From: Agrobacterium vitis
GTDB lineage: Bacteria > Pseudomonadota > Alphaproteobacteria > Rhizobiales > Rhizobiaceae
Direction: 5' to 3'
DNA length: 64,000 nt
Assembly: GCF_037039395.1 (NCBI RefSeq)
Contig: NZ_CP146244.1
Coordinates: forward strand, 496,001 to 560,000
Shown here: piece after piece, positions 1 to 64,000 of the stretch
How the letters are laid out: the number at the start of each line of letters is the position of its first letter
Position numbering within the stretch: the stretch's first letter is position 1
Program-made: the position numbers and the translations under genes
The notes under the pieces: generated by a model
What the model was told of the DNA's origin: nothing
Seen by the model: the letters and a program-made list of their open reading frames with translations, nothing else
Databases searched by the model: none

Positions 1-946
1 AAGACCGCCTCGGTGACTTGCTCGGGCGTTCCCTGGAAGACAGGTGAGATCTGGCTTCCCGATGGCTGACGGAAAGCCGGTTGTAGTGCGCCCTTGGGCC
101 TTGAGGCTGCGATGCCCTGGGTTCGGCGCTCCAGATCGTAGGCTGCGTATTTCTCTCTCAGTTCGGATGTGGTTCCAACCAGAATGGAGGCTGCGGCTGC
201 GACCGGTGGCGGCTCGGTAGACCAGATCTTGCGCCATGTCGTGCGATAAGCCTCGATAATGCGGGCCTGGTATGCCCCGAAACTTTCGCCCTCAGCCTGG
301 TCATGCTGCACGGTGCCGGTGATCAGTCCGATGCCGAGCTCTGCAGCCTGCACGGCAGAGGCAAGGCTTGCCGCACCCTGTCTGATCCGTGAGCGCAGAG
401 TAGGGCTATGCGGCGTCACCCGAAGTTCGGTACCCTCTGGGGCGCCTTGTCCGGGGCCGTCTACCGTATGCAGGACGTTACCGGCAATTGCTGCCAGAAA
501 GCGGCCTGTCGTCGTTTTGCCTCAGTACGGGCATCGGTGTCACTTGTCCCGAAGACGGCGTCGAATGTGGCATTCGCACCCGTTGAAATGGCCAGTTCCA
601 GCCGTCCACCGACCAGCAGGTCGGTTGTTCCAGCGGCTTCTGCCAGCAGGATAGGGTCCTGGTAGCGCATCGGGATAACTGCCGACCCCAATGTGATGCG
701 TTTGGTGTGTTGACCGGCAGCTGCAAAGAACGGCAGCGGGGAAGACAGGTAATGATCGAAATGCCGCTGGTAGGCCCAGCCCGATTGATAGCCGAGTTGC
801 TCGGCACTCTGATAGAGTTCAATTCCCTCGCGCAATCCGTGCGCGGGTCCGTCGATATCGTTGAAAGACACGCGGGTATTAAAGCCGAGCCGATGCTTTG
901 TGCGGAAGGGCTGCGCAGAGGTCTTGCTTTGCGCGATTGCGGTCAT
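1..946 (-). pseudogene. LLM flavin-dependent oxidoreductase, frameshifted, runs off left edge
   Basis: The first 150 or so codons read as a luciferase-like FMN monooxygenase (SGWAYQRHFDHYL, ITLGSAVIPMRYQDPILLAE). The frame then stops at about 461 (QQLPVTSCIR). Reading resumes in another frame from about 484 and stays open to position 1, with family sequence such as LRSRIRQGAASLASAVQAAE. This aligns with LIDRIWYGGGSIASARWAG of the intact relative at 25094-26173. Restoring one base near 484-489 would give QQ-x-AGNVLHTVDG and join the halves. The start codon overlaps the stop of the upstream ABC ATPase (ATGA), so it is the last gene of that importer operon and probably oxidised the imported compound. 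It resembles the KPN_01858-type LLM group. A sequencing error is possible; otherwise the gene is inactive. Confidence 0.8.
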
Positions 947-2709
947 GCGATCTTTTCCTTTTTGAAGGCGGGCTTTTTGAAGGTGGGCTGTTTGAAAACG
1001 GGCTCTTTGAAGTCGAGACCGGAATTCAACTGCGTCGGGCGGGCGCCACCCGAAGGGATCGAGGCTAGCAGTGACCGGGTATAGGATTGGCGCGGGTTAT
1101 CGAAGATGGTTTTGACGGCGCCCTGTTCGACGATGCGCCCGCGATGCATGACCGAGACGGTATGGGCAAGCTGACGGACCAGGGCGAGATCGTGGGAAAC
1201 GAACACATAGGTCAAACCCAGATTGGCCTGTAGCGTCAACAGCACGTCAACGATATCGGCCTGGACACTGACGTCGAGCGCTGAAGTGGGCTCATCCAAC
1301 ACGATAACATCCGGCTTCAGAACCAGCGATCGGGCAATGGCAACGCGCTGACGCTGGCCACCGGACAGTGCGCCCGGTTTGCGGCCAAGCAAATGCTCGC
1401 CCAGTCCGACATTGGACAAAGCCTCCCGCACCCGCTCGCTTCGCTCCCGCGCAGTGCCGATCTTGAACCGGTCCAGCGGCTCACGCACCAGATGTTCGAT
1501 TTTCCAGGTGGGATCGAGTGAGGTGAAAGGATTCTGGTAGACGAGTTGAAGATGGCGCCAAACGGCCCGTCTGGACTGGGGCTTACTGCTTGAAAACTCC
1601 TCACCGGCGACCGAGATCTGGCCTATATCTGGGTTTTCGAGACCGAGCAGCAGCCGGATCGTCGTTGTCTTGCCGGAGCCGGATTCGCCAACCAGCGCGT
1701 GTGTGGTGCCTGATGGTACGGAGAACGTCACATTATCGACAGCTGTCAGGGATTTGCCATCGACCGTGAAGGTCTTCGTCACACCTTTGACCTCGATCTT
1801 GGCGTCAATCTCAGCAGCATTGTTGAGGTTACGAAACCCGCCATCGCGCAGCTTGGCATAGCGGTCAGGATTGAGGGCGGGAACATCGGCATGCAGCTTT
1901 CTGGCATAGGCCGAAGCCGGTGCGGCAAAGACAGCCTGGGTATTTCCTGCCTCCTGCACGACGCCATCCTTTAGCACGACCAGCTTATCTGCCCGCTCGG
2001 ATGCGATTGCCAGATCGTGGGTAATTAGCAGGAGGCTGATATTCAGATCGTGCTGGAGCCGCGTCAGCAGGTCGAGAATGCGCTTCTGGATCGTTACATC
2101 CAGCGCGGAGGTCGGTTCGTCCGCCACCAGAAGGGTCGGGCGCGGCAGCACGGCAAGGCCGATCAGCACCCGCTGAAGCATGCCACCTGACAATTGATGC
2201 GGATAAGAATCGTAGATGCGATCTGGCTTGTCGAGGCCGACCTCAGCAAATGTTTCCAGGATGCGCGCTTTGCGGATGGCTTTGTTCTGTTCGCCGAGAA
2301 GGGCAGCCGCTTCCATGGCTTGAGCGCCGATGGTGCGCACCGGATTGAGCGCGTTGCCGGGATCCTGCGGAACAAAGCCGATGGCGCGCCCACGCAGAGG
2401 CCTGAACTGACGCTCGGTAAAGGTCAATATATTCTGGTCTTTGAACTCGATTTTCCCCGTCGCATGTCCGCCTTGGGGCAATAGCCTCAGGATGGCCCGC
2501 GCGATGGTTGATTTGCCTGAGCCGGATTCTCCAATCAAGGCAAGGCTCTTGCCGCGACCCAGTTCAAACCCGACATTCGTCACGACCTGGCTAGCCCCGT
2601 AGGATACCGACAGGCCTTCCACGCTCAGCAGCGGAGCTGAAGGTTGGAGCACTGGAGCAGCGGTTGCGGGCCAGGTGAGGGGGGTGTTCAGTCTGTCTTG
2701 CGGAGCCAT
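943..2709 (-). CDS. Dipeptide/oligopeptide ABC transporter, fused double ATPase (DppD-DppF type)
   Basis: 588 residues holding two complete ABC ATPase domains. Domain 1 has Walker A GESGSGKST at 60-68, signature LSGGM at 173-177 and Walker B LLVADEP at 193-199. Domain 2 has Walker A GESGSGKTT at 341-349, signature LSGGQ at 448-452 and Walker B VIVLDEP near 468-474. Many alphaproteobacterial importers fuse the two ATPases in this way. It energises uptake through the two permeases encoded upstream. The start overlaps the preceding permease gene by 22 bp, and the stop overlaps the LLM start by ATGA, so translation is coupled. The C-terminus carries an unusual FKxP-repeat tail not expected in the family. 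Confidence 0.95.
   Translation of the reverse strand: MAPQDRLNTPLTWPATAAPVLQPSAPLLSVEGLSVSYGASQVVTNVGFELGRGKSLALIGESGSGKSTIARAILRLLPQGGHATGKIEFKDQNILTFTERQFRPLRGRAIGFVPQDPGNALNPVRTIGAQAMEAAALLGEQNKAIRKARILETFAEVGLDKPDRIYDSYPHQLSGGMLQRVLIGLAVLPRPTLLVADEPTSALDVTIQKRILDLLTRLQHDLNISLLLITHDLAIASERADKLVVLKDGVVQEAGNTQAVFAAPASAYARKLHADVPALNPDRYAKLRDGGFRNLNNAAEIDAKIEVKGVTKTFTVDGKSLTAVDNVTFSVPSGTTHALVGESGSGKTTTIRLLLGLENPDIGQISVAGEEFSSSKPQSRRAVWRHLQLVYQNPFTSLDPTWKIEHLVREPLDRFKIGTARERSERVREALSNVGLGEHLLGRKPGALSGGQRQRVAIARSLVLKPDVIVLDEPTSALDVSVQADIVDVLLTLQANLGLTYVFVSHDLALVRQLAHTVSVMHRGRIVEQGAVKTIFDNPRQSYTRSLLASIPSGGARPTQLNSGLDFKEPVFKQPTFKKPAFKKEKIA
962..1010. repeat. 15-bp tandem repeat encoding a C-terminal FKxPx tail
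   Basis: Three 15-bp units (962-976, 977-991, 992-1006) and a partial fourth lie inside the 3' end of the ABC ATPase gene. On the minus strand they encode four FK-x-P-x pentapeptides (FKEPV, FKQPT, FKKPA, FKKEK) directly before the stop. The units differ by only a few bases, so slippage could change tail length in frame. Confidence 0.75.
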
Positions 2710-3536
2710 CGGCTAATCCTGTTGACGGAGAGGACGGTTGCGATCGCGGCGAACGCAGGTGCGTAAACCAGCCACGGCCATTTGAGGTAATCCTTGCCGA
2801 TTGAAATCAGCAGGCCCCAGTCTGAGGCGGGTGGCGGATCGCCATAGCCAAGGAAGGCAAGACCGGCGATCACCAGAATGGACAGGCCAAATTGCAAGAC
2901 GGCAAGCGTCAGAAGGGACCGTGAAGCATTTGGAAGCACATGGCGCAGAAGGATATACCAGCGGGACCCTCCCAGCAGAAACGATGCCTCGACGAAGGTC
3001 GCCTGCCGGGTTTTGATCACCTCGGCTCGCATTACACGGGCAAAGACCGCCACGGCGGAGACCCCGGTCGCGATTGCGGCATTGGTGGTGGAAAAACCAA
3101 GCGCTGTGACGACGATGATCGCCAGCAGGAAACTGGGGATCGCCAGCAGCATATCGACCAGGCGCGCCAACACGATATCGACCCAGCCACCGAGGAAGCC
3201 CGCCAGAAGGCCGATGAAGCCACCGATGACAACGCCAATGACAACCGCAATCAGCGCACTGGTTACCGAAGAGGCCGTGCCATAGACGACGCGGGCGTAA
3301 AGGTCGCGTCCGAGCTGGTCGGTACCGAACCAATGCTGGGCGCTGGGTGCCAGCAGTTTTTGAGCGGGAACACCGATGACGGGGCTGTGGCTTGTGAACA
3401 GGCCGGGGGCGAGTGCCCAGGCGATCACCAGTGCAATGATGGCAAAGGAGATGAACACCGTTGGCGGCATGCGGAAAACCGGCCATTTTTTGGCTGCCGG
3501 CACACCTCTATCCGAAGAGAAAAAAGCGATCGTCAT
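2688..3536 (-). CDS. Dipeptide-type ABC transporter permease (DppC-like)
   Basis: 282 residues, with about six hydrophobic segments. The DppC hallmark HWFGTDQLGRD lies near residue 68. The EAA loop that contacts the ATPase is in EASFLLGGSRWYILLRHVLP, near 183-202. It is an inner-membrane permease pairing with the DppB-like protein encoded upstream. Its ATG overlaps that gene's stop (ATGA), and its 3' end overlaps the ATPase gene by 22 bp. Substrate cannot be read from the permease. The linked LLM monooxygenase suggests an organic molecule that needs oxidative cleavage, perhaps a sulfur or amine compound; this is inference. Confidence 0.93.
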   Translation of the reverse strand: MTIAFFSSDRGVPAAKKWPVFRMPPTVFISFAIIALVIAWALAPGLFTSHSPVIGVPAQKLLAPSAQHWFGTDQLGRDLYARVVYGTASSVTSALIAVVIGVVIGGFIGLLAGFLGGWVDIVLARLVDMLLAIPSFLLAIIVVTALGFSTTNAAIATGVSAVAVFARVMRAEVIKTRQATFVEASFLLGGSRWYILLRHVLPNASRSLLTLAVLQFGLSILVIAGLAFLGYGDPPPASDWGLLISIGKDYLKWPWLVYAPAFAAIATVLSVNRISRWLRKTD

Positions 3537-4543
3537 ATTGTCACCGCACGGGAGGTTTCGGTAGAGCTTGTGTCTTCAGCGGACGTGCGGGGCCGTTGGA
3601 CGCCGAGGAGTTTCACACGCGGGTCCAGCAAGGGATAGACGAGGTCTGCAATCAGGTTGACGAGAACGAAGGCAACAGCTGCCAGCGATACGACCGCCTG
3701 GAGAACAGGCAGATCCTGTGTTGTGACCGAGCGCTGCACCAGACTGCCGATGCCTGTTCGCCCGAAGACCGTTTCGGTTATCAGCGAACCACCCAGCAGC
3801 TCGCCAACGGTCAGGGCGATCACGGTAACCACCGGCAATGATGAGGGCTTCAGCAGGTGCTTGAAAAACAGCTGCGCCTGGGAAAGACCCCGACCCCTGG
3901 CCACGGCGGCGTATTCCTGGCTCGATTCATGGTCGAGGTTGGCAATCAGCACTTCCGCTATCTGAGCCGAGACGGGAATGCCGAGTGCAATCGCCGCAAA
4001 CAGGGTTGCCCAGACGCTATCGGGTTCAATGACGCGGAAAATGCCCAGCTGGAAGCCGAAGATATGAATCAGTGCCAGCCCGATCACGAAATTGGGGACC
4101 GACAGGAACAGGGAAGGAAACCCTCGCAGCAGGCCTTGCCCGAACCGTTTCGGCAGGAACTGCGTGCCGTAAGCAATCACCAGCGCCAGGATAAGCGCGA
4201 AGGCAAGGGCCGTCGATGCAAGGATCAGCGTGGAGGGCAGGACTTCGGCAATCAGCGCGGTTACCGGACGGCTGGAGCGCATCGACAGGCCGAAGTCGCC
4301 GGTTACAAAATGAGTGAGCGATGTCCACAATTGGACGGAGATCGGCTTGTCCAATCCCTGGGCGGCAATGATCTCGGCAATCTCCGTCTCAGTGAAGCCG
4401 TTTTGCGGGTCGCGGAGGACGGAGGTGACCGGGTCGCCCGGCAGAATGCTGACCACCACGAACGTAAAGATATAGGCCAGCAGGATGACCACAAAGGCCT
4501 GGGCCAGTCGTTTTGCAGCGTATGTCAAATAGGCATTGCGCAT
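3533..4543 (-). CDS. Dipeptide-type ABC transporter permease (DppB-like)
   Basis: 336 residues. The N-terminal segment YAAKRLAQAFVVILLAYIFT followed by ILPGDPV is characteristic of DppB/OppB permeases. The GDFGLSMRSSRPV segment and the EAA loop EYAAVARGRGLSQAQLFFKH are also present. The start at 4543 is preferred because GAGGAGGT stands about 8 nt upstream. A longer frame reaching 4651 has no such site and would overlap the upstream binding-protein gene. The gap of 25 bp to that gene fits a single transcript. Confidence 0.93.
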   Translation of the reverse strand: MRNAYLTYAAKRLAQAFVVILLAYIFTFVVVSILPGDPVTSVLRDPQNGFTETEIAEIIAAQGLDKPISVQLWTSLTHFVTGDFGLSMRSSRPVTALIAEVLPSTLILASTALAFALILALVIAYGTQFLPKRFGQGLLRGFPSLFLSVPNFVIGLALIHIFGFQLGIFRVIEPDSVWATLFAAIALGIPVSAQIAEVLIANLDHESSQEYAAVARGRGLSQAQLFFKHLLKPSSLPVVTVIALTVGELLGGSLITETVFGRTGIGSLVQRSVTTQDLPVLQAVVSLAAVAFVLVNLIADLVYPLLDPRVKLLGVQRPRTSAEDTSSTETSRAVTI

Positions 4544-4568
4544 GCCGGGCACCTCCTCACAATGCTGG

Positions 4569-6221
4569 TTATTGGCTGAGTTTTGCCGTGTAGTAGCTGG
4601 CATAGGCGATGCCGTTATAGACCTCGCCCGAAAGCTTCGGAGACTGGACATAAATGCGCTGCACGATCTGCGTGCGAGGGATGAAATAGCCCTGCTCGAT
4701 GACGTATTTCTGTAGCGCGTTCAGCAGCGGATCACGAACCTCTATGGACGGGGCGCCGGCAATTTTATCGCGCAGCTCATTGATCTCTTGGTCGCTCTGA
4801 TCCAGCGCGAACCAGTTCTCGCCATTGTTGGCATCGGTCAGAATGCTGGCCACGGTGCCGGCATCGATAAAGCTGCGGGTGACTTCATAGGCTGGCACGG
4901 CCGGGCCTGCGAATTTGACCTTTTCGGTGAAGGTGACGACGTCATAGGCGCGGATATTGACCTTCCAGCCGATCTTGCCGAGCTGTTGGGCGATCAGTTC
5001 ATCCACCGCCTTTGACGTCGCAAGATAGGGGTTGGAGTAAAGCGTCAGCAAAAGTGGCTTTCCATCCTTGGCGCGGATACCGTCGGCACCTTTCGTCCAG
5101 CCTGCGTCATCCAGCAGCTTTTCCGCCCTGGCAGGGTCGTAGGCCAGAAGCGCGCTCTGGTCGGTTGCGCCCGGCACATTGCTCTGGATGAACGAGGTCG
5201 CCAGCTTCCAGTCAGATGTATAGACGGTATCGATGATTTCCTGGCGATCGATGCCAGCTTGGAGGGCTTGGCGCACCCTGACATCATTATAGGGCTCGAG
5301 CTTGGTATTCACCGCCCAGCCATTGACGAAACCGAGATAGCGCGGCGTGGCAACGGTGAAGCCCTCATCCTTGAGCGACTTCAACTCCTGGGGCGAGGCA
5401 TTATAGGCAATATCGGCCTGGCCGGATTGAACCGCCGCAACCCGAAGCGATGGTTCGGAGACCAGGTTATAGGTGATGCTATCCAGAAACGCCGGTCCGG
5501 TATGGCCCACAGCTGCTGGTCCCCAATTGTAATCCTTGCGTTTCACCAGTTTGACGAAGTCGCCTTCCTTCCAGGATTCAACCACGTAAGGGCCGCTGCC
5601 AGAGGTCTTGCTGAGGTCTGCCTGCTGTGTCGCGGGTTGGCCGATGGTTTTGGGGGAAATAAGGATCGAGCCGTGATAGCCGAGGGTTGGAATGAAGCCG
5701 AGTGTCGGCTTTTTGAAGACGACTTTCACCGTGGAAGGATTAATCGCCTCTGCGTGATCGTAGGTCTTGGGAAACAGGCCGATCGGGTTGATGCCTTCGC
5801 TCTTGCGTCCTGCATACCAGATGTCGAGATTTGAAACGACAGCGGCCGCGTCGAGTGGCGTGCCATCGGAAAAGGTCACGCCCGCCTTGAGGTGAAGGGT
5901 AAACTCGGTTGCGGCTTCATTCTGTTCCCAGCCTTCGGCAATCCACGGGCTCACTTTGCCAACGGCATCGACATAGACGAGCTTGTCGGCCACGTGGCCC
6001 CAGACATGCCCCTGGAAACTGGAGATCGCGCTGTTGTTGGGGATCCAGGTATTGCCTAGCGAGTCGATCAGAAACGTAATTTCGCCACCGTCTTGCGGCT
6101 TGCCCGCGCTATGAGCACGCTTCAGGCCAGTCGATGCCACGAGAGCGACAGAGAGAATTGCAGAACCGGCAAGCAGCAACCTGCGTCGGGAAACAGCCAG
6201 AGAATCGGAATGTTTGATCAT
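4569..6221 (-). CDS. ABC transporter substrate-binding protein (SBP family 5), Tat-exported
   Basis: 550 residues, the usual size for dipeptide/nickel/opine-type binding proteins. The N-terminus has the twin-arginine signal SRRRLLLAGSA followed by a hydrophobic stretch and an AHSAG cleavage region, so folded export to the periplasm by Tat is likely. Family features include LNGWAVNTKLEPYNDVRVRQ-like sequence near 300 and LLTLYSNPYLATSKAVDELI in the C-terminal lobe. It is the first gene of the minus-strand operon and delivers the ligand to the DppB/DppC-like permeases. The ligand is unknown; members bind peptides, opines, glutathione or metal chelates. Confidence 0.93.
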   Translation of the reverse strand: MIKHSDSLAVSRRRLLLAGSAILSVALVASTGLKRAHSAGKPQDGGEITFLIDSLGNTWIPNNSAISSFQGHVWGHVADKLVYVDAVGKVSPWIAEGWEQNEAATEFTLHLKAGVTFSDGTPLDAAAVVSNLDIWYAGRKSEGINPIGLFPKTYDHAEAINPSTVKVVFKKPTLGFIPTLGYHGSILISPKTIGQPATQQADLSKTSGSGPYVVESWKEGDFVKLVKRKDYNWGPAAVGHTGPAFLDSITYNLVSEPSLRVAAVQSGQADIAYNASPQELKSLKDEGFTVATPRYLGFVNGWAVNTKLEPYNDVRVRQALQAGIDRQEIIDTVYTSDWKLATSFIQSNVPGATDQSALLAYDPARAEKLLDDAGWTKGADGIRAKDGKPLLLTLYSNPYLATSKAVDELIAQQLGKIGWKVNIRAYDVVTFTEKVKFAGPAVPAYEVTRSFIDAGTVASILTDANNGENWFALDQSDQEINELRDKIAGAPSIEVRDPLLNALQKYVIEQGYFIPRTQIVQRIYVQSPKLSGEVYNGIAYASYYTAKLSQ

Positions 6222-6844
6222 GAAATAAGTCCTGGTCGGGTGGCGTCTTATGTCGAGACTGACGGACGGCCTCGTTTGCGAAGGTTATGTTGAGTGCGAG
6301 CGCAAACAGGTGGCGCGCTTTGTCGCTGCGATGATCACGGTGCGGTCCTGCCTTGATTGGTGAGAAGCTGTAACAACAAGCTAGACGAGCATAGAAATCA
6401 GGGAAAGATTTATCATTCTTAATCTATCGATTTTATAGATTTAATTATTCAATTGATGCGCCTGTGGCCTGGGTTTTTTCCTCTCTCAATGTGGTGAAGA
6501 GAAATGAGGGCGCTCAATAAAGCTCATCAGGCACCTGCGATGACCAATTTATCAATGCGTGGCCCAAGGCGTGTCGTGGTCTTTCAGGTTCGCTTTAAGG
6601 TCTAAAACCGACCCGTTCCCACCGGCTCCGAACCTCAAGAATACGGCTCCGATACAGGCGCAAACGTGGAAAGGGTGATCGTTCTGCGAAGTTCGATGTC
6701 GCGTATAGCACATCTGCACTAATGGCCTCTGTCCCGTTTCTGTGCTGAATGCGACATAGACATGTCGACAAATAATATGGGCAATATTGTTATTGTGGAA
6801 AACAATGTTGCTTGCAAATGTTCACTGGAATACGGGGCGACACG
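6222..6844. other. Divergent intergenic region, about 620 bp, AT-rich in the middle
   Basis: This lies between the leftward importer operon and the rightward autotransporter gene, so it must carry promoters for both. The part around 6370-6470 is AT-rich compared with its surroundings. It contains the inverted repeat AATCTAT-7-ATAGATT at 6421-6441. A second small inverted repeat, ATTGTT / AACAAT, lies at 6787-6805 just before the autotransporter start. Either could be an operator, but neither matches a known site. No small gene with a convincing ribosome binding site was seen. Confidence 0.35.
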
Positions 6845-9800
6845 ATGATCAAAGAATTCAGTAAGAATTACAGTAATGCTATTCTAGTACAGAGAAAAAC
6901 ATTAGCCAGTGTCGTTCCAAGACTTTCGAAGCCTCTTGCCTTATCATCTCTCACGCTAACCGTTGTCGTGTCGTGTTCAGGCGTGAGCCTGGCACAACAG
7001 GTCAACTATATACTGGACAATGGCAGCGTCGAATGGACGACCAACCAGGTTATCACCGGCGATATGATCATCGGATTGAACAATAAGGGTGTCAGCGCGA
7101 CAATTACCAATGGCGCAAAGGTATCGGTCGGTTCGGACGCGATGATCGGCAGTTCCGACACCTCTGAGGGAACCGTTACTGTATCCGGCGCAGGCTCCGA
7201 ACTGACGGTGGTGCGCACAAATTCGGTGCTTGGTAACACGCTGACAATCGGAGGAAACTGCCTCTCGATTAACTGCCCGTTCGGAGGGGTTGGGACGCTG
7301 AACGTCTTGAACGGCGCTAAGGTTGATGCCAAGGAAATTACATTGGCTTCAGGGGTGAACTCGCGCGGCTATCTGACTGTGTCCGGTGCTGGCTCAATCC
7401 TTTCCGCCGATAGCTTTTCAGCAAATTCTAGCCTGGACGCAGACGCCACTTTAGCATCGAGGCCTTCCTCTTTCTTTACCGTGGAGAATGGCGCTACCGT
7501 TTCGACGAATTCAGCCGGTTTTAACATCTCAGATACCGACGGTATCGCGAATATGAATATTCGCGGCGCTGGCACGAGCTGGATCAATAGTGGCAATGCC
7601 TATGCCAATGGTGCGCTCACGGTTAGCGACGGTGCGACGTTCCAAACGAAATACCTTGATATAGGCACCTCAGGCGAAGTGCTGAGTTCTGGCGCCAACA
7701 CGACAATGAGGGTGACGGACAAGATCGACCTGGATGGCAGGCTCGTCGTTGCGGACGGGAGCAAGCTGAACGTTGCCAACACCATCAAGATGACGAAGGA
7801 TGCGTTTCTGATCTTTGGCGGACGCGTCGACAATACAAAGCTTGGGGCAGATCCCGTTGCTATCGACACCCGGGCAGCCGGGAGCATCAACTCTGAAGCC
7901 GTTATCGATTTCGGAAAGACGGAAACAGCGCGTATCGTCTTCAATCACACCGATAGTGGCTATCTACTCTCCAACAAACTCACCGGGAATGGGTCGATTG
8001 CCAGCCTCGCAGGCAATACCACTGTCAGCGGCGATCTCACCGAATTCAGCGCTCGTGATAATGTTTCCGGCGGCGTGATCGTGGATGGCGGCAGCAAGCT
8101 CACGATCAAGGGCGATCTTGGCACCAAGGTCGCACCCGATAGTACTACACTTCCATCGAGCAATCAGTTCTGGGTTAAAAATGGCACGCTCGTCATCGGC
8201 GGCGAAACGGGCAGTCTCGTCACCAACTATATGGGGACAGAATTCTACACGAGTTCAGTTCAAGTTTGGGGAGACTATATCCGTGATAATCGAGGGCTTT
8301 CCAAAGGTGTCTATGGAACTCTGGCGGGTAATGGCACTGTAGGAACCACTTTTATTGATACGGGTGCAACGCTTTCGCCTGGGGACAGCGGCAATCCAAT
8401 TGGAAGCATGGTCGTGCGCGGTCAACTTGCTTTCAATGATGGTGCGAATTATGCGGTCGACGTCGCTGGCAACGGTCAAAGCGATAGGGTGTCCGTGGAG
8501 ACACTCAAGGCAGCCAATGGAAACATTGTTGACGGCGTTTGGCAGACCTCGGATTCTGGTGGCAAAACGCTTATTGGCCAAAACGTGTCCGTGCAGGTCA
8601 CGGCTCTCGACGCCGCGACCAGCTATCAGGATGGCCAGACCTATACGATCCTGTCATCGGCTGGCGGTATCCAGGGGCAGTTTGCCCAGGCGGTTTCCAA
8701 ATCCGCATTTCTGGATGTTGCCTTAACTCAAAAAACCAATGAAGTTGACCTGACCATCGCGGTCAAAAACACCACAACACCGACACCCACGCCGGAACCG
8801 ACACCGACCCCGGAGCCGACACCGACCCCGACGCCAGAGCCAACCCCAGAGCCGACGCCCACACCGGAGCCGACGCCTACTCCAACGCCCGAGCCGACGC
8901 CGACCCCGACGCCAAATCCTTCGCCTGGCCTGTTCGATTCCGTTGCCATAACCGGCAACCAGCGTAATGTGGCCCGGGCTTTGAACACGTTGCAGCAAAA
9001 CGGGCAGTCGCTTGCGCTCTATAACAGCCTGTTGCCGTTAAGCGCAGAAGAAGCGCGGCATGCCTTTGAAGCACTATCAGGCGAAGTCCATGCGTCTGCC
9101 CTGGGAACCTTGGTCACCAGCAGCACGCTGCTGCGCAATTCGATCAATGACCGGATGCGGGCATCGTTCAATACCGTAGGGACTCGTTCGGCGCCGGTCA
9201 TGGCCTATGCGGACGGTGATACCAAATTCGACACGGCTTACAAGGACATGCCGCTCTTTACGGCCTGGGGCCAGGGCTTCGGCACATGGAACAGCATCGA
9301 CGGCAATGGCAATGCCGCAGACCTGAGTTCGTCCACCGGCGGTTTCGTGGCTGGTCTCGACATTCCGGTCTCCGCCGATTGGAGATTGGGTGCAGTCGGC
9401 GGCTATAGCCGGTCCAGCTTCGATGCGAATGACCGCTCATCCTTTGGCCATAGCGACAACTATCATCTCGGCATGTATGCCGGAGCGCAATACGGTGAAT
9501 TGTCCTTCCGCTCAGGCCTTACCTATACCTGGCATCAGGTGTCGACCAATCGGTCCGTGGCATTCTCCGGTTTCAACGACCATTTGAAGGCTGATTACGA
9601 CGCTGGCAGCTTCCAGGCCTTTGGCGAACTCGGTTATCGCATCGATGTCAGCAATGTCGCTTTCGAGCCCTTTGCCAACCTCACCCATGTCAATGTTCAG
9701 AGAGACGGCTTCAATGAGCGCGGTGGCATTTCGGCCTTGTCGAGCCCGAGCGACAGCCTGGACACGACACTGACGACCCTTGGCCTGCGCGCTTCTTCCG

Positions 9801-10075
9801 ATTTCATGCTGGGCGGCTATATCGCCAAGGCCAGAGGCATGCTTGGCTGGCAGCACGCCTTCGGTGACACCGACCCCACTTCACGCCTGGCATTTGTCGG
9901 CAGCCAGAGTTATGTCGTCTCCGGCACGCCGTTGACCAAGGATGCGGCTGTTGTCGAACTCGGCATCGATGTCGGGCTCAGCGATACCGCCACGATCGGC
10001 ATTGGCTATTCCGGTGAATTCGGTAGCAATGAAACCTCAAACAGCATCAATGCAAAGTTGGATGTCCGTTTCTGA
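6845..10075 (+). CDS. Autotransporter with C-terminal outer-membrane beta-barrel domain
   Basis: 1076 residues from the ATG at 6845, the start next to GGGGCGA. In-frame TTG 6812 and ATG 6818 lie upstream. The N-terminus is an extended signal peptide ending near VSLAQQ. The passenger (about 45-635) is Gly/Asn/Thr/Ser-rich with repeated units (SGAGSELTV, GNTLTIGG, LTVSDGATF), as expected for a beta-helix with PATR-like repeats. A Pro-Thr-Glu linker (PTPTPEPTPTPE and variants) spans roughly 641-695. The last 270 or so residues (FTAWGQGFGTW to the terminal LDVRF) form the barrel, ending in aromatic F. It probably displays or secretes an adhesin-like passenger. The next gene begins inside its stop codon. 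Confidence 0.93.
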   Translation: MIKEFSKNYSNAILVQRKTLASVVPRLSKPLALSSLTLTVVVSCSGVSLAQQVNYILDNGSVEWTTNQVITGDMIIGLNNKGVSATITNGAKVSVGSDAMIGSSDTSEGTVTVSGAGSELTVVRTNSVLGNTLTIGGNCLSINCPFGGVGTLNVLNGAKVDAKEITLASGVNSRGYLTVSGAGSILSADSFSANSSLDADATLASRPSSFFTVENGATVSTNSAGFNISDTDGIANMNIRGAGTSWINSGNAYANGALTVSDGATFQTKYLDIGTSGEVLSSGANTTMRVTDKIDLDGRLVVADGSKLNVANTIKMTKDAFLIFGGRVDNTKLGADPVAIDTRAAGSINSEAVIDFGKTETARIVFNHTDSGYLLSNKLTGNGSIASLAGNTTVSGDLTEFSARDNVSGGVIVDGGSKLTIKGDLGTKVAPDSTTLPSSNQFWVKNGTLVIGGETGSLVTNYMGTEFYTSSVQVWGDYIRDNRGLSKGVYGTLAGNGTVGTTFIDTGATLSPGDSGNPIGSMVVRGQLAFNDGANYAVDVAGNGQSDRVSVETLKAANGNIVDGVWQTSDSGGKTLIGQNVSVQVTALDAATSYQDGQTYTILSSAGGIQGQFAQAVSKSAFLDVALTQKTNEVDLTIAVKNTTTPTPTPEPTPTPEPTPTPTPEPTPEPTPTPEPTPTPTPEPTPTPTPNPSPGLFDSVAITGNQRNVARALNTLQQNGQSLALYNSLLPLSAEEARHAFEALSGEVHASALGTLVTSSTLLRNSINDRMRASFNTVGTRSAPVMAYADGDTKFDTAYKDMPLFTAWGQGFGTWNSIDGNGNAADLSSSTGGFVAGLDIPVSADWRLGAVGGYSRSSFDANDRSSFGHSDNYHLGMYAGAQYGELSFRSGLTYTWHQVSTNRSVAFSGFNDHLKADYDAGSFQAFGELGYRIDVSNVAFEPFANLTHVNVQRDGFNERGGISALSSPSDSLDTTLTTLGLRASSDFMLGGYIAKARGMLGWQHAFGDTDPTSRLAFVGSQSYVVSGTPLTKDAAVVELGIDVGLSDTATIGIGYSGEFGSNETSNSINAKLDVRF

Positions 10076-10602
10076 TGAAGATCGCCAAACTTGTTGCGAT
10101 CATGGTGGCCGCGAATCTTGCGTCCACCGTCGCTTTTTCACAAGACGGCAATGGTCGCCCCAATGCTCCGTCTTCGCTTTCCGAAACCTATGAGGATTGG
10201 ACGGTTGCCTGCGCAAAGCGCAACGAAAGCCGCGTCTGCTCGACGTTTCAACGACAGGTGCAGCAAAATGGACAGCAGGTTCTTGGCATCGAACTCACGC
10301 CTGCTGCCGACAAGAGCATAAAGGGTTCGCTTGTTCTGCCTTTTGGGCTGGACCTGGATAAGGGGGTCGCATTTGCGATAGACGATACACCGCCTGGAAA
10401 GTCCTCGCGGTTTTCGACATGCCTTCCCTCCGGCTGCCTTGTATCCCTGACCTTTACGGATAAGGGTGCTAACGCATTGAAAAGTGGCAAATCGTTAAAA
10501 CTCATTGCTTACGCTTATGGTGCAGGTACAGAGGTTCCGTTCACGATTTCCTTGAAAGGTCTGGCAAGTGGGCTCGACAGGATCGCCGTCCTGTCGAAAT
10601 GA
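10075..10602 (+). CDS. Invasion-associated locus B (IalB) family protein
   Basis: 175 residues with a cleavable signal peptide (MKIAKLVAIMVAANLASTVA, then FSQ). The IalB core is clear: SETYEDWTVACAKR near the start of the mature protein, the CSTFQRQVQQ segment, VLPFGLDLDKGVAFAIDD, and the paired cysteines in STCLPSGCLVS that presumably form disulfides in the periplasm. IalB proteins were first linked to erythrocyte invasion by Bartonella but are common in free-living and plant-associated rhizobia, where their role is unclear. The ATG overlaps the autotransporter stop (TGATG), implying coupled translation and a shared envelope function. Confidence 0.9.
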   Translation: MKIAKLVAIMVAANLASTVAFSQDGNGRPNAPSSLSETYEDWTVACAKRNESRVCSTFQRQVQQNGQQVLGIELTPAADKSIKGSLVLPFGLDLDKGVAFAIDDTPPGKSSRFSTCLPSGCLVSLTFTDKGANALKSGKSLKLIAYAYGAGTEVPFTISLKGLASGLDRIAVLSK

Positions 10603-10837
10603 AGGTGTCGCATATGACACAAAGGACACGCCGGCTGTTTTCATCCGACAGGAGTGGACATTCAGCGATACGCGTTGTGTAATGCGAAGAGTCATTGAAA
10701 AAGGACACTTCGTATTCCCTTTGCAAACATCTCAAGTGCCTGATGCATTTGAGATATTTGCAATGCCTTCCAGGCGAGGATGCGTAAGCATCTTCAAGCC
10801 TTGGTATAAATGGAGATGAAGCGGATCATAAATTTAT

Positions 10838-11500
10838 ATGACTGACGAATTCATTATTATCGCTGATGATCACCCGATATTCCGGGAGGGCATTTTCGCT
10901 TTGGTTCGGCAGCTTCTGCCGAATTCAAAAATTGCGTCCACCGACACGCTCGACGCCGCTCTTGAAATTGCAAGAGCCAATCCTTTCCCGCCCAGCATGT
11001 TCATCCTGGACCTGTTTTTTGAGGGAAACAGTATCGTATCGAATTTGCGCGCGCTTCGCGAAGAGTTTCGCCTGGCGTCGATCGTCGTGGTCACCATGGC
11101 CAGCGACAAAGCTTTGGTCGATACCGTCATGAATGCCGGGATCAATGGGTTCATCAATAAAGCAGCCCTGCCGGATGAGATTAAGGAAATCCTGCGGGCG
11201 GTTCGTGAAGGTGACGTCGTTGTTCAGGTGCCGGTATCGACGAACGCCATTGCCAGTTATGCCAGCCCGACGCTAAGCCAACGCCAGCTCGATGTTTTGC
11301 ACCTCCTTGCCGAGGGTCGGACCAATAAGGAGATCGCCATCATTCTTGGTATTTCCCCTTTCACGGTTCGCATCCATGTCTCGGCTATTTTCCGCGCACT
11401 TGGCGTGGCGACCCGCGCCGGCGCCGTGACCAAGGGGATTGCCATGGGATTGGTGCCGACCTCTCCTGGCTCATCGGAGCGGAACTCCGATTCCAGGTAG
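10838..11500 (+). CDS. LuxR/NarL-family response regulator
   Basis: 220 residues. The receiver domain has the acidic pair in IIIADDHPIF (D10, D11), phospho-acceptor D58 in FILDLFF, the switch threonine in VVVTMAS and the lysine in GFINKAAL. A C-terminal HTH (LSQRQLDVLHLLAEGRTNKE to VRIHVSAIFRALGV) follows. The 3' end overlaps by 30 bp that of the convergent hybrid histidine kinase, its likely partner. The 235 bp upstream, after the IalB gene, holds no further gene. The target may include the neighbouring autotransporter/IalB pair; this is inference from position only. Confidence 0.92.
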   Translation: MTDEFIIIADDHPIFREGIFALVRQLLPNSKIASTDTLDAALEIARANPFPPSMFILDLFFEGNSIVSNLRALREEFRLASIVVVTMASDKALVDTVMNAGINGFINKAALPDEIKEILRAVREGDVVVQVPVSTNAIASYASPTLSQRQLDVLHLLAEGRTNKEIAIILGISPFTVRIHVSAIFRALGVATRAGAVTKGIAMGLVPTSPGSSERNSDSR

Positions 11501-13123
11501 CAGGATTGCCGATCGAAGCTCGGCGGGGCGAACCGGCTTCGAGAGGATCGGTATGTCACTGTCGGCAATATCCTCGATCACTCTCGAGGGAGCGTGTCCC
11601 GTCATCACCACTGCCGGGACTTTCCAACCGGCAAGCTGGCGGACCTTGGCGATACATTCCGTGCCGGTCATGCGGCCGCCGAGGTCAAAATCCGTTATCA
11701 GCAGATCGCAATGGTGCAGCACGGAGGGTATCGCTGTTTCGGCCTGAACCGTACAGCCCCATTTGCGCAGCAGGCTGGCTGTGGCAAGCAGCACTGCCTC
11801 ATCGTCTTCAACAAGCAGCACGCGCAGGCCATGAGCCGGATTGGCAGCGGATGGCGCTATTTGCTCCGCGCTCAAAACCTTCATGGGGACGGCAATCTTC
11901 AATCCCGATACGGAGATCGCCGTTCCCGCTCCGACGACAGACTTTAATGAGACCTGCAAACCCATGAGGGTGCCGAGGCGCTTGACGATTGCCAACCCCA
12001 GACCAACCCCGTCGACATCCTTGTCGCCCCGCTCACGGACCTGATAAAACTCCTCGAATATGTGAAGGTGATGCTCTGGCGCAATGCCGGGGCCCTGGTC
12101 ATAGACCTGAATGGTCAGGCTGCCACCCCTACGGCGGCAGCCGATCAGGATTTTACGGCCTCCGGCATATTTAATCGCATTGCTCAGGATATTTTGCAGA
12201 ATTGTATTCAGCAAAGACCGATCAATCGCAACAAAATGGGTGCAATTGACGAGCCGTAACTGTGATCCGGCTTTTTGTGCGGCCTCCATATTCTGATCGA
12301 CAACCTCGTTGAGGATATCGGCAATCGCTACCGTTTCCATCTGCGGGATCAGTTTGCCGCTGTCCAGGGTGGAAATATCGAGCAAGGATTTGAAGAGCCG
12401 TGACACGCTTTGCAGCGATCGATCGATATTGTCGACCATTGCCAGTTCGTCCGGTTTCAGCCCCGCGTCGCGCAAGCAAGCCGTAAACAGGCTGATGGCG
12501 TGGATAGGCTGGCGAAGGTCATGGCTCGCATGGGCAAGAAACCGCGATTTCGACAGGTTTGCTTCCTGCTCGGCGGCATAGGCACTTTGCAGCCGAAGCA
12601 AGAATGCCAGCGTGTAAGATGGGGCGAGAATTGCCATCATTATGAATGTCAGCACGACATAAGGGTTCTGCTGCCAATAGACATTGAAATAAGTGGCAAT
12701 TGCGAAAGAACTCAACGCCAATGCTGTGGCCGGAAGCAAATGCTTGGGGCCGAAACGTAAGCCGCTGACAACCGTATGCCAGACGACAAGTGCTGCAATC
12801 GGAAAAAGTGGCGCACCGCCGACAGACATTGCAAATGTCGTGAATGCGTAGTCGAGCAGCGTAACGACGGTTCGCCGCAGCATGTTGACGCCTGGCCGCA
12901 GAACGATCCACAGGAGCAGCAAGAATGAATAGGGGATGTAGATCGCAAACAGCCAATAGAAACTGTGGGCTTCGGGAGGCGTCGCGCCATTTGCAACCAG
13001 AGGCATGACATAGGCGACGACTATGAAAATAACGGCGATGCGCATGATCGCCTGCGCCCGCTCGGTGTCGAACGAGGCATCGTTGCGCATGCCGAAAAGC
13101 CGAATAAAACCGTTGGATCTCAA
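11471..13123 (-). CDS. Hybrid sensor histidine kinase with C-terminal receiver domain
   Basis: 550 residues. About six membrane segments cover 28-178, with no large periplasmic loop, suggesting sensing within the membrane. HisKA follows with HASHDLRQPIHAISLF (phospho-accepting His201). The ATPase domain shows the N box NILSNAIKYA, the G1 box VYDQGPGIAP, and GVGLGLAIVKRLG. The C-terminal receiver starts near 425 (LRVLLVEDDEAVLLA) with acceptor Asp in LLITDFDLGG and the lysine in ILSKPVRP. Such RpfC/NodV-like hybrids often pair with LuxR-type regulators, and the adjacent convergent gene encodes one. The two coding ends overlap by 30 bp. Confidence 0.92.
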   Translation of the reverse strand: MRSNGFIRLFGMRNDASFDTERAQAIMRIAVIFIVVAYVMPLVANGATPPEAHSFYWLFAIYIPYSFLLLLWIVLRPGVNMLRRTVVTLLDYAFTTFAMSVGGAPLFPIAALVVWHTVVSGLRFGPKHLLPATALALSSFAIATYFNVYWQQNPYVVLTFIMMAILAPSYTLAFLLRLQSAYAAEQEANLSKSRFLAHASHDLRQPIHAISLFTACLRDAGLKPDELAMVDNIDRSLQSVSRLFKSLLDISTLDSGKLIPQMETVAIADILNEVVDQNMEAAQKAGSQLRLVNCTHFVAIDRSLLNTILQNILSNAIKYAGGRKILIGCRRRGGSLTIQVYDQGPGIAPEHHLHIFEEFYQVRERGDKDVDGVGLGLAIVKRLGTLMGLQVSLKSVVGAGTAISVSGLKIAVPMKVLSAEQIAPSAANPAHGLRVLLVEDDEAVLLATASLLRKWGCTVQAETAIPSVLHHCDLLITDFDLGGRMTGTECIAKVRQLAGWKVPAVVMTGHAPSRVIEDIADSDIPILSKPVRPAELRSAILLPGIGVPLR

Positions 13124-13522
13124 ATCATTTTTCCGTCTGATTGACTCTACAATATCCGCTCTGGTGGCATCCCTTGCCCAATAGACATCCCTTTAAGCGA
13201 TGAATGGCGCAATCCGTTGCAGCACTGTCCAGAAATTCTGAGCGTGCTTAGTCCAAGGCGGTGCTGTTTCCTTGACGCCGCAGTTCCTGTTTAACCCTTT
13301 GTGCAATCAGGATTCAATGGCGGCGTAACGTGCCGTGTTATTGTACCGGAGGAGTATAGCTATCGGGGAGGGGCGCATGGCATTGCTCAAGGCGTCTTCG
13401 GCATCGAGCGGTGCGCTTGGCTTTGAATGTGGTGCGGGTATGCAAAGGGGAGGGATGCGCTAAGGCGCTGCATTTCGCAAAGGCGGCATTGCCGCGAGGT
13501 CTGGCAGGGGGGCAGAAATCTG
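13124..13522. other. Intergenic, about 400 bp, no gene supported
   Basis: The region lies between the kinase start and the katG end. A 28-codon frame at 13377-13463 (plus) sits behind a purine-rich GGGGAGGGG stretch, but it has low-complexity content and I do not support it. The kinase promoter must lie here on the minus strand; no clear box was identified. Confidence 0.4.
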
Positions 13523-13550
13523 ACGGGACGCGGCAGATGCCGCGTCCCGT
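13523..13550 (-). terminator. Hairpin downstream of katG
   Basis: A perfect 13-bp stem (ACGGGACGCGGCA at 13523-13535, complement at 13538-13550) with a two-base loop starts 14 bp after the katG stop. No strong T-run follows on the minus strand, so termination efficiency is uncertain. Confidence 0.6.
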
Positions 13551-13563
13551 TCAATGTCATCGA

Positions 13564-16340
<2,777 letters not shown>

Positions 16341-16535
16341 ATGATAAAAATGCTGTCACTCCCCGCCATTCTCGGTATCTCACTCGGCGCTGCCGGCTTT
16401 GCAGCTTTCAGCCGAAAGAACAAACCGTGGAGCGCTCTTAAAAGGATCGGCTATTTTATTGTGGTGTCGATCGGAATTTTGCTGGTCATGCTGGCTTTGA
16501 ATTTCGGACTCTACTACTCCAATCGCGTTTCCTGA
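16341..16535 (+). CDS. Small membrane protein, hypothetical
   Basis: 64 residues from ATG 16341, behind a GAAGAAAG stretch. Two hydrophobic segments (about 4-23 and 36-58) flank the basic loop SRKNKPWSALKR, giving the shape of a small two-pass inner-membrane protein. I do not recognise the family. It stands alone between katG and the monooxygenase operon and converges with a doubtful frame on the other strand. Confidence 0.4.
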   Translation: MIKMLSLPAILGISLGAAGFAAFSRKNKPWSALKRIGYFIVVSIGILLVMLALNFGLYYSNRVS

Positions 16536-16544
16536 TCCGGCAAG

Positions 16545-16925
16545 TCACTGGGCTGCCATTTGGTCCAGATAGGAATGTGTGAGCGCATCTGTCGTATCGT
16601 GTCGAGATGCGCTCCAGCCCTTGATCCTTGCGCGGCGGAGCCCAGGGATAAATTCCTTGATCTTGCGTTCATTGACTTTGGTGGAGTGCTGGCCGATCCT
16701 GTCCGCCCGTATGCGAACCCCGACGCAGATGTGAGGTGCTGAGTTTTCTATTCGCTTTGGTGAATTTGGAATCTTGCCAGCGGATTTCTTCTGCAACTCT
16801 CCTGAAACTTTATCGAATAGCGTCTGGCCCTCAACGCATTCCTGATTGCTTTTCCACACGCTCCTTTTCCCTTGCAATTTTCCACCATCACGGGAAAAAA
16901 TGAAAAACCATTTCTTATAAAACAT
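16545..16925 (-). CDS. Doubtful hypothetical ORF
   Basis: An open frame of 126 codons rich in Lys, Arg and Ser, with no recognised domain and only a weak AGGTAG ahead of its ATG. The local sequence is more AT-rich than the neighbouring operons, so the region may be decayed or recently acquired DNA. It is listed because nothing else explains this 380-bp stretch, but it may well not be a gene. Confidence 0.15.
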   Translation of the reverse strand: MFYKKWFFIFSRDGGKLQGKRSVWKSNQECVEGQTLFDKVSGELQKKSAGKIPNSPKRIENSAPHICVGVRIRADRIGQHSTKVNERKIKEFIPGLRRARIKGWSASRHDTTDALTHSYLDQMAAQ

Positions 16926-16975
16926 TAAATCTACCTATTTAATGGATAAATAAGAATTGGAGCTGCCGACCTGCC

Positions 16976-17971
16976 ATGACCTATGCCCTTAGCCTGCTTG
17001 ACAAAAGCCCGGTCGAACCGGGTGCTGTTGCCGCCGATGCCCTGAAAGCCACGGTCGCTCTTGCTCTGCGCGCCGAAGACCTTGGCTATCGGCGCTTCTG
17101 GCTTGCGGAACATCACAACCTGCCGGCGCTTGCCAGTTCGGCGCCAGAGGCGCTGATCGCCTATCTCCTGGCCAGGACGTCGCGGCTCAAGATCGGTTCT
17201 GGCGGCGTCATGCTTCAGCATTACAGCGCCTATAAGGTTGCAGAAACCTTCAACCTCCTGGCTGCTCTGGCGCCGGGCCGGGTCGATCTGGGGGTCGGCA
17301 AGGCACCCGGTGGATTTCCGCATGCTACTCGTGCCCTGCAAGCTGGCCGGAAAGCGGCTGCGCCTGCTGATTTCGAGGAGCAGCTTGAGGATTTGAACCG
17401 CTATCTGCTGGCGGATGCCGCTGCTGCCAATGCCTTGCTGGCAACGCCGGTGCCGTCCGTTCCGGCAGAGCGCTTCCTGCTTGGCGCCAGTGTTGCCAGT
17501 GCAAAATTGGCTGCGTCAAAAGGCTGGACTCTGGTTTTCGCCGGTCATCTGAATGGCGACCAGCACAATCTGCAGGAGACTTTCGATGTTTACCGTCGTG
17601 AGACCGGCGGCAAGGTTCCCGTTCTGGCTTTGGCTGCATTGGCTGCCGACGCGCAAGAGACAGCGCGAAGCCTGGTGGCTGACATCAAGATTTTCAAGGT
17701 GATTTTGGCCAATGGTCAAAGCGTCAATGTCGGTAATCCCGAACAGGCCGCCGAGTTTGCGCGTCAGTCCGGCGTGTCGGATTACCGGGTTGAAGAAAAG
17801 ACCCCGCATGTTCTGGCAGGCACGGGCGAGCAGGTCCGCAACGAGCTGGATGCTCTACATTCCAAGCTCGGAGTGAGCGAATTTATCATCGACATCCCCG
17901 TTCCGCAGGCGGCTTTCCGGCTCAAGACGATTGAGCTGATTGCCGGTTCGCGCCTGTCTCTCGCAGCCTGA
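16976..17971 (+). CDS. MsnO8/YtmO-type LLM flavin-dependent oxidoreductase
   Basis: 331 residues of the bacterial luciferase-like fold. Typical group features are YRRFWLAEHHNLPALASSAP near 40-60, RLKIGSGGVMLQHYSAYKVA, and LGVGKAPGG. These match the MsnO8/YtmO type, which uses FMNH2 and oxygen from a separate reductase. It is the first gene of an eight-gene plus-strand operon (16976-26173). In Bacillus, YtmO (CmoO) belongs to the S-alkyl-cysteine salvage operon, and the rest of this operon supplies the same set of functions. A GGAG lies about 13 nt before the ATG. Confidence 0.9.
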   Translation: MTYALSLLDKSPVEPGAVAADALKATVALALRAEDLGYRRFWLAEHHNLPALASSAPEALIAYLLARTSRLKIGSGGVMLQHYSAYKVAETFNLLAALAPGRVDLGVGKAPGGFPHATRALQAGRKAAAPADFEEQLEDLNRYLLADAAAANALLATPVPSVPAERFLLGASVASAKLAASKGWTLVFAGHLNGDQHNLQETFDVYRRETGGKVPVLALAALAADAQETARSLVADIKIFKVILANGQSVNVGNPEQAAEFARQSGVSDYRVEEKTPHVLAGTGEQVRNELDALHSKLGVSEFIIDIPVPQAAFRLKTIELIAGSRLSLAA

Positions 17972-17992
17972 TTTTTAGAGAAAGATGTTCCC

Positions 17993-19336
17993 ATGAGCAA
18001 GAAATCCATCAATTTTGGCGTGATGTTGCACGGCCCGGGCGGTCACATGAATGCCTGGAAACACCCAGGCGTGCCAGCTGACGCCAGCGTCAACTTTCCC
18101 TTCTATGTGGAGACGGCCCGCAAGGCGGAAGCCGCTGGCCTCGCCTTCGCCTTCGTCGCCGACGGACTGTATATCAACGAGCATTCCATTCCGCATTTTC
18201 TCAACCGGTTCGAGCCGATTGCCATTCTCTCCGCGCTCGCCGCATCCACCTCAAAAATCGGGCTGGTCGGGACGATTTCCACCTCCTATTCGGACCCGTT
18301 TACCGTCGCCCGGCAATTTGCCTCTATCGATCATATCAGCGGCGGACGGGCCGGTTGGAATGCGGTGACCACGCCGCTGGAAGGTTCCGGTCGCAATTAC
18401 AGTCGTGAACATCCCGAGCATTCGCTGCGCTACCAGATTGCCGAGGAATATCTGGATGTCGTCAAGGGCCTTTGGGACAGCTGGGACGATGACGCCTTCG
18501 TGCGCAACCGCGATACGGGGGCGTTCTTTGATCGGGAAAAGCTGCATCGGCTGGACCATAAGGGCCGCTTCTTCCGCGTCGAGGGTCCGCTCAATATTGG
18601 CCGCTCCCGGCAGGGTCAACCGGTGGTGTTTCAGGCTGGCTCCTCGGATTCCGGCATTCATCTGGCGGGCAAACATGCCGATGCGGTCTTTACCAATGGC
18701 GCAAGTTTCGAAGAAGGGCAGGTCTTTGCCAAGCAGGTCAAACAGAGCGCCATTGCCCAAGGCCGTAGCGCCAGCGATGTGCTGATTTTCCCCGGTATCG
18801 GGCCGATTGTTGGCGCAACGCAGGAAGAAGCGGATGAAAAATATCGGGCAATCAGCGCTTTGGTGACGATTGAAGAAGCATTGCTGTTTTTGGGCCGGTT
18901 CTTCGATCATCATGATTTCCGCCAGTATCCGCTGGATGAGCCTTTCCCGGAGCTTGGCGATCTCGGCAAAAACAGTTTCCGCTCCACCACCGACAAGATC
19001 AAGAAAGGCGCCAGGGAAAAGGGCCAGACCTTGCGCGAAGTGGCGCTGGAAGCCGCAACGCCCCGCAGCACCTTTGTCGGCACACCGGGCCGGATCGCTG
19101 ATGAGATCATTCGCTGGGTCGATGGCGGTGCCGCCGATGGGTTCATCCTGGGCTTTCCGGTCATCACGGAAGGGTTGGATGACTTTGTCGCCCATGTGCT
19201 GCCACGCCTTGAAGCGCGGGGCTATTTTGATCGCAATTTCCAGGGTGACACGTTGCGAGATCATCTCGGTCTGCCCTTCCGTGAAAGCCGCTATGCCTCG
19301 AAATCAGACGATCAGACAACAAGGGCAGCCAGCTAG
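17993..19336 (+). CDS. NtaA/SnaA/DszA-family FMN-dependent monooxygenase
   Basis: 447 residues, the usual NtaA-group size. Diagnostic segments are [58 protein letters not shown] and [20 protein letters not shown]. Members oxidise nitrilotriacetate, sulfones or N-acetyl-S-alkyl-cysteines with FMNH2 from a partner. It lies 21 bp after the MsnO8-like gene. Its Bacillus counterpart would be YtnJ (CmoJ), which oxidatively removes the S-alkyl group. The stop codon TAG is the first three bases of a palindromic repeat (19334-19435), so the repeat has fixed the 3' end of the gene. Confidence 0.92.
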
Positions 19337-19435
19337 AGCATTCCCGCGTTTCCTGGAAACGCATGAATACTCTACCTCTTTTTTAACGCATTTCCGGACG
19401 CAAAACCGCACTGCACTTTTGCTGGGAATGCTCTA
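19334..19435. repeat. Palindromic intergenic repeat with 12-bp inverted ends
   Basis: 102 bp bounded by TAGAGCATTCCC (19334-19345) and its exact complement (19424-19435). The internal segment CGCATTTCCGGACGCAAAAC is, from memory, common in dispersed repeats of Rhizobium and Agrobacterium genomes. It lies within the operon between the monooxygenase and deacylase genes and could affect mRNA processing. Confidence 0.8.
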
Positions 19436-19457
19436 AACGCATCGGCTGAAAGCAACC

Positions 19458-20669
19458 ATGAACATCGCCATTGACAGCCCCCTGGTGCAAGACCGGGGGC
19501 TAAGGAAAATCCGTGCCTATCTGGATGATATCATCGCCTTCCGGCGGGAACTCCATCAAAATCCGGAATTGGCTTTTCAAGAAAAGCGCACCAGCAATCT
19601 GGTCGTCTCCTATCTGGCCTCCTTTGGCTATCAGGTGGAGCATGGGATTGCCGGAACGGGTATTGTCGCCAGCCTGAAAAAGGGGAGTGGCGGCCGTGTC
19701 ATCGGTCTTCGCGCCGATATGGACGCCTTGCCCATTCACGAAGCGACAGGGCTTGCCTATGCCAGCCGCGCCAAAGGCGTCATGCATGCCTGCGGCCATG
19801 ACGGGCATACCGCCATCCTGGTTGCGGCGGCCCGCTATCTGGCCGAGACGAGTGAATTCGATGGCACGGTGCGGCTGATTTTTCAGCCCGCCGAAGAGAT
19901 CGGCGCGGGCGCGAAGAAATTGCTGGCCGAGGGCCTGTTCGAGCGCTTTCCCGTCGATGCGGTGTTTGGTCTGCACAATTGGCCGGATGTTCCCGCCGGT
20001 CATTTCGGCTTCGTGCCGGGTCCGGCCATGGCCTCCGTCGATCAGGTCCATATTACCGTAATCGGCAAGGGCGGCCATGGGGCGGAACCGCATCGCGGCG
20101 TCGATCCGGTGCTGGCGTCGGCCTCGCTGATCACTGCCCTGCAAAGCATCGTATCGCGCAATGTCGATCCGCGCGAAATGGCGGTGATTACCGTCGGCTC
20201 GATCCATGGCGGTTCGGCGTCCAATGTCATTCCTGAAAGCGTCGAGCTGAAGCTGACGGTGCGCACGTTCAGCGAAGCCATCCGGCAGCAGCTCAGCGAA
20301 CGCATTCCGGTACTGGCGCGTGCCCAGGCCGAAAGCTTCGGGGCGCGGGCGGAGGTCGATTATCGCTTCGGTTTTCCGCCCGTTCTCAATCATGCCGATG
20401 AAACCGCCTTTGCCCGCCAGGTGGCGCTGCAAACTTTCGGTGACGACAAGGTGATTGCCGATTTCAAGCCGCGCACCGCAAGCGAGGACTTTGCTTTTCT
20501 GCTGCAAGCGCGGCCCGGCAGCTATCTGTTCGTCGGCAATGGCGATAGCGCCCCACTGCACAGTGCTTCCTACGACTTCAACGACGAGATCATTCTGCCC
20601 GCCGCTCACTACTGGGTGCGGCTGGTGGAGAGCTACCTGTCGTCCCCGGCCTCGACCACGATTATCTAG
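19458..20669 (+). CDS. M20-family amidohydrolase / N-acyl amino acid deacylase
   Basis: 403 residues, hippurate-hydrolase/IAA-amino-acid-hydrolase type. Metal-binding motifs are visible: GLRADMDALPIHE, MHACGHDGHTA (residues about 112-122) and FQPAEEIGAGAKK. The dimerisation domain follows, from IGKGGHGAEPHRGVDPV. It hydrolyses the amide of an N-acylated amino acid in the cytoplasm. With the acetyltransferase encoded next, it suggests an acetylate-oxidise-deacetylate route in which this enzyme releases the free amino acid at the end. In the Bacillus ytm operon the equivalent is YtnL (SndA). Confidence 0.92.
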   Translation: MNIAIDSPLVQDRGLRKIRAYLDDIIAFRRELHQNPELAFQEKRTSNLVVSYLASFGYQVEHGIAGTGIVASLKKGSGGRVIGLRADMDALPIHEATGLAYASRAKGVMHACGHDGHTAILVAAARYLAETSEFDGTVRLIFQPAEEIGAGAKKLLAEGLFERFPVDAVFGLHNWPDVPAGHFGFVPGPAMASVDQVHITVIGKGGHGAEPHRGVDPVLASASLITALQSIVSRNVDPREMAVITVGSIHGGSASNVIPESVELKLTVRTFSEAIRQQLSERIPVLARAQAESFGARAEVDYRFGFPPVLNHADETAFARQVALQTFGDDKVIADFKPRTASEDFAFLLQARPGSYLFVGNGDSAPLHSASYDFNDEIILPAAHYWVRLVESYLSSPASTTII

Positions 20670-20684
20670 AGGATGTGTACCGCC

Positions 20685-21227
20685 ATGACCGATACCTTCG
20701 TTTACACCTCTCCGCTCGATCCCTTGGCCAAGCCGCTGATCGACGATCTGATCCGTGAATATGACGGCCGCTACGGAACGTTTTTCAGCGCGGAAGGCGC
20801 GGTAGCGGAAATCAACCGTTATCCTGCGGAAGCCTTTCAGCCACCGTTCGGCAATTTCCTGCTGCTGCTGCGCGATGGCCAGCCGATCAGCGGCGGTGCT
20901 TTCAAGTTCTATGACGAGACCACTGCCGAGTTCAAACGCATCTGGACCCATCCCGATTATCGGCGTCAGGGCCTCGCACGCATCGTGCTGGCAGAACTGG
21001 AAATCCAGGCGGCCCGGCAGGGCTATGGACGGATCTATCTCACCACCGGTTTTCGCCAGCCGGAGGCGGTTGGGCTCTACCTGACGAATGGCTATAGCGC
21101 CCTGTTCGATCCGGCGGTCGATCCCGAAATCCATCGGACACTGCCCTTCGAGAAGGATATCCGCCGTCTCGCCTTGGGCAATGAAAAGCCGCAGCTTCGC
21201 CCGGAGCGCCGCGCGGTCTCGGCATAG
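20685..21227 (+). CDS. GNAT-family N-acetyltransferase
   Basis: 180 residues from ATG 20685, chosen because TAGAGGAT lies about 10 nt before it. An ATG at 20673 has no room for a ribosome binding site. The acetyl-CoA motif A region is FKRIWTHPDYRRQGLARIVL, followed by YLTTGFRQPEAVGLYLTNGY of motif B. It is probably the YtmI-like step that N-acetylates the imported S-substituted cysteine before oxidation. The specific substrate is inferred from context only. Confidence 0.85.
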   Translation: MTDTFVYTSPLDPLAKPLIDDLIREYDGRYGTFFSAEGAVAEINRYPAEAFQPPFGNFLLLLRDGQPISGGAFKFYDETTAEFKRIWTHPDYRRQGLARIVLAELEIQAARQGYGRIYLTTGFRQPEAVGLYLTNGYSALFDPAVDPEIHRTLPFEKDIRRLALGNEKPQLRPERRAVSA

Positions 21228-21301
21228 TCCTTCTCGACCTTTCAGCTCAACCGCTCCAGCCCAATTCCTCCAGACCCAATTCCTTTAGAAAGGACGGCGC
21301 C

Positions 21302-23065
21302 ATGGCTCTCACTTCGGACTTTCCAGGCATCCGGCATGTGGATGTCGCCAGCGATCAACCCCATGACCTTTCGCGGTTGAAGGTCGTTCCTGCCCGCTAT
21401 CCCGCCCGCGTCTTCGGCACGGTATTTGCGGCGGTCGTCATCATTGCCGCGCTTTATTCAATCTTCACCAATCCGCGCTGGGGCTGGAGTGTGTTTGCGC
21501 AATGGTTCTTCGCGGAGCCGGTTCTGGCCGGGCTTGGCCGGACCCTGTTGCTGACCGTGCTGGCCACCATTAGCGGCTCGGTTTTGGGAACGGCGCTGGC
21601 ACTGGCGCGGGTATCGCGCTCGCCGCTGCTGTCTGGCCTGTCCTGGGGCTATATCTGGCTGCTGCGCTCCATCCCGATGATCGTGCTGCTGCTGGTGCTG
21701 AACAATCTCGGTTATCTCTACGAAACCATTCACATTGCCGTACCTTTTACCGGGCAAGTGCTGGTGGATTATCCGACCGTCAAATTGCTGACACCGTTTG
21801 CCGCTGCCTTTATCGGGTTGACGCTCAACCAGTCGGCTTTCTTTGCCGAGATTGTTCGTGGCGGCATTCTCTCGGTCGATCAGGGCCAGTTGGAGGCGGC
21901 GGCTGCCCTTGGCCTGCCGCGCCGTCGTCAGGCCTTCAGAATCGTCCTGCCGCAAGCGATGCGTAGCATCCTGCCGACCGGTTTCAATGAGATTATCGGC
22001 CTGGCCAAAGCCACGTCCATTGTCTATGTGCTGGCGCTGCCGGAATTGTTCTATACCGTGCAGGTCATCTATCGCCGCAATCTGGAAGTCATTCCGCTGC
22101 TGATGGTCGCTACGGCCTGGTATCTGGTGATCATGACGGTGCTTTTCGTCGCCCAGCACTATATCGAGCGGCATTTTTCCAAGGGCGCCCTGCGCAATCC
22201 GAAGCCCCTGCCATTCCGTGGGTTTTTCGGGCGTAGAGGAACGACGGTGCCAGCGGTGGCGGCCAAACGCCGATCTGCCCTGAAGGATTTGACAGCGCTT
22301 CGCCAGGGCGGCCTGGTGCGCATCCAGAATGTGTCGAAGAGCTTCGGTCATCTCAAGGTTCTGGATGGTGTCGATCTTACCTTGAAAGCCGGAAGCGTCA
22401 CGGCGATTCTTGGCCCTTCGGGCTCCGGCAAATCGACGCTTTTGCGCAGCATCAACCATCTCGAGCGTGTCGATCACGGCTTCATCTCGGTCGATGGCGA
22501 ACTGGTCGGCTATAACAGGCGCGGCAATGTGCTTTACGAGTTGAAGGAGAAGGACATCCTGAAACGCCGCGTCGAGATCGGCATGGTGTTCCAGAGCTTC
22601 AATCTCTTCCCGCATCTGACCGTGCTCGAAAACCTGATCGAAGCGCCGATTGCTGTGCTTGGCCTACCGCGCGACGAGGCCATTCTGCTGGCCCAGGACC
22701 TGCTGGCCCGTGTCGGCCTCAGCGACAAGATCCATGCCTATCCCCGGCAATTGTCCGGCGGCCAGCAGCAGCGTGTGGCGATTGCACGGGCGCTGGCGCT
22801 GAAGCCCAAGGTTCTGCTGTTCGACGAGCCGACCTCGGCGCTCGACCCTGAACTGGTGGGGGAAGTGCTTGATGTGATCAAGGAACTGGCGCGCACCGGT
22901 ACGACGCTGGTAATCGTCACCCATGAAATCGGCTTTGCCCGTGAAGTCGCCGATACGGTCGTCTTCATGGAAGGCGGACGCGTGCTTGATGTCGATACCC
23001 CGGAACGGATCTTCAGCCATGCCGCTCACCCGCGCACCCAGGAATTCCTGGCCAAGGTGCTGTGA
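21302..23065 (+). CDS. Polar amino-acid ABC transporter, permease-ATPase fusion
   Basis: 587 residues joining two normally separate proteins. Residues about 60-290 form a His/Glu/Gln/Arg/opine-type permease (GLGRTLLLTVLATISGSVLG; EAA loop EAAAALGLPRRRQAFRIVLP). Residues about 338-587 are an ATPase with Walker A GPSGSGKST (near 369-377), signature LSGGQQQRV (near 484-492) and Walker B VLLFDEPTSALDPE. The TcyLMN cystine/S-alkyl-cysteine importer of Bacillus splits these functions among three genes. The fusion guarantees a 1:1 ratio and implies a homodimer as the membrane core. The start follows AGAAAGGACGGCGCC. Confidence 0.93.
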   Translation: MALTSDFPGIRHVDVASDQPHDLSRLKVVPARYPARVFGTVFAAVVIIAALYSIFTNPRWGWSVFAQWFFAEPVLAGLGRTLLLTVLATISGSVLGTALALARVSRSPLLSGLSWGYIWLLRSIPMIVLLLVLNNLGYLYETIHIAVPFTGQVLVDYPTVKLLTPFAAAFIGLTLNQSAFFAEIVRGGILSVDQGQLEAAAALGLPRRRQAFRIVLPQAMRSILPTGFNEIIGLAKATSIVYVLALPELFYTVQVIYRRNLEVIPLLMVATAWYLVIMTVLFVAQHYIERHFSKGALRNPKPLPFRGFFGRRGTTVPAVAAKRRSALKDLTALRQGGLVRIQNVSKSFGHLKVLDGVDLTLKAGSVTAILGPSGSGKSTLLRSINHLERVDHGFISVDGELVGYNRRGNVLYELKEKDILKRRVEIGMVFQSFNLFPHLTVLENLIEAPIAVLGLPRDEAILLAQDLLARVGLSDKIHAYPRQLSGGQQQRVAIARALALKPKVLLFDEPTSALDPELVGEVLDVIKELARTGTTLVIVTHEIGFAREVADTVVFMEGGRVLDVDTPERIFSHAAHPRTQEFLAKVL

Positions 23066-23118
23066 GCGCCCGCACTGAAACTCAACCCCATCAACCCCAT
23101 TTCTGACTGGAGAGCAGC

Positions 23119-24057
23119 ATGACATTTCGGAAAATCCTGCCGGGCCTGGCACTGGCGGCATTCACGGCATTGGCCGCAGACAGCACCTTGGCTGCCGACA
23201 AATTCGATCTTAGCCCGGATATATCGAACCGGGTGCGGGCCGAGAAAAACGAGGCGGCGATTGCAGCGATCAAGCCCGGGTTCAAATTCACGACGCCAGG
23301 CAAATTCACGGTGGCTGTCAGCCCTTTCGATCCGCCGGTCGTAACCTATGCATCCGATGCCAAGACGATCGTTGGAGCGGACCCGGATCTTGCCCAATTG
23401 CTGGCGGATTCGTTGGGATTGGAGCTTGAAATTGTCCCGGTGGCCTGGGCGGATTGGCCGCTTGGCATCGCTTCTGGCAAATATGATGCTGTCATCAGCA
23501 ATGTCACCGTCACGGAGCAGCGCAAGGAGAAATATGATTTCTCCACCTATCGCCGCGACCTTTTGGGCTTTTACGTCACCAAGAACAGCCCGATTACCGA
23601 AATCAAGGAGCCGAAGGATGTAGCGGGTCTGAAGCTGATTACCTCATCGGGCACCAACCAGGAAAAAATCATTCTCGACTGGGATCGCCAGAACGTCGCC
23701 GCCGGCCTGAAGCCGATCGAGGTGCAATATTACGAGGATAGCGCCGCCAGCGATCTGGCGCTTCAGTCGGGACGTGCCGATGTGCGGTTCAACACCAATG
23801 CCAGCCAGGCCTATGGGGCGCTGATCAAGGGCAACACGCGGCTGGTCGGCAATGTCAATGGCGGCTGGCCGCTGACGGCGGATATCGCCACCGTGACCCG
23901 CAAGGATGCGGGGCTTGCCGATGCCTTGACCATTGCCACCAACGCACTGATCAAAAACGGCAAATATGGCGAAGTGCTGAAGCGCTGGAACCTGACGGCG
24001 GAAGCCATTCCGGAAAGCCGCACCAATCCGCCCGGACTGCCAAAGAGCGGTTCGTAA
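23119..24057 (+). CDS. Amino-acid ABC transporter substrate-binding protein (SBP family 3), first of two
   Basis: 312 residues with a Sec signal peptide ending near TLAADKF. Family features include GADPDLAQLLADSLGLELEI, WADWPLGIASGKYDAVISNV, TEQRKEKYDFSTYRRD and the late segment WPLTADIATVTRKDAGLADA. It binds the substrate in the periplasm for the fused permease/ATPase encoded just upstream. The next gene is a clear paralogue. Two tandem binding proteins also occur in the Bacillus operon (TcyJ and TcyK). Confidence 0.93.
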   Translation: MTFRKILPGLALAAFTALAADSTLAADKFDLSPDISNRVRAEKNEAAIAAIKPGFKFTTPGKFTVAVSPFDPPVVTYASDAKTIVGADPDLAQLLADSLGLELEIVPVAWADWPLGIASGKYDAVISNVTVTEQRKEKYDFSTYRRDLLGFYVTKNSPITEIKEPKDVAGLKLITSSGTNQEKIILDWDRQNVAAGLKPIEVQYYEDSAASDLALQSGRADVRFNTNASQAYGALIKGNTRLVGNVNGGWPLTADIATVTRKDAGLADALTIATNALIKNGKYGEVLKRWNLTAEAIPESRTNPPGLPKSGS

Positions 24058-24115
24058 CCTCATGCAACCTTGGGGCGGACGGCCAATCCGCCCCACATTT
24101 TTTCAGGAGGTTTCC

Positions 24116-25051
24116 ATGGACCATGCCAAGCGGCGGGCAAGCCAAGTTTTTGCCGCCTTGATGTTCTTTCTGCAAGCAGTTTTGCCGGTTTCGGCTGAAC
24201 CCTTCGATCTTTCGCCACAACAGCCGGGCCGCCTGCATGCGGAGCAGGATGCAAAGGCCGTAGCGGCCCTTCCGGCGAATTATAAATTCGTCTCCCCTGG
24301 AACCCTGACGGTTGCCGTTGCGGTCGGTTCGCTGCCGATTGCGGCCTATGCAACCGACGCCAGCACGGTGATCGGCTTCGATCCCGATCTTGCCCTTCTG
24401 GTGGCGGAAAGCCTTGGTCTGAAGCTGGACCTCGTTTCGGTTGCCTGGGCGGATTGGCCGCTGGGACTTGCCTCTGGCAAATATGATGCGGTTATCTCCA
24501 ATGTCGGTGTCACCGAGCAACGCAAGCAGAAATTCGATTTCTCCACCTATCGGCATGGGATGCACGGTTTTTACGTCAAGAACGACAGCCCGATCACGGT
24601 GCTGAGGGAGCAGAAGGATGTCGCCGGTTTGCGGATCATCGTCGCCTCCGGCACGATCCAGGAGCGCATTCTTCTGGAATGGGACAAGCAGAACAGGGCA
24701 AACGGCCTGAAACCGCTGGAATTGCAGTATTACGATGACGAGGCCGCCGCCGATCTGGCGTTGCAATCGGGCCGGGCCGACGCCAATTTCGGACCCAACG
24801 CCATGCAGGCCTGGCAGGCGGCAACGCTGCACCGCAAGCGGCTGGTGGGCACCGTCAATGCTGGCTGGCCGTTGACGGCGGATGTCGGTGTAACCACCCG
24901 CAAGGGGAGCGGTCTGGCAGAACCGATCACCGTTGCCATCAACGATCTGATTGCTGGCGGGATATACCAGGCAGCATTATCGCGCTGGGGTCTTTCCCAT
25001 GAAGCCCTGACGCAATCGCAGGTCAATCCGCCCGGTCTGCCAAGCTATTGA
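24116..25051 (+). CDS. Amino-acid ABC transporter substrate-binding protein (SBP family 3), second of two
   Basis: 311 residues. ATG 24116 is chosen because TCAGGAGG stands 5 nt before it; an in-frame start at 24062 lacks this. Signal peptide cleavage is likely after LPVSA. The protein shares long stretches with the preceding one (VAWADWPLGLASGKYDAVIS, FSTYR, DLALQSGRAD, GWPLTAD), so the pair arose by tandem duplication. Differences around residues 70-90 and 165-185 suggest different ligands. Both likely feed the same membrane core. Confidence 0.92.
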   Translation: MDHAKRRASQVFAALMFFLQAVLPVSAEPFDLSPQQPGRLHAEQDAKAVAALPANYKFVSPGTLTVAVAVGSLPIAAYATDASTVIGFDPDLALLVAESLGLKLDLVSVAWADWPLGLASGKYDAVISNVGVTEQRKQKFDFSTYRHGMHGFYVKNDSPITVLREQKDVAGLRIIVASGTIQERILLEWDKQNRANGLKPLELQYYDDEAAADLALQSGRADANFGPNAMQAWQAATLHRKRLVGTVNAGWPLTADVGVTTRKGSGLAEPITVAINDLIAGGIYQAALSRWGLSHEALTQSQVNPPGLPSY

Positions 25052-25093
25052 AGACTCCCGATGATCATTTCTCCCGCATAAAAGGACCGCTCT

Positions 25094-26173
25094 ATGGCCA
25101 TTGCGATCAATCACATCGGTTTCCTGATCCCGGGTAACTATCCGGAAACGGACCCATTATCCGGCCTTGAAACGACGCTGAACCTGTTCGAATTCGCCGA
25201 ACACCTCGGCTTCGACTCGGCCTGGGTGCGCCATCGCCATCTGGAGCCGGGCATTTCCTCTGCCGCTGTTTTCCTGGCCGCCGCCAGTCAGCGGACCCGC
25301 CGGATCGAGATTGGTACGGCGGTCATTCCGCTGGGCTATGAAAGTCCTTTCCGGCTGGCGGAAGATCTGGCGCTTGGCGATGTACTGTCCGCTGGCCGGT
25401 TGAATATCGGCGTCAGCGCTGGCCTGCCCGCCCATCTTGAACTGATCGGCAAGAAGGTGTTCGATGGCGATTGGACGACCTATGATTTTTCCCATAACCG
25501 TGTTCTGCGCTTGATCGACAATCTGCGCAGCGACTATCTTGGTGGCGAAGATACAAGGCTGAAAACGCCGTTCGGTCCGCAGCGCCCCAGGCTGCAACCG
25601 CATGCGAAAGGGTTGATCGACCGGATCTGGTATGGTGGCGGTTCCATCGCTTCGGCCAGATGGGCGGGGAGCAACGGTCTCAACCTGCTAATCGGCAATG
25701 TCACGTCCGGCGAGGATACCGACAATTTCTATGAGGCGCAGGCCCGGCAACTCAGTCTGTACCGCGCAGCAGGCGGGGGTGCCAGCCGGGTGGCGCTGGG
25801 CCGGGTGATCGTACCGCTCGATAGCGCCGACGCGCCGACCCGGCGCAAATATCTCGATTTTGCCGCCGGGCGTCTGGAGCGAACGCTGCATCCGAATGGA
25901 GAGCGCCGCACGCTTTTCCCGCGTGATCTGGTTGGCAGTTCTGACGATATTCTCGAATGGCTCCATGCCGACCCGATCTTGAGCGAGGTGACGGAGTTGC
26001 GTCTGGAACTGCCCTATGAGTTCGAGCAGGACGAATACCGGCAGATCCTACAGGATTTCACCACCAAAATCGCCCCGCAACTGGGATGGCAAGCTCGCAA
26101 TGAAGATGGCACTCAAGCGCTTGGCTCCGCGCTGGACCACAGTCATACGTGGAGCGCACGCCAGGCCCATTGA
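25094..26173 (+). CDS. LLM flavin-dependent oxidoreductase (KPN_01858-like)
   Basis: 359 residues. LLM features are HIGFLIPGNYPETDPLSGLE, LGFDSAWVRHRHLEPG, IEIGTAVIPLGYESPFRLAE and SAGRLNIGVSAGLPAHLEL. It is related to the frameshifted LLM at 1-946, and the two can be used to check each other. It is the last gene of the operon and the third flavin monooxygenase in it; the Bacillus ytm operon has only two. No flavin reductase is encoded in the operon, so reduced FMN must come from elsewhere. The start lies behind AAAAGGACCG. Confidence 0.9.
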   Translation: MAIAINHIGFLIPGNYPETDPLSGLETTLNLFEFAEHLGFDSAWVRHRHLEPGISSAAVFLAAASQRTRRIEIGTAVIPLGYESPFRLAEDLALGDVLSAGRLNIGVSAGLPAHLELIGKKVFDGDWTTYDFSHNRVLRLIDNLRSDYLGGEDTRLKTPFGPQRPRLQPHAKGLIDRIWYGGGSIASARWAGSNGLNLLIGNVTSGEDTDNFYEAQARQLSLYRAAGGGASRVALGRVIVPLDSADAPTRRKYLDFAAGRLERTLHPNGERRTLFPRDLVGSSDDILEWLHADPILSEVTELRLELPYEFEQDEYRQILQDFTTKIAPQLGWQARNEDGTQALGSALDHSHTWSARQAH

Positions 26174-26259
26174 GGTAAAGCCCCTTCACCATGCGGTAAG
26201 ACGGGTCATTTCCAATAATATTCCGTATCGCACATCTCACGCGTCCCTACTGCATAATT

Positions 26260-27569
26260 GGACACCTCGATTTACCGGTCGCAGTTGGCAAGATGGTGCC
26301 GTGGATGTATTTCCGCGATGAACTCGCGCGGATGATCGCCCATTTTTTGTGATGATTGCCGCATCTGCGGCATGCATTTCGGCCTTCCGGCCAGCTGCGC
26401 GTTATGCGGTCCGTGGTTTTCCAGTCAGCCAGACATAGCGAAGCATGTTGTAGGTGATATTGGCCATGCCGATCTTCACCCTCGCTCGGCTGATTCCGAT
26501 GGTGCGCACGAAGAGCTTCATCTTGTCCTTCTGCCGCGCAAAGACATGTTCGATGGCGGAGCGGACCTTCGAACGACGGCCGTTGGCGCGCGACATCGCC
26601 TCCGGCATGGGTTTGCCCTTTGGCTTCTTCTGATGGATGTCGGACTTTAGGCCATTGTCCTGCAACCATTCCTCGTTGGTCTTGGAGCGATAGGCCGTAT
26701 CGGCCCAGACCGTCGACGCGGTATTGTCTTTGGTCACTACGTTTCGAAGCTGGGCTCCGTCATGGGCGCTCGCACTCGTCACCGTCCATCCCCGGATAAA
26801 GCCATGGGCTCGGTCGATGCCTGCATGGTTTTTGTAACCAAACATTGGAATGGCAATATCGTGCTGGCCAGTCGTCGTCGACGTCGGCGTCTCCGTTGGC
26901 CGTTTCGCCTTGGAATACTTCACTGTCCATCGCGCGTCGCGGTCCTTCTGGGCCAGCCTGGCGGGTTTATCCTTCCAGTCCTCAGGGATTTCGCCGGCCT
27001 TGATCGCGTCTTTCTCGTCCTGGCTGTTATGTTGCTTGGGAGCCTGGATGATCGTGGCGTCAACGATCTGCCCGCCTTTGGCCAGATATCCGGAACGTGA
27101 GAGATGCTTGTCGAAACGGGCAAACAGATTATCAATGGCACCTGCACGCACCAAACTCTCTCGGAACAGCCAGATCGTCTTGGCATCCGGCACCTTCTGC
27201 GAAAGGGAAAGGCCAAGGAAACGCATAAACGACAGCCGGTCCTGGATAACAAACTCTGCTTGGTCGTCGGAGAGATTATAAAGCGCTTGCAGCACCAGGA
27301 TTTTAAACATCAGAACCGACGGAAATGGTGGACGTCCACCCTTCGATCCGTCGGACCGCTTCAGCGCCTTCGCTAAAGGTTTTTCAAATATCGCCCATGG
27401 AATGATGCTGTTGAGCTTCTCCAGCGGATCGCCGACGGCACTCAGCCGTTCGTAACGATCATCCAAATCCCAAAAGCCCGGTTGCCCACGCATCATCCGC
27501 TCCCAGAAAATCACACTGGCCGGATTGAATCATGAAACGCGGAAAATGGGGAGGTTTTTAGAGGTGTCC
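26260..27569 (-). mobile_element. IS5-family insertion sequence, 1310 bp
   Basis: The element is bounded by inverted ends GGACACCTC (26260-26268) and GAGGTGTCC (27561-27569), flanked on both sides by AATT (26256-26259 and 27570-27573), a probable 4-bp target duplication. One transposase gene fills it. Removing the element and one AATT joins TGCATAATT to CCTTAAATCG and recreates the first hairpin of a repeat that is intact at 57565-57610. This defines the ends independently. The element and its gene look complete, so it may be active. Confidence 0.9.
26402..27514 (-). CDS. IS5-family DDE transposase
   Basis: 370 residues from a GTG start at 27514; internal ATG codons near 27496 are possible. 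The N-terminal domain (FPSVLMFKILVLQALYNLSD, FLGLSLSQKVPDAKTIWLFR) is typical of IS5-group transposases. DDE residues are visible: D in GGQIVDATIIQAPKQ, D in STVWADTAYRSK, and E in RSKVRSAIEHVFARQKDKMK. The middle segment PMFGYKNHAGIDRAHGFIRG is also a group feature. No frameshift or internal stop was found, so the enzyme appears functional. Confidence 0.95.
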   Translation of the reverse strand: MIFWERMMRGQPGFWDLDDRYERLSAVGDPLEKLNSIIPWAIFEKPLAKALKRSDGSKGGRPPFPSVLMFKILVLQALYNLSDDQAEFVIQDRLSFMRFLGLSLSQKVPDAKTIWLFRESLVRAGAIDNLFARFDKHLSRSGYLAKGGQIVDATIIQAPKQHNSQDEKDAIKAGEIPEDWKDKPARLAQKDRDARWTVKYSKAKRPTETPTSTTTGQHDIAIPMFGYKNHAGIDRAHGFIRGWTVTSASAHDGAQLRNVVTKDNTASTVWADTAYRSKTNEEWLQDNGLKSDIHQKKPKGKPMPEAMSRANGRRSKVRSAIEHVFARQKDKMKLFVRTIGISRARVKIGMANITYNMLRYVWLTGKPRTA

Positions 27570-27667
27570 AATTCCTTAAATCGGCATCGATTTCAGGAGA
27601 AATTATGCAACAGATCTATAGTGTTACAGCGTCCTTTGTGCGTTTTATAAAACCCACGTCGCTGTAA
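27570..27667. repeat. Composite two-hairpin repeat, split by the IS (left end 26251-26259)
   Basis: Hairpin A is TGCATAATT (26251-26259) plus, after the IS, CCTTAAATCG-GCAT-CGATTTCAGG and AATTATGCA (27601-27609). Hairpin B runs from TTACAGCG (27624) to CGCTGTAA (27667). The same A-B arrangement is intact at 57565-57669. Hairpin B overlaps the last codons of the histidine kinase gene on the minus strand. Confidence 0.85.
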
Positions 27668-28986
27668 AGCGCAAGTTGGGGTATGTCGATCTGGACAATC
27701 AGGCCCGTCGGATGGTTGGACAGCAGGGTAACTTTGCTCTGATGGGCATGGGCTATATCTGCGACAATCGACAGACCGAGGCCAAAACCGGCGCTTTTGC
27801 TACGCGACGCATCTCCTTTGAAAAACGGTTCGAAAACCTTTTCTCTGAGATCTTTGGGAATGCCCGGTCCGTCATCGATGACCAGGATCGAAAAAACCGT
27901 GCCATTGACCTGGAGTTTAACGAGGACGGTTTTTCCAAACTTTGTTGCATTGTCGCAAAGGTTGGTGACTGCCCGCATGATTGAGAGCGGTCGGCAATTG
28001 GCGATCAGCTTGTTTGGCCCCTGATATTCGACATCGAAGCCGATGTCTGAAAAGTCACTGCAAACGGTTTGCAGGATGCTTGCAACATCAACGCGTTCAA
28101 TGCCTTCGTTTGCAAAATCGTCACGCAGGTAATTCAGGCTTTCGGTCAGAAGATCATCGATATGGTCGATATCCGCCAGCAGGGCCTCCCGCAAAGCGCC
28201 GGCCTCCATGCGCTCCGAGCGTAGTCTCAGCCGCGTCAAGGGCGTGCGAACATCATGGCTAATCCCCCGCAGCATTCGGGTCCGGCCATCCACCATGATG
28301 CGAATACGGTTTCGCATCCCGTTCAGGGCGCGGGCCAGCGACAGGATCTCGACCGTGCCGCGTTCCTCGAAGATCTGGGAGCTATTGTTGATATCCGACT
28401 TTATCGCCGCCTCGGATATTCTCTTTATCGGTTCGGTCACCGCCCTGATCGCAAAGGCAAAGAAAAAAGCGATCAGGACGACCACGGCGATGAAGTAATA
28501 TGTCGTTTGGCTAAGAAACGAAGTCGTCAGGATGGTATCGGGAAGACCGAAAAATACAACCATTGTCTGGTCATCAACTTTCTCGGCAAACACACGACGA
28601 CCATCCAGAAACGCCCGCCAGCCGCCAAGGGGCGGTTCTCCCTCAGGCGGAAACAGAAAATCGACGACGGTCTCGGCAAAGCCCTGGAACTCCGGGGAGG
28701 TCTTGAACTGCTCAGCCAGCGATATCGGTGCAAGCGAGACCTCCAAGCCTGCGTGTTGCGCGTTGGTCAGAATGGAGGTGCGTTCGTCAGGAGAGGCCTT
28801 GGCCAAAAGCAGCGCGAGTGTCCTGACTTGTGTGGCCGTGCTTTCCAGATTGGGAATGGCATAATCATTCTTCGCAACATTTTCCAATGTCCTGCCTGTT
28901 ACGATGACAGTGACCAATGCCAGGAGGATGATAACGGTGATTTGGCCGCGAAGGGTTCTTGGTAGCGCGCGGAAATTCCTAGACAT
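27616..28986 (-). CDS. Sensor histidine kinase (OmpR-partner type)
   Basis: 456 residues from ATG 28986, which overlaps the stop of the upstream response-regulator gene by 8 bp; a longer frame to 29022 would overlap further. Two membrane segments (about 15-35 and 160-181) frame a periplasmic domain, followed by HAMP, HisKA with GISHDVRTPLTRLRLR (His244), N box NLCDNATKFG, and ATPase boxes DDGPGIPKDL and GFGLGLSIV. It resembles EnvZ-like kinases. The last 17 or so residues (SDVGFIKRTKDAVTL) come from palindromic repeat B, so the original C-terminus has been replaced. Confidence 0.92.
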   Translation of the reverse strand: MSRNFRALPRTLRGQITVIILLALVTVIVTGRTLENVAKNDYAIPNLESTATQVRTLALLLAKASPDERTSILTNAQHAGLEVSLAPISLAEQFKTSPEFQGFAETVVDFLFPPEGEPPLGGWRAFLDGRRVFAEKVDDQTMVVFFGLPDTILTTSFLSQTTYYFIAVVVLIAFFFAFAIRAVTEPIKRISEAAIKSDINNSSQIFEERGTVEILSLARALNGMRNRIRIMVDGRTRMLRGISHDVRTPLTRLRLRSERMEAGALREALLADIDHIDDLLTESLNYLRDDFANEGIERVDVASILQTVCSDFSDIGFDVEYQGPNKLIANCRPLSIMRAVTNLCDNATKFGKTVLVKLQVNGTVFSILVIDDGPGIPKDLREKVFEPFFKGDASRSKSAGFGLGLSIVADIAHAHQSKVTLLSNHPTGLIVQIDIPQLALYSDVGFIKRTKDAVTL

Positions 28987-29704
28987 GAACCTCTTCCACG
29001 GCGGCAGTGAAGACATAGCCACCCAAGCGAACCGTTTTCAAAAGCGCCGGATCTCGCGGGTCTTTTTCGATTTTCTGTCGCAAGCGGCTGATATGAACAT
29101 CAATGCTGCGTTCAATCGGCCCTGCCAGGCCAGCATGGGTCGCGCTCAGCAATTGCTCCCTGGTCAGCACGCGTCCAGGATTTTGGCAGAAGGCCAGCAG
29201 CAGATCGAATTCATGGGTGGTCATCGCAACACGCGCGTGGCTTGGATCGTGAATCTGCCGCCGGGCAGGATCGACCTGCCAGCCATCGAAGCGGAAAAAG
29301 CTTTTCCGTAAACTGTCTGGCCGCTGGGAGGTCGCTCTGGAGCGCCTGAGAAGGCCTTTGATCCGCGCCGTCAATTCCCGGAGAACGAAAGGCTTTGTGA
29401 CATAGTCGTCAGCGCCGATTTCCAGGCCGACGACACGGTCGATATCGCTGCTCACCGAGGTCAGCATCAGGATGGGTATATCGCTACTGCCTCGAAGCCG
29501 CCGGCAGATGCTAAACCCGTCTTCTCCAGGCAGCATCACATCGAGTACGACGAGATCGAATTCCAGTACGCGCATCTTGGCGTCCATGGCGGCGCTATCA
29601 GCAGCGACCTCGACAAGCATTCCTTGCTCGTTGAGGCTATCGCGGACCATGCCGGCGATCTGCTCGTCATCTTCTACAATCAGGATCTTTGGCGCATCTG
29701 ACAT
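28979..29704 (-). CDS. OmpR-family response regulator
   Basis: 241 residues. The receiver domain has acidic residues in LIVEDDEQIA, phospho-acceptor D55 in LVVLDVMLPG, and the switch region LMLTSVSSD with lysine in YVTKPFVLRE. The C-terminal winged helix spans about 135-235 (VAMTTHEFDLLLAFCQNPGR, RSIDVHISRLRQKIE). It is cotranscribed with the histidine kinase. It probably controls the divergent RND efflux operon at 30085-35200 through CTTAA repeats in the shared intergenic region; this is inferred from arrangement. Confidence 0.94.
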   Translation of the reverse strand: MSDAPKILIVEDDEQIAGMVRDSLNEQGMLVEVAADSAAMDAKMRVLEFDLVVLDVMLPGEDGFSICRRLRGSSDIPILMLTSVSSDIDRVVGLEIGADDYVTKPFVLRELTARIKGLLRRSRATSQRPDSLRKSFFRFDGWQVDPARRQIHDPSHARVAMTTHEFDLLLAFCQNPGRVLTREQLLSATHAGLAGPIERSIDVHISRLRQKIEKDPRDPALLKTVRLGGYVFTAAVEEVHV

Positions 29705-29790
29705 CGCTTATCCACTGTCGCTTATAAGAGTAACTTCGCCTTCAAGGCACTCTCTTACAGTCTATCCAATAATCGCCGCTGGCCGTCTGC

Positions 29791-29864
29791 AAATGGCAAT
29801 TTCTGCGCTTCCGGTCCTCACGTACTTAAGTACGCTCCGTTCCAGTTCTCGAAATCACCATTTT
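29791..29864. repeat. Long imperfect palindrome centred on CGTACTTAAGTACG
   Basis: 74 bp. Arms begin AAATGGCAATTTC and end with the related complement GAAATCACCATTTT, and the centre CGTACTTAAGTACG (29821-29834) is a perfect palindrome. From memory it is like dispersed palindromic repeats of rhizobial genomes, and it has no coding potential. It lies just upstream of the response regulator start, between the divergent operons, so it may separate their transcription. Confidence 0.65.
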
Positions 29865-29924
29865 CGCCAGGCCAGCATCAATTCTTGAACAGACTCTTAG
29901 CATAATCGTATCCGGCTTCGGACG

Positions 29925-29987
29925 ACTTAATATTAAGTTTTGTTATGGCCGACCGGAATTTGCGGCGTCGCCTTAATAAAACTTAAC
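29925..29987. promoter_or_regulatory. Candidate response-regulator binding sites (CTTAA repeats)
   Basis: ACTTAATATTAAGT (29925-29938) is a perfect 14-bp palindrome. CTTAAT at 29972 and CTTAAC at 29982 form a direct repeat with 10-bp spacing, about one helical turn, as is usual for OmpR-family sites. All lie upstream of the efflux operon, about 100-160 bp from its start. Binding is inferred. Confidence 0.45.
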
Positions 29988-30084
29988 ACAATGCAACGCC
30001 TGCCCGACTGCGGGCGTGGGAGAAAACGGCAGTTAATCTGCTGCCTCTTTCACCAGAGGCACGCCAGCAAACACTGGAGTGCTC

Positions 30085-31161
30085 ATGCTTAGACGAATGA
30101 TCCTATGTACGACAGGCATTTTTGCCGTGTTTCTAACCGCCTGTTCGGATGAAGCCAGCACGCAAAAGACACCTCGCGCCATTAAGGCGGTCACAGTCAA
30201 ATCGGAGCTTGTCGGAGAAGTCTTTCGCCAGACCGGCGAGATCCGTCCGCGTTATGAAACGCCGATGAGCTTCAGGATCGATGGACAGGTGGCTTTTCGT
30301 GTCGAGACGGGTTCATCCGTCAAAAAGGGTGATGTGCTTGCGACGGTAGAAAAGACACCGGCCTTGATCAATGTGGCGTCCGCGTCTGCGCAAGTCGATG
30401 CGGCAAAGTCGGATCTGGCGTTGGCGGATGTTACCGCAGCCCGTAACTGGGAACTCATCGCCAAGAATGCGGTATCCCGAGCCCAGGTCCAGCAGAGCGA
30501 TGCCAATCTGCAAGCGGCGAAGTCAAAGCTCGAGGTCGCCAACGCGACCCTGGCGAGCGCACAACAGAACCTCTCCTATACGGATCTGAAAGCAGGACGA
30601 GACGGGGTCGTTTCAGGCGTCTCCATCAATGTGGGCCAGGTCGTGACCACGGGGCAAACGGTCCTGACCCTCAGCTCAGATACCGAACTCGATGCCGTTT
30701 TCGATGTGCCAGAACAGATGTTGATCGAAAACCTGAACGATAGCGACGTGGAGGTCAGTCTCCTGTCCAATCCGGCCCTGACCGCCAAAGGAAAGGTTCG
30801 TGAAGTCACGCCTTCCGCCGACGCGGCGACGCGGACCTACCGGGTTAAAGTCACGCTGGATGGCGCCTTGGGTGGGGCGCCTCTGGGTGCTGCGGTTGCC
30901 GGCAAAGTAACCCTTTCGCCAAAGCGTCTTTTCAAGGTCCCGGCATCCGCGCTGACCAGCCGGGGGCAGGACCAGGCGGTTTTCGTCTACCGGCCGGAAA
31001 CCAGCACACTCCAGGCTCGCCTGGTCAAGATCGAACGATATGGCGAAAACGACATGCTCATCTCTGAAGGACTGGCCGATGGCGACATCGTCGCCACGGC
31101 CGGGGTGAGCAAATTGCGCGATGGCGAGGCGGTTACTGTTGAGAAGGGGGCGCAATCGTGA
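30085..31161 (+). CDS. RND efflux periplasmic adaptor (membrane-fusion lipoprotein)
   Basis: 358 residues from ATG 30085, behind CTGGAG; a GTG at 30079 is too close to that site. A lipoprotein signal ends in FLTAC, so the mature protein is anchored by lipid at Cys. The barrel-sandwich/lipoyl segments (FRIDGQVAFRVETGSSVKKG and TDLKAGRDGVVSGVSINVGQ) flank an alpha-hairpin rich in Ala, Ser and Gln (about 95-165), as in HlyD/AcrA adaptors. It links the inner-membrane pump to an outer-membrane channel. Its stop overlaps the pump start (GTGA). Confidence 0.93.
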   Translation: MLRRMILCTTGIFAVFLTACSDEASTQKTPRAIKAVTVKSELVGEVFRQTGEIRPRYETPMSFRIDGQVAFRVETGSSVKKGDVLATVEKTPALINVASASAQVDAAKSDLALADVTAARNWELIAKNAVSRAQVQQSDANLQAAKSKLEVANATLASAQQNLSYTDLKAGRDGVVSGVSINVGQVVTTGQTVLTLSSDTELDAVFDVPEQMLIENLNDSDVEVSLLSNPALTAKGKVREVTPSADAATRTYRVKVTLDGALGGAPLGAAVAGKVTLSPKRLFKVPASALTSRGQDQAVFVYRPETSTLQARLVKIERYGENDMLISEGLADGDIVATAGVSKLRDGEAVTVEKGAQS

Positions 31162-34100
31162 GCGAACAATCACCCCAGTCGCGTGCCCGGTTCAATTTAT
31201 CGAAATGGGCTCTCAGTCATCAGTCGTTTGTTATCTTCCTGATGTTTGCCGCGATCATCAGTGGCATCCTGAGCTACCAAAAGCTCTCGCGCAATGAAGA
31301 TCCACCTTTCACCATCAAAACGATGGTCGTCGGGGCACGCTGGCCGGGCGCTAGTGCTGCAGATACCGTGAATTTGCTGACCGACAAACTCGAAAAGAAG
31401 CTCTCCGAGACGCCGCATCTCGATTATACGCGAAGCTACACGCGGCCTGGCCAGTCGGTCATCATGGTAAACCTGCGTGACGACACGCCGCCCGCCGAAG
31501 TCGATGGTATCTGGTACACGGTTCGCAAGAAGATTTCTGACATCACCTCGACATTGCCCGAAGGGGTCGAGGGGCCGTTCTTCGACGATGAATTCGGCGA
31601 CACCTATGGAAGCATTTATGCTTTCCGCGCAGAGGGGATCAACCGACGTGAACTGCGCGACCGCGTGGAGGCAATCCGTGGTGAAATCCTGTCCCTGCCA
31701 GATATCGGCAAGGTCAACATTCTCGGCGCTCAGGACGAGCAGATCGTCATCGAATTCTCGCAGAGCAAGCTTGCCAGCCTGGGTATCGATCCGTCTGCCG
31801 CTATCGAAGCCATCAGAGCCCAGAATTCCGTCAATCCGATTGGAACCATCCAGACCAAAGAAGAAAAGATTTCGGTTCGTGTCACTGGCGCCTTTGCCTC
31901 CGAAGACAGCCTGAAAGATATAACCTTAAAGCTTGGCAGCCGATATTTCCGGCTCGACTCCATCGCGACGATCTCCCGCACGATCACCGATCCGCCCGCC
32001 GCCTCGGTGCGCGTAAACGGAAAGGAGGTCATTGCTCTGGCCGTTTCGATGGCCAAGGATGGAAACCTCCTCACCTTCGGCGAGGCCCTGAAAGATCGCA
32101 TGCACGCGATTGCCTCCAATCTTCCCTACGGGATCGACATGATCCAGGTCGCGGATCAGTCGACGGTCGTCAAGGATGCCGTTAACGGCTTCATGAAGGT
32201 TCTGGTGGAGGCGATCATCATCGTGGTGGCCGTCTCCTTTGTCTCTCTGGGGGCGAGGGCCGGGTTGGTTATCACCGCCTGCATTCCGATTGTTCTTGCC
32301 CTGACATTCCTGGGTATGGAATTGACCGGTGTCGGACTTCAGCGCATTTCTCTGGGCGCCTTGATTATCGCATTGGGCCTGCTGGTGGATGACGCGATGA
32401 TCACCGTCGAAAGCATGGTCTCCTGCCTTGAAAAGGGCAAGTCGCGTCTGGTTGCGGCAACCCATGCCTATGAGACCACTGCATTTCCGATGCTGACCGG
32501 CACATTGGTGATGATCGCCGGCTTCATTCCGGTGGGTTTTGCCGCCTCAAGTGCTGGAGAATATACCTTCTCCTTGTTCATGGTGATCCTGATTGCGCTG
32601 TCGGCCTCCTGGATCGTCGCGGTGCTGTTTTCGCCGATCCTTGGCACCTGGATATTGCCGCGCAGCCTTGCGCATACCCATAAGAAGACGGGTATCGTCA
32701 TGGCGACCTATCGCAAAATACTGGGCTGGAACCTCAAGCATCGGTGGCTGACGATCCTGTTAGCGATTACCGCTTTTGCCCTGTCCCTTGGTGGGCTCGG
32801 ACAGTTGAAACAGCAGTTCTTCCCGGCTTCCGACAGACCGGAACTGCTGGTCAGTCTCACGCTTGCGCAAAATGCATCCCGGGCCGCCACAGACATTCGT
32901 GCGCGTGAATTGGAAGCGATCTTGCGAACCGACCACGATATCGATCATTTCATCACCTATGTCGGCTCAGGCTCCATTCGCTTTTATCTGCCGATGGATC
33001 TGCAACTCGACAACGACAATGTCACGGAAACAGTCGTCGTCGCCAAGAGCGTTGAAAAACGGGAGGCCGTCCGCCGCAAGATCGAAGCGGTGCTCAATGA
33101 GCATTTTTCGGATCTCGTCACCCGCGTTTCGCCTCTTGAACTCGGTCCTCCCGTTGGATGGCCGTTGAAGTTCCGGGTTTCGGGGCCGGATTATCAGCAG
33201 GTTCGTGCCCTGTCGACAAAAGTGGCTGCGATCATCGGTCAAAATCCAGATACCCGCGACGTCAATCTCACAGCCGGCGAACCGCAGAAAAGCGTGACGA
33301 TCAAGGTCAACCAGATCGAAGCGCGTACCCTAGGCATGAGTTCGGAATCCATCGCCAGCGAGATCGCCTCGGTCTTTTCCGGATCAAAGGTCACAACGGT
33401 TCGCGACAAGGACAAACTCGTTGATGTCATGGTCAAGGGCGTTGAAGCCGACCGTAACTCGGTCTCGACCATCGGCAATCTCGAACTGCGCACCGGCGAT
33501 GGAAACTATGTGCCGCTTCGGCAAGTCGCTTCGGTCGCTTACGGGGTGGAAGACCCGATCATCTGGCGCCAGCAAGGAAAGCCGATGATCATCGTTCAGG
33601 CCGACGTTCAAAAGAATGCGTTGGCCGCCACGGTCGCCGAGCAAGCAGATGCCCAGCTCAATGCTCTACGCGCGGAGCTTCCCATGGGTTACTCTATCAT
33701 TGCAGGCGGCATCACGGAGGAATCCGAGAAAGGCAATTCGTCAATCTACGCCGTTATTCCTGTGATGCTGTTTGCCATTGCAGTTCTGTTGATGGTCCAG
33801 ATGCAGAGCTTTTCCAGGATGGCCTTGGCCCTGTTCATGGCGCCATTCGGCCTCATCGGCGTGGTCGCAGCTATGTGGCCGACCGGTACGCCCATGGGTT
33901 TCGTCGCGCAACTTGGTGTCATCGCCTTGTGCGGGATGATCATTCGCAATGCCGTCATCCTTATTCAGGAGATCGATCAGAACGTCGCGCTTGGACAATC
34001 GCCAAAAGACGCCGTCATCGCTGCCTCGATCCATCGCGCCCGTCCGATCGTTCTGACCGCCTGTGCCGCAATTCTCGGCATGATCCCGATTGCCGCCGAG

Positions 34101-34262
34101 ATTTTCTGGGGCCCCATGGCCTTTGCCATCATTGGCGGGCTTGCCGTGGCAACCATGCTGACCCTGACGCTACTGCCTTGTGCGATGTCGTTGCTACTGG
34201 CTGCTGAACAAAAATCGCGCTCGAAAAGTGATCCGGATGGCAAGGCGGAGGCTCAACCGTGA
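31158..34262 (+). CDS. RND efflux transporter permease subunit (AcrB/MexB superfamily)
   Basis: 1034 residues, the full size for an RND pump. One N-terminal membrane helix follows FNLSKWALSHQSF, and the large periplasmic loops and two six-helix bundles are in the usual places. The proton-relay pair is conserved as D411-D412 in ALGLLVDDAMITVESM. Other family segments are ARWPGASAADTVNLLTDKLE and the late TGTPMGFVAQLGVIALCGMI. It exports small molecules from the inner membrane/periplasm. Start GTG at 31158. No outer-membrane factor gene is in this operon, so a TolC-type channel must be encoded elsewhere. Confidence 0.95.
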   Translation: MSEQSPQSRARFNLSKWALSHQSFVIFLMFAAIISGILSYQKLSRNEDPPFTIKTMVVGARWPGASAADTVNLLTDKLEKKLSETPHLDYTRSYTRPGQSVIMVNLRDDTPPAEVDGIWYTVRKKISDITSTLPEGVEGPFFDDEFGDTYGSIYAFRAEGINRRELRDRVEAIRGEILSLPDIGKVNILGAQDEQIVIEFSQSKLASLGIDPSAAIEAIRAQNSVNPIGTIQTKEEKISVRVTGAFASEDSLKDITLKLGSRYFRLDSIATISRTITDPPAASVRVNGKEVIALAVSMAKDGNLLTFGEALKDRMHAIASNLPYGIDMIQVADQSTVVKDAVNGFMKVLVEAIIIVVAVSFVSLGARAGLVITACIPIVLALTFLGMELTGVGLQRISLGALIIALGLLVDDAMITVESMVSCLEKGKSRLVAATHAYETTAFPMLTGTLVMIAGFIPVGFAASSAGEYTFSLFMVILIALSASWIVAVLFSPILGTWILPRSLAHTHKKTGIVMATYRKILGWNLKHRWLTILLAITAFALSLGGLGQLKQQFFPASDRPELLVSLTLAQNASRAATDIRARELEAILRTDHDIDHFITYVGSGSIRFYLPMDLQLDNDNVTETVVVAKSVEKREAVRRKIEAVLNEHFSDLVTRVSPLELGPPVGWPLKFRVSGPDYQQVRALSTKVAAIIGQNPDTRDVNLTAGEPQKSVTIKVNQIEARTLGMSSESIASEIASVFSGSKVTTVRDKDKLVDVMVKGVEADRNSVSTIGNLELRTGDGNYVPLRQVASVAYGVEDPIIWRQQGKPMIIVQADVQKNALAATVAEQADAQLNALRAELPMGYSIIAGGITEESEKGNSSIYAVIPVMLFAIAVLLMVQMQSFSRMALALFMAPFGLIGVVAAMWPTGTPMGFVAQLGVIALCGMIIRNAVILIQEIDQNVALGQSPKDAVIAASIHRARPIVLTACAAILGMIPIAAEIFWGPMAFAIIGGLAVATMLTLTLLPCAMSLLLAAEQKSRSKSDPDGKAEAQP

Positions 34263-35200
34263 AGACGATCGTTCGACATCTGCCGGAACCGCAATTTCAA
34301 AAAACCATCCATTTCATGAAAGTCACGAAAATGCAGACGCATCTAGTCGATAGGAAAACTCCCAACTCGCCTGTTTTCCATGGTCAGTCGGCCAAGGGAA
34401 AGGCAGTGGGTCTCTTGCTTGTGCTGGCATTGGCTGGGTGTAGCTCCGTTCCGCTCACCCAGTCCGGTACGCTTTCCTCCTATAAAGGCTTGGGGCCCGT
34501 TGTAGGTCGGGTCAGCAAATCGCGCAGTTTTGCTGACACCCCGGCTATACTGGCGGCGCAAACGGTTTCCATTTCTCCCACACGGTTGTCGCCGCTTGCC
34601 TCTTCGAGGCTCCATGACGCCGGAAATGACAGGCTGGTCTCCAATGCTCTGGATCGCGCAATGTGTATCGATCTCAGTGACAAATACCGGGTCGTTGGTC
34701 CCGGAGAGGCAGCTGATCTTACCATTCACGCCGTGATAACCGACATAGTCCCGACCAGCAAAGCCGTGGCGGGCCTGTCGACCGCAGTCACATTGGGAAC
34801 CTCCTTTGTTCTTCCCGTAGGTGTCCCGCGCCTGCCGATCGGACTGGGAGGCCTTGCTGTCGAGGCGGAGGCGGTTGACGCAAAAGGTGCTCAACGAGCG
34901 GCCATCGTCTGGTCCCGCGGTGCAAATTCCATCACCAACACTGCGCGTGTTTCAGAAGTCGGTGACGCCTATGGTCTTGCATCGTCATTTGCCAGCCAGT
35001 TCTCAGAGATACTGGTAAAAGGCCGACAATCCTCCGGTTTGGACCTTTCCTTGCCCTCGGGACAAAAATTGAAGTCGCAGCTGGGTGGAAAGCCTAAAAA
35101 TGCGGCGTGTGAGGCGTTTGGGCGGGCGCCGGGTCTCCGGGGTGTTCTGGCCGGAGTCGTTGGCGCTCCGCCGTCCTGGACAGATCGCCCAACCAGGTGA
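34259..35200 (+). CDS. DUF3313-like lipoprotein of the efflux operon
   Basis: 313 residues from GTG 34259, which overlaps the pump stop and has GGCGGAGG 8 nt upstream. The lipobox LALAGCSS lies near residue 57, later than usual, so either the signal peptide has a 35-residue extension or translation starts at ATG 34316 or 34334, which lack ribosome binding sites. The body (SSYKGLGPVVGRVSKSRSFA, CIDLSDKYRVVGPGEAADLT, VPRLPIGLGGLAVEAEAVDA) fits DUF3313 lipoproteins, whose function is unknown. Its place as third gene suggests a structural or quality role with the pump. Confidence 0.8.
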   Translation: MKTIVRHLPEPQFQKTIHFMKVTKMQTHLVDRKTPNSPVFHGQSAKGKAVGLLLVLALAGCSSVPLTQSGTLSSYKGLGPVVGRVSKSRSFADTPAILAAQTVSISPTRLSPLASSRLHDAGNDRLVSNALDRAMCIDLSDKYRVVGPGEAADLTIHAVITDIVPTSKAVAGLSTAVTLGTSFVLPVGVPRLPIGLGGLAVEAEAVDAKGAQRAAIVWSRGANSITNTARVSEVGDAYGLASSFASQFSEILVKGRQSSGLDLSLPSGQKLKSQLGGKPKNAACEAFGRAPGLRGVLAGVVGAPPSWTDRPTR

Positions 35201-35279
35201 TGTCATGCCTTTGGGGAGATGAACCGGATCGGCGTTATCGTCGATTGCTTCGTCGCATAGACGGCGCCGCAAGCGCCGC

Positions 35280-36215
35280 CTACTGGCCCCGATAGTCGCG
35301 AGGAGCCACTCCGAAATGGTGCCTGAAGGTTTTGCTGAAGTGCGAAAGGTCGTTGAAGCCCCAACGGAACGCGATTTCGCTGATCGAAATAGCGGCCTCA
35401 GCACGAAGATCGTCGGCACATCGCTCCAGACGCCGCTTGAGCAGCAGCCGGCTGAAGGTCTCGCCGCTCTCCTCAAGAAGACGGTGGACGTAGCGGACAG
35501 ATATCTTGAAATGCTGCGCTGCTTTGGCGGGGGTCAGTGTGGGGTCTGCGGCATGCGCGCCAATAAACTGGATAACCGACCGGGAAAGTTGCGATCTGAG
35601 TGTCCCACGGGCGCGGTCTTCTTCGCTTGTGGACACGCCTGCCGTCAAGGCGACGAGATCAACGATGTGATTTGCAATCGGGGTCGAGGCAGATCCAATG
35701 TGCTCCGCATTCTGCGCGACGGATTTCAGATAGTCGATGGCGACGGACGCTATGGGATGCGCACTGGTAAAGCGGATTGCCGTCTGTTTGTCTGCCTGCT
35801 TCAGCAACGGTTTGAGCATGGCTCGCGGGATGCGGAAGGAATATTGGGTCCAGTCATCGCTACAGTAATCGTTGAGATAAGGCTCGGTTGAGTCCACAAG
35901 CGAAAAATCACCCGGCTCCAGCAGCGCTGCCCGGGAGCCTTGCATCATCCGGCACTGTCCCTTTACCTGAAGATTGAGAAAATAGACTTCGTGCGGCATA
36001 CGGCTGATATCCAGGGGTCTGCGATGGATCTTCTGCCGGCTCGATGAAATGGTTGTCACGTTGATGCAATCGAGAAGATTGGCCTTAACCTCCCCCTTGA
36101 AGCGCTGCTCGCCCTCAAGAGTGGGATTGAGGGCGATATAGGCTTCGCACAGAACCTCCCTCCAATAGGGAAAGCGGTCCCGCTCCGGCATTTCGTTCGC
36201 GTTCCAGACTGCCAT
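35280..36215 (-). CDS. AraC-family transcriptional regulator
   Basis: 311 residues from ATG 36215, behind GGAGGCGATGAC; a longer frame to 36254 lacks a site. The N-terminal effector domain is of the FeaR/AraC-binding-2 type (MPHEVYFLNLQVKGQCRMMQ, EPGDFSLVDSTEPY). The C-terminal double HTH is at about 210-310 (TPAKAAQHFKISVRYVHRLL, ISISEIAFRWGFNDLSHFSK). It is transcribed away from the monooxygenase gene that begins at 36431, with 215 bp between, and is the likely activator of that gene pair. Confidence 0.92.
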   Translation of the reverse strand: MAVWNANEMPERDRFPYWREVLCEAYIALNPTLEGEQRFKGEVKANLLDCINVTTISSSRQKIHRRPLDISRMPHEVYFLNLQVKGQCRMMQGSRAALLEPGDFSLVDSTEPYLNDYCSDDWTQYSFRIPRAMLKPLLKQADKQTAIRFTSAHPIASVAIDYLKSVAQNAEHIGSASTPIANHIVDLVALTAGVSTSEEDRARGTLRSQLSRSVIQFIGAHAADPTLTPAKAAQHFKISVRYVHRLLEESGETFSRLLLKRRLERCADDLRAEAAISISEIAFRWGFNDLSHFSKTFRHHFGVAPRDYRGQ

Positions 36216-36430
36216 GTCATCGCCTCCGGGGCACAATTCCCGAATTTGAAGCAATTATCATGCCAGTCATCTGATGGGGCTCGCAAACGGCAGTGCCGCG
36301 AATTCGAAAGGCTGATGGCTTCCCTGCACGGTCAGCATAGTCGGTGTTCACTGTCAGCCAAGACGGGAGGCGATCTGTCTCATAATCTTTGTTTTGGGAG
36401 GAGCAACAAAGATCAACAGGAGCAGCAGAC

Positions 36431-37816
36431 ATGCGCAAACGGCTTATTTTCAATTGCTTCACGATGAACGTTCCCTCGCACATCTACCACGGGACATGGC
36501 GGCATCCGAAAAATCAACTCGCCCGCTTCAACGAGTTCGAGACCTGGTCAACGCTGGCGACAAAACTGGAGGAGGGGCGGTTCGACGCGATGTTCTTCGC
36601 GGATATTCTCGGCATCGATCCGGCCTATGATGGCAAGTGGGATGCTTATTTCGAGCAAGGTCTTCACATGCCTTGTAACGACACCTTCACCTTGTGCGCG
36701 GCCCTTGCGGGGGTAACGAAAAACCTCGGCCTTGTTTTCACCAGTTCGATCCTGTCCGAGCATCCTTTCGCGTTTGCAAAGAAGGCCTCGACCCTCGACC
36801 ATATCAGCGGTGGCCGCATCGGCTGGAACATTGTCACAAGCGTGACAGACAATGCCGCCCGCAATTTCGGCTATGACAAGATCGTGCCCCATGACCAGCG
36901 CTACGACTGGGCGGACGAATATATGTCCGTTCTCTACAAGCTCTGGGAAGGGTCATGGGAGGACGGCGCGATGATCGCAGACCGTGAAAGCGGCGTGTTC
37001 AGCGATCATACCAAAGTGCATCGGATCAACCATGTCGGAGAGCGTTACAAGGTGCAGGGGCCGCATCTCGTCAGCCCTTCTCCGCAGCGGACGCCGATGC
37101 TCTATCAGGCCGGGGCCTCCAAGCGTGGAAGCCAGTTCGCGGCGCAGCATGCGGAAGGAACCTTCGTTCTCTATCCGAATGTCGACGGTGCCCGGATCGG
37201 AATTGCTGGCACCAAGGCGGTGGCGGCGCAAATGGGACGCGGTGCCGAAGACCTCAAGTTCATTCAGGGCCTGTCCTTCGTCGTCGGCAGCACGATGGAA
37301 GAAGCGGAGCGAAAGGCAGCGGAGATCGACGAATGGGTCAGCTATGAAGGCCTCGCCGCGCATGTCAGCCGCGATATGGGTGTCGATCTCTCCAATCTCG
37401 ACCCCGACAAGCCAGTCGATGAGTCCGGTCTCGATGGCCTGCAAGGTTACGCACGCATGATCGAGATGGGCAAGCCAAATGGCGAAAAGGCCACCGTCAA
37501 GGAGGTTGCAAACGCGCTTTCCTACAATTGCCGTATTGTCGGCACGCCGGAAAGTATCGCTGACGAATTGGCGCTTTGGCAGGATGCGGGCATTGATGGC
37601 ATCAACATGATCTGCCAATTGCATCCCGACACCTATATCGACTTCATCGATCACGTCACGCCGGTCTTGCAGGACCGTGGCCTTGCCCAGCGTGACTATG
37701 CCGAAGGCCCTTTGCGGCAAAAGCTGTTCGGTCACGGCCCGCGTCTTCCAGATAACCATCCCGGGGCGGCACATCGCGGTGCGTTTTCCCAATCCACCCA
37801 GGCTGCTGCTGAATAA
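36431..37816 (+). CDS. NtaA/SnaA/DszA-family FMN-dependent monooxygenase
   Basis: 461 residues from ATG 36431, preceded by ACAGGAGCAGCAGAC. Typical segments are RLIFNCFTMNVPSHIYHGTW, TLDHISGGRIGWNIVTSVTD, YDWADEYMSVLYKLWEGSWE and TPMLYQAGASKRGSQFAAQH. The family uses FMNH2 supplied by a separate reductase, and a flavin reductase gene follows 59 bp downstream, so the two form a two-component oxygenase. Together with the DszC-like protein at 40155-41600, the set resembles the oxygenases that open sulfur heterocycles or sulfones, but other substrates are equally possible. Confidence 0.92.
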   Translation: MRKRLIFNCFTMNVPSHIYHGTWRHPKNQLARFNEFETWSTLATKLEEGRFDAMFFADILGIDPAYDGKWDAYFEQGLHMPCNDTFTLCAALAGVTKNLGLVFTSSILSEHPFAFAKKASTLDHISGGRIGWNIVTSVTDNAARNFGYDKIVPHDQRYDWADEYMSVLYKLWEGSWEDGAMIADRESGVFSDHTKVHRINHVGERYKVQGPHLVSPSPQRTPMLYQAGASKRGSQFAAQHAEGTFVLYPNVDGARIGIAGTKAVAAQMGRGAEDLKFIQGLSFVVGSTMEEAERKAAEIDEWVSYEGLAAHVSRDMGVDLSNLDPDKPVDESGLDGLQGYARMIEMGKPNGEKATVKEVANALSYNCRIVGTPESIADELALWQDAGIDGINMICQLHPDTYIDFIDHVTPVLQDRGLAQRDYAEGPLRQKLFGHGPRLPDNHPGAAHRGAFSQSTQAAAE

Positions 37817-37875
37817 TGTCGCAGGGGAGCCTGCTGACGCCGGGTTCCCCGCCTATCAATTCTGGAGGGATTGGA

Positions 37876-38385
37876 ATGTCTGAGATAATCCATATGGGTG
37901 CTGCTGATGATGTGCAGTTCAAGGACGCAATGGCTATGATGGCCGCAGCCGTAAAAGTGGTGACAACTGATGGCCCTGCCGGGCGGGGGGGTCTGACCGT
38001 AACCGCTGCCTGCTCGGTGTGCCAGGAGCCGCCGCGACTGCTGGTCTGCGTGAATGTGACCGCTTCGGCGCATCCGTTCTTGCAGCAGAATGGCAGGCTA
38101 ACGCTGAACATCCTTGCCACCGACCAGCAGGATGTCGCAATGGCTTTTGGCGGAAAGGTTGCTCAGGACAAGCGGTTCGACATTGGCGAGTGGGCTGAGG
38201 ACGACCTTGGGCAGCCATCGCTTCAAGGTGCATGCGCGCGCTTCACCTGTTCTGTGTATGAAACAATGCAGTCAGGCACGCACACGATCTTCATCTGCAA
38301 TGTCCATGTCGCATCCGGTGACAAGGACAAGCTGCCGCTGATCTATTTCGACCGCAACATGATGCCTCTGGCGAAAGTAGCGTGA
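37876..38385 (+). CDS. Flavin reductase of a two-component monooxygenase
   Basis: 169 residues from ATG 37876, behind CTGGAGGGATTGGA. It is a flavin-reductase-like (HpaC/NtaB/DszD type) FMN-binding split barrel: AMAMMAAAVKVVTTDGPAGR, GLTVTAACSVCQEPPRLLVC, FLQQNGRLTLNILATDQQDV, and CNVHVASGDKDKLPLIYFDR near the end. It makes reduced FMN from NAD(P)H for the monooxygenase encoded just upstream. A strong hairpin at 38496-38530 closes this transcript. Confidence 0.9.
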   Translation: MSEIIHMGAADDVQFKDAMAMMAAAVKVVTTDGPAGRGGLTVTAACSVCQEPPRLLVCVNVTASAHPFLQQNGRLTLNILATDQQDVAMAFGGKVAQDKRFDIGEWAEDDLGQPSLQGACARFTCSVYETMQSGTHTIFICNVHVASGDKDKLPLIYFDRNMMPLAKVA

Positions 38386-38495
38386 ACCGCGTGGTCGCTT
38401 CTTAAGCCAAAGGCCTTGAAGATACCAATGCGTTGCCGCATCGAAGAGAGTAAAAATAAATCAACTGCATCAATGGCTTGAGGCATTTGCAAAGG

Positions 38496-38530
38496 AATGC
38501 CAAGGGTCATTTTTAATGACCCTTGGCATT
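38496..38530. terminator. Bidirectional terminator between convergent genes
   Basis: Perfect 16-bp arms AATGCCAAGGGTCATT (38496-38511) and complement (38515-38530) with loop TTT. It lies midway between the ends of the flavin reductase gene (38385) and the MFS gene (38579) and can serve both strands, although the T-runs are short. Confidence 0.75.
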
Positions 38531-38578
38531 GTGAAACAAGCCCTGCGGCTGGGTTGGCCCGGTTGAGCAAGATATGGC

Positions 38579-40069
38579 CTACGAGGTTGCCGTTGTCGCC
38601 CGGCTGGGCCCTGTGTCTGCCGAGGGCTGATGGAGCACCCATGGTTTCGGGTATCTCGGAAGCATGGCAGCGAGAACGACCGCGACCAGGGCGATTCCAG
38701 TCAGCATCAGCAGTGGACCGACATAGCTGCCCGAGCTTGTCTTGACCACACTGACAAGGAATGGCGCCAATGCCAAGGCCGGGGAGGTGATCGCGAGGCT
38801 GAGACCTTGCAGGGCGGCGAAGGACTTCAGCCCGAAATACCTGGCGATCAATGTCGGACCGAGAGTGGATTCTGCGCCGGTTGCGAAACCGAGAAGCGCC
38901 ATGGAAAGATAGAGAAGCGCAGGATTGCCGCTGTTTACGAGGGCAAGTGCCAGACCGATCGGAACCGTCGCCAGGAGAACCGGGACCACCCAGGGATGAT
39001 TTGCCCGATCAAGGACGGCTCCGGCGGCGAGCAAACCGATAACCGATGTACTGAAGCATAAGGACAGCGCAAGAGACACGGTTGCCGGATCGATACCGGT
39101 CTGGCCGTAGAAGTCCACTGCGTTCTGGCGCATGGCAATCGGCCCGGCGGCGGCGAATGCGATGAACAGCGTGATCGAGATCCAGGCACGTGTCGGAATG
39201 GCCTTCTTGAACGGCACGCCGGGCAGGTTGGCATCCACGGTCTTCGGTACCTCCGCAGCCGTGCTCACCTTCGGTTCGGAGATAAGCCAAAGGGCCGCGG
39301 GGATACCGATGACGGCGATTGCGACTGCGATCACGTAATAGGCGCCGTTCCAGCCAAGCCCGGCGTAAATGTTGGGGTCGATGGCTGCAACCACCGCTGC
39401 GGGTTTGGATGGCGCTTCAGTGCCCATGCCTGGCATCATTGGTAGTGACACCGGCGCATTGCCGTTTACAAGCCATTGGAACAGAGGAGAAAAAATTGCG
39501 CTGAACAGGCTGGATGCGACCCCGATAAGACCGAAACCGACGCCCCGATGCTTGGGGAACCACTCGGAAATCACCTTGAACGCTATACCCAAACTGGACC
39601 CAAATCCAAAAATCGACGCGAGAACGAGAAGTATTCCCATCAGCCAGAGCTTGCCCGCCGCAAGCGGTATGATCGCCGTGAGAAGTGCGTAGAGGACGAT
39701 CCCGGGAAGAGCGACACGTCGGGCACCCAACCGATCGACCCATTGTCCGGCGAAAGGCAGGACGAGCGGACCGATAATCAGTGGCAAAGCGACAAACATC
39801 AGCATAGCTTCCGGCAGCGGCGTCCCGGTTTTCATCGCGAATGCAGGCACCACGAACGGAGTGAGCGCCGAGAGGCCAGCCGGCCCCATGGCCACAAGAA
39901 GAAGACTGCCGACAAGTGCGGCTTTTGCCTTGCTGGGGGCCTTTACGAAGTCGGCGATATACTGTTTCCAGCTGACTTTCGGCGGAGCGCCATCGCGCGC
40001 CGGCATTGTTCCACTTGAATAGGGCGTAGCGGGAAGCCCCTTCGCCATAGATAGATCCGTTTGAGACAT
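38579..40069 (-). CDS. MFS transporter
   Basis: 496 residues with about 12 membrane segments. The loop 2-3 signature is visible as GQWVDRLGARRVALPGIVLY (family G-x-x-x-D-R-x-G-R-R). The cytoplasmic N-terminus is long (about 50 residues) and the loop between halves is long and hydrophilic (about 265-285). It probably moves the substrate or product of the adjacent oxygenases across the inner membrane; direction and substrate are unknown. AAGGAG precedes the ATG. Transcription is convergent with the flavin reductase and parallel to the DszC-like gene 85 bp upstream. Confidence 0.9.
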   Translation of the reverse strand: MSQTDLSMAKGLPATPYSSGTMPARDGAPPKVSWKQYIADFVKAPSKAKAALVGSLLLVAMGPAGLSALTPFVVPAFAMKTGTPLPEAMLMFVALPLIIGPLVLPFAGQWVDRLGARRVALPGIVLYALLTAIIPLAAGKLWLMGILLVLASIFGFGSSLGIAFKVISEWFPKHRGVGFGLIGVASSLFSAIFSPLFQWLVNGNAPVSLPMMPGMGTEAPSKPAAVVAAIDPNIYAGLGWNGAYYVIAVAIAVIGIPAALWLISEPKVSTAAEVPKTVDANLPGVPFKKAIPTRAWISITLFIAFAAAGPIAMRQNAVDFYGQTGIDPATVSLALSLCFSTSVIGLLAAGAVLDRANHPWVVPVLLATVPIGLALALVNSGNPALLYLSMALLGFATGAESTLGPTLIARYFGLKSFAALQGLSLAITSPALALAPFLVSVVKTSSGSYVGPLLMLTGIALVAVVLAAMLPRYPKPWVLHQPSADTGPSRATTATS

Positions 40070-40154
40070 CGGAACTCCTTGAACTCAGTGAAGGCGGACG
40101 CCGACGGTGATGACCGCGCTATCCGAAATTGATGATGGCGACCGGTAGGGAGGC

Positions 40155-41600
40155 TTAACCTCGCGCGGGTGTCATACCTGGTGGGGGGGCCATGCCTGGT
40201 GGTGGCGCCATGCCGGGCGGCGGTGTCATGCCCGGAGGAGGCATTTGCGATGGACCCTTACCAGTAGGAGGTAAGCCCGGAGGAGGTGAACTCAGGGCGG
40301 CAATCATCGGGAAAGGTTCGAGACCGAACATGTCGCGTCCGTTGATTTCGGCCATTGGATCGATCCGGAACGCACCATGTGTCGCCAGCACATGGATATC
40401 GCGCAAGGCGCGTTGCAACGGATTGCTGAGGACGACAGCAGATGAGCCAAGTGCGAGTAGGAGCCCGTCGACCACGCGCAGGCATTCGTGGATCTGGTGG
40501 ACAAGGTCCATGGTGATCTCGGGTTCGTTCCAGGGGAAAAACTCTTCCCCTGCAATCGCACGCCGGTCGATTTCGTCGGCGTGGCGCCAGAGCACGGCAT
40601 TCGCTCCGTTGATAACGGCGCGCGCCTTACCGGCAACCATTTGAATGGAGGCCATTTCCGACATCGTCTTATAGGGAAGGTTGAAGGGTGGCCGCTTCTT
40701 TGCCTGTTCGAGGAAAGAGTCGAGGGCGCCTTGCGCGATGCCGACTGCGAGGGCGGCGAAGGTGCATGTCATGGCGACCATGCCGCCAATCGGGCTGTGC
40801 TTGAAGGCTAGCCCAGAATATTTTCCCTTCAATGAGTCCATTATCCGCGGCAGGTCATTGGTGTGAACAACGCGGTAGTCAGGAACAAAAATCTCCTGGT
40901 CGGCCCGGACGCTGTTTGAATTTGTCGCTTGCAGGCCCATGACATGCCAGTCATCGACGATTTCATATTGGTCGCGTGACAGGATACCCATGGCGCGCAG
41001 CCGCGCTCCGCTTGCCGGGTCGTCATATTCGAAACCGACAGCCCCCCAGGCGGCATGTTTGCAACCGCTGCCGAAGGACCATTTTCCCTGCACCATGTAG
41101 CCGCCTTCGACCTTGCGACCGTCGCCAACCTTGGGCGCGAAGACAGTGGCGCCAAACATGATTGGCCCAACCCAATCTTGAATGCCGGCGAAGACCTCAT
41201 CGCGGGCCTTTGGATCAAAGCCCAGAGCGTTTCTGGCCGCGCTTGAGACGATCACCAGCCAACCGGCGGAAGCATCGCCCTGGCCAAGTGCTTTGACGAT
41301 TTCCGCAGCATCGCGAGCGCCCAATGCATAGCCTCCAAGCTCGGTCGGGATGGTGATCTTGAAGGCACCGGAGCGATCGACGGCCGCTAGCGTCTCCGGT
41401 GCAAGCGCGCCGAGCTGTTCGCTCTCAGCCGCATGTTTGCGCAACAGCGGCAGCATCTCGAGAATGTCGTCGCGTATCCGACGCCCAATCTCACTGAGAT
41501 ACGGCGAGTCTGGAAATTTCGGCTGTTGGGGCAGGGCCCCTGCCAGCGGTGGAAACTCCGGAGGAAGACCCCCTACAGGCGGTTTGTTTTGCAAGGTCAT
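40155..41600 (-). CDS. Acyl-CoA-dehydrogenase-fold flavoprotein (DszC-like monooxygenase family)
   Basis: 481 residues from ATG 41600, behind GTGGAGC; a GTG at 41612 is too near that site. The three-domain acyl-CoA dehydrogenase fold is clear: helical N-terminus (LPLLRKHAAESEQLGALAPE), middle domain (YMVQGKWSFGSGCKHAAWGA) and C-terminal bundle (RVVDGLLLALGSSAVVLSNP). WHVMGLQATNSNSVRADQEI and the Acyl-CoA_dh_2 style of the C-terminus fit the DszC/HpaB-like FMN monooxygenases more than true dehydrogenases. The last 30 residues are four PPPGM(T/A) hexapeptides, which are odd for the family. The upstream sequence carries a 58-nt dispersed repeat. Confidence 0.88.
   Translation of the reverse strand: MTLQNKPPVGGLPPEFPPLAGALPQQPKFPDSPYLSEIGRRIRDDILEMLPLLRKHAAESEQLGALAPETLAAVDRSGAFKITIPTELGGYALGARDAAEIVKALGQGDASAGWLVIVSSAARNALGFDPKARDEVFAGIQDWVGPIMFGATVFAPKVGDGRKVEGGYMVQGKWSFGSGCKHAAWGAVGFEYDDPASGARLRAMGILSRDQYEIVDDWHVMGLQATNSNSVRADQEIFVPDYRVVHTNDLPRIMDSLKGKYSGLAFKHSPIGGMVAMTCTFAALAVGIAQGALDSFLEQAKKRPPFNLPYKTMSEMASIQMVAGKARAVINGANAVLWRHADEIDRRAIAGEEFFPWNEPEITMDLVHQIHECLRVVDGLLLALGSSAVVLSNPLQRALRDIHVLATHGAFRIDPMAEINGRDMFGLEPFPMIAALSSPPPGLPPTGKGPSQMPPPGMTPPPGMAPPPGMAPPPGMTPARG
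40173..40244. repeat. Four 18-bp tandem units encoding PPPGMx
   Basis: Units at 40173, 40191, 40209 and 40227, each 18 bp and differing mainly at third positions. They encode the proline-rich C-terminal tail of the DszC-like protein. The synonymous differences suggest the tail is old enough to have drifted while the peptide was kept. Confidence 0.8.
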
Positions 41601-41627
41601 CGGTTGCTCCACTTTACAAGAGTATGC

Positions 41628-41685
41628 CAGGTTCAGATCGAGCCAGACACACGCTCGGTTCTCTTGTTTTCGTTTGTCTTTTCGG
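41628..41685 (-). repeat. 58-nt dispersed intergenic repeat, copy 2
   Basis: On the minus strand it runs from CCGAAAAGACAAACG to ATCTGAACCTG, ending 27 bp before the DszC-like start. It aligns without gaps to 16071-16128 (48/58) and 47383-47440 (45/58). Because it directly precedes a gene it may be transcribed as leader RNA. Confidence 0.75.
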
Positions 41686-41722
41686 GGATATTGGCTTTCA
41701 CTTGGTCCCTGACAAACTCTAC

Positions 41723-41758
41723 TCGGCGATGTCGGCGATGTCGGCGATGTCGGCGAAC
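41723..41758. repeat. 9-bp tandem repeat (TCGGCGATG) in an intergenic leader
   Basis: Three exact TCGGCGATG units (41723, 41732, 41741) and a fourth diverged unit (41750-41758) lie between the SnoaL-like gene and the DszC-like gene, outside both. Copy number could vary by slippage and change the spacing upstream of the DszC-like gene. Confidence 0.75.
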
Positions 41759-41806
41759 CCGGCCAAATTCGTCCACAGATCTGGCGCGCGATCGTCTTCT
41801 ATATTC

Positions 41807-42328
41807 TCAATTCCCCATCGGGTTTTGACCGGGAACGACCTTGCGGAAGGTGCTCCAATGTTCCGCGATCTTGCCGTTGTGGACCCGGAAGACAGTCAGG
41901 ATGTTCCATTCGTAAACCGCACCCGGCACGACCGGATCGGGCGCGAGCTCGCGCATCATCAGGCAACCGACCTCGCCGTCGAGAATGACGCTCACCACGG
42001 GCGGCGGAGTCGAGCCGGCGATAGGCACCAGTCGGAATTGCTCAATGAGTTTTTCACGGCCATGGCCGAATGCGTTTGGGTCGTGCTGAATGTAGTCCTC
42101 GGCGATGTACTTCGTCATCACCTCAACGACCCGCTCTTTCACGACATTGTCACGGACGATCCTGGAAAGGTCGGCTTCGAACTCGATCAGTAACCGCTTG
42201 ATCGCTGTGCGCTCTGGCGATGGATCGGCCGCGACCGCGGCTTTGAACTCTTCGTTGTCAAGCCAGTTGGTGTAGATAGCAGGATCGCTGATCTCAGCGA
42301 TGCCGTTGACAATTGTGAATCCGCTCAC
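41807..42328 (-). CDS. SnoaL-like / NTF2-fold protein
   Basis: 173 residues. The C-terminal two-thirds (MTKYIAEDYIQHDPNAFGHG, GSTPPPVVSVILDGEVGCLM, EWNILTVFRVHNGKIAEHWS) fit the SnoaL-like polyketide cyclase/NTF2 fold, a small cone-shaped barrel used by isomerases, dehydratases and binding proteins. The N-terminal 50 residues (IYTNWLDNEEFKAAVAADPS) are extra. Transcribed with the DszC-like gene 206 bp downstream and the 42-codon gene upstream. Its catalytic role cannot be assigned. Confidence 0.8.
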   Translation of the reverse strand: MSGFTIVNGIAEISDPAIYTNWLDNEEFKAAVAADPSPERTAIKRLLIEFEADLSRIVRDNVVKERVVEVMTKYIAEDYIQHDPNAFGHGREKLIEQFRLVPIAGSTPPPVVSVILDGEVGCLMMRELAPDPVVPGAVYEWNILTVFRVHNGKIAEHWSTFRKVVPGQNPMGN

Positions 42329-42446
42329 TGTCTGGGGTCCTTTGTTTCTGGTATTTTAAGGCGCTAAAGCGCAATGACGACATCTAAGTCGGCGCACAAA
42401 TCCGTTCACCGTGACACGGCGTCGGCATATAGGGTAATGATTTGTC

Positions 42447-42575
42447 CTAGGCTTTTCGCGGATGTCGCGATTCAATCCGGTCAATCAGTTTGACTGGCAT
42501 TTCAGCTGAAGGGTACCGCCGGACAACGCACGGCTTACCAAGCATAGGGCGCATATTGCGCGACTGTGTGGACAT
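42447..42575 (-). CDS. Short ORF (42 codons) with strong ribosome binding site
   Basis: The ATG at 42575 follows AAAGGAGGAG with 6 nt spacing, among the strongest sites in the window, and a minus-strand promoter lies 65 bp further upstream. The peptide starts MSTQSRNMRPMLGKPCVVRR and ends SRHPRKA: basic, with no signal peptide or membrane segment. I do not recognise it. It may be a leader peptide, a small regulatory protein or the 5' stump of a lost gene. It precedes the SnoaL-like gene by 118 bp. Confidence 0.4.
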   Translation of the reverse strand: MSTQSRNMRPMLGKPCVVRRYPSAEMPVKLIDRIESRHPRKA

Positions 42576-42639
42576 GTGAACTCCTCCTTTGATTGATCGC
42601 AACCCAAAGGCGCTTTTTAGATCAATCCCTCCGAAACTG

Positions 42640-42668
42640 ATCTAAACGGTACAGTACAGAAATGTCAA
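42640..42668 (-). promoter_or_regulatory. Sigma70-like promoter with internal TetR-type palindrome
   Basis: Minus strand: -35 TTGACA (42668-42663), 17-bp spacer, -10 TTAGAT (42645-42640). Inside the spacer GTACAGTAC (42649-42657) forms a palindrome of the kind bound by TetR repressors. It points at the 42-codon ORF, the SnoaL-like gene and probably the DszC-like gene. The TetR gene lies 150 bp upstream. Confidence 0.55.
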
Positions 42669-42817
42669 GCGCTTTTTGCCGACGGTGGCCCTCGTGAAAA
42701 CAGAGTGGGACCGAGCGTTTACAAGTGGGGCTATGGGGCTCGGACATAGACATTGTCCGCTGTTTGATGTCCGTCAGCTTGCTGTCAAAACATGGAATAG
42801 CCGGCCCATTCCCGATC

Positions 42818-43441
42818 TTATAGCTGTTCGAATTGGCTGAACCGGCCACGAATAAGACGTCGATAATCATCAATGATCACAGCGCCTTTTTCGTCATTCT
42901 CATGCAAGGCCAGACGAATTGCAGCGCTGGCGAGCTGGAACAGCAAATAGACGGCGCGGGCATATTCCTGCCTGCAACTTTCCGCCAGAAAGACCTCTGT
43001 GCTCCGACTGAACTGATCGGCCTGCCTGAGGGTTTCCTCGATGTCGAGATTATGCAGTGCCTTGTCCGCATGAATGGCGTCGAGCAGGTCCTGCACGGCA
43101 GGGTCATTCCGGACGCGATTATAGTAAAAATCGACGATCACTTCCGCTGTATCGCCAATACCAGAGGCATCCTTGATGTCCTGAAGAGCCGTATCGATGA
43201 CTTCGCGTGTTCCCTCGGAATATCGCTCAAAAAGCGTAGCGATGACTGCGGTTCTGTTTGGGAAGTAATGGTAGACGGTCGCCAGAGGCATGTGGCTCGC
43301 GGAGGCAATGCTGCGCATGGTGACAGCAGCGCTGCCCTTTTGACCGATGAGCTCCATTGCTGCCGAAAGGATATCATCAATGCGATCTCTGCTGCGCTCC
43401 TGGCGGGGTTGCCTCCGCAATGCCTTTTGGTCGCTCGTCAT
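42818..43441 (-). CDS. TetR/AcrR-family transcriptional regulator
   Basis: 207 residues. The N-terminal HTH (about 15-65) is typical: DDILSAAMELIGQKGSAAVT, MRSIASASHMPLATVYHYFP, NRTAVIATLF. The C-terminal helical ligand domain follows the TetR_C layout. It sits between the SnoaL/DszC-like genes, reading the same way, and the divergent lactone-oxidase/PLP operon. Two candidate operators flank it: TGACACAGTGTCA at 43494 and GTACAGTAC at 42649. It probably represses one or both neighbouring transcripts and its own gene until a substrate binds. Confidence 0.92.
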   Translation of the reverse strand: MTSDQKALRRQPRQERSRDRIDDILSAAMELIGQKGSAAVTMRSIASASHMPLATVYHYFPNRTAVIATLFERYSEGTREVIDTALQDIKDASGIGDTAEVIVDFYYNRVRNDPAVQDLLDAIHADKALHNLDIEETLRQADQFSRSTEVFLAESCRQEYARAVYLLFQLASAAIRLALHENDEKGAVIIDDYRRLIRGRFSQFEQL

Positions 43442-43493
43442 GGCATGCTCCCCTTTCTCGTTGACAAAATCGCGTCATAGGCCAAAGTAAAAT

Positions 43494-43506
43494 TGACACA
43501 GTGTCA
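43494..43506. promoter_or_regulatory. Palindrome TGACACAGTGTCA, candidate TetR operator
   Basis: A perfect 13-bp palindrome in the 201-bp divergent region between the tetR start (43441) and the lactone-oxidase-like start (43643). A half-site-like GTGACACGGCGTC is found near 42409-42421, upstream of the SnoaL-like gene. Recognition by the adjacent TetR protein is inferred. Confidence 0.55.
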
Positions 43507-43642
43507 GCTTTTCTCGATTACCATAGCAAATGGGCATGCTGGCGCACAGCGAGAAAGCAGAAATGATTGGAGTTGCATGAATATGGCCTCAAGGCTTGCC
43601 TGTCGGCGTGGCCAAAGAGGACTCTTATAAACAGGGGAGGTT

Positions 43643-44935
43643 ATGATGATTCCAGGCGACAATTTGTCGTGGAGTAATTGGTCAGGCAGCGTGGAGACCA
43701 AACTGAAAGCAATTCTTCGTCCCAGGACCAAGGAGGAACTGGAGAGTGCCATCCTCTCGGCGCCTGGACCGCTCCGGCTCGTTGGTTCGGGCCATTCATT
43801 TACGCCGCTTGTCTCAACCCCTGGAACGATCGTGGATCTGTCGGCTCTATCCGGCTTGATCGATTATGACCGTGATGCCCTGACGGCAACGATTGGAGCG
43901 GGCACCAAGCTTGGCGATCTGACGGAATTGCTCGCCGGGATTGGTCAAGCGCTGCCCAACATGGGCGATATCGACAAACAGTCTGTCGCTGGCGCGCTTG
44001 GCACGGCAACGCATGGCTCGGGACTTAGCCTGGGCGCTTATCATTCGCAGTTGAAAGGCATGCAATTCATCGATGGTCGCGGTATGCACCGGGAATTTAC
44101 AGCCGGACGCGATGACGAGATGATCCATGCGACCGGTGTGACGCTTGGTAGTTTCGGAGCCTTGACGGCCGTCACCTTTCAGAATGTCCCGGCTTATAAT
44201 CTGCGCCGCAAGCGGACAATGCTGCCGATTGGCGATACGCTTGAAAACTTCGAAAGCCTGATGGCAGCCCATCGATCGGCGGAGGTTTTCTTTGTTCCCT
44301 TTGCCAATCATGCTGTTTTTCAGACATTGGATATCGCTGACGGGCAGGGTGGTTTTCAAGTCACGTTGGAGGACGAGGACGCTATTGCGACGCTGAAAAA
44401 AATCAGAACCTTTCTCCGCTGGTTTCCGGGCTTGCGGCGCAAATTGATCGGCAATGCCATGGCAAAGCTGTCCGATGAGGAAGCCGTGGGTGAATGGATG
44501 AAGGTCTATGTCACCGACCGCCAGACCAAGTTCAATGAAATGGAATATCATTTGCCGTTCGAAGAGGGAGCCGGAGCTCTGGCGGAAATCATTGAACTGA
44601 TTGAGAAACGTTTTCCGGAGATCTATTTTCCGATTGAAGTCCGTGCCGTCAAAGGCGACGAATTCTGGCTAAGCCCGTTCTACAAGCGTGACACGTGTTC
44701 GATAGCCATTCATCACGGCATCGGGGAAAATCCGGCGGCGTTCTTCCTTGCTGCCGAAGCCGTGTTTCGCAGGCGGGGCGGGCGACCGCATTGGGGTAAA
44801 TTGCATAACCTGACAGCCGCTGATCTGGCCGGCATCTATCCGCGATTTAAGGACGCGATGGAGATCAGATCCGAAATCGATCCCGAAAATCGCTTTATCT
44901 CGCCTTACATGGCGAAGCTTCTTGGGGTTCGGTAA
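43643..44935 (+). CDS. FAD-linked aldonolactone oxidase-like protein (D-arabinono-1,4-lactone oxidase family)
   Basis: 430 residues; the second ATG (43646) has better spacing from GGGGAGG. The FAD-binding PCMH domain covers about 20-190 (LRLVGSGHSFTPLVSTPGTI, GQALPNMGDIDKQSVAGALG, TATHGSGLSLGAYHSQLKGM). The ALO-type C-terminus includes the family motif HWGK in GGRPHWGKLHN and ENRFISPYMAKLLG. It probably oxidises a sugar lactone, polyol or related alcohol with oxygen or another acceptor. The PLP-enzyme gene begins inside its stop codon (TAATG), so the two act together. Confidence 0.88.
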   Translation: MMIPGDNLSWSNWSGSVETKLKAILRPRTKEELESAILSAPGPLRLVGSGHSFTPLVSTPGTIVDLSALSGLIDYDRDALTATIGAGTKLGDLTELLAGIGQALPNMGDIDKQSVAGALGTATHGSGLSLGAYHSQLKGMQFIDGRGMHREFTAGRDDEMIHATGVTLGSFGALTAVTFQNVPAYNLRRKRTMLPIGDTLENFESLMAAHRSAEVFFVPFANHAVFQTLDIADGQGGFQVTLEDEDAIATLKKIRTFLRWFPGLRRKLIGNAMAKLSDEEAVGEWMKVYVTDRQTKFNEMEYHLPFEEGAGALAEIIELIEKRFPEIYFPIEVRAVKGDEFWLSPFYKRDTCSIAIHHGIGENPAAFFLAAEAVFRRRGGRPHWGKLHNLTAADLAGIYPRFKDAMEIRSEIDPENRFISPYMAKLLGVR

Positions 44936-46101
44936 TGGCTGAAGCCGATTATTTTCGGATGCTCTCCGATGCGCTTTCCCAGGCTGACCTGTTTCGTCCC
45001 GTGCTTGTTGTCGACCGAGATCGGCTCGATGCAAATATTGCCACGATTGCGCGCGGTCTCGCGCCGGGTCTTGGCCTAAGGGTCGTCGATAAGTCTCTGG
45101 CATCCCTCCCATTGCTCGAGCGTATTCTGACACAAGCCGGAACGATGCGGCTGATGAGCTTCCATCTGCCGATAACCTGTGCCGTATTGGAGGCTTTCCC
45201 GAAGGCGGAAATCCTGTACGGGAAACCGCTTCCTATAAGAGCGCTTGCGGCTTGGATGCGGCTCGCGTCTCCTCATCTGGTCGATGATCTTCTGCGCCGC
45301 ACCGTGTTTCTGATCGATAGCCCGGACCGGCTCGATCAATATGCGGCATTGACGCGCGAAGCTGGGCAAACAATCAGAATAGCGTTTGAGACGGATACCG
45401 GCATGCATCGCGGTGGGTTTGAAACGCCTGATGCGCTGGCTGCCATCTGCGCGCGCGCCATTCAGCAAAAGGAATTGAGAATAGAGGGGCTTGTCGGCTA
45501 TGAGGCGCATATCCCGGAGGTCGCGCGTCTCATCGGAGGCGCTGCGGAAAGGGAGAAAGTCGTATCGCGCATCAAGGCCTTTGTTTCGGTCTTTCCGGAT
45601 GGCGCGTGTACCATCGTCAATACGGGAGGCAGTAAAACCGCGCTCTCCTATCATGATGCCGGTGCCGCGAATGAAGTCTCCGTGGGCTCGGCTTTCCTGA
45701 AGCCGACGGATTTCGACATGCCGTCTCTTCAGGACGTGCAGCCTGCCGTGTTTATTGCCACGCCCGTGTTGAAAGTGGAGGAGGTCCGCCTGCCGGGGCC
45801 TCCGTTGCTGACAAGCCTGATGCAGGCGACAGGCTTTTTTCCGCGCAAGGGGTGTTTTCTCTATGGCGGCAAGTGGATGGCCAAGCCGGTTTTTCCCAAA
45901 GGCATGCGGGAAAACCGGATCTGGGGGCTTTCATCCAATCAGCAGATGATGGCTCTCCCTTACGACAGTACCTTAAAGCCCGACGATTTTGCTTTCTTTC
46001 GCCCGACCCAGAGCGAGGCGGTGCTGCAACATTTCGATGGAATTCACGTTTTTTCCAAAGGCCGGATTATTGAAACCTGGCCCACTCTTCCGCCGGGTTG
46101 A
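44935..46101 (+). CDS. DSD1-like PLP enzyme (D-threonine aldolase / D-serine dehydratase family)
   Basis: 388 residues with a fold-type III (alanine-racemase-like) layout. DLFRPVLVVDRDRLDANIAT leads into LGLRVVDKSLASLPLLERIL, where K of VVDKS is the expected PLP lysine. RIAFETDTGMHRGGFETPDA and TIVNTGGSKTALSYH follow as phosphate-binding parts. The C-terminal DSD1-type beta domain is less clear: the metal-binding His-x-Cys signature of D-serine dehydratases was not seen, so an aldolase, deaminase or racemase role is open. Its start overlaps the flavoprotein stop. Confidence 0.82.
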   Translation: MAEADYFRMLSDALSQADLFRPVLVVDRDRLDANIATIARGLAPGLGLRVVDKSLASLPLLERILTQAGTMRLMSFHLPITCAVLEAFPKAEILYGKPLPIRALAAWMRLASPHLVDDLLRRTVFLIDSPDRLDQYAALTREAGQTIRIAFETDTGMHRGGFETPDALAAICARAIQQKELRIEGLVGYEAHIPEVARLIGGAAEREKVVSRIKAFVSVFPDGACTIVNTGGSKTALSYHDAGAANEVSVGSAFLKPTDFDMPSLQDVQPAVFIATPVLKVEEVRLPGPPLLTSLMQATGFFPRKGCFLYGGKWMAKPVFPKGMRENRIWGLSSNQQMMALPYDSTLKPDDFAFFRPTQSEAVLQHFDGIHVFSKGRIIETWPTLPPG

Positions 46102-46109
46102 CGGAAGAG
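46085..46109 (+). terminator. Hairpin at the end of the flavoprotein/PLP operon
   Basis: CTCTTCCG (46085-46092) and CGGAAGAG (46102-46109) enclose a 9-nt loop that contains the stop codon. The following TTGTGATATTTTC is only weakly T-rich. Confidence 0.4.
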
Positions 46110-46160
46110 GCTTGTGATATTTTCAGGCATCGGTTCCATTCCGAGCATCCATTGGCATAC

Positions 46161-47342
46161 TCAAAATTCGATCAGATAGCCCAATCCAACGGCGACCGCC
46201 CAATCATGCTTGGCTGTTGCATCATAGGTCGCTCCGGCGCTGACGCTCTGCGATCCGGCCGTCAGGTAAGACACGGAGGTGCCGAGATCGAATTTACCGA
46301 ATTTGGTTTTGTACTCGGCGCCTAGTCCGAGCGACCATGTGTCGGTCGTAATGTCTGCTCCTGTCCCGACGCCTTCATCCCAGGTCACATTGATGGTTCC
46401 AGACAGTTTTTCTGTAAATTCATGACCGACACCAATCTGGACCGTATAGCCGTCCTTGTAGTTGAAGGTCTTGTCGCTTGTGCCAAGCCCGGTGACGTCA
46501 TATCTGAAGTTTTGAAGAACGCTCCAGTCTGTCCAGGTCAAGGAACCGTAAACCAGCCAACCCGGCGCCACGCCGGTCTGGGCAGACAGCTTGATCGACT
46601 GCGGGAGGGTTCCGGTTCCGTTAGCAGGTGCAGTGTCTGTCACACCGGCGGCGGCGGCAAGCGCTGAGGGCGTAAATGTCCCCTCCGCATCGTGCGACAC
46701 CTGCGACCGGTACAGGAGCTGGAAGCGCATGGCATATTCGGGAATGTCGTAAGCGGCACCAACTCGATAGCCTAAGGCACCGTCATCCTTCAATCGAATA
46801 TTGCCGTAAAGGGTATTCTCCTTATACTCGAAGCTTTCCAGAAAAACGCCGCCGATCATGTAAAAGCGGCCCGGCCCTGCGTCGACCCGCACATCGCAGG
46901 TCGCACCATATTCATCCGTCGAAAACTGCATCTTTGAGGTCGGATTGACGAGTGCCAATCCTTGGCTCACAGCTGTGGTATATTCGGCGTTCTGGGCTTC
47001 CCTTCCATACGTTGCAGATGCGCCAAATGGTTGCGTATATGTCAAAGCGCAGGCAATACCGGAACCCAGTGTTGCCTTGACGGCGACGCTTGGTATCCAA
47101 AACTCATCCGAATAGGCTTTATCAGAGGCACGTGCGCCGTTCAGGGTTGAAAATGAGCGGCTTGGTGAGACATATATCGCTCCGGTGCGGAAACTATAGT
47201 TTCCATCCGTAAAGAGAATATCGGTGTCAGCTTCGCCTCGGCTAAAACCTCCGGCAAGTGCAAGGCAAGGCGCAAACGATATTGCGCCGACACATATTGC
47301 CAGCGCAAACTGAGGTGCTTGCCAAAAACAGTGTCTGTTCAT
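46161..47342 (-). CDS. OMPP1/FadL/TodX-family outer-membrane transport protein
   Basis: 393 residues with a signal peptide (SFAPCLALAGG). The FadL features are alternating beta strands, the region SPSRSFSTLNGARASDKAYS in place of the usual N-terminal hatch, and the strand-rich second half ending in the aromatic GLGYLIEF. FadL-type channels admit hydrophobic compounds such as fatty acids or aromatics. This fits a cluster of flavin oxygenases acting on poorly water-soluble substrates. It converges with the PLP-enzyme gene (60 bp between ends). Its upstream region has a 58-nt repeat copy. Confidence 0.9.
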   Translation of the reverse strand: MNRHCFWQAPQFALAICVGAISFAPCLALAGGFSRGEADTDILFTDGNYSFRTGAIYVSPSRSFSTLNGARASDKAYSDEFWIPSVAVKATLGSGIACALTYTQPFGASATYGREAQNAEYTTAVSQGLALVNPTSKMQFSTDEYGATCDVRVDAGPGRFYMIGGVFLESFEYKENTLYGNIRLKDDGALGYRVGAAYDIPEYAMRFQLLYRSQVSHDAEGTFTPSALAAAAGVTDTAPANGTGTLPQSIKLSAQTGVAPGWLVYGSLTWTDWSVLQNFRYDVTGLGTSDKTFNYKDGYTVQIGVGHEFTEKLSGTINVTWDEGVGTGADITTDTWSLGLGAEYKTKFGKFDLGTSVSYLTAGSQSVSAGATYDATAKHDWAVAVGLGYLIEF

Positions 47343-47382
47343 TTCGTTCCCTCTTTTTTGTTATGTGTCGTCTCGAGCCTGT

Positions 47383-47440
47383 CAGGTTCAGATCGAAGCA
47401 GTCATCCTTTGGATTTCTTTGTTTTCGTTTGTTTTTTCGG
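47383..47440 (-). repeat. 58-nt dispersed intergenic repeat, copy 3
   Basis: On the minus strand it runs from CCGAAAAAACAAACG to ATCTGAACCTG and ends 40 bp before the FadL start. It matches copy 2 at 45 of 58 positions with no gap. The two best-kept blocks are 22 and 14 nt with an identical 22-nt gap between them. Confidence 0.75.
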
Positions 47441-47790
47441 AAAGCTTTGGCCTGCCTATCCCCCGACAAATGCCAAATCGACTGCCGCCTCCAGCGGTTC
47501 GATGCCCTGGCCGCAACGGTTCAAACGCGCGGCATATGACGGTTCCCCAATTCAACGACGATAAATTGGACAGCGCTTCCATCAAGGGAAAACCTGGTCA
47601 TATTGGTGTCATATGAGGCCAAGTCTTTGCCCGCGGATGGAGCAATTCTGTTCAGCTGGGATCGGGATATGGTTCTTGTCCCAACGGATGAGACTGGAAG
47701 GTCATGCTGGTCATGAAGGAAACCGATGACTTACGCAAAACTCTGCCGTATCGGACCGAACCTGACCGCTATACGGTCGCCCCAACGCGG
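47441..47790. other. Intergenic, about 350 bp, no gene seen
   Basis: Upstream of the FadL gene and downstream of the aldehyde dehydrogenase gene. It contains GGTGTCATATGAGGCCAA (47610-47627), which recurs nearly unchanged near 50671 upstream of the MFS/AraC pair. No ribosome binding site with a credible reading frame was found. Confidence 0.35.
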
Positions 47791-47828
47791 CTACAGCGCC
47801 GTGCGTTTAAAATCGCACGGCGCTGTAG
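47791..47828. repeat. Palindrome of the CTACAGCG family, possible terminator
   Basis: Perfect 15-bp arms CTACAGCGCCGTGCG (47791-47805) and complement (47814-47828) with an 8-nt AT loop. It equals hairpin B of the composite repeat at 57565-57669 in its outer arms. Lying 84 bp after the aldehyde dehydrogenase stop, it may also end that transcript. Confidence 0.75.
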
Positions 47829-47911
47829 GGGTTCAGTAAAAATTACAATATTATCAATGTCTTAGATGTCTGAATATGACACTTCAAGCGTTATTTAGTC
47901 GCCTGTTGGCA

Positions 47912-49351
47912 TTAGCCGCGGGTCATGAACCAGGCCAGCAGCTTAGCCATGCGTCCGTAGGGAGGCATGGCGAGGCGGGCAGGATTGAAAAGACGGACTT
48001 TCGCAATGCCGCGGGCATGGGAAAAGCGCTTGAAGCCCTCATGGCCGTGATAGGCCCCCATGCCGCTTGGCCCGATACCGCCAAACGGCAGGTCGTTTTG
48101 AGCGATATGCAGCAGCGTCCCATTGATGGTGACATTGCCGGAAATCGTGTTCGACAGTGTTTTTTTCTCGGTCGCCCGGTTTCCAGTGAAGAGATAGAGC
48201 GCCAGAGGGCGCGGGCGCTCGCGGATAAATTTCAATGCAGAATCAAAGTCCTCATAGGGAATAAGGGGCAGGACCGGCCCGAAGATTTCCTCTTCCATCA
48301 GCAAGCAGTCGCCAGGCGGATCGATTGCCAGCGTGGGAGCAATCGCTCGCCCTTTGGAGGGCATGTCAATATCAGCGGTGATGAGTTTGACCCCACGAGC
48401 GCGGCATTCCTCGATCCCTTTGAGCAATCGTTCATGCGCTCTGGCTCCGACAAGGCTTGAATACTGCCCTTGGCCCGCGTGTTGGGGATCGGCGTGTTGA
48501 TCCTCTGCCTGTTTTGGATAAAAAGCCTCTGCATGAGAGATCAGCGCGGATGCGATTTCCTCGATTTTTGATTTTTCGACCAGAACATAGTCCGGCGCAA
48601 TGCAGGTCTGGCCCGCATTCATCAGTTTTCCGAAGGCGATATCACGGGCCGCACCGGCAATGGAATAATCCGGGGCGATGATGACAGGTGACTTGCCACC
48701 AAGTTCCAGGGTGAGCGGGGTAAGATTAGCGGCCGCTGACGCCATAACCTTGCGGCCCACGGCGGTTGAGCCGGTGAAAATCAGATGATCGAATGGCAGG
48801 GCAGAAAAGGCTGCGGCAATCTCCACTCCTCCTTGGATAACGGCAACCTCCTCCGGGGTGAAATAGGCCTCGACAAGCTTGGAAAGAAGAGCCGAGGTCT
48901 CCGGCAGCAATTCCGATGGCTTGATGATCGCCCGGTTTCCGGCAGCCAGAATGTCAATCAGCGGGCCAAGAGCCAGTATAAGCGGATAGTTCCACGGCAC
49001 CATAATGCCAATCACCCCGAGCGGCTGGTATTGAACCCAATTTGCAAGCTGGAGAAACTCAATCGAGCGCCCACGGCGTTCGGGTTTCATCCATTTGCGC
49101 AGATGGGACCGTGTGTGGCGAAGCGCGCCCATCAGCGGGGCAATCTCCAACTGCACCGTTTCATGATGGGATCTATGACCAAAATCCCGCGAAACCACGT
49201 CGCACAACGCTTGTCGGTTCTCCTTCAGCAATCGGCCGATCCGGTTCAGCCGGTCCAGACGCAAGGTCAGTGACGGATAAATGTCATGCAGGAAGGATTG
49301 ACGCTGGCGTTCCAGGACAGGCTGGAGAGTTTCAATGGCCATATCGAACAA
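47912..49351 (-). CDS. Coniferyl-aldehyde-dehydrogenase-type NAD(P) aldehyde dehydrogenase
   Basis: 479 residues. TTG 49351 has GGAG at good spacing; ATG 49342 is the alternative. Catalytic features: NWVQYQPLGVIGIMVPWNYP, AAGNRAIIKPSELLPETSAL, IFTGSTAVGRKVM, general base E in LELGGKSPVI, and nucleophile Cys in NAGQTCIAPDYVLV. The late motif PFGGIGPSGMGAYHGHEGFK completes the fold. The best fit is the coniferyl aldehyde dehydrogenase (CalB-like) group, which oxidises aromatic or long-chain aldehydes. It is cotranscribed with the MFS gene just upstream. Confidence 0.92.
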   Translation of the reverse strand: MFDMAIETLQPVLERQRQSFLHDIYPSLTLRLDRLNRIGRLLKENRQALCDVVSRDFGHRSHHETVQLEIAPLMGALRHTRSHLRKWMKPERRGRSIEFLQLANWVQYQPLGVIGIMVPWNYPLILALGPLIDILAAGNRAIIKPSELLPETSALLSKLVEAYFTPEEVAVIQGGVEIAAAFSALPFDHLIFTGSTAVGRKVMASAAANLTPLTLELGGKSPVIIAPDYSIAGAARDIAFGKLMNAGQTCIAPDYVLVEKSKIEEIASALISHAEAFYPKQAEDQHADPQHAGQGQYSSLVGARAHERLLKGIEECRARGVKLITADIDMPSKGRAIAPTLAIDPPGDCLLMEEEIFGPVLPLIPYEDFDSALKFIRERPRPLALYLFTGNRATEKKTLSNTISGNVTINGTLLHIAQNDLPFGGIGPSGMGAYHGHEGFKRFSHARGIAKVRLFNPARLAMPPYGRMAKLLAWFMTRG

Positions 49352-49362
49352 GGTTCACTCCG

Positions 49363-50499
49363 CTATTTATTGACGACAGTCGCTGGAAAGCTGCGGTGCA
49401 GTTGGCCAAAGATGATTGCAGCAAAGATCGCCGCGATTGCCAGGGGCAACAGACAGGACCAGGCGAAAAGGCTTGAATCGTAGCCTTCAAAGATTGGCCC
49501 GGCAATTGCTGTTCCCAGCGTGGCCCCCACTATGGCGACCACCAGGGTTCGTGACATCACCGACCCATCTGGGTCGTTTTCGGTCAGTATACCCGTGATA
49601 AACGGGGTCACGATATAGAAGCCGATATTGACCAGAACCTGCGTCATCACGAAAATCAGGGGTGTTAGCATGGTGAACAGGAAATAGATCGACATCGCCA
49701 TGGTCAGAAAACCCAGCAGCACGGCTGGCAGTCTTTTGGCCTTGTCATGGGTGAAAGAGGGAATGATTGCCCCCAGAAAGCCTACCAGCGACGATAGGGC
49801 GAGATAGAAGCCAACTTCACCATTGCTGAGCCCCACTTTTTCCCCCACATAGCCGCAGACTGCCCATTGCGCTGCCTGTACCCCATAAACGAGAAATACA
49901 ACCATCATTGCAAGCAGCATTTTCCCATTGTTGAGTTTGGCATGATGGCTTGCCACAGGCAGCCGGGACGAGCGCCTGGCAACGAAAAAGATAAGCGGCG
50001 CAAGGATGGCGGTGAACGCGCCCAGCATGAGAAAGACAGGTGCTCCGGCTTCGTCCGGTGGCATGAGCGATACCACGAAAAGCAGCAGTCCCATGGCAGT
50101 TCCGCCAATCAGGCTAAGCGCGCCCCAGTATCTCTCGGCATTGGCAAGCGAGGCAAGGCTCATTGAAACCAGGCTGAACAAAGCGCCTTCCCCCAGGCCG
50201 GTTGCAAATCTTGCGGTGGCAAGGCTGTAGGGGTTTTGAAGCCAGAAACTCAGTGCTTCACCGGCCATAACCGCGACAATGCCGCCAATCGCCACGGCTT
50301 TCCATGATCTGAGTGCCAGTTTGGCTAGGAATATCCCGTAAAACGCAATTCCCGCGAGTTCGGCGCTGGCGACGATTGTCGCCATGGCTTCGCTATAGCC
50401 GGCCAGTTTGCTTATCGACAGAACGACGACGGGCATAACCATTGTACCATTCAGCGCGACCGCATAGGCAGCACTCAAGCCGAGTATCCACAAAAGCAT
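49363..50499 (-). CDS. MFS transporter
   Basis: 378 residues from ATG 50499, 7 nt after GGGAG; ATG 50505 lies directly on that site. About 12 hydrophobic segments, from LLWILGLSAAYAVALNGTMV to LFAWSCLLPLAIAAIFAAII. The family loop is shortened (AKLALRSWKAVAIGG). NDPDGSVMSRTLVVAIVGATL near the end resembles sugar or aromatic-acid MFS porters. It lies 11 bp from the aldehyde dehydrogenase gene, so the pair probably imports and oxidises one compound. It is divergent from the AraC regulator at 50954. Confidence 0.87.
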   Translation of the reverse strand: MLLWILGLSAAYAVALNGTMVMPVVVLSISKLAGYSEAMATIVASAELAGIAFYGIFLAKLALRSWKAVAIGGIVAVMAGEALSFWLQNPYSLATARFATGLGEGALFSLVSMSLASLANAERYWGALSLIGGTAMGLLLFVVSLMPPDEAGAPVFLMLGAFTAILAPLIFFVARRSSRLPVASHHAKLNNGKMLLAMMVVFLVYGVQAAQWAVCGYVGEKVGLSNGEVGFYLALSSLVGFLGAIIPSFTHDKAKRLPAVLLGFLTMAMSIYFLFTMLTPLIFVMTQVLVNIGFYIVTPFITGILTENDPDGSVMSRTLVVAIVGATLGTAIAGPIFEGYDSSLFAWSCLLPLAIAAIFAAIIFGQLHRSFPATVVNK

Positions 50500-50953
50500 C
50501 GTCATTCTCCCAGAGAGGTTTCCCCTCTGAGAGGTTGATCCCTAGAGAGGCCGGGTCGCTTTTCGCTTACCCAATGTTCCGCCTGTTCTTATTGTCCGGC
50601 CCTTGAAGAGCGCGGTGAAATTCAGAATAGGAGGACGACACCGCATCACAAGGGAGTTCGGGGACACTGTGGTGTCATATCCGGCCAATCTATCTTCCAG
50701 GGCCGCCCCGGCATTGACTGCTGTCATGGAGGTGTCTTTGTATTTCATGCTCCGCGCAGCGGCTATACTTGGGCTGAATGGTCAGTTGCCAGCCAAGGAA
50801 TATTGTAGGCTTGGGGAAAGTGCCGCATGATACCTGCTATTTCCGGCCATAACCGGCTCTCTTGGAGGAGAATGAAGCAGGTGCAGGCATGGCTGACGCG
50901 GTGGAAATGGACGTGAAGGATACGTCACAAGGATAAGTCATAAGGGGGGTCCG
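50500..50953. promoter_or_regulatory. Divergent control region between MFS/aldehyde dehydrogenase and AraC regulator
   Basis: About 450 bp, presumably with promoters for both directions. GGTGTCATATCCGGCCAA (50671-50688) matches 16 of 18 positions of a sequence upstream of the FadL gene (47610-47627). It is a possible shared regulator site, but could be chance at this length. No other gene is seen in this gap. Confidence 0.35.
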
Positions 50954-51985
50954 ATGAAGACAGTCGATGCGCGTTACGTGACTGCCAATATCCCGGCATT
51001 TCTCATTCGCAGCCTCGTCATGACGCTGACGGATTTTGGTCTTGATGCTTCGCGACTAACTGCGGGCCTCGGCATTCCCATGGAGGATCTTGCGGACCCA
51101 GCCTGTCGTGTTTCGTTTCGCCAGGGACGCGAGGCGATCCTGCGCGCCATGAAAATGACCAGGGGCAAGGCGCTTGGACTGGAGACCGGGATTCGCGAAA
51201 AGATTACCTCTGTTGGCCTGGTCGGCTACGTGATGGTGACGGCAGCGACTGTGGGTGATGCGGTCAAGCTTGGTCTCGATCTGCAAAAAGATACCGGCAG
51301 CATGCTGGAATTCGACACCAGGGAAAGCCCGGAGGGTGTCGTCGTCACGGCGGCAAGCCGGTTTCACGATCCCGATATCTATGTTTTCCTGGTGGAAGAG
51401 GCTTTTGCCAGCTTCATGGGGGTAGCCCACGGTCTTGTCGGGGAGGGCTTCAAGCCGGTCCGGGTCGATTTTGCTTATCCGGCGCCAGCCCATACGGAAG
51501 CCTATCAACGGGTCTTCGGGTGTCCTATTCGATTTGGCCAGATGGAAAACGCGTTTATCTACGATGCCGCCTGGTACAAGCAGCCGCTGCTGACCTCCGA
51601 TCCTCTTAGCCACCGCCAGCTCCTTGAATTCATGGCCTATAACCGGGCCAGAAGCCGCGAAGCGGCGGAAATTATCGAATCCGTCGAAAGGGTTCTCCGG
51701 CAGAAACTGCATAGTCGCACCCATATTTCCAAGGTGGCCCGGGCGCTTGGCATGAGCGAGCGCACCCTGCGCCGCAGACTTGCCGAAAGCGGGGTATCCT
51801 TCCAATCGCTTCTGGATGATCTTCGCAAGAACCGCACGCTCGAACTATTGGGCAACAGGAACATGTCTGTCGAGCAGATCGCCTTTGCGGTCGGATTTTC
51901 GGACCCTCATAATTTCCGGCGCGCCTTCCGCCGTTGGACCGGCACCACGCCCGGTGCGCTTCGTGCGGATCTCTCACCTATTTGA
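50954..51985 (+). CDS. AraC-family regulator with Arabinose_bd-type N-terminal domain
   Basis: 343 residues behind AAGGGGGG. The N-terminal domain (RSLVMTLTDFGLDASRLTAG, VGLVGYVMVTAATVGDAVKL, FKPVRVDFAYPAPAHTEAYQ) is that of the OruR/ArgR/QuiR-like AraC regulators. The C-terminal HTH pair spans about 235-340 (ISKVARALGMSERTLRRRLA, SVEQIAFAVGFSDPHNFRRA). These proteins usually activate a neighbouring catabolic operon when its substrate is present. It stands between the divergent MFS/aldehyde dehydrogenase genes and the tandem kinase/aldolase operon 130 bp downstream, so it is the likely activator of both. Confidence 0.93.
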   Translation: MKTVDARYVTANIPAFLIRSLVMTLTDFGLDASRLTAGLGIPMEDLADPACRVSFRQGREAILRAMKMTRGKALGLETGIREKITSVGLVGYVMVTAATVGDAVKLGLDLQKDTGSMLEFDTRESPEGVVVTAASRFHDPDIYVFLVEEAFASFMGVAHGLVGEGFKPVRVDFAYPAPAHTEAYQRVFGCPIRFGQMENAFIYDAAWYKQPLLTSDPLSHRQLLEFMAYNRARSREAAEIIESVERVLRQKLHSRTHISKVARALGMSERTLRRRLAESGVSFQSLLDDLRKNRTLELLGNRNMSVEQIAFAVGFSDPHNFRRAFRRWTGTTPGALRADLSPI

Positions 51986-52115
51986 CCGGTAAAGACCCCT
52001 CAAAGGACAGCTTCACCGCTACGCATCAGGCGGGTATCCCCCCTATTATAGGTGCAATAGCCAATAAAAATGGGGAGTGGCCTGGAATCTATCCAGGCTG
52101 CATGCACGGCAAGAG

Positions 52116-53714
52116 ATGGCCAAGTCTGACCAATATGTTTTATCGATCGATCTTGGCACCAGTGGCTGCAAAGTCGGATTGGTGTCGACGACCGGACAGG
52201 TGGTTGCCTGGGCATTTCGGCCGGTTCCGCTCCAGGTCATCGATACGATCGGGGCAGAGCAGGACCCCTCGCAGTGGTGGAACGCCTTCATTGAGGCAAG
52301 CCAGGATGTGCTCCGCCAGAGTGCCGCATTGCGTCAGAATATTGTTGCGATCTGCTCATCCACCCAAGGGGAGGGAACCGTTGCCGTTGACCGCGACGGC
52401 AATGTGCTGATGAACGCGATTATCTGGCTCGATATGCGCGGCGCCCGCTATCTGAAGAAGGAAATGCGGGGGGCAATGAAGGTTGCGGGCTATGACGCGA
52501 TCAAGTTGCAGAAATGGTTGAGGCTGTGTGGCGGCGCCCCGGCTTTGTCCGGCAAGGACCCCGCGGGCCACATGCTGCTGATCCGCGATGCTTTCCCTGA
52601 TATTTACGAGAAGACCTACAAGTTTCTCAACGTTCTCGATTTCTTCAATCTGCGGCTGACGGGCCGGTTTTGCGCCACGCAGGATTCCATTCTCACCTCC
52701 TGGGTGACTGACAACCGCGACGTCAACCATATCCGCTATGACGATGGGTTGATCGGTGCCAGCGGCATCGACAAGGCGAAATTTCCCGATCTCGTCAGGT
52801 GTACGGATATCGTTGGAACCCTGCTTCCTCCCGTCGCCGATCTGTTGGGCCTGTCACCGAAAACGCCGGTCGTTGCCGGTGCCATCGACAATTCAGCCGC
52901 CGCCATCGGCGCTGGAACGCTGGCCGATTATGATGCCCATCTCTACATGGGCTCATCGTCCTGGATCTCGGCGCATGTGCCTTTCAAGAAAACCAGTGTC
53001 ATGGACCAGATCACGTCTGTTCCTTGTCCGGTGCCGTCGAAATATCTGATGATCGCCATGCAATCGAGCGGGGCGAGTAATATCGCCTTCCTGAAGGACC
53101 GGATCGTCTTCCATGACGATGGCCTGATCGATTCCGAACCGACGCCTGATACTTACAGACTTCTCGATGAGATTGCCGCCCGCACCCCTGCCGGAGCGGC
53201 TGGCATGATGTATCTGCCCTGGCTTTTCGGTGAGCGCTGCCCGGTGGATGACCCTACCCTTCGGGCCGGTATCTTCAACATGAGCATGGAGCATAACCGC
53301 GAGACATTGGTGAGGGCGGTCTTCGAAGGCGTGGCGCTCAATACACGGTGGATGATGAAGCCGGTCTCGCGGTTTCTTGGCCGCAGACCTGAGGCAATCA
53401 CCATGATCGGCGGCGGCGCGATGTCGCCCGCGTGGTGCCAGATCTTTGCGGATGTTCTGGGCGTCCAGATCCGCCAGCCGCATGATCCGATGAAGGCCAA
53501 TGCACGCGGTGCGGCCTTCATCGGAGCTGTAGGGCTCGGCCTCATCCAGTTCGATGATGTCGCGCGCCATGTGGTGATCGACCGGGTCTATGAGCCTGAT
53601 CCGGCAACGCAGCGGCTCTATGACGAGCGCTTCGGTATCTTCACGGAACTCCATCGGCGCCTGGCGCCGCTTTACAAACGCTTGAACGGATCGAAGGGCA
53701 AGATTCATGGCTAA
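52116..53714 (+). CDS. FGGY-family carbohydrate kinase
   Basis: 532 residues from ATG 52116 (AAGAG adjacent); a longer frame to 52077 is possible. N-terminal ATPase motif YVLSIDLGTSGCKVGLVSTT, phosphate-2 region in VVAGAIDNSAAAIGAGTLAD, and C-terminal domain with TMIGGGAMSPAWCQIFADVL, PHDPMKANARGAAFIGAVGL. It is xylulokinase-like in general shape but not a close match to a named enzyme I can recall. It should phosphorylate a sugar, polyol or similar hydroxy compound. A short hairpin (CCTGGA/TCCAGG, 52081-52097) lies 19 nt before the start. The stop overlaps the aldolase gene by 8 bp. Confidence 0.92.
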   Translation: MAKSDQYVLSIDLGTSGCKVGLVSTTGQVVAWAFRPVPLQVIDTIGAEQDPSQWWNAFIEASQDVLRQSAALRQNIVAICSSTQGEGTVAVDRDGNVLMNAIIWLDMRGARYLKKEMRGAMKVAGYDAIKLQKWLRLCGGAPALSGKDPAGHMLLIRDAFPDIYEKTYKFLNVLDFFNLRLTGRFCATQDSILTSWVTDNRDVNHIRYDDGLIGASGIDKAKFPDLVRCTDIVGTLLPPVADLLGLSPKTPVVAGAIDNSAAAIGAGTLADYDAHLYMGSSSWISAHVPFKKTSVMDQITSVPCPVPSKYLMIAMQSSGASNIAFLKDRIVFHDDGLIDSEPTPDTYRLLDEIAARTPAGAAGMMYLPWLFGERCPVDDPTLRAGIFNMSMEHNRETLVRAVFEGVALNTRWMMKPVSRFLGRRPEAITMIGGGAMSPAWCQIFADVLGVQIRQPHDPMKANARGAAFIGAVGLGLIQFDDVARHVVIDRVYEPDPATQRLYDERFGIFTELHRRLAPLYKRLNGSKGKIHG

Positions 53715-54360
53715 ATTCATAGCCCAGCGGCAGGAGATTGCCGATATGTGCCGCTATTTTGCGGATAACGGCTATTTTGCCGGAACCGGCGGCAATATCG
53801 GTGTCCGCGTCGATAGCCGATTGATGGCTGTCACCCCCTCGGCTACCGACTATTACGCAGTTGAAGCCAAAGACGTGGTGATCCTCGATATCGAGACCCT
53901 CGACATTGTCGAGGGTGACATGACGCCGACCGTGGAAAAAGGACTGCATGCCAGGATGCTCCTCATGCATCCTAACCGTCATGCCAGCGTTCATACCCAC
54001 CAGCCCATCGCAAGCGCTGTCGCCCTGCTACATGAAATCCTGCCCTGGCCAAGAGGCAGCGATCTTGGGGCGCTTGGTCCCCACATTGCGCTTATTCCCT
54101 ACAGGCCGTCGGGCACGGGAATGCTGGCAAAGATTTTTGCCAAGTCGCTGCGGCCCGACATCTTTGCGTATCTGCTGGCCAGCCACGGCGTCATTTGTGC
54201 GGGGGCCGATCTCAAGACCGCTGCGGGCATGATCCGCAAGATCGAAGCCGCTGCCGCCGTCCATCTTCGTGAACGCATCAACAAACACCTCAACCTCGAT
54301 CGGCAACTCCAGGCGTTCATTCTGAACGTTCTGGACAAGGCTGAGACCAAGGGAGCTTGA
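53707..54360 (+). CDS. Class II aldolase/adducin-family protein
   Basis: 217 residues, fuculose-phosphate-aldolase size. Expected zinc ligands and acid are present: E in TPTVEKGLHARM, the HTH pair in ASVHTHQPIASAV, and a later His in LLASHGVICAGAD. The phosphate/substrate region NGYFAGTGGNIGVRVDSRLM and TPSATDYYAVEAKDV are also typical. It would split or epimerise a phosphorylated keto compound, consistent with the kinase gene that overlaps it upstream. The stop is one base from the aminotransferase ATG. Confidence 0.93.
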   Translation: MAKFIAQRQEIADMCRYFADNGYFAGTGGNIGVRVDSRLMAVTPSATDYYAVEAKDVVILDIETLDIVEGDMTPTVEKGLHARMLLMHPNRHASVHTHQPIASAVALLHEILPWPRGSDLGALGPHIALIPYRPSGTGMLAKIFAKSLRPDIFAYLLASHGVICAGADLKTAAGMIRKIEAAAAVHLRERINKHLNLDRQLQAFILNVLDKAETKGA

Positions 54361-54361
54361 A

Positions 54362-55822
54362 ATGAACATGGCAGCTCGTAACTCAGAACTTTCCTACAGC
54401 ATCAGTGCCTGGCCTGATAACAAAGACCTCATGGACCGGCTGAACGCCCTGCTGAAACAACCGCCCAAAGGCATCTCCAAGACCAATATGCCGAAGGTGC
54501 TCGATTATTTCGAACAGAAATGCCAGACCTCCAAGGCCTGGGCGGCCCGGGCGGCGGAGGTCATTCCGGGTGGTGTCCAGCATAACCTCGCCTTCAATTA
54601 TCCGTTTCCCATTGCGGCTACGAAAGTCGATGGCGCCTATATGTGGGATGCGGACGGCAATCGCTATACCGACTTTTTGCAGGCGGGTGGACCGACATTG
54701 CTCGGCTCCAACTATCTGCCGGTGCGCGAAAAAGTGCATCAGCTGATCGATGAATGCGGCCCGGTGACGGGCCTGCTTCACGAATACGAATTCAAGCTCG
54801 CCGAGATCATCCGCAAATTCATGCCTGGTATCGAAATGTTCCGCATGCTCGGCTCCGGCACGGAAGCCTGTATGGGGGCCATTCGTCTGGCCCGCGCCCA
54901 TACCGGCAAGAAATGGGTGATCAAGGTCGGTGGCGACTATCATGGCTGGAGCGACCAGATGGTCTACGGCATGCGGGTGCCTGGTACGGGCCGGCGCGAA
55001 GCCACGGGCATTCCGAAAGGCGTCACCGGCTATACCCAGGAAGTTTTCCCCAATGAGATTGGCACGCTCCGGCGCAAGCTGATGCTGAACCGTATTCGCG
55101 GCGGCACAGCAGCGGTTATTCTCGAACCGCTGGGGCCGGAAAGCGGCACGCGGCCTGTGACGCCCGAATACAATCGCGAAGTTCGCAAACTCTGCGACGA
55201 ATTCGGCGCCTTGCTGATCTTCGATGAGGTCGTCACCGGTTTTCGTGTCGGCATGGGTGGCGCGCAAGGCTATTTCAACGTGACGCCCGATATCACCGTG
55301 TTCGGCAAGTGCCTCACCGGTGGCTATCTGATGGCAGGTGGGATCGGCGGTCGCAAGGATATCATGATGACGCTGGTCGGCGGGATCGGCACATCGAGCA
55401 AGCGCGCCTTCGTCGGCGGTACGCTTTCGGCCAATCCGCTGTCCTGCGTGGCCGGTTATTATGCAATCGAGGAAATGGCACGCACCAATGCGCCGGTTAT
55501 TGCCGGGCGGGCCGGAGACCGGCTGGCCAAAGGCTTGAAGGAGATCCTGAGTAGGCTCGGCCTTCCCTATGTGGTCTATAATATGGGCTCCATCGTCCAT
55601 CTCCAGACGTCCGCCGTGCTGTTGATGAGCATGCGCAATCCGATCAAGCTGATGCGTGAAGCCAATGCCCGCAAGCACCTGATGGAGGAAATGGGAGCGG
55701 CCTATATGGCCCATGGCATCCTGACCCTGGCGGGTAGCCGCATCTATACCAGTATGGCGGACACCGATGAGGTGATCGACGATGCCCTTGAACGTTTTGA
55801 AACCGTTTTCCGTTTGGTGTGA
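54362..55822 (+). CDS. Class III PLP aminotransferase / glutamate-1-semialdehyde aminomutase-like
   Basis: 486 residues. AAEVIPGGVQHNLAFNYPFP and MWDADGNRYTDFLQAGGPTL are the entry segments of GSA-aminomutase-like enzymes. LGSGTEACMGAIRLARAHTG precedes the PLP region KVGGDYHGWSDQM, LLIFDEVVTGFRVGMGGAQG gives the cofactor aspartate, and VFGKCLTGGYLMAGGIGGRK the Schiff-base lysine. It probably moves an amino group to or from the carbon skeleton handled by the kinase and aldolase. A true HemL is unlikely given the operon and the extra N-terminal 55 residues. Confidence 0.92.
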   Translation: MNMAARNSELSYSISAWPDNKDLMDRLNALLKQPPKGISKTNMPKVLDYFEQKCQTSKAWAARAAEVIPGGVQHNLAFNYPFPIAATKVDGAYMWDADGNRYTDFLQAGGPTLLGSNYLPVREKVHQLIDECGPVTGLLHEYEFKLAEIIRKFMPGIEMFRMLGSGTEACMGAIRLARAHTGKKWVIKVGGDYHGWSDQMVYGMRVPGTGRREATGIPKGVTGYTQEVFPNEIGTLRRKLMLNRIRGGTAAVILEPLGPESGTRPVTPEYNREVRKLCDEFGALLIFDEVVTGFRVGMGGAQGYFNVTPDITVFGKCLTGGYLMAGGIGGRKDIMMTLVGGIGTSSKRAFVGGTLSANPLSCVAGYYAIEEMARTNAPVIAGRAGDRLAKGLKEILSRLGLPYVVYNMGSIVHLQTSAVLLMSMRNPIKLMREANARKHLMEEMGAAYMAHGILTLAGSRIYTSMADTDEVIDDALERFETVFRLV

Positions 55823-55823
55823 C

Positions 55824-56477
55824 ATGCTTATGAACGTCAACACTGTCTCTATCGAGGAGGCTCTGGGCCAGGCTGCGGCACGCCTTGCGGGAAAAGGGCT
55901 TCTCAAACCGGGCGATGTGCTGTCGCAACGCATTCCCGAACAAAACGCCTTTGTGGCTGTCCGGATCAACTCCGGCCAGGACGTGCCCGATGAATTCGAA
56001 TGGACAAGCCTTTCCGCGCCGCCGCAGAGCTTGCATCACCGCATCTATCGGGCACGCCCGGATGTGGGTGCCATTGCCTCAGGCGGGTTGACCTGGACAT
56101 CAGCGCTGGCGCGTCTCGACCTCTCCATGCCGGCAATATTCGATGAGCAGGTCCGTCATCTGGGCCTGGAGGCAAAACGATTGGGCATGTGCTCGACCGA
56201 TGACCCGACAAAGGCCTTGTCGAACGGCGCCAACGCTTATTGCCTTGATGACATGGCGCTGTGCTTTGGCATGGGTCTTGAGCGCCTGCTGCTTAATATC
56301 GAGACCCTGGAAAAATGTGCTGAATGTTTCATTCTTGCGCAAAGTGCCACGGTCAAGGTCAAGCAGATCCCATGGCTCATCAGGTTCATTGCCAATGGTC
56401 GTTTGAAGAAAGATCAGAAAGAGGCCGCAGCCCGGCATCTTCGCGGAGAACGATCAATCATGAAGGCCGGATACTGA
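55824..56477 (+). CDS. Class II aldolase-like protein lacking the metal ligands
   Basis: 217 residues, the same length as the active-looking aldolase two genes upstream. It begins at ATG 55824, one base after the aminotransferase stop. The fold segments align (PPQSLHHRIYRARPDVGAIA with VEKGLHARMLLMHPNRHASV), but the Glu is Gln and the HTH pair is replaced by SGG. The third His (LLASHG) is gone at NAYCLDDM. The zinc site is therefore missing. It could be a regulatory or structural partner of the catalytic aldolase, or bind a different ligand. Confidence 0.75.
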   Translation: MLMNVNTVSIEEALGQAAARLAGKGLLKPGDVLSQRIPEQNAFVAVRINSGQDVPDEFEWTSLSAPPQSLHHRIYRARPDVGAIASGGLTWTSALARLDLSMPAIFDEQVRHLGLEAKRLGMCSTDDPTKALSNGANAYCLDDMALCFGMGLERLLLNIETLEKCAECFILAQSATVKVKQIPWLIRFIANGRLKKDQKEAAARHLRGERSIMKAGY

Positions 56478-56485
56478 ATGAAGCG

Positions 56486-56604
56486 CTACAGCGCCGTTCC
56501 AACATAGTGGGCGGCAGGCCAATGGCACGATTGCTGCGTGGAACTGTCTTTTTGCCTTCGGGCCGTCCGCAGATTTGTGCTTCGTAAAACGCACGGCGCT
56601 GAAG
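56486..56604. repeat. Degenerate CTACAGCG-family repeat
   Basis: Outer arms CTACAGCGCCG (56486-56496) and CGGCGCTGAAG (56594-56604) match hairpin B of the composite element with one mismatch. The interior is longer and unrelated. It fills the gap between the aldolase-like and SDR genes and begins 9 bp after the former's stop. Confidence 0.55.
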
Positions 56605-56649
56605 GCAGGCCGGAGAAACAGGCGACAATAGCCGGGGAGGAGATCGATC

Positions 56650-57450
56650 ATGCATTTCTCAGGAAAGATTATTTTGATCGTCGGCGCGTCCTCCGGCATG
56701 GGGCGGCTGCTTGCCCTGCGGCTTGCAGGCGAGGGTGCCAGGGTGATCGTTACGGCGCGGCGCAAGCCGATGCTCATCGAATTGTCCGAGGATATCAGCA
56801 GTGCCGGTGGCGAGTGCCTGGCCATCGCGGCTGATGCAACCGATCCGGATGCCGCCGCCGAGGTGGTGAAAACGGTGGTCGAGCACTATGGCCGGATCGA
56901 CATGATCTATCTTAACGCAGGCGGTGCGCCAGCGCTGGATATGCGGCTGATGAGCGCCGTTGAGGTTAACGCCTGCATGCGTTTGAATTACGATGTCGTG
57001 GTCAATTACCTCTTCCCGGTCTTGAAGCAGATGATGCGACAGGGTGGCGGCCATGTCGCGCATACGAATTCGCTCGCTGGCTTCCTCGGCGTACCGCTTC
57101 AAGGCCCTTATTCGGCAGCCAAGGGAGCGGCGATGCTGCTCATCGACACCTGCCGCATCGAATTTGCCCGCTATGGCATCAAGTTCACCAGTGTTTATCC
57201 TGGGTTTGTCGCCACCGAGGCGACGGCAAGCGATGGGATGCCTGCGCCTCTTGAGATTTCGGCGGACAAGGCCGTTGACCACATCCTCTATGCGCTGAGA
57301 AATGAGAAGGCGGATTATCTGTTCCCGTTCACCCTGCGCTGGTTAATCCGGCTCACCCATATTCTGCCCAAGCCTCTAACGCTCTGGATTTTGGGCAAGT
57401 CGATGCCGGACTTGCCGGAGATCGGACATACGCAACCGATCTCGACCTGA
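56650..57450 (+). CDS. SDR-family oxidoreductase
   Basis: 266 residues. Cofactor motif IILIVGASSGMGRLLALRLA, NAG motif in YLNAGGAPAL, and catalytic S141, Y154 and K158 (HTNSLAGF, PYSAAKGA) have classical spacing. ARRKPM after the second strand points to NADP(H). The hydrophobic C-terminus (FPFTLRWLIRLTHILPKPLT) suggests membrane association or a hydrophobic substrate. GGGGAGGAGATCGATC precedes the ATG. It is the last gene of the kinase/aldolase/aminotransferase operon, separated from it by a repeat. Confidence 0.92.
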   Translation: MHFSGKIILIVGASSGMGRLLALRLAGEGARVIVTARRKPMLIELSEDISSAGGECLAIAADATDPDAAAEVVKTVVEHYGRIDMIYLNAGGAPALDMRLMSAVEVNACMRLNYDVVVNYLFPVLKQMMRQGGGHVAHTNSLAGFLGVPLQGPYSAAKGAAMLLIDTCRIEFARYGIKFTSVYPGFVATEATASDGMPAPLEISADKAVDHILYALRNEKADYLFPFTLRWLIRLTHILPKPLTLWILGKSMPDLPEIGHTQPIST

Positions 57451-57564
57451 CAGGCGGTTTTTGAGCACCTCACCATGTTCGAACTTTTCCAACGTGCCTC
57501 GAAAGCCTCTTTCTCGCGTTTTGCCGACAGGATCAAATCAGGCAAACAGCCAAGGCTGTCCTAC

Positions 57565-57669
57565 TGCATAATTCTTTAAACCGGAATCGGTTTAAAGAGA
57601 AAATTATGCAGCAGATATAACGAGCTACAGCGAACCTTTGTGCGCCATATATGGCGCACGGCGCTGTAG
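57565..57669. repeat. Composite two-hairpin intergenic repeat, intact copy
   Basis: Hairpin A: TGCATAATTCTTTAAACCG, 4-nt loop, CGGTTTAAAG and AATTATGCA (57565-57610). Hairpin B: CTACAGCG (57625-57632), inner stem GTGCGCCAT/ATGGCGCAC, and CGCTGTAG (57662-57669). The same order occurs around the IS at 26251-27667. It lies between the converging SDR and DUF1501 genes. Confidence 0.85.
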
Positions 57670-57695
57670 CATGATTAAGGCTTGGCCGAGTTTCG

Positions 57696-57742
57696 GCACG
57701 AAAGTCTGTCCGGGGAGCATGGAACCTGCCAGACTTTCGTGC
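57696..57742. terminator. Hairpin before the DUF1501 gene end
   Basis: Perfect 13-bp arms GCACGAAAGTCTG (57696-57708) and complement (57730-57742) with a 21-nt loop, 16 bp beyond the DUF1501 stop on the minus strand. It may end that operon, though no T-run is obvious. Confidence 0.5.
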
Positions 57743-57758
57743 TGGGGGATCTCTGGTT

Positions 57759-58982
57759 TTACACGATGAGACCCTTCATAGGCTGAACACTGTCCGATCC
57801 TGGAAATACGACGCTGGCCAGATGACCGGCACTGGCGCCGAGCAGATCGACCGCCATGCCTTTGATGACGGCGCGAATGTCGGTGGTGGCGGCGAGATCC
57901 CGGCCTTCGAACAGCTGGTTCTGTTTGAGCCCCGGCCAATCGGTGATGACGCGGCCACCCCGCACGGCACCGCCAGCGAGAAAGGCGGTCGTGCCGGTGC
58001 CGTGATCGGTTCCGTCAGTGCCGTTGATGCGTGCCGTGCGACCGAATTCGGTCGCGACGATGATCGCCGTATCCTTCCATGCGGGTCCAAGTTCCTGTTC
58101 GAAGGCGGCAATAGACTTGTCGAGCCCGGCCAGAAGCTTGGCCAACCGGTCGATTTCCTGCGCGTGGGTGTCCCAACCCTCGAAGGCGAGTGCTGCGACA
58201 CGCGGGCCATCCGGTTGGGCCAACAACCGGGCAGCGCCGCGGGCCATCTGCTCCATGCCGTTCGGGTCGCCGGGGCCGCCCTTTGATTTCATGTCGAGGC
58301 CGGATGCGATCTTGCCGGTCTGGATGCCTTCAATCAGAAGCTTCGAGAGCATAGGGTCCGTGCGGCCATAAAGATCCATCAGGCGCGGTGCAAGGTCGCC
58401 GTCGGCGGGTCTAAGCACGGATGGTGCCCAGCCGAGTACGGGTGCCTTGCCGCGAATGACGAGGGGTGCGGTTGCCCCGACGGAAAGCCCTTGCACGCGT
58501 TCTGCCGCACCGGGAGCGATCTTGTCACCGGCTGGCAATCCCTCCAGCATACGGTTCATCCAGCCGGTTTCGACATGGCCTGGCGTCGGAAAACCGGATT
58601 CCAGCACATCCTGTCCGTCGAAATGCGAGCGCTCACGATAGGCGGTGGCACTGGCATGCACCACGGCGGCCTGATTGGCGCGGAACAGGCGTTGGAAATT
58701 CGGCATCGAGGGATGCAGTCCGAAAAAGCCATCGAGCGGCAGCACCGGCTTGTCTCCATCGAGCCTCAGCGCAATCGACTGGCGCAGGCCTTCATAATCG
58801 GGATCGCCGATGGGCGGAACGGCGGTCAGCCCATCCAGCGCGCCGCGCAGGATGATGGTGACGAAGCGGGGGTCGCGTCCGCCAGCCGCATGGGCAAATC
58901 GGGGCATGAAGGCCCAGGCAAACAAGGCGCCGGATGTGCCGAGAACGGCGCGGCGGGTGGGGGAGAGGTTTTCGCACAGCAT
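57759..58982 (-). CDS. DUF1501 domain protein, Tat-exported
   Basis: 407 residues with a twin-arginine signal SPTRRAVLGTSGALFAWAF and cleavage near AHA. Features of the DUF1501 (sulfatase-like/alkaline-phosphatase-fold) family are FVTIILRGALDGLTAVPPIG, AYRERSHFDGQDVLESGFPT, EGWDTHAQEIDRLAKLLAGL and VATEFGRTARINGTDGTDHG. It acts outside the cytoplasm; the reaction is not known. It almost always occurs beside DUF1800 proteins, as here (3 bp gap), and is the last gene of the sigma-factor operon. Confidence 0.93.
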   Translation of the reverse strand: MLCENLSPTRRAVLGTSGALFAWAFMPRFAHAAGGRDPRFVTIILRGALDGLTAVPPIGDPDYEGLRQSIALRLDGDKPVLPLDGFFGLHPSMPNFQRLFRANQAAVVHASATAYRERSHFDGQDVLESGFPTPGHVETGWMNRMLEGLPAGDKIAPGAAERVQGLSVGATAPLVIRGKAPVLGWAPSVLRPADGDLAPRLMDLYGRTDPMLSKLLIEGIQTGKIASGLDMKSKGGPGDPNGMEQMARGAARLLAQPDGPRVAALAFEGWDTHAQEIDRLAKLLAGLDKSIAAFEQELGPAWKDTAIIVATEFGRTARINGTDGTDHGTGTTAFLAGGAVRGGRVITDWPGLKQNQLFEGRDLAATTDIRAVIKGMAVDLLGASAGHLASVVFPGSDSVQPMKGLIV

Positions 58983-58985
58983 GGT

Positions 58986-60554
58986 TCAGCGCCTCTGAAA
59001 TTCGGGGGAAAGGAAGGCAATCGACAGGCCCTGCGGTCGGGTTTCCGCCCGGGAAATCGCTTGCAATGTATCGGCGGTGAGAAGCGGTCCCAGCCGGTCA
59101 CCGGCAAAGGCACGGGGATCGACTTGGCCCTGGATCTGATGGGCAAACAGGTTGGCCGCATCGATGCGGGTCGCCAGTGATTCCGACGAGGCCCAGGCAT
59201 CGGTAACGTCGGAAAAACCGTTGGGACCGGCGGGGTTCCAGAGCGGCTGGCCAAGCGCGTTCAGCATGGAAATGATCTGCTCCGGCTTCGGCCTGATCCC
59301 GCTGGTGCGCAGCATTGCCGCCACATAATCCTGTGGCATGCGCATTTTCGTCAGTGTCGGGTTCCAGGCTTCGTCGGCATCGACAAGGGCTGTATAGACA
59401 GCCGAGAGATCGCCCTGCGACTTGGTATAGGCGGCGGCCAGTTTCGTCACCAGGGCCGGGGGCGGCTGGTCGGCGACGAAATGCCGGACAAGTTTCGTAG
59501 CAATATGTCTGGCGGTTGCCGGGTGGCGGGCGAGGTCGCGCAAGGCGGTGCGGCCCTGTTCCACATTGCCCTCGGCATAGGTCATGCCCATCACCGTGTG
59601 GTCGCCCGGTTCATGGGCATTGGCGTTGAAGATGAATTTGCCTTGCGGGCCGGGTCGCTTTTCATCGCGATAGAAAGTCCAGCCGGTAATAATCCGCGCC
59701 AGCGATGTCACATCTCCCTGATTATAGCCGCCATCGACGCCGAGCGTGTGCAGTTCCATGATCTCACGGGCCAGATTTTCATTGAGGCCCCGCTTGCCGT
59801 TCTTGTTGGCGGGCGAGGTCGGGCCGATGGATTGCTGGTTATCGAGGAAAACCAGCATGGCCGGATGGGTTTCGACCGCCAGCAGCATATCTTCGAACCT
59901 CCCAAAGACATGGGGACGGATGGCCTCCCGCTCGAACGCGCCAGCCAGAATATGCACTTCGCCACCCTTGCTGATCGCCACCGAAAAATGGTTGGCCCAG
60001 AACATCGCCAGCCGTTCGCCAAAGCCGATCAACGGTTGGTGGATCGTTCCGTTGAAACGGGCATCGGCCTCCGCAAGCAGGATCTGCTGCGGGAAATAGG
60101 GTCGCTTGGAAACCGGCATGTCCGGCTTTTTGTCCATGGTCTGGGCCTGGGCCTGGGCCTGAGCTTGAGCTTGAGCTTGAGCCTGGGGCGGCATGGCCCC
60201 CGCCTGCACGCCATTGCCCTGCATGGCATTGCCTTGCATGCCGGCAGCCTGGGGCGGGCCGCCCGCGCCCTGCATCGCATTCGCTCCAGCCATGGCAGCG
60301 CCCGCCATGGCACCGGCTGCGGGTTGCTTGTCGCGCTCGGCTTTTACCTGTTTTTGGTATTCGTAAAGCGCCACCAGCAGATCGGAGCTGGAGCGCAATT
60401 GCGCGCCGACTGGTGTTGGTACAGCACGCTCCGTGATCTCTTCCTTCAAAAGATCGCGAGGGGCATCCTTGATGGCGGTGATCCCGCCATCCGCAGCGCC
60501 AAGGCCGAAGCGCCAGAGCGCCAATGCGGCATCGACATCGTTGGAATTGGACAT
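58986..60554 (-). CDS. DUF1800 domain protein
   Basis: 522 residues. Family segments: MFWANHFSVAISKGGEVHIL, LNENLAREIMELHTLGVDGG, ITGWTFYRDEKRPGPQGKFI, ATKLVRHFVADQPPPALVTK. No signal peptide is evident at the N-terminus (MSNSNDVDAALALWRFGLGA). Between about residues 83 and 145 is a low-complexity insert of Ala, Gly, Met and Gln, including (QA)7Q, encoded by hexanucleotide repeats. It pairs with the DUF1501 protein; the joint role is unknown. It follows the metal-sensor-like gene by 76 bp. Confidence 0.92.
   Translation of the reverse strand: MSNSNDVDAALALWRFGLGAADGGITAIKDAPRDLLKEEITERAVPTPVGAQLRSSSDLLVALYEYQKQVKAERDKQPAAGAMAGAAMAGANAMQGAGGPPQAAGMQGNAMQGNGVQAGAMPPQAQAQAQAQAQAQAQTMDKKPDMPVSKRPYFPQQILLAEADARFNGTIHQPLIGFGERLAMFWANHFSVAISKGGEVHILAGAFEREAIRPHVFGRFEDMLLAVETHPAMLVFLDNQQSIGPTSPANKNGKRGLNENLAREIMELHTLGVDGGYNQGDVTSLARIITGWTFYRDEKRPGPQGKFIFNANAHEPGDHTVMGMTYAEGNVEQGRTALRDLARHPATARHIATKLVRHFVADQPPPALVTKLAAAYTKSQGDLSAVYTALVDADEAWNPTLTKMRMPQDYVAAMLRTSGIRPKPEQIISMLNALGQPLWNPAGPNGFSDVTDAWASSESLATRIDAANLFAHQIQGQVDPRAFAGDRLGPLLTADTLQAISRAETRPQGLSIAFLSPEFQRR
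60141..60182. repeat. Seven hexanucleotide units encoding Gln-Ala
   Basis: CTGGGC x3, CTGAGC, then TTGAGC x3 on the plus strand, inside the DUF1800 gene. Being six bases long they alter length in frame, and the protein has a (QA) run here. The block pattern (three of one unit, then three of another) shows recent expansion. Confidence 0.8.
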
Positions 60555-60630
60555 GGCCGATATGAACTCCGTTTCATCATCGGCCTTTCAACGTCGCTAT
60601 CGGTTCAAATCCGTCGCTTTTGAAATATGA

Positions 60631-61080
60631 TCATTTCGTGGCAGGCCGTGGCGCCTCCCGCTGGATCAATCCGTCCGCCAGACGGCGGCGTTCATCGACC
60701 GACAGGGTGGCTACAAAATCGATGGCCTTTTGCTCGGTGGCGGCCCGTACCGCATATTCGGCCTCGCGGGCCCGTTTCAGCGCATCGGCCAGCGCCACAC
60801 CGTCGAGATCCGGCTTGCCCATCAGGGCTGCGGCCTCGACCCGTGCTTGCCGTGCTTCAAGCCCGGTGGAGCGCACGTCACGGCGCGCATCGTTCAGGGC
60901 CTTTTGAAACTCACCGCGCAATTTTGAAGGCAGTTGTTCGCCCGCCAGCGGCAGACGCGAGGGCGGCACCGTTGCATTGTCATAGAGATAGAAAAAACCG
61001 GCCCCGGCAAGGGCGCAGATCAGGAAGGTGTTGAGCACCAGAAGGCCGATGGCCAGCCGCTTGAAACCGTGTTCCGTCAT
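60631..61080 (-). CDS. Periplasmic heavy-metal-sensor-like (Metal_resist) protein
   Basis: 149 residues: an N-terminal membrane anchor (LAIGLLVLNTFLICALAGAG) and a periplasmic helical domain rich in Arg, Ala and Glu (SKLRGEFQKALNDARRDVRS, ALADALKRAREAEYAVRAAT). This is the layout of the CnrX/ZraP-type family. In Cnr-like systems such a protein binds an anti-sigma factor and releases it on metal. Here the preceding gene overlaps by ATGA and encodes a membrane protein with the shape of an anti-sigma factor, so a similar control is plausible. No clear metal-binding His cluster is seen. Confidence 0.8.
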   Translation of the reverse strand: MTEHGFKRLAIGLLVLNTFLICALAGAGFFYLYDNATVPPSRLPLAGEQLPSKLRGEFQKALNDARRDVRSTGLEARQARVEAAALMGKPDLDGVALADALKRAREAEYAVRAATEQKAIDFVATLSVDERRRLADGLIQREAPRPATK

Positions 61081-61514
61081 CGTAACTCCTGGGCAATCTC
61101 GCCTTCGGTCATGATATTGCCAAACGCCGTCGCGGTATCGGTCATCGGGATCTGGGTGGGCGGCGCAACTATTGCAACCGCCAGCGCACCGGTAAGGCCC
61201 CCCGCAAGGCCGACGCCGAGAAGCCCCGCGCCGACCAGCCAGCGATGCAGCCTGCGGCGCAGTGTGACGCGCTTGTCCGCCGATTGCAGGATGCGGCCTG
61301 TCAGGGCAGCGGACGGAGAAGGTGGGGCTGCCCGTGCGAGAAACACATCCAGGCGGGACGCCTCCTTCACCATGGCGCGACCGGCTTCGGTTGCGGCAAA
61401 AATCTCAGCCGCACCGCGCCGGTCTTCGGGCCAGCGTTTGCGGTCGCCGCCATAGGCTTCGACGAGCGCGCGAAATCGCTCCGCATCCATGCCTTGCTTG
61501 TTGTCATCACTCAT
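61077..61514 (-). CDS. Putative anti-sigma factor, single-pass membrane protein
   Basis: 145 residues from ATG 61514, which stands 7 nt after CGGAG; ATG 61520 is too close. The cytoplasmic part (RFRALVEAYGGDRKRWPEDR, EAGRAMVKEASRLDVFLARA) is typical of short rhizobial proteins next to ECF sigma genes. One membrane segment lies near 95-118 (WLVGAGLLGVGLAGGLTGAL), followed by a short outer tail. Overlaps the sigma gene by 8 bp and the metal-sensor-like gene by 4 bp. The zinc-anti-sigma His/Cys motif is absent. Confidence 0.75.
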   Translation of the reverse strand: MSDDNKQGMDAERFRALVEAYGGDRKRWPEDRRGAAEIFAATEAGRAMVKEASRLDVFLARAAPPSPSAALTGRILQSADKRVTLRRRLHRWLVGAGLLGVGLAGGLTGALAVAIVAPPTQIPMTDTATAFGNIMTEGEIAQELR

Positions 61515-62085
61515 TACCATCTCCGTTCAGCCCGTCGCTGGTCAGACCGTCTGCGGTCAGCGTCTTTTGCAAAGACCGTCGTCCACGCGCCAAAAGGCTT
61601 TCCAGCGCATCGACGCTGATCTGCATCACACTGGCCGCCTCCAGGTTCGACATGTCCTGGTAGTAAACCAGGACGATTGCTTCCCTTTGCCGGGGGGCGA
61701 GCGCCTGCAAGGCCGCATTGACCTGCTGACTGTCTGCTTCGCCTTCCGTCAGCCCGGCATCGGGCAGAGGCGCTTCGTCCATCCGGTCCGGGGGCTCGGC
61801 CATCAGCACGTCACGCCGCTTGCGCAGCCGGTCGTAGCAAAGGTTGATTGCCACGCGGTGCGCCCAGGTATCGAACCGGGCACGGCCTTGTCGCCAACCG
61901 CCGGCATGTTTCCAGATGCGCAGAAAGGTTTCCTGCGCCACATCCTCCGCCTCCACCGGGTCTGCGAGCATGCGATTGGCAAGCGCCAGAAAACGCGGCA
62001 GCTTGCGCGCGACCATGGTCCGCATCGCAGCCTGATCGCCCGTCGCAACTTGTCTGACCAACTCTTCATCGGGATCGTCGGTCAT
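61507..62085 (-). CDS. ECF-type RNA polymerase sigma factor
   Basis: 192 residues from ATG 62085, behind GAAGAGG; the frame extends to 62271 but that part lacks sigma-factor sequence. Region 2: DQAAMRTMVARKLPRFLALA, EAEDVAQETFLRIWKHAGGW, RFDTWAHRVAINLCYDRLRK. Region 4: NAALQALAPRQREAIVLVYY, SVMQISVDALESLLARGRRS. It is the first gene of a tightly linked operon with the putative anti-sigma, the metal-sensor-like protein, DUF1800 and DUF1501, which it likely transcribes. Confidence 0.93.
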   Translation of the reverse strand: MTDDPDEELVRQVATGDQAAMRTMVARKLPRFLALANRMLADPVEAEDVAQETFLRIWKHAGGWRQGRARFDTWAHRVAINLCYDRLRKRRDVLMAEPPDRMDEAPLPDAGLTEGEADSQQVNAALQALAPRQREAIVLVYYQDMSNLEAASVMQISVDALESLLARGRRSLQKTLTADGLTSDGLNGDGNE

Positions 62086-62397
62086 GTCCTCTTCCGCAAC
62101 CCATCCACCGCAACTCGGGCAGCTTCGCGGACACGGCTGCTCTGTTTTGCCTCGTTGGAGGTCAAAATGCGCAAGGACCTGGGAAGCATCAAGGTGAGGC
62201 GGATCAAATTTTCTCCCGAAGATGAGATAGGACAGCTCAATCGATGGATCTTCAACGCGGGAGAAACGCAATTCCGTCGCTCATTCAGAGATTTTTTTGG
62301 TGAATATCCGGCACTTGGCCCGGCGCCAGGGCTGGGCGCCTTGGGAGTCTGGGCGCCTTGAGAGTGCAGGCCGAGTTTTCGCCCGGCCCGCCGATCA
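62086..62397. other. Intergenic, about 310 bp, promoter region of the sigma operon with a 17-bp tandem repeat
   Basis: Located between the sigma gene start and the PhnA-domain gene end. Two 17-bp tandem units (62332-62348 and 62349-62365, CTGGGCGCCTTGGGAGT and one-base variant) are present. The frame continuing upstream of the sigma start is open but not sigma-like. An autoregulatory ECF promoter could lie here but was not identified. Confidence 0.4.
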
Positions 62398-62793
62398 TCA
62401 ACGCTTCTTGACGAATTCCGTCCGCAGCACCAGTCCCTTGATCGCGTCATGACGGCAATCGATCTCTTCCGGGTTGTCCGTGAGGCGGATCGATTTGATG
62501 ACGGTGCCCTGTTTCAGCGTCTGGCCAGCGCCCTTGACCTTCAGATCCTTGATGAGGGTGACGGAATCGCCATCCTGCAAAATATTGCCCGAAGCATCAC
62601 GGACCTCCGATGCCTGAGCGGCAGCAGTTGCCACTTCGGAGGCGGGGCGCCATTCGCCGGTCGCTTCATCATAAATGTAATCGTCGTTATCGCCAGCCAC
62701 GGACCCTGCTCCTGAAGTGAATGTTATCTGATCTTCGTCGCTTACAGGAGCAAGGCCCGGTGTTGCAACGAGAACATCCGTTAATTCGAACAT
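62398..62793 (-). CDS. PhnA-domain protein without the usual zinc ribbon
   Basis: 131 residues. The C-terminal 70 (DASGNILQDGDSVTLIKDLK, KGTVIKSIRLTDNPEEIDCR, IKGLVLRTEFVKK) is a clear PhnA (YjdM) domain. YjdM normally begins with a four-cysteine zinc ribbon. Here the N-terminal 55 residues (ELTDVLVATPGLAPVSDEDQ, DDYIYDEATGEWRPASEVAT) contain no cysteine. Despite its name the family is not established as a phosphonate enzyme, and its function is unknown. It is a single gene, divergent from gcd. Confidence 0.85.
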   Translation of the reverse strand: MFELTDVLVATPGLAPVSDEDQITFTSGAGSVAGDNDDYIYDEATGEWRPASEVATAAAQASEVRDASGNILQDGDSVTLIKDLKVKGAGQTLKQGTVIKSIRLTDNPEEIDCRHDAIKGLVLRTEFVKKR

Positions 62794-63035
62794 GAGGAAC
62801 GGTTTCGTCCGCTATAGCGATGACTTTTCCATGCGAGTTTGTTGTCTCTTGTCAAAAAGGCGCGGACGAAGGATAAGCGGGACAGGCAGACATGCCTCCG
62901 GCGAACCCTGTGACGGGAGGGCAGTGTCCCCGGAAATCCAACCATAGAAGGCGTTCGGGCTCGTGTCGATCTGGCGAAACCTCATGCGATCCGTTGACTG
63001 TCGATCCGATCAACCTTTCAAGGAGCTGAAATACG

Positions 63036-64000
63036 ATGGTCCAACAAAAAGGCGCCCTCTCGGCGGTTGCCAAACTCTGGCTGATCCTGCTGGGCACGGT
63101 GCTCATTCTCGCCGGTTTATTTCTTGCCATCGGCGGCTATCGACTGATCACGCTGGGCGGTAGCTGGTATTTCATCATCACCGGTATTGCCGTGGTCCTG
63201 TCCGGTCTGCTGGTTTTGATGCGGCGCCCGCTCGGCGCTGTGCTGTTCGTCATCATTACGCTGTTGACCGCCATCTGGGCGATCTGGGATGCCGGTCTGG
63301 ATTTCTGGCCGCTGATCTCGCGCCTGCTGGCCTTCGGTATCGGCTCCACCGTGGTGCTGCTTTCGCTGCCGCTTTTGCGCAAGGCGCGCGGCCTGGCACC
63401 CGGCTATGCCGGTTCGTTCACGTTTGCCGCAGTTCTGGCCTTGGCGTCCGCAGGCGGTGTGGCCGGCATGTTCATGCCCCATCCTTCCGTGCCGTTTACC
63501 GGCACTCCGATTGCCCGTGTGCCGGTCGATCCGGCAAGCGAACAGAAGAACTGGGAACATTACGGCAATACATCAGGCGGTAGCCGCTTTGCCGCGCTCG
63601 ACCAGATCAATATCGATAATGTCAAAGCTCTGACGGTCGCCTGGACCTATCATACCGGCGACACGCCGATCAGCCCCGGCAACAACGGTGCGGAAGATCA
63701 GGAAACCCCGTTGCAGGTTGGCGAAAAGCTGTTCCTCTGCACCCCCCATAACAACGTCATCGCCGTCGATATCGATAGCGGCAAACAGCTTTGGAAGGCC
63801 GAGATCAACGCCAAGTCGTCGGTGTGGATGCGGTGCCGCGGTCTTGCCTATTTCGACGCGACCCGTCCGCTGGATCAGCCAACGGTTCCCGGCTCGACGC
63901 CGGTCTCTGCGGTGACTGTTGCACCGGGTGCGCTTTGCGAACGCCGCATCCTGATGAACACGATCCAGGCTCAGTTGATTGCACTCGATGCAGATACCGG
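63036..64000 (+). CDS. gcd: Membrane-bound PQQ-dependent glucose dehydrogenase, 5' part
   Basis: Open from ATG 63036 (AAGGAG 10 nt upstream) to the right edge, 321 codons of an expected 770-800. The first 150 residues carry about five membrane helices (LWLILLGTVLILAGLFLAIG, SWYFIITGIAVVLSGLLVLM). The periplasmic beta-propeller starts near NWEHYGNTSGGSRFAALDQI, with DQETPLQVGEKLFLCTPHNN and VWMRCRGLAYFDATRP as typical glucose/quinate dehydrogenase segments. It oxidises aldoses in the periplasm and passes electrons to ubiquinone. Glucose specificity is likely but quinate/shikimate relatives share this region. Confidence 0.92.
   Translation, partial: MVQQKGALSAVAKLWLILLGTVLILAGLFLAIGGYRLITLGGSWYFIITGIAVVLSGLLVLMRRPLGAVLFVIITLLTAIWAIWDAGLDFWPLISRLLAFGIGSTVVLLSLPLLRKARGLAPGYAGSFTFAAVLALASAGGVAGMFMPHPSVPFTGTPIARVPVDPASEQKNWEHYGNTSGGSRFAALDQINIDNVKALTVAWTYHTGDTPISPGNNGAEDQETPLQVGEKLFLCTPHNNVIAVDIDSGKQLWKAEINAKSSVWMRCRGLAYFDATRPLDQPTVPGSTPVSAVTVAPGALCERRILMNTIQAQLIALDADT

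Follow-up and report, generated by a model that had tools for sequence, protein, structure and literature searches.

A candidate operon for the breakdown of phytosphingosine-type sphingoid bases in Agrobacterium vitis, with a putative two-gene class II aldolase

What does a locus degrade that combines an FGGY kinase and a class II aldolase with a class III aminotransferase and a second, degenerate aldolase? In the 64,000-nucleotide stretch of Agrobacterium vitis DNA analysed here (the window), an AraC-family regulator gene (50954–51985, plus strand; PF12625 (Arabinose_bd), 166.5 bits, and PF12833 (HTH_18)) is followed on the same strand by genes for an FGGY kinase (52122–53714; PF00370, 137.9 bits, and PF02782, 95.9 bits, FGGY_N/C), a class II aldolase (53707–54360; PF00596 (Aldolase_II), 120.9 bits), a class III aminotransferase (54362–55822; PF00202 (Aminotran_3), 166 bits), a degenerate class II aldolase, here called the pseudo-aldolase (55824–56477; below the Aldolase_II cut-off, at 20.6 bits against 22.2), and an accessory SDR (56650–57450; PF00106 (adh_short), 148.2 bits). 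The kinase ORF opens at 52077, with 52122 as its likely start. The kinase and aldolase genes overlap by 8 bp; 1-bp gaps separate the aldolase from the aminotransferase and the aminotransferase from the pseudo-aldolase (counted from a start at 55824 in an ORF opening at 55782), and 172 bp separate the pseudo-aldolase from the SDR. The minus strand carries an MFS transporter (49363–50505; PF07690, 43.1 bits) and a class 3-type aldehyde dehydrogenase (ALDH; 47912–49351; PF00171). A sequence-only reading had already described five plus-strand genes, the first four closely spaced, and an AraC gene divergent from an MFS/ALDH pair; the ORFs lie where it placed them, and Pfam agrees with its assignments for the five genes and the AraC regulator (sub-threshold for the pseudo-aldolase). 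Its bounds, 50954–57450, hold for the core genes but are too narrow, since three further genes appear to belong with the core: a plus-strand pair (43643–46101) and, on the minus strand, a FadL/TodX outer-membrane channel (46161–47342; PF03349, 66.9 bits). The pair overlaps by 1 bp and encodes a FAD-linked oxidase of the ALO/alditol oxidase family related to SphC (43643–44935; PF04030, 176 bits, and PF01565) and a D-threonine-aldolase/3-hydroxyaspartate-enzyme-like PLP-type protein related to SphD (44935–46101; PF01168, 59.3 bits), below termed aldolase-like. The core gene set is annotated as ordinary sugar genes.

Co-occurrence in other genomes, the absence of which the sequence-only reading would have counted against the unit, was examined in 80 loci fetched by the aminotransferase (the best 80 of 580 confirmed). 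All four core genes (kinase, aldolase, aminotransferase and pseudo-aldolase) were present in each of the 47 loci outside Chloroflexi and Actinobacteria, so the grouping of the core is not due to chance. The proposed five-gene unit thus stands as a four-gene core, with a looser SDR that has relatives in 15 of these 47 loci from the best 80. Among the 31 Chloroflexi loci in the best 80 of 580, the kinase was undetected in nine, two of them 21-kb loci. The distribution is scattered (1 of 199 same-order genomes), and a search for similar plasmids gave no match.

The best matches of the kinase are xylulokinases, and its Asp256 (numbered from 52122) is conserved in 71/71 aligned sequences. Lys316 of the aminotransferase is present in 81/81 aligned sequences, and sequence comparison suggests a subfamily of its own, related to glutamate-1-semialdehyde aminomutase (GSAM). 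Identity with GSAM itself was rejected, the scores being below the cut-offs (284.2 against 398 for PRK00062; 262.6 against 527.3 for TIGR00713). A FumI-type assignment was also rejected: among solved structures, GSAM 4e77 scored 222.4 bits and the aminopentol aminotransferase 6hbs, which we take to be FumI, 87.8 bits. The latter is likewise a class III aminotransferase and acts on a sphingoid-like amine, but is distant in sequence from the core enzyme, a point against a sphingoid substrate.

The catalytic Glu and the three metal-binding His residues of the aldolase are invariant (80/80 aligned), and its best solved relative by sequence is DrdA (6btd). Of 48 pseudo-aldolases, two retain the Glu, while the metal-binding His residues survive in 0, 1 and 7 sequences, and a long branch sets these proteins apart in the aldolase tree (built without two outgroup rows, one of them of 481 aa). 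An FDEQ motif is nevertheless invariant among them (48/48), absent from the partner aldolases (0/48) and found in 31 of 32 single-gene aldolases. The Asp of the motif lines up with FucA Tyr113, a residue that acts from the neighbouring subunit according to the part of PMC11841055 available to us. Of the alignment columns that single-gene aldolases conserve, 73 in all, the partner aldolase alone keeps 25, the pseudo-aldolase alone 11 and both proteins six, the remaining 31 being mixed. The pseudo-aldolase model (pLDDT 94.9) has the FucA fold (4c25, TM 0.74). These residue patterns suggest that the pseudo-aldolase is probably a second aldolase subunit acting in trans, and a heteromer of the two gene products is likely. 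The first gene would supply the metal and phosphate half-site, and the pseudo-aldolase the half-site reaching in from the neighbouring subunit, formed by the FDEQ Asp at the Tyr113 position and the C-terminal part. The lost metal site and the long branch would also suit a stand-alone regulator or binding protein that is a relic of duplication; however, this is unlikely given the retained modelled fold, a motif invariant here yet missing from the partners, the complementary retention of columns, and the presence of the pseudo-aldolase with the aldolase in 47/47 loci (best 80 of 580).

In the window and in part of the relatives, the neighbours of the core point to lipids. A neutral ceramidase gene (identified by PF04734 and PF17048, run on two examples) lies inside the core locus in seven of the 47 relatives from the best 80 of 580, namely five Pseudomonas and two spirochaete MAGs. 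Ceramidase was found in 8 of 50 core-holding genomes searched, in seven of the eight inside the core locus, and among 119 Pseudomonas genomes it occurred in three of the eight that carry the aminotransferase versus 1 of the 111 that lack it (Fisher p 0.0008, kinship uncorrected). It was unseen in 40 of the 47 loci (flanks of up to 10 kb; best 80 of 580) and in 42 of the 50 genomes, and gave no match in the window's genome, where control genomes also gave none, though the query matched elsewhere. The ceramidase-bearing lineages are few.

A sphC/sphD-type pair, FAD oxidase and aldolase-like gene, adjoins the core in 11 of the 47 loci (best 80 of 580), accompanied in eight by cytochrome c; in locus L028 the aldolase-like gene matches at 25% only. 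The order and families of sphBCD are cytochrome c, FAD oxidase, aldolase-like in the available part of PMC3900636, and the triad of locus L118 converges on a Phenol_MetA_deg porin adjoining an AraC regulator, the sphA/sphR layout published there. In Pseudomonas the association of the oxidase with the aminotransferase was weaker (5/8 versus 24/111, one of the 24 a broken partial match; p 0.02). The pair in the window is diverged: its oxidase is only 35% and its aldolase-like protein only 37% identical to the counterparts in the Pseudomonas locus L064. Their solved relatives are xylitol oxidase 2vfr (the best for the oxidase, 145.8 bits) and, weakly, D-threo-3-hydroxyaspartate dehydratase 4pb3 (29.8 bits); a TAT-like (twin-arginine) start is present in the L064 oxidase, and none was seen by eye in that of the window. 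Within the window, sphB (at a limit of E 0.01), an SphA-like porin and ceramidase gave no match. The AraC regulator shares 36–39% identity with SphR-like proteins overall, 39% with that of L118, which has the same Arabinose_bd and HTH_18 architecture. The FadL/TodX channel, relatives of which also adjoin the core in L010, L011 and L012, is a candidate lipid uptake route. The ALDH, with relatives in 24 of the 47 loci (best 80 of 580), has as best solved relative steroid ALDH 9nxl (356.5 bits), followed by 5myp and 5nno, scores 303.6 bits against fatty aldehyde dehydrogenase 4qgk, and is a candidate long-chain aldehyde dehydrogenase.

Phytosphingosine-type bases, which occur typically in plants and fungi, are 2-amino-1,3,4-triols. 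A long-chain sphingoid base is favoured over a free amino sugar because of the ceramidase and sphBCD-type linkage in some relatives and the FadL and class 3 ALDH genes in the window; we consider a sphingoid base the quite probable substrate class, and the amino sugar or polyol proposed by the sequence-only reading is probably wrong. The best explanation, which we hold with reasonable though not high confidence, is an inducible operon that breaks down phytosphingosine-type bases, and phytosphingosine itself is, to a similar degree, a plausible substrate of the following route. After uptake via FadL/MFS, the aminotransferase would convert the 2-amine to a ketone, giving (3R,4R)-1,3,4-trihydroxyoctadecan-2-one, in effect D-ribulose bearing an alkyl tail. 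The kinase would phosphorylate the C1 hydroxyl of this long-chain 2-ketose to the 1-phosphate, possibly before transamination, and the FucA/DrdA-type aldolase would cut C3–C4 to yield DHAP and pentadecanal, which the ALDH would oxidise to pentadecanoate for beta-oxidation. The SphC/SphD-related pair may handle bases without the 4-hydroxyl. With the D-ribo configuration that we assume for phytosphingosine, assignment of CIP descriptors by hand gives (3R,4R) for the deaminated base. This fits the C3/C4 stereochemistry of FucA, whose products are (3R,4R), D-erythro, in the part of PMC11274987 available. From the computed gene content, linkage, residue patterns and fold we infer every reaction, the order, the substrate and the induction.

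Support was thus found for earlier suggestions that transamination, phosphorylation and aldol cleavage act together in a catabolic-looking unit and that the ALDH oxidises the aldehyde released. The pathway had also been proposed to be undescribed; the matches listed from the open-access literature, outside which lie most subscription journals and preprints, included no description of it or of a heteromeric FucA-type aldolase, and neither appears in the available parts of PMC3900636, PMC11893366, PMC13293705, PMC11841055, PMC11274987 and PMC6079011. The whole combination, in which phytosphingosine is burned like a long-tailed ketose by an aldolase whose split active site arose by duplication and complementary loss, each product alone being inactive, we put forward tentatively.

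Degradation of a small amino polyol or amino sugar alcohol, through a ketose and its 1-phosphate to DHAP and a short aldehyde, seems unlikely. The enzyme logic needs just a 2-amino-1,3,4-triol and the kinase resembles xylulokinase; among the roles tested, the Chloroflexi loci (best 80 of 580) hold mainly TetR, MFS and the core, with no lipid-specific neighbour seen in them and no ceramidase match in four Chloroflexi genomes tested. A GH27 alpha-galactosidase gene adjoins the core in L016 and L017, and weak Sugar_tr matches were also obtained for MFS transporters of L019, L020 and L041. However, the ceramidase and sphC/sphD-type genes beside the core and the window's FadL and ALDH genes argue for a lipid, and no ABC or PTS sugar transporter was found among the sampled, Pfam-scanned neighbours. 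Somewhat less likely still is that the core also acts on sphinganine or sphingosine, for instance after 4-hydroxylation, in one linear pathway with the SphC/SphD-like pair. The linkage of that pair to the core and the effect of P. aeruginosa sphBC on sphingosine, sphinganine and phytosphingosine (available part of PMC11893366) are consistent with this, as is the presence close to the core, in L014, of a gene from the fatty acid hydroxylase family (PF04116). Nevertheless, C3–C4 retro-aldol cleavage is impossible in a 2-keto-3-hydroxy base that lacks the 4-hydroxyl, so sphinganine was rejected as a direct aldolase substrate. A hydroxylase motif scan flagged two ORFs, of which the one run against Pfam (L014) was a family member; with this single confirmed locus, the hydroxylase was rejected as a recurrent partner. 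In L019, a class I/II aminotransferase adjoining the core was rejected as serine palmitoyltransferase, scoring above the valine-pyruvate transaminase cut-off. Aldolases and aminotransferases are reversible, but synthesis of an amino lipid from DHAP and a fatty aldehyde is very improbable, since the kinase, the ceramidase linked in some relatives, the ALDH and the divergent AraC gene fit breakdown and the scattered distribution suits an accessory catabolic trait.

The proposed phytosphingosine route has partial parallels in known systems. In the sphingosine kinase/S1P lyase pathway, phosphorylation and aldol-type cleavage free a long-chain aldehyde from the base, as proposed here; in our scheme, however, nitrogen is removed by transamination, the cut is at C3–C4 rather than C2–C3, and DHAP rather than phosphoethanolamine is released. 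No S1P lyase-family PLP lyase was found among the 11 genes scanned (43643–57450). The 5-deoxyribose disposal system (drdKIA) likewise cuts a 1-phosphorylated ketose with a FucA-family aldolase into DHAP and an aldehyde: DrdA splits 5-deoxyribulose 1-phosphate, a short-chain analogue of the proposed substrate, into DHAP and acetaldehyde. The core differs in having an aminotransferase instead of the isomerase, a kinase of the FGGY family, a degenerate aldolase partner and a proposed long-chain substrate. With the E. coli L-fucose pathway (FucK, FucA) it shares an FGGY kinase and a class II aldolase, the metal site and Glu, and D-erythro stereochemistry, but on the catalytic chain the loop at the Tyr113 position is altered, and FDEQ, the conserved form of that loop, is carried by the second gene product. 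The P. aeruginosa SphR regulon (sphA, sphBCD, cerN) has in common with the window an AraC regulator, a flavin oxidase with a threonine-aldolase-like gene and an outer-membrane channel, and with some relatives only, cytochrome c and ceramidase. The regulon as given in the available part of PMC3900636 includes neither a kinase nor a class II aldolase nor a class III aminotransferase; in the window, sphB, the SphA-like porin and ceramidase gave no match.

Most likely, then, the operon acts on the backbone of sphingolipids from plants and fungi, which its enzymes would strip, phosphorylate and cut. If so, it would provide a complete, testable route for 4-hydroxylated sphingoid bases and a role for genes whose source annotations include glutamate-1-semialdehyde aminomutase and hypothetical protein, and the core would serve as a marker of bacteria that can feed on antimicrobial lipids. 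The split aldolase, if real, would be a clean natural case of a shared active site divided between duplicate genes.

The kinase–aldolase–aminotransferase–pseudo-aldolase–SDR block described in the sequence-only reading was recovered as such when its open reading frames were checked, and each family was confirmed with Pfam, the pseudo-aldolase with a score below the cut-off. The block comprises an AraC regulator (50954–51985), an FGGY kinase ending at 53714, a class II aldolase (53707–54360), a class III aminotransferase (54362–55822), the pseudo-aldolase, a degenerate class II aldolase (55824–56477), and an SDR (56650–57450). Aldehyde dehydrogenase and MFS genes diverge from this AraC-led block, and the best solved relatives of the dehydrogenase are class 3 enzymes, including fatty aldehyde dehydrogenase. 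Neighbors beyond the limits of that reading (43643–47342) also matter to the unit, and Pfam identified them as an ALO-family FAD oxidase (43643–44935), a D-threonine-aldolase-like PLP protein (44935–46101) and a FadL channel (46161–47342). Outside the unit lie, downstream, a DUF1501/DUF1800 pair (57759–60554, minus strand) followed by an ORF that is sigma factor-like by eye (61507–62271), and, upstream, a luciferase-like monooxygenase gene (36389–37816) and an HlyD/RND efflux pair (30079–34262), both on the plus strand.

Relatives were searched with an alignment of 17 aminotransferases, and the best 80 of 580 confirmed matches, which are mutually non-independent, defined 80 loci in which gene roles were counted by tblastn with reference proteins. 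Among these best-scoring loci, all four core genes (kinase, aldolase, aminotransferase and pseudo-aldolase) were present in 47 of the 47 outside Chloroflexi (31 loci) and Actinobacteria (2 loci). The 47 core loci came from alphaproteobacteria (6), Burkholderiales and other beta/gammaproteobacteria (20), Pseudomonas (17), spirochaete MAGs (3; by record title L018 is Spirochaetaceae, and L019 and L020 are Leptospiraceae) and Granulicella (1); they include Acidovorax radicis N35 (L029) and Pseudomonas orientalis DSM 17489 (L038). Only 15 of the 47 have the SDR, which we therefore consider accessory. The 31 Chloroflexi loci contained the aminotransferase (31), the aldolase (30) and the kinase (22, some contigs being short), and no pseudo-aldolase; among those with no kinase detected, L063 and L068 span 21 kb. 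In L041, L053 and other Chloroflexi loci, a single-gene aldolase carries both half-sites. A divergent TetR gene usually adjoins the Chloroflexi loci (28/31), and an MFS transporter is found in 21/31.

No related solved structure was found for the pseudo-aldolase by sequence search, but its predicted model (pLDDT 94.9) has the FucA fold (TM 0.72 with 4c24 and 0.74 with 4c25). The Glu and three His residues conserved in 80/80 aldolases are retained in 2, 0, 1 and 7 of the 48 pseudo-aldolases, respectively, none of which holds all four together. Conversely, an FDEQ motif is present in 48/48 pseudo-aldolases, 0/48 of the partner aldolases encoded beside them, and 31/32 single-gene aldolases from Chloroflexi and Actinobacteria, the exception (L086) reading TDEQ. 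The Asp of this motif aligns with FucA residue 113, and FucA Tyr113 is described in PMC11841055 as acting from the neighboring subunit. Of 73 columns conserved at ≥93% in single-gene aldolases, the partner aldolase alone retains 25, including the metal- and phosphate-site motifs, and the pseudo-aldolase alone retains 11, including FDEQ and five columns towards the C-terminus; both retain 6, and the other 31 are mixed. In a tree of 46 rows, the 17 pseudo-aldolases formed one clade (100/99) and the 17 partner aldolases another (97/100), a topology consistent with one duplication, with the root unsure since both outgroups are long branches. These patterns are most simply read as those of a heteromeric aldolase whose two genes each encode part of one shared active site.

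Retro-aldol cleavage between C3 and C4 of a 1-phospho-2-ketone requires a 4-hydroxyl, and the common sphingoid base that bears one is phytosphingosine (2S,3S,4R). We infer every catalytic step: transamination of such a base, 1-phosphorylation and aldol cleavage. Transaminated phytosphingosine would be (3R,4R)-1,3,4-trihydroxyoctadecan-2-one (CIP assignment by hand), that is, D-ribulose with an alkyl tail, and FucA products are given as (3R,4R), D-erythro, in PMC11274987. The best solved relative of the aldolase is 6btd, DrdA, for which PMC6079011 describes the cleavage of 5-deoxyribulose 1-phosphate to DHAP and acetaldehyde. The best partial NCBIfam matches of the window's aldolase, both below the cut-off, were fuculose-phosphate aldolase (96.4 bits) and ribulose-1-phosphate aldolase (88.8 bits). 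Kinase Asp256 and aminotransferase Lys316 were conserved in 71/71 and 81/81 aligned sequences, respectively. No description of this pathway was found in the open-access literature among the matches listed.

In Pseudomonas aeruginosa, sphBCD are described as encoding a cytochrome, a flavin oxidoreductase and a threonine-aldolase-like enzyme, as converging on the sphA porin gene, and as being controlled by the AraC regulator SphR (LaBauve and Wargo 2014, PMC3900636). The comparison locus L118 has the same arrangement (Phenol_MetA_deg porin, Arabinose_bd AraC, ALO oxidase). The identity of the triad with sphBCD rests on families, gene order and the TAT-like start of the oxidase from the Pseudomonas locus L064. 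An oxidase and aldolase-like pair lay within 11/47 core loci (including L028, with an aldolase-like match of only 25%), accompanied by cytochrome c in 8. The pair in the window is diverged, and no cytochrome c match was found within the window. A second, distant 3-hydroxyaspartate aldolase-like gene lies near the core in L028, L030, L038, L040, L042 and L044 (one cluster; Pfam on L038).

Neutral ceramidase was found within the core locus in spirochaete MAGs (L018 and L019) and Pseudomonas (L031, L034, L039, L064 and L065), with Pfam checks on two examples and tblastn for the others. Fifty of the genomes contributing the 80 loci were searched, and 8 had a ceramidase, within the core locus in 7 and outside the fetched locus in the eighth (genome of L024); no match was found in the window's own genome. 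Among 119 Pseudomonas genomes, ceramidase occurred in 3/8 with the aminotransferase versus 1/111 without it (p 0.0008), and a SphC-type oxidase in 5/8 versus 24/111 (p 0.02), p-values that serve only as a guide because these genomes are related. In the Pseudomonas genome G301, a single cluster (L117, 5793–15916) contains an sphBCD-type triad, AraC, DUF1302, DUF1329 and ceramidase genes, which suggests that DUF1302 and DUF1329 are lipid-handling partners of ceramidase. No core was seen in the 19-kb stretch of L117, and G301 is not among the 8/119 genomes with an aminotransferase match. Its SphC frame has one in-frame TGA.

Other genes border the core in individual loci. In L014 (Duganella), a TonB receptor gene and a fatty acid hydroxylase family gene (PF04116; 1617–2816, minus strand) adjoin it, and the hydroxylase could be a source of 4-hydroxylated bases. 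Two Burkholderiales MAGs carry a GH27-type alpha-galactosidase gene (Melibiase_2) next to the core (L016, 1388–2665; L017, 1427–2830; both minus strand), and glycosphingolipid and sugar hydrolysis fit this enzyme equally well; in both MAGs, a TonB receptor-type gene adjoins the GH27 gene.

Only a minority of the loci, from few independent lineages, have ceramidase or sphBCD-type genes adjoining the core. The closest named pseudo-aldolases are from Agrobacterium vitis (89–94% identity), so the window probably comes from this group of plant-associated bacteria. Of 199 genomes of the same order, one, that of the window itself, gave an orthologue of the aminotransferase (E up to 1e-130). The unit is therefore a scattered accessory trait.
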